Below, piece by piece: positions 1-24,520 of a stretch of DNA of 24,520 nucleotides. Position 1 is the first letter of the stretch; each line of letters begins with the position of its first letter. The notes under the pieces were generated by a model. That model saw nothing but the letters and a program-made list of their open reading frames with translations, had not been told where the DNA came from and did no database searches. The position numbers and the translations under genes were made by a program. This DNA is from a virus: IMG/VR virus record IMGVR_UViG_3300025815_002749, positions 1 to 24,520 of that record. One strand, 5' to 3'.

Positions 1-228
1 CATCACCATCTGGTCTCCCGCCATCTCTTTGACTTTCGCTTTACCACGCTTCCTGGCCGTGCTCTTCCGTGCTACCGCTGGCGCCATGATGTCCTTGCTG
101 ACCTTGGTGCTGTCACACATGGGACACAACAACTGCCCCTGTGCCAGTTGGTTCTCGTAGTCCTCGTTGCTGGGGAACCAGCCCTCGAACTTGGCGCTAC
201 ATTCACACTTCAGGGAGAACTTTATCAT
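1..228 (-). CDS. DUF1178 family zinc-ribbon protein (3' end cut by window edge)
   Basis: Only the first 76 residues are visible; the gene runs off the left edge. The translation begins MIKFSLKCECSAKF, continues with EGWFPSNEDYENQ, then LCPMCDSTKV and IMAPAV. This order (KC.C near the start, EGWF, CPxC.S.KV, MAPAV) is the pattern of DUF1178 proteins, which are common in alpha- and betaproteobacteria and have no established function. Cys8, Cys10, Cys35 and Cys38 could form a zinc ribbon. A basic stretch (KSTARKRGKAK) follows. The ATG lies 5 bases after a minus-strand TAAATA, and no Shine-Dalgarno is visible. A DUF1178 gene in a phage suggests cargo taken from a proteobacterial host. Family assignment is from recognition of the motif order, not a database search. 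Confidence 0.8.
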   Translation of the reverse strand, partial: MIKFSLKCECSAKFEGWFPSNEDYENQLAQGQLLCPMCDSTKVSKDIMAPAVARKSTARKRGKAKVKEMAGDQMVM

Positions 229-233
229 AAAAC

Positions 234-239
234 TATTTA
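234..239 (-). promoter_or_regulatory. T4-type late promoter core for the DUF1178 gene
   Basis: Read on the minus strand the sequence is GTAAATAGTTTTATG: TAAATA, five bases, then the ATG at 228. It matches the core of the T4-like late promoter (TATAAATA family). If initiation occurs 6-8 bases after the core, the transcript begins at or next to the start codon. Confidence 0.6.
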
Positions 240-240
240 C

Positions 241-269
241 ATTATACACTTGACTTCAAATCGTGTCTA
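241..269 (-). promoter_or_regulatory. Sigma70-like promoter, minus strand
   Basis: On the minus strand TAGACA (269-264) is followed after exactly 17 bases by TATAAT (246-241), a perfect -10 hexamer. It points towards the DUF1178 gene, 12 bases upstream of its ATG. It interleaves with the plus-strand promoter at 250-278, so the two probably compete for RNA polymerase. Confidence 0.65.
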
Positions 270-278
270 CTATATAAT
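250..278 (+). promoter_or_regulatory. Sigma70-like promoter, plus strand
   Basis: TTGACT (250-255), a 17-base spacer and TATAAT (273-278) form a near-consensus host-type promoter. The expected start point, about 7 bases after the -10, falls on the ATG at 285, so the transcript of the 47-residue gene would be leaderless. A host sigma70-type promoter suggests expression before late sigma is made. Confidence 0.75.
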
Positions 279-284
279 CGAGAC

Positions 285-428
285 ATGGCATCATTTAATA
301 CATCAGGATACACACCAGGCGCGGCCAAAAAGACTTCACAGGGCAGGAACAAGAGCAGAATCAAAAAGAGCTCCATGAACAAACACAAGAAGAGAAGTTA
401 CAAGGCGTATGCAGGGCAAGGAAAATAA
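285..428 (+). CDS. Small, very basic conserved phage protein (47 aa)
   Basis: The product starts MASFNTSGYTPGAAKKTSQG and ends AYAGQGK. It is rich in Lys, Arg and Ser (for example KSRIKKSSMNKHKKRS) and has no predicted membrane segment, so nucleic-acid binding is plausible but unproven. Small basic proteins ending in a GQG-type tail are familiar from marine T4-like phages, where they have no known function; this is from memory. The start is supported by a near-perfect sigma70 promoter whose -10 ends 6 bases upstream, and no Shine-Dalgarno is present. Its 3' end overlaps the next gene by 20 bases in another frame. Confidence 0.65.
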   Translation: MASFNTSGYTPGAAKKTSQGRNKSRIKKSSMNKHKKRSYKAYAGQGK

Positions 429-585
429 GGTAGACCTCCAAGACGAGATAAGGATCTTGAGACTGCAACTGGGCAACCTCGAGGTGCAGATAGCGGACTA
501 CCAACAGATAGTTAAAGAGCTGTCTGACAAGTTGCGACTGTACGAGGAGATCAACGGCTCGGTGTTCAGACCCTCACGGAAATAG
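409..585 (+). CDS. Small coiled-coil protein (58 aa)
   Basis: The product starts MQGKENKVDLQDEIRIL and ends NGSVFRPSRK. Residues 8-46 are a near-continuous heptad-like helix (LQDEIRIL, LQLGNLEVQI, IVKELSDKL), predicting a coiled-coil dimer or oligomer. The ATG overlaps the last 20 bases of the preceding gene, so translation is probably coupled; no separate promoter is visible. Small coiled-coil genes of this type are common in T4-like marine phages without an assigned role. The frame is open from 409 to TAG at 583-585, and the gene fills an otherwise empty stretch, which supports it being real. Confidence 0.55.
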   Translation: MQGKENKVDLQDEIRILRLQLGNLEVQIADYQQIVKELSDKLRLYEEINGSVFRPSRK

Positions 586-589
586 CAGA

Positions 590-595
590 TAAGTA
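590..595 (+). promoter_or_regulatory. Possible variant late promoter core (TAAGTA)
   Basis: TAAGTA lies exactly five bases before the ATG at 601, the same spacing as the TAAATA cores elsewhere in the window, but with one mismatch. It is kept only because of the spacing. Confidence 0.3.
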
Positions 596-600
596 CGCAC

Positions 601-1587
601 ATGTATGAAAATGTGCCAGTCGGGCTGAGACACGCCTATTCACTCTATGACAGGACACCCAAGCAAGGTATAACCCACACATGCAATTTCCCACACAAGG
701 TAGCCTCTGTGGACGTGGAAGGCAATTGTATGCTCTGCAGATGTGACGCATGGTTGCCCATAGTGGTGGCCAACATCATGGACGTGAGTAATCTGTCTGA
801 AATATGGGAGACCGACCTAGCCCGAAAGTTACAGGACGATGTGGACTCCAAGCGTTTCACTTGGTGTTCTGTTGACTCCTGTGGGATAAGAAAACGGAAC
901 CAAATTCGTGATAGCCATTACATTTCTATTAACGTTGATGAGAGTTGTAATCTCGCCTGTCCCAGTTGCCGCTCGAGTAAGATCAACTGGACATCAGGAC
1001 CCAAGTACGAAAGCAGGATCAGGAAAGCAAATCATCTTACACAGTTGATCAATAGATTTGAGAATCCTCTTGAAGTGATGATGAGTGGCAACGGTGATCC
1101 ATTTGCGTCATTGATATACCGTCCATTGCTGTTGGACATGAAGCCGAAGGAAAATATAGTCCTGAGACTATTGACTAACGGCCTACTGATTAAGAAACTG
1201 ATGCCCAAGATGAGTATCAAAGACAACATCAAGTTTTTGGATATATCCATAGATGCCGGTGACAAACAGACCTACGAGAAGGTGCGCCTAGGAGGCAATT
1301 GGGAAACACTTTGTGATAACCTAGACTACGTGAAAGCAAATTTCAGCAGTCTGGTCACACTCAAATTCGTGCTACAGAAGAATAATCTGGATAGCCTGGA
1401 CAACTTCGTAGAACTGGTCGACAGTTACGGATTCCATGGAAACATAATGCCCATAGAGGATTGGTCGTCAATGAAAGATTTCAAAGATCACAATGTCCTT
1501 GATAAAAATCATCGATTGCATACCAAAGCATTAGAAAAAATACAAGCCCACAGGACAAACCCTAATCTATTTTTCCACGGTATTTAG
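601..1587 (+). CDS. Radical SAM protein with N-terminal twitch/SPASM-like cysteine region
   Basis: At 328 residues this is a radical SAM enzyme: CNLACPSC (Cys116, Cys120, Cys123) is the CxxxCxxC motif that holds the 4Fe-4S cluster cleaving S-adenosylmethionine. GNGDPF at 164-169 takes the place of the usual GGEP motif, and strands VLRLLTNG and FLDISIDAG fit the partial TIM barrel. Before the core, Cys28, Cys43, Cys46, Cys48, Cys89 and Cys94 surround an IWETD..RKLQ segment. This looks like the half-SPASM (twitch) fold that normally follows the barrel, here placed in front. The substrate is unknown. The C-terminus is short, ending soon after the barrel. The stop codon overlaps the converging minus-strand gene by 4 bases. 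Three other radical SAM genes lie in the window. Confidence 0.88.
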   Translation: MYENVPVGLRHAYSLYDRTPKQGITHTCNFPHKVASVDVEGNCMLCRCDAWLPIVVANIMDVSNLSEIWETDLARKLQDDVDSKRFTWCSVDSCGIRKRNQIRDSHYISINVDESCNLACPSCRSSKINWTSGPKYESRIRKANHLTQLINRFENPLEVMMSGNGDPFASLIYRPLLLDMKPKENIVLRLLTNGLLIKKLMPKMSIKDNIKFLDISIDAGDKQTYEKVRLGGNWETLCDNLDYVKANFSSLVTLKFVLQKNNLDSLDNFVELVDSYGFHGNIMPIEDWSSMKDFKDHNVLDKNHRLHTKALEKIQAHRTNPNLFFHGI

Positions 1588-2027
1588 AAAGAACGGGTAG
1601 TCAATCCGAACATCACAGCATCCTTCCGCTTGCGGAATTTGATGTGCTCGTGGTCTATGATGAACACATTACACCTACCACCATACTTCTTCAACACATC
1701 CTCGGCTTCCAGTGGCCTTATGGTTATGTGATCCTCCTCCGGCAATGGACAACGGTACCCCCAGAACATGGGCCACCAGTGCAAGGGATTGATCGAGTCA
1801 TACACTTCCTTCATCGCTATGAGGAATATGAGTGGTGTGATGGTGAGAGGCTCCAACCATAATGGTATGGCATCGAACGTGAGCCAATCTATGAGATGTA
1901 CGGCACCCGTCCATATCAACAGTATCACGGCGAAAACACCCATCATGGGCCAAAACTCGTCCTCCATGTCCAAGTCTTGATTATAATGTGAGTACATGCG
2001 ACGTATCTGTTGCTGACTCAGTTTCAT
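1584..2027 (-). CDS. Small inner-membrane protein, two transmembrane helices, unknown function
   Basis: The product has 147 residues. Two hydrophobic stretches, about residues 27-48 (WPMMGVFAVILLIW) and 55-72 (PLTITPLIFLIAM), predict a helical hairpin with both termini on the same side. A soluble C-terminal tail of about 75 residues contains VLKKYGGRCNVFIIDHEHI. I do not recognise the family. The gene converges on the radical SAM gene (4-base overlap) and diverges from the solute-binding protein gene across 107 AT-rich bases. The orientation against the surrounding genes suggests a separately acquired and separately expressed unit. It could be a regulator of the membrane or of the neighbouring transporter, but nothing in the sequence proves this. 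Confidence 0.65.
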   Translation of the reverse strand: MKLSQQQIRRMYSHYNQDLDMEDEFWPMMGVFAVILLIWTGAVHLIDWLTFDAIPLWLEPLTITPLIFLIAMKEVYDSINPLHWWPMFWGYRCPLPEEDHITIRPLEAEDVLKKYGGRCNVFIIDHEHIKFRKRKDAVMFGLTTRSF

Positions 2028-2134
2028 ATAAATTAATTATGTCAGCAGATAACTACTAACATATATATTGTTGTAACGCTCCCTGGGAAGTTCACAACAA
2101 ACAATTTCCAAACAAACTAATACAAGGATAATCT
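2028..2134. other. AT-rich divergent intergenic region
   Basis: This 107-base region separates two divergent genes and must hold promoters for both, but I cannot assign a confident -35/-10 pair. It contains AT-rich stretches (ATAAATTAATTATG, ACATATATATTG) and, at 2124-2128, the Shine-Dalgarno AAGGA six bases before the ATG of the binding-protein gene. No exact TAAATA occurs on either strand. Confidence 0.5.
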
Positions 2135-3193
2135 ATGAAGAAGATGATAGCATCTATCGCCTTTTTGTTCTTTACGGCGGTGTCTGCCATGGCAGACTAC
2201 ACCATATACCTACCCACCAAGCCAGGATCTGGACTTGACCAATGGGCACAGGTTGTGATAAAAGAGCTCAAGAAACATATAGACGGAGACGTCAAATCTG
2301 TACATATACCAGGTGCGAGACACAGACTGGGCATGAACAAGTGGCAGAACGAGAATAGGTTCAACGAAGGAGCCATCACAGTCACGGGAGGCACAACCTC
2401 GGTCAACACTCTAGTGGTGTCCGGTGTCGAATACGATTACACCACCTGGGACGCAATCGGTGTACAGTTGCTTGACATCTTTGTAGGTAAGAGGAAAGAC
2501 TGGGATCCAAAGGACGGTGGTATGGTGTTCGGTAACGACCACGCGGCCGGTGACGTGACGGGCATGGTGCTGATGTACTGTGGTAACCTGGACGGCAAGA
2601 TCGAATCGTACAAGAAGTGTGTGGACGAGGACATGAAGTACGTCAAGGGTGTAGATGACAAACAGGGCACACTGATGTTTGCCAATGGCGAGTTCAACGT
2701 GTTCAGGGGAAACCCAACCGCATGGACCAAGAAGATAGCCAAGTTCGAACACGGTGAACTCTGGTTCACACAGGGAGTGTACGACAAGAAGAAAAAGAGG
2801 ATTGTGACCAATCCCAACGCACCAGGCAAGGACTTTGACACAGTTTTCAAAGAAACCTGGGGTGAGGAACCCAAAGGCGAACTTTATGATGCCTACAGGC
2901 TCGTACAGTTCCAAAACGACTCACTACAGAAAGGTCTATGGGTCAACAAGGATGCCCCACACAGGAAAAAACTCGTGAAGGCATTGAAGAAGATGTTGAA
3001 AGATCCTGAGTCCAGGGCGATCATTGCCAAAGCGTCCGGCGGTGATTACGAATGGGCCATAGGTGAGGAAGCAGACAAGATAGTTGAGTATCAGCGATCC
3101 CTTTACACTGAGAAAAAACTCAAGGATCTAGTCTGGTGGTTCAATAATATATTTGGTTGGAAGGCCGAATTTAAACCTGAACTATTAAAATAA
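2135..3193 (+). CDS. tctC: Periplasmic solute-binding protein of a tripartite tricarboxylate transporter (TctC-like)
   Basis: The 352-residue product has a clear signal peptide: MKK start, hydrophobic core IASIAFLFFTAV and an AMA cleavage site before Asp21, so it is exported to the periplasm. The mature start carries PTKPGSGLDQWAQ (27-39) and IPGA (58-61), which sit where TctC/Bug-family proteins have their conserved P.GGxxD..AR and NxPGA loops that bind carboxylate ligands. The remainder is divergent, and the ligand cannot be predicted. The strongest support is the TctA permease gene starting one base after its stop. A real Shine-Dalgarno (AAGGA, 2124-2128) and a leader distinguish it from neighbouring leaderless genes. 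Family members bind citrate, other di-/tricarboxylates and varied organic acids. Confidence 0.75.
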   Translation: MKKMIASIAFLFFTAVSAMADYTIYLPTKPGSGLDQWAQVVIKELKKHIDGDVKSVHIPGARHRLGMNKWQNENRFNEGAITVTGGTTSVNTLVVSGVEYDYTTWDAIGVQLLDIFVGKRKDWDPKDGGMVFGNDHAAGDVTGMVLMYCGNLDGKIESYKKCVDEDMKYVKGVDDKQGTLMFANGEFNVFRGNPTAWTKKIAKFEHGELWFTQGVYDKKKKRIVTNPNAPGKDFDTVFKETWGEEPKGELYDAYRLVQFQNDSLQKGLWVNKDAPHRKKLVKALKKMLKDPESRAIIAKASGGDYEWAIGEEADKIVEYQRSLYTEKKLKDLVWWFNNIFGWKAEFKPELLK

Positions 3194-3194
3194 T

Positions 3195-4631
3195 ATGGAC
3201 TACGCACTCTGGTGCCTGCTAGGAACAGTATACGGAATACTGTTGGGTGTCATACCCATGGCAGGCGCCGGAACTGCGATGCTTCTGGTATTCTCATTCG
3301 CAGGATACTTTGATCCCAATCCCTACTACGGTTTAATATTTTTAATAAGTGTCATAGCGGCATCTAGTACAGCGGATTCATACACATCGCTACTCACGGG
3401 CATACCAGGAGCCTCGACCACAGCGGCATCCATCATCGATGGATACAAGATGAGCAAGAATGGAGAGGCCGCCAAGGCGATCGGTATAGCAATGGCGGAC
3501 AGCACATTCAATGGTGTGTTCTTTGGTATACTCGCATTCGCACTACTGCCTTTCTACGCCCCCATCATCTACAAGTTTGGTGTGCCTGAACTGTTCATGT
3601 TCATGACACTGTCTATAGCGTGTGTGGCGTTCATTGTTTCCAAGAATTTCTGGTTGAGCTGTGTGGCCATAGCAATAGGTGCCTTCATAGGATTGATAGG
3701 TATAGATCCACAGACTGCGGGTCCGAGGTTCACGTTTGGAACCTTATATCTACAGGATGGTGTGCCCATCATCATGATGATAGCGGGACTATTTGGCATA
3801 CCAGAACTAGTGTCTGGTTTCCACTTCGGCCAGAACAGGCCAGCACCCATCAACAACTATTTCTCACAACTGTTCGACGGCTTCCGTACCACACTAAGAT
3901 TGTGGCGGGATTCCATACGCGGAGGTTTCATAGGATTCATAGCGGGCATACTGCCAGGTGTGGGACCTGTAGGAGATATGTTAGCCTATGGTGCCACTGT
4001 CAAGGCACACCCCAATGACAAGTTCGGTGTGGGCAATCCCAAAGGCCTGGCAGGATGTGAAGGGGCCAACAACGCACAGAAGGCCGGCAGTCTGATACCG
4101 ACCGTGTTGTTCGGTATACCGGCATCTCCTTTCGCGGCCATATTCATGAGCATGTGTATAACATTCGGCCTGGACGTGGGAAACCCTTTCATGCTGGAAG
4201 ATACGAAATTCCTCTCCCTCTTGGGTTATGGATTTGTTGGAGCAACCATACTGACTTTCATCATCTGTATATTCACATCCAAACTTCTAGTGAAAATACT
4301 TGAGATCCCTTATTGGATTTACGCTGGGATCATCTTTGCGATCATAATCTATACCTGCCAATCAGTCACGGGTTTGTACATGGACTATGTGACACTGGCC
4401 GCATGTAGTATTTTAGGTTTGATATGTTACAAGTTCAAAATAAGTCGACCCGCAATATTACTGACCTACATAATAATAGACAAGTGGCAGAATCTGGGGC
4501 AACAATGGTTGACCATGTACACCTGGGATCAGATGCTGGTCCGACCGTTATTTCTCGCTTTACTTGTGATGGTTTTAGTGTTAGTATATAGGAGTATAAC
4601 ACAAAAAAATAAGGGCATTGATTATGCTTAA
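3195..4631 (+). CDS. tctA: Tripartite tricarboxylate transporter large permease subunit TctA
   Basis: This 478-residue polytopic membrane protein is close to the normal TctA length of about 500. Family signatures appear in order: GIPGASTTAASIIDGY (69-84), GIDPQT followed by RFTFG (169-182), GILPGVGP (251-258), CEGANNA (288-294, usually PESANNA) and FGIPASP (306-312). Roughly ten to twelve hydrophobic segments fit the duplicated TctA fold, which imports organic acids using an ion gradient with the periplasmic binding protein. The first conserved loop reads GVIPMAGAG (18-26), where cellular homologues usually have G.LPGLG. The gene is intact, one base after the binding-protein gene, and probably translationally coupled to it. 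No TctB (small membrane subunit) follows. Codon usage (frequent ATA for Ile) resembles its neighbours, so it is not an obvious recent import. Confidence 0.93.
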   Translation: MDYALWCLLGTVYGILLGVIPMAGAGTAMLLVFSFAGYFDPNPYYGLIFLISVIAASSTADSYTSLLTGIPGASTTAASIIDGYKMSKNGEAAKAIGIAMADSTFNGVFFGILAFALLPFYAPIIYKFGVPELFMFMTLSIACVAFIVSKNFWLSCVAIAIGAFIGLIGIDPQTAGPRFTFGTLYLQDGVPIIMMIAGLFGIPELVSGFHFGQNRPAPINNYFSQLFDGFRTTLRLWRDSIRGGFIGFIAGILPGVGPVGDMLAYGATVKAHPNDKFGVGNPKGLAGCEGANNAQKAGSLIPTVLFGIPASPFAAIFMSMCITFGLDVGNPFMLEDTKFLSLLGYGFVGATILTFIICIFTSKLLVKILEIPYWIYAGIIFAIIIYTCQSVTGLYMDYVTLAACSILGLICYKFKISRPAILLTYIIIDKWQNLGQQWLTMYTWDQMLVRPLFLALLVMVLVLVYRSITQKNKGIDYA

Positions 4632-4642
4632 TAACTAGAACA

Positions 4643-5194
4643 ATGATAGATCAAAAAGCACAAGACGAATTTTACAAGAACCATTGGCAATCCAACATAC
4701 ACCTGTTCAAGCATTCTGGTGAAAATCTAGTGGACGAGATCAATAAACTCAATCCCACATTGGTCATCGATGCCGGTTGTGGTATAAACTTCCTCAAAGG
4801 TAAGATAAAGAATCTAATTGGTTATGATCCGGTGTTCAAAGAAGCAGACATCAACTGCACCCATCATGATGCCCCGTTCAAACACGAGTCGGCGGACGTG
4901 ATATTGGCATTAGGATCAGTCAACTGGGGCGATCACGATGACATAGCCAACATGCTGATCAAACTGAAATCCTGGCTGAAGCCGGGAGGCAGACTCTACA
5001 TGAGGGGAGCACCGGGGGGATACAAGAATGATCAAGGACTTAAATGGTTCCAGTGGGGCACCAAGGAGATAGATTACTTTGCCCGACTGATGGACTTCAC
5101 CGTGGAGAGGCTAGAGTTAGAACACAACACGGACGGAACAATCGCCGAACGCGAATGGCCCCACAGATACGTCTGGTTATATCGTAGGAAATAA
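4643..5194 (+). CDS. Class I SAM-dependent methyltransferase
   Basis: This 183-residue Rossmann-type methyltransferase has motif I VIDAGCG (41-47) for S-adenosylmethionine, the acidic ribose-binding position in GYDP (60-63), LALGSVNWG (88-96) after the fourth strand, and WLKPGGRLYM (111-120) at the post-motif turn. The N-terminus FYKNHWQSNIHLFKHSGENL closely matches residues 55-72 of the methyltransferase at 9080-9733 (FSKYWQNDMKKWKYSG), and both have KGKI(K/N)NL after motif I, so the two are paralogues. It lacks the 50-residue N-terminal extension of the other copy. The substrate is unknown; surrounding genes suggest a glycan or small molecule. It follows tctA by 11 bases, and its 3' end overlaps the converging amidotransferase gene by 18 bases. 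Confidence 0.85.
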   Translation: MIDQKAQDEFYKNHWQSNIHLFKHSGENLVDEINKLNPTLVIDAGCGINFLKGKIKNLIGYDPVFKEADINCTHHDAPFKHESADVILALGSVNWGDHDDIANMLIKLKSWLKPGGRLYMRGAPGGYKNDQGLKWFQWGTKEIDYFARLMDFTVERLELEHNTDGTIAEREWPHRYVWLYRRK

Positions 5195-5731
5195 AATATC
5201 CCTCACAGCATTGGGCAACACAGGATCTGACATCCTCTCCGGATGCCACACTATACCAAACACTGGCAGTGATTTGTGTCGGAAGGCCTCTGGATTTCCG
5301 TCTTTGTCCATGGCCAATGATACGAAGTCCTCGGGTAGTCTTTCGATCATCTGTGTGTGATAACTGTTAACGGTGTAGATCTTCTCTCCCATGGTCACGG
5401 AATGGTCTTTGTCAACGTGACCTTCTATAGACCCATTCACCCCTCCCGCGAGCTCGTTAATGACGAAGGCTCCGTGGCAGATACCTATTATGGGTTTGCC
5501 TTTGCTAATCGCGTGGGCATACAAGGTATTCTCGGTCTGATTCCTTGCTACACTATCCGGACCTCCCGTCAGTAATAAGCAGTCATAATCATTTTCTGGT
5601 ACTTTATTATTATTTGCCACGGGAAGTATGTTGTGTCCTGCCAAGAAGTCATAATACGCCCGTTCCAACGCATCAAGCACAAAATACCTAGGCGGTTTTA
5701 CATACTCCTGTTGACTCACTAGTATTTTCAT
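5177..5731 (-). CDS. Class I glutamine amidotransferase / peptidase C26-like protein
   Basis: The 184-residue product starts MKILVSQQEY. TGGPDS (55-60), GICHGAF with nucleophile Cys85, and WHPE (162-165) with His163 and Glu165 give an intact catalytic triad of the triad-type glutaminase fold. The fold hydrolyses glutamine or gamma-glutamyl bonds; relatives include GuaA glutaminase domains and the gamma-glutamyl-GABA hydrolase PuuD. No synthetase domain is attached, so it either acts as a free hydrolase or supplies ammonia to a partner. An upstream in-frame ATG at 5755 would add eight residues, but I prefer 5731 because a minus-strand TAAATA ends five bases before it, as at many starts here. 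It diverges from the diiron gene. Confidence 0.87.
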   Translation of the reverse strand: MKILVSQQEYVKPPRYFVLDALERAYYDFLAGHNILPVANNNKVPENDYDCLLLTGGPDSVARNQTENTLYAHAISKGKPIIGICHGAFVINELAGGVNGSIEGHVDKDHSVTMGEKIYTVNSYHTQMIERLPEDFVSLAMDKDGNPEAFRHKSLPVFGIVWHPERMSDPVLPNAVRDILFPTI

Positions 5732-5736
5732 GCAAT

Positions 5737-5742
5737 TATTTA
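5737..5742 (-). promoter_or_regulatory. Late promoter core for the amidotransferase gene
   Basis: On the minus strand GTAAATAATTGCATG places TAAATA five bases before the ATG at 5731. This spacing decides between the two possible starts of the amidotransferase and predicts a leaderless transcript. Confidence 0.6.
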
Positions 5743-5762
5743 CGTGTATTACCATTTCATGG

Positions 5763-5768
5763 TAAATA
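5763..5768 (+). promoter_or_regulatory. Late promoter core for the diiron protein gene
   Basis: TAAATA at 5763-5768 would give a leader of roughly 25-30 bases before the ATG at 5803. That leader contains a Shine-Dalgarno, AGGAG at 5791-5795, seven bases before ATG. This leadered arrangement contrasts with the leaderless pattern of neighbouring genes. Confidence 0.5.
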
Positions 5769-5802
5769 TCTTTGTATACAAATAAAACCTAGGAGATAAA
5801 AC

Positions 5803-6495
5803 ATGTTATCAGGAAAAGAATTCGTAGAAAAACTTGAGCAAGATAACGAAGCCCTATTCAGAGCATCAGAGTTACAGATCAAGCACTACTACGAGAACAC
5901 AACAGACAAAGAAGAGTTGATTGATAACTTCACAGGTCGTATGGTTAACGAGAGAATGAACATGGAAGAAATTTCAAGGGAGATCGCGGCACTTCCAGCC
6001 GGAACAGATCCTGAGAAATTGGTTCTACTTTCAAAACAAGCACACGACGAAGCAAAACACTTTCAATTCGTAAAAGAAGTTGTTGAATACCTAAAAGGTG
6101 AGAAGATTGACATGCAGAAGGCAGTAGAAAGCCATGCAGAGAGATTACACCAAAAAGGTGCGGCAATGATCAAGAAGTACAACTGCAACAACAATCCATT
6201 GATGTTGGCTATGTACCAATTGATAGCAGAAGGCAGAGCGGCGAGAAACTGGGCTATGATGGCCGAGTGTATCGAAGACAAATTCATTTCTTCAAGATAC
6301 GCAAAGATCGCCAGAGATGAAACTTTCCACGCTTCGATCGGAAGAATGGAACTTGAGAAACTTTGTGAAACACAAGAAGCTCAAGACGAGATCAACTCTG
6401 TTGTAAACGAGTTCAGAAAAGATTTATTCACAATCACTTCAAGCAAGACTGGCACACTAGAAGAAAGTGCTAAGTTGATGGAAGTGTACGCATAA
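5803..6495 (+). CDS. Ferritin-like diiron protein, probably highly expressed
   Basis: This 230-residue all-helical protein carries the full carboxylate-bridged diiron ligand set in ferritin-like order: Glu50 (VNERM), Glu83xxHis86 (DEAKH), Glu143 (IAEGRA) and Glu173xxHis176 (RDETFH). Such four-helix bundles store iron or activate oxygen (ferritins, bacterioferritin, ribonucleotide reductase R2, various oxidases). I cannot place it in a named subfamily, so oxygenase/oxidase versus iron storage is open. The gene stands alone: TAAATA promoter core, leader with AGGAG, and a strong rho-independent terminator 22 bases after the stop. Its codons (AAA, GAA, TTC, CTT preferred) differ from neighbours and resemble those of the gene at 15690, which has the same layout. 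Together these suggest abundant expression during infection. Confidence 0.8.
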   Translation: MLSGKEFVEKLEQDNEALFRASELQIKHYYENTTDKEELIDNFTGRMVNERMNMEEISREIAALPAGTDPEKLVLLSKQAHDEAKHFQFVKEVVEYLKGEKIDMQKAVESHAERLHQKGAAMIKKYNCNNNPLMLAMYQLIAEGRAARNWAMMAECIEDKFISSRYAKIARDETFHASIGRMELEKLCETQEAQDEINSVVNEFRKDLFTITSSKTGTLEESAKLMEVYA

Positions 6496-6516
6496 TAAAA
6501 TCTTAAGACAAATACT

Positions 6517-6546
6517 AAAGGGCGGTAATTTTATCGCCCTTTTTTT
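6517..6546 (+). terminator. Rho-independent terminator after the diiron gene
   Basis: Stem AAGGGCG (6518-6524) pairs with CGCCCTT (6535-6541) around a 10-base loop and runs into seven Ts (6540-6546). ACGGCTTAAATA follows directly, so a late promoter core begins seven bases after the T-tract. The terminator at 16123-16159 has the same stem and the same arrangement. Confidence 0.9.
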
Positions 6547-6552
6547 ACGGCT

Positions 6553-6558
6553 TAAATA
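6553..6558 (+). promoter_or_regulatory. Late promoter core for the 2OG oxygenase gene
   Basis: TAAATA is followed by five bases (CCAGT) and the ATG at 6564. There is no Shine-Dalgarno. It lies immediately behind the terminator of the previous gene, so transcription is reset here. Confidence 0.65.
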
Positions 6559-6563
6559 CCAGT

Positions 6564-7436
6564 ATGGAACACAGCAAAGATTATTCACAGGATATATTAA
6601 AAAAGATAGACGAGGATCTACAGGACTCCGATCAAGCGATCAAAAGATTGAAAGCACACTCAGAGGCCAACGCAGTTAAGACAGGCAGGAAGTTGGAATA
6701 CGGCAAGAGCCGTTGGGACTACGAGAAGAAGAGGGCACTGGAGAGGGGAGCCTATCACTTTGACTGGAGCAGGAAAGACAACATCGAGGACGTGTTGATG
6801 TTCCATGGCAACGTCGACATGGACTGCGACTACTTCATTGACACATACGGAGACAAGGCACTGGACAATGCCGTCCACTGGGCAACACGAAACAAGAGTG
6901 TTGGAGAGAACTACGGCATAGACCAAGAGGTGTATGACATCGTCAGGTCAGGCGGTGATCCCGAGGCCAAGATATACGGCAGGGCAAACATGTTCACTGA
7001 TCCAAAAGCAGTGGCACTGGCAGAGGGACTGCTTGGTCTTTATGACTATGAATTGAAACTTCACTCACAAGTTTGTGGCCAACTACTACACATGCACATG
7101 GACAACTTCGCGGCCAGATTAGACAGGCAAAACAGTTTTGACGAATTAGATTATGATGTTGACCCCAAGAAGGTGCACAGATTTGTTGTGTTTCTCAATG
7201 ATTGGAGCATGGGACAGATATGGCATCAAGGTACAGCGGTGCACACGCACTGGAAGGCCGGAGACATCATCAGTTGGCACTGGCAGGACTTCCCGCATGG
7301 AACGGCCAACATGGGTTGGGACACAAGATACATCCTGCAATTCACCGGCAGGACTACAGACAAGACTTGGAAATTTATAGAAGGAACCAACAAGGACTCC
7401 AAACACATCCTTGACATCCACGACAACAACAAGTAA
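6564..7436 (+). CDS. Putative 2-oxoglutarate/Fe(II)-dependent dioxygenase
   Basis: The product has 290 residues. The C-terminal half shows a double-stranded beta-helix pattern with the iron triad and 2OG anchor in the usual order and spacing: His178-x-Asp180 (HMHMDN), distal His245 (FPHGTAN) and Arg255 ten residues later (DTRYILQF). The strand HRFVVFLNDW and the turn KAGDIISWHW between them fit the fold. Enzymes of this family hydroxylate proteins, nucleic acids or small molecules using oxygen and 2OG; they are frequent in marine myoviruses. The N-terminal 70 residues are charged and helical (residues 1-35 possibly coiled). It opens a transcription unit that continues with the sulfotransferase-like gene 9 bases downstream. 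The substrate is unknown. Confidence 0.72.
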   Translation: MEHSKDYSQDILKKIDEDLQDSDQAIKRLKAHSEANAVKTGRKLEYGKSRWDYEKKRALERGAYHFDWSRKDNIEDVLMFHGNVDMDCDYFIDTYGDKALDNAVHWATRNKSVGENYGIDQEVYDIVRSGGDPEAKIYGRANMFTDPKAVALAEGLLGLYDYELKLHSQVCGQLLHMHMDNFAARLDRQNSFDELDYDVDPKKVHRFVVFLNDWSMGQIWHQGTAVHTHWKAGDIISWHWQDFPHGTANMGWDTRYILQFTGRTTDKTWKFIEGTNKDSKHILDIHDNNK

Positions 7437-7445
7437 TATTAAAGA

Positions 7446-8042
7446 ATGTACATACTAGTGACAGGTGCTCCAGGTTCTAAATGGAGCAGTGTGGTGAAGA
7501 ACATCTACTGGTCCGAGAACATAGATCACACAGATTATTCAGAGAAGAGGACCTACTGGCACGACGCTGACACACCAGGAACAAAACAACTGATGCACAC
7601 GGGGGCGTATTGGGATCCAGGAATGGAATTCGACAACAGTCGGGACGAATGGGACAAGCCATTCTCGGGCACAGGCCACAGGATCATAAAGTCACACACG
7701 TTCGCACACCAGCTGGAGGAACTGAAGACGCTGGGATACCCTATCGTGCTAGTACGCAGAAGCAACATAGAATGTTATGACTGGTGGAAACTGTGTGGAG
7801 AGTTCAGCATCACATATCCCAACTATCAATACTTCGAGAACTTGGACCGGATGTGGACGCACATACAGGATGAAAACACAGATATCACACGGTTCATACA
7901 GCAAAACCTAGACAGGATAACCTGTCCCGTGGACAACTTCGACCTGTGCCGGGTGCTGGGAATAAAAGAACCAGGCCCTAGGGACAGCATACATACACAT
8001 AACTACGCGAACAAGGACATCAAAGTCTACGTGTACAAATAA
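7446..8042 (+). CDS. Sulfotransferase-like P-loop protein
   Basis: The product has 198 residues. TGAPGSKWSS at 6-15 follows the first beta strand and resembles the P-loop/5'-phosphosulfate-binding loop of sulfotransferases and related kinases. VLVRRSNIECYDWW around residues 101-114 fits the 3'-phosphate-binding strand and helix (usually R.P....S). RIIKSHTF before it resembles the conserved K.H motif near the catalytic site. I infer transfer of sulfate from PAPS to a hydroxyl group of a glycan or small molecule; kinase activity is an alternative because the loop is Walker-A-like. Proteins of this look occur in marine T4-like phages. It follows the oxygenase gene by 9 bases, and no separate promoter is evident. 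Confidence 0.62.
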   Translation: MYILVTGAPGSKWSSVVKNIYWSENIDHTDYSEKRTYWHDADTPGTKQLMHTGAYWDPGMEFDNSRDEWDKPFSGTGHRIIKSHTFAHQLEELKTLGYPIVLVRRSNIECYDWWKLCGEFSITYPNYQYFENLDRMWTHIQDENTDITRFIQQNLDRITCPVDNFDLCRVLGIKEPGPRDSIHTHNYANKDIKVYVYK

Positions 8043-8064
8043 AAAAAAATACTTGTAAAACTTT

Positions 8065-9039
8065 ATGATATTTTTAATCACTAATGACCAATTTAACCTA
8101 GGAAACGTTTTCCTAATCTGGTCTGTGCATTACCTGAGCGGAAGCGATGATTATTATGATGGTAGAATCGATGCAAAAAGACCAATACCAGACAACCCTT
8201 TATTAAGAGTCACGGCACATAAAATGAAACCAAACTTTGTGAGAACCATTGAATCATTTCTTACTGTGTTAGACAGAATTCCAAAAGATCATACTATCAA
8301 TCATATTAAGTTCCAGATTAAAGCCTTTTCATTGGAACAACATCATAGAACAAATCACGAATTACAAATGATGTCGTCTAGCAAAGGCATCAAATGCATA
8401 AACATGACATGTGCTGACAACCAGCACCTTGTTGGTTTTTTACGACACGACATAGAACAACCACAATGGCAAAAAGACATGGACATAGTCACTGAACATT
8501 GTAAACATTACTGGCCTTATTTTTTCGAGAACGCATCTATTTTCCAAGATAGATTAAAAACGTTCCATGGTATTAGAGAAAACATAGCATTCAACTTAAG
8601 ATTAAATGATTTTTGGACGCACCTCCCACAAAGAAGTGATAACGATTTAATATATCATTGCCAGTATGATCATTGGGTCAAGGATGGCCTCGATGAAATG
8701 AAAAAGGTGTTACAATTTCTTGGATTGGAATGTAAAGAAGAAAGGGTTGATACATGGTGCGAAATATATAGCGATTGGAGTAGAATTCATACTCCTTATC
8801 TCGACTTCTGCAATGACATCCACAAAATAATCGAGTGCATAGTGAACAATAAGTCTATGGATCTAACCAAATACAACCTAGATGTACTAAAAGAGGCCGT
8901 GATTCTTCATTTATTGATGTTCAAACATGATCTAAATCTCAAACTACCAGTGGATCATTTACCACAAGATACAAAACTGATATTTCCTTTGCTGGAAGAA
9001 AATCAAAGGACCGGTTTAGAAAAACTGTATCACAATTAA
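8065..9039 (+). CDS. Conserved phage hypothetical protein (324 aa), AT-rich gene
   Basis: I do not recognise a named family. The product starts MIFLITNDQFNLGNVFLIWS, has no signal peptide or convincing membrane helix, and its C-terminal half is helical (DVLKEAVILHLLMF). It contains DNDLIYHCQYDHWVKDG and YSDWSRIHTPYLDF, rich in Trp, Tyr and His. The initial beta strand followed by a GN-type turn, and the position behind a sulfotransferase-like gene, would suit a second glycan-modifying or sulfotransferase-like enzyme, but no catalytic motif is clear. The gene is visibly richer in A and T than the flanking genes, with long A runs just upstream, which suggests separate acquisition. Coding is secure because the frame is long and open. 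Confidence 0.75.
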   Translation: MIFLITNDQFNLGNVFLIWSVHYLSGSDDYYDGRIDAKRPIPDNPLLRVTAHKMKPNFVRTIESFLTVLDRIPKDHTINHIKFQIKAFSLEQHHRTNHELQMMSSSKGIKCINMTCADNQHLVGFLRHDIEQPQWQKDMDIVTEHCKHYWPYFFENASIFQDRLKTFHGIRENIAFNLRLNDFWTHLPQRSDNDLIYHCQYDHWVKDGLDEMKKVLQFLGLECKEERVDTWCEIYSDWSRIHTPYLDFCNDIHKIIECIVNNKSMDLTKYNLDVLKEAVILHLLMFKHDLNLKLPVDHLPQDTKLIFPLLEENQRTGLEKLYHN

Positions 9040-9079
9040 CGGTCATAGACAATTCGGTTAATATATTGTAAAGTATAAC

Positions 9080-9733
9080 ATGAATAAAAGAATATTTGCC
9101 CAACTATTAGCAGACAGCCAAAACGATCTAGAAAAAATAACACAACCATACATCTTGGAAACGTTTGGCGTAGAAGTAAAGAGATGTGAAACCATAGAGC
9201 AATATGTGGAGGCTATAGACGACGCCTGCCTACACAAATACTTCTCCAAGTACTGGCAGAACGACATGAAGAAGTGGAAGTATTCAGGACTTGCGTTGAT
9301 AGACGAAGTAAACAGTCTCAAACCTAGAGCGGTGTTAGATGTAGGGTGTGGCTACAACGAGTTCAAGGGCAAGATCAACAATCTCGTCGGGATAGATCCC
9401 TACAATGATCGGGCGGATCTCGAGGTCAGCACAATGAACTACAAGACCGATCAAAAATTTGATGTGATACTGTGCCTGGGTTCCGTAAACTTTGGTAGCC
9501 GTGACAAGATCATAGCAGAGGTGGGCAGGTGTGTGAACCTATTGGCGGACGGAGGCACAATGTTCTTCAGGGTCAACCCGGGAATACAGCACGACCGACC
9601 CGAGGCCCGTTGGATCGAGTTCTTCAGTTGGAACGTGCCATTCATCATAGAGCTGGCCGAGATGTTCAATCTACAGGTGCTTGACATCAGAGATGACACC
9701 AACTCACGCAAATACTTCGTCTATAAGAAATGA
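9080..9733 (+). CDS. Class I SAM-dependent methyltransferase (paralogue of the one at 4643-5194)
   Basis: The product has 217 residues. Motif I is VLDVGCG (85-91), the ribose-binding acid is Asp106 in GIDP, LCLGSVNFGS (131-140) follows the fourth strand, and LLADGGTMFF (154-163) marks the turn before the fifth. From residue 55 on it aligns with the methyltransferase at 4643-5194 (shared YWQ/HWQ, SG..L(I/V)DE(V/I)N.L.P and KGKI.NL.G.DP). It has an additional N-terminal region of about 50 residues (KRIFAQLLADSQNDLEK...). The methylated substrate is unknown. Its stop overlaps the next start by four bases (ATGA), so the SGNH-like gene is likely translated by coupling. Upstream AT-rich sequence at 9040-9079 may carry a promoter, but I could not define one. 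Confidence 0.85.
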   Translation: MNKRIFAQLLADSQNDLEKITQPYILETFGVEVKRCETIEQYVEAIDDACLHKYFSKYWQNDMKKWKYSGLALIDEVNSLKPRAVLDVGCGYNEFKGKINNLVGIDPYNDRADLEVSTMNYKTDQKFDVILCLGSVNFGSRDKIIAEVGRCVNLLADGGTMFFRVNPGIQHDRPEARWIEFFSWNVPFIIELAEMFNLQVLDIRDDTNSRKYFVYKK

Positions 9734-10422
9734 AAAGACTGTTAATAAATGGTTGTAGTTTTGGAGCATGCTGGACTCCCCCTAAAGAATTTGTAAACAG
9801 TCTTGGTTGTGATCAAATTGTCAATTTATCAAAAGGTGGCACCTGTTTTCAGAGAACCTGCAGAAGCACAATTGAATGGATAGCACAAAATGGAGCACCT
9901 GCAATGGTCCTGATACCAATCACTTTTTCACACAGGTGGGAGTTGGCTCTTAATCAAGACGAGGACAAGATAGACGGCAGTTGGATACCTTTACAAAATT
10001 CAAATTATCTTTCAGATGAATACAACCTGCAGGATATTTCAATACAAAATGTCAAAAAGTTAGTGGATGATTATTACAAAATTATTCCAAACACTAAGAC
10101 TTATTGGGATAAAATGTTTACGGACATCATTATGATTTCTGGTTTCTTGGATCAACAAAGAATTCCGTATCTTATGTGGGACATGTGCAATGGATTTGAC
10201 AAAAGTCACATTAAAAGTTACGAAGGATTCCACAAGATCAATTTCATAGCAAAAAATAACAGGATCATAGATATCTGGAAATTCTGTGGTAATAGGTTCA
10301 TGAGGGATAGTATGCCAAGAGACCTTAGAGATAAAACACCAGAATTTGCATTCCATCATGCGCCGGAACAATACAAAGAGCTAGAAAAGTATCTTATAGG
10401 TTATATAAAACAAAATCTTTAG
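9730..10422 (+). CDS. Putative SGNH-hydrolase-like protein
   Basis: The product has 230 residues. It opens with beta strand KRLLINGCSFGACW: the GCS at 8-10 sits where GDSL/SGNH enzymes have block I (GDS with catalytic Ser). NLSKGGTCFQRT (32-43) fits block II with its conserved Gly. FHHAPEQYKELEKYL near residues 209-223 resembles the C-terminal block V His that completes the triad. Family members deacetylate or de-esterify glycans and lipids, which would suit the surrounding sulfotransferase, methyltransferase and glycosyltransferase-like genes. The assignment is by short motifs only and is moderate. The gene overlaps the methyltransferase by 4 bases and is clearly AT-richer than it, so the two may have different origins despite coupled translation. 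Confidence 0.5.
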   Translation: MKRLLINGCSFGACWTPPKEFVNSLGCDQIVNLSKGGTCFQRTCRSTIEWIAQNGAPAMVLIPITFSHRWELALNQDEDKIDGSWIPLQNSNYLSDEYNLQDISIQNVKKLVDDYYKIIPNTKTYWDKMFTDIIMISGFLDQQRIPYLMWDMCNGFDKSHIKSYEGFHKINFIAKNNRIIDIWKFCGNRFMRDSMPRDLRDKTPEFAFHHAPEQYKELEKYLIGYIKQNL

Positions 10423-10456
10423 TAGACTTATGCTAGAATTGTGCTACAATAAAGTG

Positions 10457-10462
10457 TAAATA
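10457..10462 (+). promoter_or_regulatory. Late promoter core for the 99-residue gene
   Basis: TAAATA, six bases (CCTACA), then the ATG at 10469, with no Shine-Dalgarno. A weak sigma70-like pair, TAGACT and TACAAT separated by 16 bases, lies just upstream within 10424-10452. Confidence 0.6.
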
Positions 10463-10468
10463 CCTACA

Positions 10469-10768
10469 ATGCAAAAACACACTAGAAGCCTATTAGAAGA
10501 ATTAAGCTCAATGCCTCTCAAACGAGATAAGGAAGAGGTGGTCGAGAGCAGGGCATCTCACATACTGGAATCAGCAATAAGGCTGATGCACTATATTAGA
10601 GAGAACTTTGATCAAGATACTGCATTTAAACTGGAGAAGAAATTCAACTCTGCACTTAAGAATATGGACGCCAGCAAATTCTCAAAAGGTGTGGCACGTA
10701 TCAAAGAGAACAGAGATATCAAACAGAACGTGCTGAAGATCCGAGACGGCGAATACCAAGAGGACTAA
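10469..10768 (+). CDS. Small helical conserved phage protein (99 aa)
   Basis: The product starts MQKHTRSLLEELSSMP and is almost entirely helical and charged (SRASHILESAIRLMHYIREN, FKLEKKFNSALKNM). It has no cysteine, signal peptide or membrane segment. I recall similar small proteins lying directly upstream of the ligase-like protein in marine T4-like phages, but no function is known. Here the next gene begins three bases after its stop, so the pair is probably one translation unit, and the proteins may work together. A TAAATA core six bases before the ATG supports the start. Confidence 0.62.
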   Translation: MQKHTRSLLEELSSMPLKRDKEEVVESRASHILESAIRLMHYIRENFDQDTAFKLEKKFNSALKNMDASKFSKGVARIKENRDIKQNVLKIRDGEYQED

Positions 10769-10771
10769 TCA

Positions 10772-11989
10772 ATGTTGATAGAAGATGTCCTTACAGAATT
10801 CAAAAGGACGCACCTAGAACACATCGAGGACATAGTGATCACGGACGGCTATGAAGGTGGCAAGGCTGTTGTGGAATTCTTCAGGGGACTGCTACTCACA
10901 CTTAAGGGCACGAGTTCAGAAGCCGTAAAGGTTTCTGTGAAATGGGACGGTGCACCAGCCGTGGTGTGTGGAACCAATCCAGACAACGGCAAGTTCTTCG
11001 TGGGCACAAAATCAGTGTTCGCCAAGAACGCAAAGATCAACTACACCAAGCAGGATATAGCAAACAATCACGGCACGGACGACTTAGGGCAAAAGTTGTT
11101 GAAGTGTCTTGTGCATCTCAAGAAACTCGATATGACCGGTGTTTACCAAGGAGACCTCTTATTCACAGATGAGGACATCACTCGTAAGAACATAGACGGC
11201 AAGCCAAACCTCACATTCACACCCAACACCATCACATACGCTGTGCCAGAACAATCAGACCTAGGTACCCAGATAGATCGTGCCAAGGTGGGCATAATAT
11301 TCCACACCACATATGTGGGCGATACGCTGGCCACGATGGATGCGCAGGCGGGCGCGGACGTGGAATCATTTACACGATCACCGGACGTGTTCTTTGACAA
11401 CGCAACATACAAAGACGTGTCGGGATCAGCCAAATTTACTGACGCGGAGACAAAACAATTTTATAATGGAATAGAAAAATTAGAAGCACTACTTAACAAC
11501 GTGCCGAGAAACCTAGCCAGCGTGTTGGGACAGAACCAAGACTTCGTGCCCATGTTCCAGATGTACATCAACGCCCGAGTCAGGGAAGGCGAACTGCCAA
11601 ACGATGCTAACAAGTTCTTACTTGGATTTCGTAAGTTCTACAATGACAGGATGGCACAACAGATGTCAGGACTGAAGGCACAGAAAGCCTTGCAACTGAG
11701 ACAGGACAAGATGAAACAGATGCCCGTTTTCCTAAACAGGGCCAAGAAACCATTACAGGCCATGCTGATGTTCTACAGGGCGGTGCAGACTATGAAGGCG
11801 TTTGTGCTGAGAAAAATGAACCAGGCGCAGGCTATAGGATCATTCCAACAGACTGATTCGGGACTAGAGGTCACAGAGCCAGAAGGATTTGTTGCTGTAG
11901 ACAAGTCAGGCAGTGCTGTCAAGTTGGTTGATAGGTTGGGATTCTCGAGAAGGAATCTCACAGCGATCAACAAGTTCAAGAATAACTAA
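10772..11989 (+). CDS. Phage protein with covalent nucleotidyltransferase (ligase-type) motifs
   Basis: This 405-residue protein shows the motif series of the DNA/RNA ligase and capping-enzyme superfamily. VSVKWDG (54-60) is motif I KxDG, with Lys57 as candidate nucleotide-accepting residue. GVYQGDLLF (123-131) is in the motif III position, VGIIFHTTY (173-181) in IIIa, PEGFV (370-374) is motif IV and AVKLVDR (382-388) motif V. Between IIIa and IV lies an unusual helical insertion of about 185 residues (roughly 182-365, for example MAQQMSGLKAQKALQLRQDK), where typical ligases have only some tens of residues. I believe relatives are annotated only as a domain of unknown function (DUF6267) in cyanophages. 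RNA or DNA end joining, or another AMP/GMP transfer, is possible. It is translated with the upstream 99-residue gene. Confidence 0.68.
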   Translation: MLIEDVLTEFKRTHLEHIEDIVITDGYEGGKAVVEFFRGLLLTLKGTSSEAVKVSVKWDGAPAVVCGTNPDNGKFFVGTKSVFAKNAKINYTKQDIANNHGTDDLGQKLLKCLVHLKKLDMTGVYQGDLLFTDEDITRKNIDGKPNLTFTPNTITYAVPEQSDLGTQIDRAKVGIIFHTTYVGDTLATMDAQAGADVESFTRSPDVFFDNATYKDVSGSAKFTDAETKQFYNGIEKLEALLNNVPRNLASVLGQNQDFVPMFQMYINARVREGELPNDANKFLLGFRKFYNDRMAQQMSGLKAQKALQLRQDKMKQMPVFLNRAKKPLQAMLMFYRAVQTMKAFVLRKMNQAQAIGSFQQTDSGLEVTEPEGFVAVDKSGSAVKLVDRLGFSRRNLTAINKFKNN

Positions 11990-11994
11990 CATAA

Positions 11995-13275
11995 ATGAAA
12001 TCCAAACCATTCCCTATCACGCAGGGTATCCCTTGCCAGTTGAAGTGGAACCACTCAACCGTGTTCTTGACCATGGGCACAACTGCCAGTTGCCACAGGG
12101 TCACACACGACCCCTATGAAATACGTGATGGCCAGATGGAATTCCACAACATCAAGACCAAACTGGAGGCGAGGGAAAAGATGTTGCGGGGAGAGTGGCC
12201 AGGCAGAGGATGTGAACACTGCAGGAGCACGGAGGACACCGGAGGACACTCCGATAGGATGTCTCACCTGGATATGCCTGGAGTGATCGCGCCAAAGGAA
12301 CTACAACAAAATCAGAATGCAATCTCCGTCACACCGACACAGTTAGAGATATACTTCAGTAACACCTGCAACCTCAAATGTGTCTACTGTAACAGCAAAT
12401 TCAGTTCTACAATAGACAACGAGAATAGGATCCACGGTGAGTGGGCGCATGGTGATCAAAAAGCATTAGGTAGACACCTTTACCTTCCGGGAAAAATCGA
12501 AATTAATCCCAACATTAAGGAGGACACTGACAAATTATTCGTGTGGCTAGAAGAACACCTACACGAGTTGAATAAATTAATGATTCTAGGTGGTGAACCA
12601 TTCCTACAGAAAGAGACCGAAAGGATGGTGGAACTGCTAGAACGCATACCAAACCCTAATCTAACATTGGTCATTTTCTCAAATCTCACAGTAGACACTG
12701 TCAAGGTGCAGAAATGGTTAGCCAGAATGTGGAGATTAGTGGAAAAAGGAACTTTACACAATCTGCAGGTAGTGGGCAGTCTTGACTGCTGGGGGCCGCA
12801 GGCAGAGTACGTAAGAAACGGATTAGATCTCAAGAAATATGTTTCTAACTTTGAATTTATTCTAAACAAAACTAAAATTACACCCAGTATCAATAGTGCC
12901 TTGATGGCACTCACTGTACCAACTCTACCAGATCTAATTAAACAGATGAACACATGGTCAAAGATCAGGGAGGTGTATTGGAGTGGAATGAAGGCCGGAG
13001 ACGCAGGACGTCCTTATCTCAACCCAACCATATTTGGTGATGCCATACTGTCATTGGGAATCAATGAAGCGATAGAGATCTACGAGAGTAATGGTGATCC
13101 AATAAAGGAAGCGCAACTTAACAATCTCACAGGCATACGGAAGGAGTGTGAAAATACCGAACCCGATCTATTACAACAGAAATTATTGAAGACTTATCTC
13201 AAAGAGTTGGATAGGCGACGTGGCACGGACTACAGGACACTTTTTCCAACAATTGAAAATTTATTGCCATCCTAG
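11995..13275 (+). CDS. Radical SAM protein with N-terminal twitch domain
   Basis: The product has 426 residues. CNLKCVYC (Cys125, Cys129, Cys132) is the 4Fe-4S/SAM motif, followed by ILGGEPF (197-203) and a barrel strand VIFSNL. Ahead of the core an additional cysteine set (Cys14, Cys33, Cys73, Cys76) encloses EAREKMLRGEWPGRGCEHC, the layout of a twitch (half-SPASM) auxiliary iron-sulfur domain placed N-terminally; the name 'twitch domain-containing radical SAM protein' exists for such proteins. The same architecture is seen at 20682-21965 and, less clearly, 601-1587. Substrates are unknown; twitch/SPASM enzymes modify peptides, proteins or small molecules. It starts 5 bases after the ligase-like gene without its own recognisable promoter, and its end overlaps the converging glycosyltransferase-like gene by 15 bases. 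Confidence 0.88.
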   Translation: MKSKPFPITQGIPCQLKWNHSTVFLTMGTTASCHRVTHDPYEIRDGQMEFHNIKTKLEAREKMLRGEWPGRGCEHCRSTEDTGGHSDRMSHLDMPGVIAPKELQQNQNAISVTPTQLEIYFSNTCNLKCVYCNSKFSSTIDNENRIHGEWAHGDQKALGRHLYLPGKIEINPNIKEDTDKLFVWLEEHLHELNKLMILGGEPFLQKETERMVELLERIPNPNLTLVIFSNLTVDTVKVQKWLARMWRLVEKGTLHNLQVVGSLDCWGPQAEYVRNGLDLKKYVSNFEFILNKTKITPSINSALMALTVPTLPDLIKQMNTWSKIREVYWSGMKAGDAGRPYLNPTIFGDAILSLGINEAIEIYESNGDPIKEAQLNNLTGIRKECENTEPDLLQQKLLKTYLKELDRRRGTDYRTLFPTIENLLPS

Positions 13276-14283
13276 GAATTCATTCACTGTTTTCCTTACT
13301 TGCGATTGATAGGCACTGTTGTCCCAGAAAGTGTTGAGGTTGTGTGCTCTCAGTTTCTTCGATGAAAGGTAGGCATCCTTCCAATCAAAGTCCTTGAGTT
13401 TCTCAATTAATTCCACAATCTTATGTGCTCTCTTGTCCGGATCCGGCTCTAGGTCGTAACTCTCATCAAAGTACTGTCCAAAGGTCATAAAGCCCATCTC
13501 CCGGATTTTCTGGAGGTAGAGGTGATTGCCGTGAACTATGAAAAACTGTTGGCAGATGATTGGTTTCCATAACTTCTCTGTGATAAAGATTCCTTTGCCG
13601 TTGTTGGTTTCGCTTACCAGCGAACAGGCGGTGTGCTCATAGGGTCGCATGTAGATGTCCTGATCCCGACCATAGATCGGATAGTTCTTTGGGTCAACAT
13701 CTGGCAACTCGTAGGCTGGATCTAGCCTAACGGGTTCATCTAATCCTATGAATGATTTCAGACTGTTGTCTATTAGATTTTTATCTGTCAGAAGTTGCCA
13801 CAACAGTCGCCTATGTGCCCGTGGTTGTTTGTTCAGGTAGAGGTATTCATAGGGTTTGTGTGAATGATCGCAGTTGAATGTACGCCCTTTGTATTTTTCC
13901 CTCATCATGTACCAGAACCATGAAGCACTACCGAACCACTTCGTGTAATTGTATCCTTGCAGTAGGTCATAGAACTTCGAGCCGACCATGTTTTCTTCGC
14001 TCTCCCACGGACGTGCTAGGATGAATTTGAATCCGTTCTGTAGTAAGAGGTCCATCCTACTTTTCAATTGTGAAACAAATTCTGGATTGTCCTCGAAGCC
14101 GTCCCTGTGATCGATTATGCAGTAAAGTTGATCATATCCGTCCCAATCGTAAGTGTGTAAATTCCAGTAGTTTGGTTCAAAGGTACATTCTACATGATTC
14201 AACTCCGCACTCTTAATGAAGTTCTCAAAATGTAGGTGTTGTCCCGAGAACATTAGGTCAGTGAGAATAAAAATCTTGCGCAT
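13261..14283 (-). CDS. Putative glycosyltransferase-like protein
   Basis: The 340-residue product starts MRKIFILTDLMFSGQHLHFE. The central part YLYLNKQPRAHR (147-158) and, further on, CSLVSETNNGKGIFITEKLW (220-239) with KPI after it, resemble a group of glycosyltransferase-like proteins from marine phages and bacteria. In these, a FITEK...KPI segment precedes a strand and a GN.....L...GF.TF element; here HGNHLYLQKIREMGFMTF follows. That is a plausible nucleotide-sugar binding half of a GT-B fold. Donor and acceptor are unknown. An upstream in-frame ATG at 14463 would add 60 residues but overlaps the next gene heavily; 14283 gives a normal N-terminal beta strand. It is transcribed against its neighbours and diverges from the gene at 14303. 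Confidence 0.62.
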   Translation of the reverse strand: MRKIFILTDLMFSGQHLHFENFIKSAELNHVECTFEPNYWNLHTYDWDGYDQLYCIIDHRDGFEDNPEFVSQLKSRMDLLLQNGFKFILARPWESEENMVGSKFYDLLQGYNYTKWFGSASWFWYMMREKYKGRTFNCDHSHKPYEYLYLNKQPRAHRRLLWQLLTDKNLIDNSLKSFIGLDEPVRLDPAYELPDVDPKNYPIYGRDQDIYMRPYEHTACSLVSETNNGKGIFITEKLWKPIICQQFFIVHGNHLYLQKIREMGFMTFGQYFDESYDLEPDPDKRAHKIVELIEKLKDFDWKDAYLSSKKLRAHNLNTFWDNSAYQSQVRKTVNEFLGWQ

Positions 14284-14289
14284 TTGCTC

Positions 14290-14297
14290 TATAAATA
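14290..14297 (+). promoter_or_regulatory. T4-type late promoter TATAAATA
   Basis: A full TATAAATA octamer. The ATG at 14297 overlaps it and could not be on its transcript. The ATG at 14303 lies five bases downstream, the same spacing as at other starts, which selects 14303 as the start of the following gene. Confidence 0.7.
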
Positions 14298-14302
14298 TGG
14301 GT

Positions 14303-14863
14303 ATGCTTACACCATTTTTAAAGTATGTATCTGAGGGCAAGGTAATAAGGCGCCATAGTGACTTGCAGAGATTCACTTTCCCAGAAGTCACCGAGAGGAT
14401 ATACCTCAGTTTCCTAGCACTATCACTCATGAGCCAACACAAGGACACGGCAGGTTTCGCCAAAGCATACGCGGATCAGACCATGGCCAAGGGCACGTTC
14501 GACCAGGTCAGGATGATCAACAACGATCTCGCCAACATGCTGGCCATAGTGTCAGGTGACCCAGAGATAACAAAGAAATTAAAGAACAAGAACCAAGCCC
14601 AGGCCATGAGGCAGAGGCAACCGGTGCCAGTGATGGCGCTGAGGAGGTACATGAGAACATGGGAGGATCACTACAAGAACCTCACACAACTGGAAAGGGC
14701 CTTGAACATAACAGATGCGAACCTCAAAAACATCAGGCGATCAGTGGCCAACTACCACAGGTTGGAATCAAGACTGAAACTGCAGACGCTCCACAGGCTA
14801 CAACAACAGTTGCAGGCCAAACTGCCTAATACGGACCTACACAAGAAATTCAAGGAACTATAA
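14303..14863 (+). CDS. Helical conserved phage protein (186 aa)
   Basis: The product starts MLTPFLKYVSEGKVIRRHSD and is mostly helical, with a basic C-terminal half (LKNIRRSVANYHRLESRLK, HRLQQQLQAKL) that could form a coiled coil. There is no membrane segment or catalytic motif, and I do not recognise a named family. Longer in-frame starts exist at 14216 and 14297, but 14216 would run antisense into the diverging glycosyltransferase-like gene and 14297 lies inside the TATAAATA promoter; 14303 is five bases after that promoter. The stop codon overlaps the start of the following Cys-rich gene (TAATG). The basic helical character would suit an internal virion or scaffold-type role, which is only a guess. 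Confidence 0.65.
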   Translation: MLTPFLKYVSEGKVIRRHSDLQRFTFPEVTERIYLSFLALSLMSQHKDTAGFAKAYADQTMAKGTFDQVRMINNDLANMLAIVSGDPEITKKLKNKNQAQAMRQRQPVPVMALRRYMRTWEDHYKNLTQLERALNITDANLKNIRRSVANYHRLESRLKLQTLHRLQQQLQAKLPNTDLHKKFKEL

Positions 14864-14979
14864 TGATGATCGAATATATCTGTGAAGAATGCGGATGCGA
14901 ACAGCACTGTGGGAGATCATGCACCGAGTGCCTGGACTGTCCTGACTGTCGTTGTAAGGAATGCAAAAAGAAAAAATGA
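14863..14979 (+). CDS. Cysteine-rich 38-residue protein
   Basis: The product starts MMIEYICEECGCEQHC and ends CRCKECKKKK. Ten of 38 residues are Cys (7, 10, 12, 16, 20, 23, 26, 29, 31, 34) in a CxxC/CxC ladder, with one His and a Lys tail, a composition typical of small metal-binding proteins (zinc clusters, metallothionein-like). A second ATG directly follows the first. The frame is convincing because it fits perfectly between its neighbours: the ATG overlaps the preceding TAA (TAATG) and its TGA overlaps the ATG of the FkbM gene (ATGA), so all three are probably translated by coupling. Function is unknown; nearby radical SAM enzymes make iron-sulfur or zinc chemistry, or a peptide substrate, thinkable. 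Confidence 0.65.
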   Translation: MMIEYICEECGCEQHCGRSCTECLDCPDCRCKECKKKK

Positions 14980-15590
14980 CCTATCCAACGGGTAGGGATT
15001 TCTGGGTGGCCTACAATGGCCAACACATTGAACCCACTTTCATAGAGAACGCCGGTGACGGACAGTCAGATCTGAGGCGAGAGGCCTACAAACACATAAA
15101 ATCATGGCGTGGCTGTGTTGATGCGGGCGCCAACGTGGGCATGTGGACCAGGAGCCTGATGCAGGACTTCGAAAAGGTCCACTGCTTCGAGCCCAATCCT
15201 GTATTCGCGGAGTGCTGGCGCAGGAACATACCTTTGGACAAGAACGCCGTACTTCACCAAGTGGGTCTGGGAGACACAGATCACACAGCCACTTTTACAC
15301 AACCATTGGCACAGATTTTAGATCGCACTCCTGGAGACATACACATAAAGACACTGGATAGTTTCGAACTGACTCAAATAGATTTCATCAAGATAGATGT
15401 TGATGGTTACGAGGACCTACTAATCAAGGGCGCCCAGGAGACCATATCACAGAACCTGCCGGTGATCAACATCGAGATGAAGAGGGCCAAGAGGCCCGGC
15501 ATAGTGCGTGTGGCCGAGGATATATTGAAAAAGTTGGGTTATAAACTCAAAACACGCACCAAAAGTGACGAAGTGTGGCTGAAATCTTAA
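14976..15590 (+). CDS. FkbM-type SAM-dependent methyltransferase
   Basis: The product has 204 residues, starting MTYPTGRDFWVAYNG. VDAGANVGMW (48-57) is the SAM-binding loop typical of FkbM-family methyltransferases, followed by FEPNP (71-75), VGLGD (96-100) and KIDVDGYE (139-146); the last two are family hallmarks. FkbM-type enzymes O-methylate hydroxyls of polyketides and sugars, so methylation of a glycan is a reasonable expectation. An in-frame ATG at 14961 would add five residues; 14976 gives an ATGA overlap with the Cys-rich gene and is preferred, though not proven. It is unrelated in sequence to the other two methyltransferases. A 99-base gap with a promoter and a leader follows, so it ends this transcription unit, with no clear terminator. 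Confidence 0.88.
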   Translation: MTYPTGRDFWVAYNGQHIEPTFIENAGDGQSDLRREAYKHIKSWRGCVDAGANVGMWTRSLMQDFEKVHCFEPNPVFAECWRRNIPLDKNAVLHQVGLGDTDHTATFTQPLAQILDRTPGDIHIKTLDSFELTQIDFIKIDVDGYEDLLIKGAQETISQNLPVINIEMKRAKRPGIVRVAEDILKKLGYKLKTRTKSDEVWLKS

Positions 15591-15618
15591 TATTACAGCA
15601 TAATTTACCAAACAAACC

Positions 15619-15626
15619 TATAAATA
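15619..15626 (+). promoter_or_regulatory. T4-type late promoter TATAAATA with long leader
   Basis: A full TATAAATA octamer lies 64 bases before the ATG at 15690. Unlike most promoters in this window it produces a leader of about 55-60 bases, containing a hairpin and a strong Shine-Dalgarno. Confidence 0.75.
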
Positions 15627-15635
15627 CATTTAACT

Positions 15636-15654
15636 TGATGCCTGAGCGGCATCA
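15636..15654 (+). promoter_or_regulatory. 5' leader hairpin
   Basis: TGATGCC (15636-15642) pairs perfectly with GGCATCA (15648-15654) around the loop TGAGC. It lies about ten bases inside the predicted transcript and ahead of the ribosome binding site. A 5' hairpin here could protect the mRNA from decay or affect initiation; no ligand-binding motif is seen. Confidence 0.6.
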
Positions 15655-15675
15655 TAGTCATTTAAATCAGATAAA

Positions 15676-15682
15676 AAGGAGG
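15676..15682 (+). promoter_or_regulatory. Strong Shine-Dalgarno AAGGAGG
   Basis: A near-perfect anti-16S complement, seven bases before the ATG at 15690. It is the strongest ribosome binding site in the window. Confidence 0.9.
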
Positions 15683-15689
15683 ATTAAAA

Positions 15690-16091
15690 ATGGCAATATC
15701 AGAAAACAACACTACATTCGTAGCGGCAAACGGAAATCAATTAGGTAAAGAACTTGAGTTCTTAACAGTTGACGCTGGCGAAGAATTAGCGAACCACACA
15801 GGTAAAGGTGGAACGCTACAAGCAATCGAACAAACGATCATGGCTTATGGTAACATCGTAGGTGCTGGTCCGTTATTCGACACTAACGCTTCAAAAACAT
15901 ACATCGTTGAAGGTACTGACATGTTCGTTGGTGCTCCGGCAACAGCAGGTGGATCATTCACGTTCACAGAGCAATCTGAGGGTGGATCTGCTTCAACTTT
16001 ACTTGCGGCTATCAAAGCATTAGGTACAGTTGATTCAATCGACTTGAACGACGGTGGTACAACAGCAGTTGTTAACGACCTAGAGATGTAA
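15690..16091 (+). CDS. Small acidic protein, probably an abundant virion protein (133 aa)
   Basis: The product starts MAISENNTTFVAANGNQLGK and contains GELEFLT-like ELEFLTVDAGEEL, QTIMAYGNIVGAGPLFDTN and YIVEGTDMFVG. It is cysteine-free, acidic, rich in Gly, Ala and Thr and without a signal peptide, which suits a beta-rich structural protein. I recall similar short proteins in marine T4-like phages, but I cannot name one securely; head decoration or another virion role is inferred. Evidence for high expression is strong: own TATAAATA promoter, leader hairpin, AAGGAGG, biased codon choice (GGT, GCT, GTT, TTC, AAC) unlike the genes around it, and a strong terminator. The gene is monocistronic. 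Confidence 0.7.
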   Translation: MAISENNTTFVAANGNQLGKELEFLTVDAGEELANHTGKGGTLQAIEQTIMAYGNIVGAGPLFDTNASKTYIVEGTDMFVGAPATAGGSFTFTEQSEGGSASTLLAAIKALGTVDSIDLNDGGTTAVVNDLEM

Positions 16092-16100
16092 TAATCATTT

Positions 16101-16116
16101 CTAGTCCGATGACTAG
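16101..16116 (+). terminator. Accessory 3' hairpin
   Basis: CTAGTC (16101-16106) pairs with GACTAG (16111-16116) around CGAT, ten bases after the stop codon and just ahead of the main terminator. It has no T-tract of its own; it may protect the 3' end or aid termination. Confidence 0.45.
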
Positions 16117-16122
16117 TTTACC

Positions 16123-16159
16123 AAAAGGGCGGATCTATTTTTAGGTTCGCCCTTTTTTT
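16123..16159 (+). terminator. Strong rho-independent terminator
   Basis: AAAAGGGCG (16123-16131) pairs with CGCCCTTTT (from 16148), and the stem extends inward through GATCT with AGGTT using G-U pairs, leaving a loop of about six bases. Seven Ts (16153-16159) follow. ACGATTAAATA comes next, so this terminator, like the one at 6517-6546, is directly followed by a late promoter core. Confidence 0.92.
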
Positions 16160-16164
16160 ACGAT

Positions 16165-16170
16165 TAAATA
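16165..16170 (+). promoter_or_regulatory. Late promoter core for the sulfotransferase-like gene
   Basis: TAAATA, five bases (ATCAC), then the ATG at 16176; no Shine-Dalgarno. It starts six bases after the preceding T-tract. Confidence 0.65.
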
Positions 16171-16175
16171 ATCAC

Positions 16176-16856
16176 ATGCCAAATCACCTAGACACAGCGA
16201 TAAACATCATACTGAGCGGAGACTCCAAGCTCAGGGACAAGACACCTCGTGTGTACGCCCTGCCTGACAAACTTCCCGAAGGTTGGGGAGAACTCAAGAG
16301 GATGAGATACCTAGATCATGACATATCGGCAGGACGTAACATCAAGCGTTGGCTCAAGAGGGATTACGAGGCCAGGAGATTGGTGCTACAGGAACCACCC
16401 TTCGAGAAGGCCAAGGACCAGTCAGAGATCTTCACCATGGTCAGGGAACCCTACCAGAGATGGTGGTCGGGCATACGTGACTTCATGTACTTACTGCCTT
16501 GGTACCCATGGTGGAAGAACGAACAGATCATGGAGCAGTGGCCACACTTCCATAGGGCCACTTTCCGGATACACGATGTCATGGAACAGATCAAACCGCA
16601 ACACTTGATCAAAGTGGACGGCGGGTTGAATGACAGAATAATCGCGTTCGCGAGGAAACACAGGTTGCTTTGTTTTGGCAACATTCCACACGAGAGGCAC
16701 ATCCGACACTCCAGAAAAGACATCCAGAAAATGGAACGGGTGGGACAGGAAGAACTGCAGAAATGGCTGAAGGAAAATCCTGAATGGCAGAAGAAACTGG
16801 ATGACTACCTAGAACCTGACCTGGTGTACTGGGATCAAGTCAAAGGCCAGGACTGA
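16176..16856 (+). CDS. Sulfotransferase-like protein
   Basis: The product has 226 residues. FTMVREPYQRWWSGIRDFMY (86-105) closely matches the 3'-phosphoadenosine-binding strand-helix of carbohydrate sulfotransferases (R.P..R..S....F), with Arg90 and Ser98 in the expected places. The C-terminal EPDLVYWDQV (213-222) resembles the Y..D..Y motif that ends that family. The usual N-terminal 5'-phosphosulfate loop (K.A.T) is not recognisable in the first 60 residues, so the enzyme is either divergent or inactive. A glycan acceptor is likely if active. It is the first gene after the terminator at 16123-16159 and overlaps the next gene by one base (TGATG). It is different from the P-loop protein at 7446-8042. 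Confidence 0.6.
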   Translation: MPNHLDTAINIILSGDSKLRDKTPRVYALPDKLPEGWGELKRMRYLDHDISAGRNIKRWLKRDYEARRLVLQEPPFEKAKDQSEIFTMVREPYQRWWSGIRDFMYLLPWYPWWKNEQIMEQWPHFHRATFRIHDVMEQIKPQHLIKVDGGLNDRIIAFARKHRLLCFGNIPHERHIRHSRKDIQKMERVGQEELQKWLKENPEWQKKLDDYLEPDLVYWDQVKGQD

Positions 16857-17329
16857 TGCATGAATACCGTATCCACACTCTGGTAGACATCACCGACAAC
16901 GGCAACCTCAGACAACACTTTCCATTCACAACATCGGGGGGAGATGTCATACATGACAAGCACTCGTTGACCATAGCCCGCAATCAGAACAGCAACTTCA
17001 ACACCATGATACAACTGCTACAGATGAGGGGCAACATCACCTGGGAACTGCCACCACAGCGGATCGAGATACAGAGCCTGAAGAACCACATATTCGGGTC
17101 GTTCTACGAGGGCCGGCAGACCACCTGGCACTTCCAGTTCTTCACGGAACAGGCAGGCGTGTACGGTGACGACACCGATCCCGTCGCACAGTTGATGGAG
17201 GACTTCCACCAGGTGCCCATACTGTCTTTCTGCAAGGAGACAGTGACGTTCCCATTGAGCACCTTCGACACCATGACGCCCGTGAGCAAAAACACGTACT
17301 TTTCATACGCGGGTCCGATCGATAAATAA
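16856..17329 (+). CDS. Conserved phage hypothetical protein (157 aa)
   Basis: The product starts MHEYRIHTLVDITDNGNLRQ and is a mixed alpha/beta soluble protein: IQLLQMRGNITWELPPQRI, YEGRQTTWHFQFFTEQ, then VPILSFCKETVTFPLSTF. There is no signal peptide, membrane helix or known motif. The opening sequence looks like a hypothetical protein I associate with marine T4-like myoviruses, where it has no assigned role; this is from memory. The ATG overlaps the previous TGA by one base, so translation is coupled to the sulfotransferase-like gene, although the two may be functionally unrelated. The last codons contain the TAAATA that may drive the next gene. Confidence 0.68.
   Translation: MHEYRIHTLVDITDNGNLRQHFPFTTSGGDVIHDKHSLTIARNQNSNFNTMIQLLQMRGNITWELPPQRIEIQSLKNHIFGSFYEGRQTTWHFQFFTEQAGVYGDDTDPVAQLMEDFHQVPILSFCKETVTFPLSTFDTMTPVSKNTYFSYAGPIDK
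17323..17328 (+). promoter_or_regulatory. Possible late promoter core inside the end of a gene
   Basis: GATAAATAAT spans the last codons and stop of the preceding gene. It would give a leader of about 45 bases before the ATG at 17379, carrying only a weak AAGG at 17363-17366. The match could be chance. Confidence 0.4.
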
Positions 17330-17378
17330 TACTTGATTAAGGCACACACTACAAAACTTATTAAGGCTAGCACAGGCG

Positions 17379-17693
17379 ATGACACAGGCACAATTCCAGG
17401 CTTTAGGAGCGGAGATCAGAGAGATCAAACAGGAGTTGAGAGAGTACATAAGATTAATGAGCACAACAGATTTAGAAAAGACAAACTTGGAAGCACACGT
17501 GGACCTCTGTTCGGAGAGGTACAAAGGCCTACACGACAGGCTGAGTGCGATCGAGTACAGACTGGGCAAGATGAGTGAAGACATGACCAACAGCCACAAG
17601 TCACAGACCAAGACCATCATAGCAACAGCGGGCACAGTGGTGGCGGGACTACTATCAACAGTGGTAGTAATCCTGATGAAGATGCCAGGCTAA
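17379..17693 (+). CDS. Coiled-coil protein with C-terminal membrane anchor, holin/XhlA-like
   Basis: The product has 104 residues. Residues 5-70 are a charged coiled-coil-like helix (LGAEIREIKQELREYI, LHDRLSAIEYRLGKM). Residues 79-100 (TIIATAGTVVAGLLSTVVVI with a short tail) form a single hydrophobic helix, leaving LMKMPG at the C-terminus. This coiled coil plus C-terminal helix layout resembles XhlA/hemolysin-type accessory holin proteins. That is a topology match rather than a family assignment; a membrane-tethered structural protein is an alternative. No endolysin gene lies in the window. It occurs within a run of conserved late phage genes. Confidence 0.55.
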   Translation: MTQAQFQALGAEIREIKQELREYIRLMSTTDLEKTNLEAHVDLCSERYKGLHDRLSAIEYRLGKMSEDMTNSHKSQTKTIIATAGTVVAGLLSTVVVILMKMPG

Positions 17694-17715
17694 CAGCCAT
17701 ATCCAGCAAACACAC

Positions 17716-17949
17716 ATGTTCATACAGATAGCACCAAAGGTAAAGGTCTTCGTGACAGAGGAAGACATGGCATTCATACTCAAACACCGATCGGAATCAT
17801 TCCGCGGCAGTGAGTTACCACCGGAACAGCAAGACAGGGCCAAGCGCCTGGCCGACAAGGCCATATTCGTCAGGAAAAAACTTGACACCGACGTCCAATA
17901 CGCTTTAAATAGACAGATTAGGATCGTTCGGAATGACACAAAAAAATAG
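17716..17949 (+). CDS. Small conserved phage protein (77 aa)
   Basis: The product starts MFIQIAPKVKVFVTEEDMAF; a beta strand is followed by helices (SELPPEQQDRAKRLADKAIF, LDTDVQYALNRQIRI). It is soluble and basic, with no recognised domain. The gene follows the holin-like gene by 22 bases and overlaps the next by 17 bases in another frame, suggesting coupled translation. A TAAATA within its coding sequence may be a promoter for that next gene. Function is unknown. Confidence 0.58.
   Translation: MFIQIAPKVKVFVTEEDMAFILKHRSESFRGSELPPEQQDRAKRLADKAIFVRKKLDTDVQYALNRQIRIVRNDTKK
17906..17911 (+). promoter_or_regulatory. Possible internal late promoter core
   Basis: TTTAAATAG inside the 77-residue gene places TAAATA 21 bases before the ATG at 17933. 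It could drive the 167-residue gene independently, but the spacing does not follow the 5-7 base rule seen elsewhere. Confidence 0.35.
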
Positions 17950-18436
17950 ATCAGAACTGGTAAAACAGATAGAGGCATACGGCCTACGCAACAAGTTGGC
18001 GGAGCTCGCACGGAAGGAAGAGGCACGCAGACCATTCCGACACCTGCCCAAACAGTTCTCCAAGGGCATCCTGATCGGCAACATAGCCATCGTGCCCAAG
18101 AAACTCACAGGCACCCGATACGCCTACGTGATAGCGAACATGCTGGAGGCCACCATCATACACGAAGACATCAATCTCAAGCAGACCGCAATACTGGTGG
18201 CACACCACCTGGCGGACGGCAAGAATGTGCCCACCAACCTCATGGAACTGGACACCAAGTTCGCGTCACAACTGTTCGACATACAGAACGCCAAGCGCAT
18301 GATAAAGGAGGCGCAGAAGAACAAGGATGAGGCGATGGAGGACATCTACTGGGACAGATTAGACGTCGCAAACCGCCTAGCGGACGAGTGCAAGAGCAGG
18401 ATACAGATGATTTTCAATGACACGTTCGGCGCATAG
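17933..18436 (+). CDS. Conserved phage hypothetical protein (167 aa)
   Basis: The product starts MTQKNRSELVKQIEAYGLRN. The middle (GILIGNIAIVPKKLTGTRYA) looks like a short beta element; the rest is helical (MLEATIIHEDINLKQTAIL, and a charged helix from FDIQNAKRMIKEAQKNKDE to the end). It has no membrane segment, cysteine motif or catalytic signature. Position between the holin-like gene and the structural protein gene, and a conserved look, suggest a virion or assembly role, which I cannot confirm. It overlaps the preceding gene by 17 bases. Confidence 0.65.
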   Translation: MTQKNRSELVKQIEAYGLRNKLAELARKEEARRPFRHLPKQFSKGILIGNIAIVPKKLTGTRYAYVIANMLEATIIHEDINLKQTAILVAHHLADGKNVPTNLMELDTKFASQLFDIQNAKRMIKEAQKNKDEAMEDIYWDRLDVANRLADECKSRIQMIFNDTFGA

Positions 18437-18440
18437 ATAA

Positions 18441-18446
18441 TAAATA
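18441..18446 (+). promoter_or_regulatory. Late promoter core for the structural protein gene
   Basis: TAAATA, seven bases (AACACGT), then the ATG at 18454, with no Shine-Dalgarno. It lies just after the stop of the preceding gene. Confidence 0.65.
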
Positions 18447-18453
18447 AACACGT

Positions 18454-19311
18454 ATGAAGAGCTTAGAACTTACAAAACCCATAACAACAGAATCACTGCT
18501 TAAAGAATTCGAATCCAGGTTCAACCAGACCATGGATCTCTCACAGTTCACCAAGGAGGAACTGGAGGACTACGCCAACCATGTGAGGACCAAGATACAC
18601 GAGATCACACAGAACACGCACTTCGGCAGGGAGTTGAAGGACGACAAGTACCAGAAGAACCAGATGATGCTGGACATCATCAACCAGGCCATCACTGAGT
18701 ACGGTTCGGGCGAGATGAAGTCTGATCCAAAGACCAAGGCACTGGTCAAGAAGATACAGGCCGCACCAGGCATACAGGACAAGGACAAGAAAGAGATCAT
18801 CGGAGACATCGTCACAGACGCAGAGAAGATCAAGGAAGGTGTCGAAGAGCAATCAGAATTAATATTGGCCGCCAAGGACATGATGGACAAGGTAACATCG
18901 TTCCTGGAAGACCTAGCATCCATGAAGACAGAAGGCATGTTAGAACTAGCGGACAGAATCAGAGATGAAATGGGTGCTGAGAAATCAGACGCATTTCTAC
19001 AAAAAATCCAACCAGCGATTGAACAGGCGGAAGCCACTTTGACGACAACCAGGCAAGAACTGGACAACGGTGTAAGAATATTGACCGGAGAAGAAGTGGA
19101 ATCAGAACCCATAGGCGCCGATGACACGATGGCAACGGATATGGACACAGACCTAGACTCACTGGACTCCGAGGGTGGAGAAGAGACAGACGAGTTTGGG
19201 GCCTCTGACGCAGAAGCAGGTGGCACGGAACCAGAAGGCCGTGAGCAGAGAGAATCACGAGAAGTGTTTGAAGCATCAAACAGGCTTTACTCTAAACTAG
19301 CCGGGAAGTAG
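18454..19311 (+). CDS. T4-like phage virion structural protein
   Basis: The product has 285 residues. The order of features matches a structural protein conserved in T4-like cyanophages: an N-terminal TTESLLKEFESRFNQTMDL, FTKEELEDYANHVRTKIHEI, then VEEQSELILAAKDMMDKVTS, SMKTEGMLELADRIRDEMGA, LTTTRQELDNGVRILTGEE, an acidic Asp/Glu/Gly-rich linker (about 215-260) and a C-terminal GREQRESREVFEASN. The central part is a long alpha-helical region. I base the match on remembered cyanophage proteins, so the exact virion location is uncertain; an acidic, helical protein could also be a scaffold or core component. It starts a transcription unit (TAAATA seven bases upstream) shared with the next gene. 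Confidence 0.75.
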   Translation: MKSLELTKPITTESLLKEFESRFNQTMDLSQFTKEELEDYANHVRTKIHEITQNTHFGRELKDDKYQKNQMMLDIINQAITEYGSGEMKSDPKTKALVKKIQAAPGIQDKDKKEIIGDIVTDAEKIKEGVEEQSELILAAKDMMDKVTSFLEDLASMKTEGMLELADRIRDEMGAEKSDAFLQKIQPAIEQAEATLTTTRQELDNGVRILTGEEVESEPIGADDTMATDMDTDLDSLDSEGGEETDEFGASDAEAGGTEPEGREQRESREVFEASNRLYSKLAGK

Positions 19312-19315
19312 TCCC

Positions 19316-19672
19316 GTGAGATTTTTCGAATTCAACAAGAGCGACACTGACCTGGAGTCAGCGATCATCAACGTCCTCATGAACATGAAGGGTGACGCGG
19401 ACGAACGAGATGAGTCAAGTGAGATCAGCATGGACGCTGTGAAACAGATCATGAGCAACACTGGGTACCCGGCGTTCAACTACGATGTGTTCAAGAGGAT
19501 CTATGATGCTGATGGTGATCTGGCCAATGTGGTTGCGGACTTCGACCAAGATAAGATTGTGATCAAGACCGATGCGGAGGCGGAGAAGGATCCCGCAATG
19601 GACTACGACGACCAGGGTAGCACGGACACTGTGAAGAAGATGGCCAGGTCGGCCATGAACAGACGAAAATAA
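19316..19672 (+). CDS. Conserved T4-like phage protein (118 aa), GTG start
   Basis: The product starts MRFFEFNKSDTDLESAIINV and contains MDAVKQIMSNTGYPAFNYDV and VADFDQDKIVIKTDAEAEKD, ending GSTDTVKKMARSAMNRRK. The pattern (acidic helical start, I..IM..TG..F.YD.FK, DTV..MA..A at the end) matches a small conserved protein next to the structural protein in marine T4-like phages; its function is not established. GTG at 19316 is the only sensible start, four bases after the preceding stop. CGGGAAGTAGTCCCG around the junction (19302-19316) is a perfect 5-base inverted repeat that would put the start codon at the foot of a small hairpin and could tune initiation. Coupling with the upstream gene is likely. 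Confidence 0.72.
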   Translation: MRFFEFNKSDTDLESAIINVLMNMKGDADERDESSEISMDAVKQIMSNTGYPAFNYDVFKRIYDADGDLANVVADFDQDKIVIKTDAEAEKDPAMDYDDQGSTDTVKKMARSAMNRRK

Positions 19673-19687
19673 TCAATAATTACAAAT

Positions 19688-20689
19688 ATGCCTAGTTCAT
19701 ATATCAACATTGATGCGATCAATCATATCAATGCGGAACTGTCTAACTACTGTAACGCGGCCTGCCCAATGTGTGCGAGATTTGATCATAAGCAGAATCT
19801 GATCAAGTCGATCACGAACAACTCTCACACCACGCTAGACGATATAAGGCATCGCATAGGAGATAGAGTGATCAGGAATTTGAAATTATTTAGATCGTGT
19901 GGCAATGTCGGTGATGGCACAATGAATCCTGAATGTCTGGAAATTTATGAACATATCAAATCAGTCAATACAAAGACAAATCTCGTCATCAACACGAATG
20001 GTGGTGCAAGGACTCCAGAATTTTTTAAGGCACTTGCGGAGTTGGGAGTTTGGGTTACTTTTTCTATAGATGGGTTAGAAAACACAAATCACCTGTACAG
20101 AAGAAATGTTAAATGGAATAAAGTTATGGCTAACGTCGAAGCATTTATCAAGGCAGGTGGAAGTGCACAATGGGATTTCCTAATTTTTAAACATAATCAG
20201 CATCAGATGGAGGAGGCGGAAGAGCTCAGCAAAAAGATGGGTTTTAAAAAATTCGAGAGGAAGACTACCACTAGATGGAATGACTTCGACAGTGATGGTA
20301 ACTGGCTACAGAGAGATATGTTATCAGTGGACGGATACGATCTAGAAAAACCAACGGATGAAATCAAAAAATATGCTCGCATCAAAGACCAAAAGCAACA
20401 GGAAACAAAGGTCACTCGCATTGAATGTAATTCATACAACAAAGGAAACATTGAAATTTTCCTACACGCCAATGGCAACGTCAGCCCTTGTTGTTACCTG
20501 GGAGATCTTTCAATACACGAATCTAAAAACATCATCCATAATTACCGATCAGTCAACATAAGACACACGCCATTGGAACAGATATTGGAAGGATATTACT
20601 TCAACGAAATATGGAAAGGCATAAACGGTCAGCCACAGGATTATAAACTGACCACCTGTGAAAACGTGTGTGGAGTGTGTTATGAGTAA
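19688..20689 (+). CDS. Radical SAM protein with C-terminal SPASM domain
   Basis: The product has 333 residues. CNAACPMC (Cys22, Cys26, Cys29) is the 4Fe-4S/SAM motif close to the N-terminus, followed by the barrel strands LVINTNGG and VTFSIDGL. The C-terminal domain has Cys247, Cys268, Cys269, Cys324, Cys328 and Cys331 with the SPASM-like stretch IFLHANGNVSPCCYLGDL and ILEGYYFNEIWKGI, normally binding two further iron-sulfur clusters. This is the canonical order, unlike the other three radical SAM proteins in the window. GGEP is absent; CGNVGDG (71-77) takes its place. SPASM enzymes act on peptides or other bulky substrates, and the target here is unknown. The stop overlaps the next radical SAM start by 8 bases, so the two are coupled. 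The gene is more AT-rich than the preceding structural genes. Confidence 0.88.
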   Translation: MPSSYINIDAINHINAELSNYCNAACPMCARFDHKQNLIKSITNNSHTTLDDIRHRIGDRVIRNLKLFRSCGNVGDGTMNPECLEIYEHIKSVNTKTNLVINTNGGARTPEFFKALAELGVWVTFSIDGLENTNHLYRRNVKWNKVMANVEAFIKAGGSAQWDFLIFKHNQHQMEEAEELSKKMGFKKFERKTTTRWNDFDSDGNWLQRDMLSVDGYDLEKPTDEIKKYARIKDQKQQETKVTRIECNSYNKGNIEIFLHANGNVSPCCYLGDLSIHESKNIIHNYRSVNIRHTPLEQILEGYYFNEIWKGINGQPQDYKLTTCENVCGVCYE

Positions 20690-21965
20690 GTCCTACTGCG
20701 CCAAACTCTGGGATCACCAGTACATACACATGAGTGGGAGTTTCAGATACTGTTGTGCCACTATGAACAATCTTACAGATAAAAAAGGCAACAGGATGCA
20801 CATCAACAATGACTCTCTGGAGAAAGCATGGAACAGCGAGGAGATCAGACAGGCGAGACTGAAGATGATAAAAGGAGAAGCCGTCGCGGCCTGCGTGAAA
20901 TGTATGGAGCAGGAGCAGAAGGGTTACCAATCAATGCGTCAATCTAAAGACATGGAGTCAAACTTCACTAGGACCGAAAAGGATGGCTCCGTCGGACATG
21001 CTCCAAGTTCAATGGAACTGCACCTGGGCAACCTTTGTAATTTAAAATGCAAGATGTGTGGCCAGCAATACTCTAATCAGATAGGCAAAGAGTTACTGGA
21101 GATCGGCGAGGCCGAGCCTAAATTCTTGGAGTGGATTTATAAAGAGAGTGGCAACGTCAACATATGGACCAACAATCTCTCGGTGGAATACCGTTGGTTC
21201 CAGAACAACAAAATAAAGAACAAACTATTCGGTTATATTGCAAAACACATCACCGACATGACAGTGATAGGCGGCGAGCCGACAGTGATACCTGAATTCT
21301 GGGAACTGTTCACCTATCTAGATTCCCACGACAGACTGAAGGAGATGAGCATAACCCTGACGACCAATCTCACTAACGTGAACCCTCGCATGACCAACTG
21401 GTTGTCCAAGTTGAAGGAATGGACCATATGGGCCAGCGTGGACGGTGTAGGTGATAGGACAGAATACATTAGATATCCTAGCAATTTTAATAAGATATGC
21501 GATAATCTAAATTTTTATAAAAAAATGTTAGAATCCAGCAACGGAAGAATTATACTGAGTCCGGCCATACAACTGCTGAACATAGATCAACTAGATGACA
21601 TTCTCAAGTGGTGGTTGGAGTTCAGCGAAGGGACACTTGACAATAAGTTTGGAGTGTCTTGGATGGCTCAGGTATGGTATCCCACCATCTGCAATTATGA
21701 TATACTTCCGTCCGAGTACAAGGAAAAAGTAGCCGACAAGTTGTCTAGGTCAACAGATGAATTCAAAAACTATCCTATGATTTATAATTTTTATAAAAAT
21801 CAAATTGAAAATTTACGTAAAGACACATATACAGAAGAAAAGAAAAAACATTTCCAAGAAGCGTTCGTAAAGTATAACGACACACAGGATCGCTATAGAA
21901 AAGGCAAAACATGGCGACAATTGATTCCTGACCTAGAACAGGCGTTGACTAAATCCATAGGATAA
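20682..21965 (+). CDS. Radical SAM protein with N-terminal twitch domain
   Basis: The 427-residue product starts MSKSYCAKLWDHQYIHMSGS. CNLKCKMC (Cys119, Cys123, Cys126) is the SAM/4Fe-4S motif, with GGEPT (197-201) and strand ITLTTNL after it. Before the core, Cys6, Cys24, Cys25, Cys71 and Cys74 surround SLEKAWNSEEIRQARLKMIK, the twitch layout, N-terminal as at 11995-13275. The two proteins share FSNTCNLKC/LGNLCNLKC, (L/V)IGGEP and the following T.NLT, so they are paralogues. A GTG at 20658 could extend the N-terminus by eight residues, but the ATG at 20682 overlaps the previous stop by 8 bases and starts on a normal boundary. Co-translation with the SPASM protein suggests the two enzymes act in one pathway. 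Confidence 0.88.
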   Translation: MSKSYCAKLWDHQYIHMSGSFRYCCATMNNLTDKKGNRMHINNDSLEKAWNSEEIRQARLKMIKGEAVAACVKCMEQEQKGYQSMRQSKDMESNFTRTEKDGSVGHAPSSMELHLGNLCNLKCKMCGQQYSNQIGKELLEIGEAEPKFLEWIYKESGNVNIWTNNLSVEYRWFQNNKIKNKLFGYIAKHITDMTVIGGEPTVIPEFWELFTYLDSHDRLKEMSITLTTNLTNVNPRMTNWLSKLKEWTIWASVDGVGDRTEYIRYPSNFNKICDNLNFYKKMLESSNGRIILSPAIQLLNIDQLDDILKWWLEFSEGTLDNKFGVSWMAQVWYPTICNYDILPSEYKEKVADKLSRSTDEFKNYPMIYNFYKNQIENLRKDTYTEEKKKHFQEAFVKYNDTQDRYRKGKTWRQLIPDLEQALTKSIG

Positions 21966-21973
21966 AGTAAAAT

Positions 21974-22684
21974 ATGACGATGAAAATATCTAAAGATGTG
22001 TTAGAAAGCAAAGGCATCTCATACAATCAAAAGTATCCCTACGGAGAGCTGGCTAGAGTTACTAAGGACCGCAAGAGGCACTACGAGACACCAGATGGAA
22101 GACAAGTGCCATCGGTGACCACAGTGTTGAGTGCCACTAAAGACATGACGCATCTGATGGAGTGGAGAAAGCGTGTGGGCGAACAGGAGGCACAACGTAT
22201 ATCGACTGAGAGTGCTAACATAGGAACTGTGATGCACCGTAGTCTCGAGAAGCACGTTAAGGGCGAGGATCGCACACCAGGGTCGAATCTAATACAGCAG
22301 AAAGCACATACGATGGCCAATGTGATCATAGATAACGGGTTGAATGATGTAACGGAGGTGTGGGGATCAGAGGTATCTTTGTACTATCCCGAGCTATACG
22401 CAGGAACGACGGATCTAGTGGGAGTGTTCAAGGGCGCACCCGCCATAATGGACTTCAAGCAGTCACGTCGTCTCAAAAAAAAAGAATGGGTAGAAGATTA
22501 CTTCCTACAACTAGTCGCATATGCGGAAGCACACAACAAGACCTACGATACGGACATCCGGACCGGACGTATCTTTATATGCACACAGAACAACGAGTAC
22601 CAGACGTTCGAGATAGACGACTATGCCAAGTGGACCGGCAAGTGGTACGCCAAACTGGAGCAATACTACAAGAAGATACTGTAA
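21974..22684 (+). CDS. PD-(D/E)XK nuclease (RecB/Cas4-like exonuclease)
   Basis: The product has 236 residues. The nuclease core is complete: GTVMHRSLEKH with His88, LYAGTTDLVGVF with Asp147, IMDFKQS with Asp160-x-Lys162, and the QLVAYAEA motif (Gln179, Tyr183) typical of RecB, AddB, Cas4 and MGME1-type nucleases. SVTTVLSATKDMTHLMEWR near the N-terminus is also typical of phage members. Homologues are common in T4-like marine phages, usually labelled exonuclease, and are thought to act in recombination, replication or host DNA breakdown. A second ATG (Met3) lies two codons downstream, and either could be the start. It follows the radical SAM gene by 8 bases without its own clear promoter. Confidence 0.88.
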   Translation: MTMKISKDVLESKGISYNQKYPYGELARVTKDRKRHYETPDGRQVPSVTTVLSATKDMTHLMEWRKRVGEQEAQRISTESANIGTVMHRSLEKHVKGEDRTPGSNLIQQKAHTMANVIIDNGLNDVTEVWGSEVSLYYPELYAGTTDLVGVFKGAPAIMDFKQSRRLKKKEWVEDYFLQLVAYAEAHNKTYDTDIRTGRIFICTQNNEYQTFEIDDYAKWTGKWYAKLEQYYKKIL

Positions 22685-22690
22685 TAAATA
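22685..22690 (+). promoter_or_regulatory. Late promoter core for the tail fibre gene
   Basis: TAAATA begins at the end of the nuclease stop codon region and is followed by seven bases (ACAGTAT) and the ATG at 22698; no Shine-Dalgarno. Confidence 0.62.
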
Positions 22691-22697
22691 ACAGTAT

Positions 22698-24302
22698 ATG
22701 CCGATAGTACAGATTTCAAGAATACAGCACAGACGTGGAAAAAGGACGGATCTACCACAGTTAGCCGCGGGCGAACTGGGTTGGGTCATAGACGAGCAAA
22801 GGCTGTTCATAGGTAATGGAACTATAGCCGACGGTGCACCGGCGGTGGGCAACACGGAGATTGTGACGGCAGGTTCAGGTAGTTTTACAACAGCATTAAA
22901 TTACGTTTACAAAGGGTATCTGGGAGATGGCACACCCATACAGACAGGATCATCAGGTGACTACACTAGGACATTACAACAGAGATTAGACGACACAGTG
23001 TCAGTCAAGGCGTTCGGAGCACTGGGCGATAACTCAACAGATGACACTGCGGCCATACAGAGAGCACTGGACCAACTGTATTCAAACACAGACGAAAACG
23101 ACACAAGATCAAGAAGAACTTTATTGTTCCCGGCAGGGGTGTATCTTATCACATCGGCACTGACAATCCCACCATACGCACACCTAGTTGGTGAAGGGCC
23201 AGACAAGACGATCGTTTCAAACTCGGGTGCCAACGCAGTGGCGGTCACAGAAGACGACGACGGCAATGTTTATGGCGCAATAGGTCTCTCAGGTGCGACA
23301 AAACCAACACAGATACAGATCTCAAACATCACATTCAAGAACACACACGCATCAGGATACGGCGGAGTGTCCATAGACAACGCAACAAAATTATATTTCC
23401 ATAACTGTAAGTTCCAAGGAACGTATGCCTCGGGCGGAGCAGACGTGTCAACATCAAAAGGCGTAACGGTCAGATCAACAACAGCACTACCTTGTGCCAA
23501 CATCTATTTTAACCACTGCCAATTCACGGCATTCGCGAGACTAGTAGACATGAGTATGGACGTCACAAATGTGAGATTCAATGATTGTGATTTCAACACA
23601 GCATATTATGGAGCAATCATAGGTGACGAATGGGACAGTTCTACAACAAACGGTATGACTATTGGACCAAGAGACGTGCAGTTTATAGGATCCAGTTGGA
23701 GCACGATAGGACAGCAGGCCATCTACGTGAAACCACAACAGACAGTGGAGGCACCGTCAAGGAACATAATATCAAATGGCAACTGGTATGCATCAACAGT
23801 TGGTAACAATTTCGAAGGTGTTGGTTCAATCAGAGAAGTTCCAATCATACAATTTGATCAAGACGAGTGTACATCTACCATGGACTTCTTCGAGAGGTCA
23901 GATCTAAGAAGATCAGATGGCAGTTCAGAACTCAACGCCGCGCCAGAACTACAAGGAATCGGGATACAGGACAAAGCGATTAAATCTATTACACTGACAG
24001 ACGCAACATCGGGGGCCACCATAAACGAATATCCAGCGTTGGCAGGTAAAGGACTTAGGATCAAGTACAAGATAGTCAGGGGAACACTTGACAGGACCGG
24101 AGAACTTGTTGTCAGCGCATCCACTAATGGTGTCAACTATGACGACACCTTCACCGAAAGCGGAAGCGACGTTGGTGTGGATCTGACCGTGGATCAAAAA
24201 ACAGACGGAAGTTCTGTGACAAACACTGTTGTCTTGAAGTACACTACTACAAGCACAGGTAGTGATGCCACACTAGATTACCAGACCACCATCATCGCAT
24301 AA
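22698..24302 (+). CDS. Tail fibre / tail spike with pectate-lyase-type beta-helix
   Basis: The product has 534 residues. Residues 4-45 (QISRIQHRRGKRTDLPQLAA, GELGWVID, RLFIGNG) are the short N-terminal module seen on many phage fibres and tropism determinants (QxRRGT...L..GElG...d...l.iGdG). VSVKAFGALGDNSTDDTAAI (101-120) then FPAGVYLITSALTIPPYAHL (144-163) is the classic start of a pectate_lyase_3 right-handed beta-helix, which continues with repeated short strands to about residue 400. The last 100 residues are Thr/Ser/Asp-rich beta strands, suggesting a terminal receptor-binding or trimerisation domain. The protein probably binds, and may cleave, a host surface polysaccharide; no catalytic residues can be named with confidence. 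Confidence 0.85.
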   Translation: MPIVQISRIQHRRGKRTDLPQLAAGELGWVIDEQRLFIGNGTIADGAPAVGNTEIVTAGSGSFTTALNYVYKGYLGDGTPIQTGSSGDYTRTLQQRLDDTVSVKAFGALGDNSTDDTAAIQRALDQLYSNTDENDTRSRRTLLFPAGVYLITSALTIPPYAHLVGEGPDKTIVSNSGANAVAVTEDDDGNVYGAIGLSGATKPTQIQISNITFKNTHASGYGGVSIDNATKLYFHNCKFQGTYASGGADVSTSKGVTVRSTTALPCANIYFNHCQFTAFARLVDMSMDVTNVRFNDCDFNTAYYGAIIGDEWDSSTTNGMTIGPRDVQFIGSSWSTIGQQAIYVKPQQTVEAPSRNIISNGNWYASTVGNNFEGVGSIREVPIIQFDQDECTSTMDFFERSDLRRSDGSSELNAAPELQGIGIQDKAIKSITLTDATSGATINEYPALAGKGLRIKYKIVRGTLDRTGELVVSASTNGVNYDDTFTESGSDVGVDLTVDQKTDGSSVTNTVVLKYTTTSTGSDATLDYQTTIIA

Positions 24303-24434
24303 TACCACACAAACTGATAGACATCCGTATCCGTCTGTAGTAATATAAGCACATAAAGAAAATCAAAAGAAGACTATGCCTTTCCTGGTTTAGTAATTTT
24401 TTTCGATTTCAGATAACAACGGATTAGGATAAAT
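24303..24434. other. Intergenic region after the tail fibre gene
   Basis: 132 AT-rich bases with no convincing gene. It holds a short direct repeat (ATCCGTATCCGT, 24325-24336) and a seven-T run near 24396 without a stable stem before it, so I do not call a terminator. Its right end carries the TAAATA at 24430. Confidence 0.5.
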
Positions 24435-24435
24435 A
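24430..24435 (+). promoter_or_regulatory. Late promoter core overlapping the next start codon
   Basis: GATAAATATGG: TAAATA at 24430-24435 shares its final A with the ATG at 24435. If it works as a promoter, that ATG would not be on its transcript, and the true start must be further on or the transcript must begin upstream. Confidence 0.4.
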
Positions 24436-24520
24436 TGGATACAATTAAAACGAAACTCAATAGAAAAAATTATAAAGTCTTAATGCCGAACACGAATTCT
24501 TCTACAATCCAAGTACAGAA
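24435..24520 (+). CDS. Start of an unidentified gene (cut by window edge)
   Basis: 28 codons are visible, starting MDTIKTKLNRKNYKVLMPNT and ending TIQVQ at the window edge. The frame is open and AT-rich. A second in-frame ATG lies at 24483. Too little is present for a family; position after the tail fibre suggests another late gene. Confidence 0.45.
   Translation, partial: MDTIKTKLNRKNYKVLMPNTNSSTIQVQ

Follow-up and report, generated by a model that had tools for sequence, protein, structure and literature searches.

Tripartite tricarboxylate transporters (TTT) such as TctCBA of Salmonella and Bug/BctCBA of Bordetella have a large permease of the 12-helix type, TctA, and an adjacent binding protein (TctC or Bug) with a signal peptide. 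In bacteria, TctA is normally accompanied by TctB, which can be missed by its profile, and the published TctA motif, G-Hy3-G-Hy3-G-Hy2-P-G-Hy-G, is present in TM1 and in TM7, with both halves ending in P-G-x-G (PMC5812351). The viral gene pair described here shares with these systems the TctA type, its conserved loops and TM7 motif, and the adjacent signal-peptide protein, but it lacks TctB, its TctC is too divergent to be detected by PF03401, its TM1 motif is P-[MAIV]-A-G, and it is phage-borne. In a second set of relatives, the alphaproteobacterial TctA-TctB fusion systems, a divergent TctC is likewise found adjacent to TctA, but the permease has a C-terminal TctB domain and a catabolic operon context, whereas the viral permease carries no such domain.

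Auxiliary genes for phosphate uptake (pstS, phoA and similar) occur in cyanophages, where the phosphate ABC system is usually represented by the binding protein alone. The viral TctC resembles the pstS-type products as a binding protein that would alter host uptake; the difference is that a permease is carried with it, and that the putative substrate is organic. TTT-type genes have been seen on marine viral contigs before. A tctA domain hit was reported on a viral contig from SUP05 single cells (PMC4164917; again in PMC6359870), in a viral set that also included 2OG-Fe(II) oxygenase genes (PMC4164917), and tricarboxylate transport genes were noted in passing beside viral norB/nirK on a myovirus scaffold (PMC8115048). 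The mentions in PMC4164917 and PMC8115048 are brief and do not extend to pairing, TctB analysis, the cassette or jumbo phages, all of which are treated here. No earlier description of the pair, of the absence of TctB, or of the cassette or jumbo forms was found in the open literature, a search that covered neither subscription papers nor preprints.

The TctC-TctA pair and its phage context

The stretch of DNA analysed (the window) is the virus record IMGVR_UViG_3300025815_002749, 24,520 bases in length. Window genes match T4-like families (phrog_455, exonuclease, tail-spike and virion-protein), and the 405-aa protein specified by 10772-11989 is 44% identical to a protein of Pelagibacter phage HTVC008M and about 40% identical to cyanophage proteins, which bears out the original prediction that the pair lies within a T4-like genome. 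The gene order of the window is repeated in 16 IMG/VR contigs from separate metagenome records (TctA 80–100% identical), with conserved phage flanks on both sides of the pair, and in a 56-kb relative the region continues into nrdA, nrdB, PAAR and exonuclease genes. The Tct genes sit inside a genuine phage genome. That the locus is chimeric through misassembly, or is host DNA carried along in a viral contig, is exceedingly improbable: although the window by itself is a fragment of 24.5 kb and two of its nearest contigs hardly differ from it, this order is shared by 16 contigs of different metagenome records that have phage genes to either side and reach up to 56 kb, and empty and swapped versions of the site exist.

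The two ORFs are intact and one base apart, as had been predicted. The tctC-like gene (2135-3193, plus strand) encodes 352 aa, and tctA (3195-4631, plus strand) encodes a large permease of 478 aa with about 11–12 predicted helices; PF01970 covers the latter over its full length in a Pfam search (E = 1e-89, 301 bits). A Shine-Dalgarno sequence had been taken as a mark of acquisition, and an AAGGA-like site is indeed present upstream of tctC (2124-2128, plus strand), but this is not unusual, as about one third of the window's genes have one. The pair was also thought to lie directly between two minus-strand genes, which is incorrect, since the next gene downstream, directly 3' of tctA, is a plus-strand methyltransferase-like gene (4643-5194; PF08241).

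The binding protein is as divergent as first supposed, with no match in Pfam (including the TctC family PF03401), PHROGs or NCBIfam, and its homology becomes visible by profile-profile comparison. Direct searches, among them a profile search of the bacterial operons, gave weak, consistent matches to alphaproteobacterial TctC proteins, several of which adjoin TctA genes that are themselves among the closest to the viral TctA, and the TctC form of sister phages with reversed gene order reaches alphaproteobacterial TctC at E = 6e-18. When 24 viral and 5 bacterial TctC sequences were compared as profiles, they matched over 303 columns (probability 99.8, E = 6e-30), and the bacterial profile in turn matches solved Bug and TctC proteins. 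Judged by these matches, the window protein is a real TctC homologue, with a predicted periplasmic, solute-binding role and a Sec-type signal peptide recognised by eye (MKKMIASIAFLFFTAVSAMA; 2135-2194, plus strand); the protein has one hydrophobic segment, at residues 4-22. Built from close relatives only, the AF2 model of TctC was poor (pLDDT 51), and a fold search with that model was uninformative. One related contig (L185) has two different TctC-like proteins (7315-8361 and 10660-11745) with just one recognised TctA nearby, and this permease might thereby accept a second ligand.

Several other features of the window were noted. Four radical-SAM-type genes (601-1587, 11995-13275, 19688-20689 and 20658-21965) are present within these 24.5 kb of phage sequence; Pfam matches to Radical_SAM and SPASM were obtained for the first, and the presence and strand of the four differ among relatives. 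Two long ORFs on opposite strands (13261-14463 and 14216-14863) overlap by about 250 bases, an arrangement seen again in several relatives; the overlap may be real or a product of misannotated starts. A TAAATA-like sequence, possibly a late-type phage promoter, occurs upstream of 6564, 10469 and 16176, ahead of several genes that have no Shine-Dalgarno sequence.

TctB, the TM1 motif and bacterial relatives

The contigs were searched for a TctB gene in two ways. PF07331 (TctB) had no match in 42 viral records, comprising the window and its 16 relatives (17 in all) and 25 more, and the same search was positive in control genomes. Because TctB is poorly conserved and can be missed by a profile (PMC5812351), a small neighbouring protein with about four predicted helices was also looked for, and none recurred in the surroundings of the pair across the window and 20 diverse loci. 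The viral permease itself stops before the C-terminal TctB domain seen in cultured bacterial relatives. Neither method recovered the subunit, in agreement with the original prediction, and since neither a separate nor a fused TctB was found, the pair is filed here not with the complete TTTs but as a putative TctB-less variant that would work in the same manner. The 147-aa, two-helix protein encoded on the minus strand at 1584-2027 was considered as a TctB stand-in and rejected, as it also borders 13 sites without a transporter and was not seen next to the pair in jumbo phages.

Several TTT systems are often present in one marine alphaproteobacterium, and a host TctB could serve the viral pair. 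If the pair worked only in this way, the phage would contribute the binding protein and permease, both new, and the host the rest of the complex. We regard dependence on such borrowing as unlikely. Viral groups with GC between 0.33 and 0.51 carry the pair, a spread that implies varied hosts, and the pair stays TctB-free across these groups; a poorly conserved TctB would also be an unreliable partner (PMC5812351). Against this stands the fact that TctB is fused, as a domain, to the TctA proteins that are the best cultured relatives, suggesting that the permease once worked with TctB.

The altered first loop of TctA (GVIPMAGAG), noticed from the outset, is real. The TM1 motif reads GTVYGILLGVIPMAGAG (3222-3272, plus strand), in which P-M-A-G replaces the P-G-x-G of the published definition (PMC5812351), while sequence comparison finds the TM7 motif, GFIAGILPGVG (3933-3965, plus strand), to be kept. 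In all nine viral TctA sequences compared (9/9, from different viral groups) the first half reads P-[MAIV]-A-G and the second-half motif is retained, so that the change is, on this alignment, a trait of the viral group. Two bacterial relatives, with P-A-L-G at the TM1 motif, are also off the published form. No solved TctA-like structure was found when one was looked for.

This departure from the family motif counts against TctB-independent transport. It also suits a role directed at the host in place of import, whereby the pair competes with or jams a host TTT or excludes other phages at the membrane; phages do carry membrane proteins for superinfection exclusion. Even with the motif altered in all viral groups compared, we consider such a role very unlikely, because the core loops are conserved (STADSYTSLLTGIPG and EGANNAQK..IPTVLFGIPA), selection on TctC is about as strong as on TctA, and the binding protein is always kept beside the permease: TctC adjoins TctA in 65/65 loci with enough flank, a count that, like the others made on these loci, includes near-identical contigs and does not represent independent events.

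The nearest cultured relatives of both genes are in alphaproteobacterial operons on plasmids of Pseudorhodobacter, Thalassospira, Rhizobium and Alloyangia, with identities of about 28–35% for TctA and 20–31% for TctC. These operons often adjoin a gene for 4-oxalomesaconate tautomerase, with tcuAB present as well in Thalassospira, and the neighbouring genes serve the metabolism of 4-oxalomesaconate and, in one case, tricarballylate, but at an identity of about 22% the viral ligand cannot be read from this context. A TctA tree was made from 41 viral and 6 bacterial rows, the bacterial sample being small and from plasmids only and the joining branches long, and in it 41/41 viral rows fell on one side with full support, which suggests a single origin of viral TctA. 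Two pattern scans of 84,980 species genomes retrieved no bacterial relatives; as the patterns were built from closely related viral sequences, this would argue only against a near-identical chromosomal copy.

Viral forms and the cassette site

A second form of the pair, in the order TctA-TctC, is present in at least 66 contigs, and is 43–44% and 34–37% identical to the window's pair. A scan with both forms gave 398 related stretches, with new groups among them. The intermediate group is 51–58% identical and includes contigs of 138,652, 146,604 and 157,498 bases. The jumbo form is 47–49% identical (only 40% in contig L337), is found on contigs of up to 342,607 bases, and was represented by 37 contigs in a separate scan. 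All viral forms together amount to about 140 contigs, and most relative contigs are fragments. Among 19 large records tested, the T4 major capsid protein gp23 was detected in 7, including those of 306, 322 and 342 kb, and a terminase domain in 6. The 138- and 146-kb records have neither, and their phage nature rests on the IMG/VR classification and gene content. Neither TctC form matched any of 50,697 deposited phage records, and matches in deposited phages (Salmonella, E. coli and faecal contigs) at 23–30% identity were set aside, as they look bacterial and are without a binding protein. On a 157-kb, gp23-bearing contig, a protein that appears PstS-like (phosphate-binding) by eye is encoded about 2.5 kb from the Tct pair (L183, 4492-5502).

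Both tctA and tctC are intact and under strong purifying selection. Median pN/pS values within the window's form are 0.11 for TctA, 0.14 for TctC and 0.07 for the oxygenase w290, and the third-position GC of tctA spans 0.21–0.57 where the protein is at least 80% identical to the window's TctA. A chimeric assembly and a scatter of decayed copies, the outcomes named beforehand as fatal to the original prediction, are rejected by the recurrent phage-flanked loci and the low pN/pS (about 0.1).

The pair lies at a variable site (2028-10468) between the TMmin gene (1584-2027, minus strand) and w99 (10469-10768), which holds an insert of 3.8–8.4 kb if occupied and 55–791 bp if empty. Relatives of the site were collected by a scan with the 405-aa neighbour, and among the best 80 of 332 related stretches, which were kept for comparison, there were 18 complete loci with the Tct pair at the site and 13 empty ones. 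Occupied sites have either the TctC-TctA order of the window or, in sister phages, the second form. Of the proposed acquired cassette, the mobile cassette stands, given the occupied, swapped and empty sites, but a single acquisition from a host is not supported, since the pair is one member of a broad viral group in which jumbo T4-like phages are also represented.

In the window, the type I cassette carries genes for a class-I glutamine amidotransferase/peptidase C26-like protein (5177-5755, minus strand; Pfam) and a ferritin-like/R2lox-like di-iron protein (5803-6495, plus strand; weak matches), both conserved in relatives. The same two genes recur next to Tct pairs in several phage groups that otherwise differ, and are also found near the pair in contigs L185, L186, L191, L192, L223 and L224. 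Further downstream is w198 (7446-8042, plus strand), a GAPGSKWSS protein judged sulfotransferase-like by eye, which is at most 3.5 kb from TctA in 34/65 loci.

The linked putative oxygenase and the proposed role of the pair

A gene that accompanies the pair in different viral groups is w290 (6564-7436, plus strand), the product of which is predicted to be a 2-oxoglutarate/Fe(II) oxygenase with an HxD...H triad, a distal Arg and a jelly-roll fold. The family has the arrangement H178xD180...H245...R255, of which H178 and D180 are invariant and H245 and R255 nearly so. The AF2 model has a pLDDT of 81, and its best Foldseek matches are P4H and other 2OG oxygenases (E about 1e-6, with low TM-scores of 0.3–0.5). 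A w290-family protein is encoded within 3.5 kb of the pair in 57/65 loci, in many of them immediately after it, and none was recognised nearby in the other 8/65. In one jumbo-type contig (L197), a short membrane protein that is MscS-like by eye (9557-9886) lies between TctA and the oxygenase.

Taking these data together, we think it probable that the pair is a two-component form of a TTT in which a binding protein and permease import a small carboxylate independently of TctB, and that phages gain and lose it as a cassette. TctC would be exported to the host periplasm, there to bind a small carboxylate and pass it on to TctA in the inner membrane, and TctA would most likely move the compound inward with a cation gradient and without TctB. 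The cassette, at its one fixed site, would be gained, lost or swapped between its two forms. Because the cassette usually holds a predicted oxygenase, metabolism directed by the virus during infection is probably fed by the imported compound or uses it as a substrate. As to the ligand, 2-oxoglutarate or another C4–C6 di- or tricarboxylate may be proposed speculatively. The first candidate is 2-oxoglutarate, because it is the co-substrate of the linked oxygenase, and we see this compound itself as possible rather than likely. More doubtful still is the wider proposal that a viral TTT branch, long kept in marine T4-like and jumbo phages, has turned into a TctB-independent two-component importer supplying 2-oxoglutarate (or the substrate) to the co-carried oxygenase, as an import-and-modify module active in infected cells.

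Organic-carbon import by phages is rarely documented, and here a set of binding protein plus permease is conserved in many marine phages. Since relatives are carried by some 140 contigs, giant phages of more than 300 kb included, viruses appear to have been reshaping nutrient uptake by their hosts for a long time. The viral pair offers a simple natural test of the need for TctB in TTT transport, and its metabolic purpose can be tested directly through the two swapped versions, the empty sites and the oxygenase linkage.
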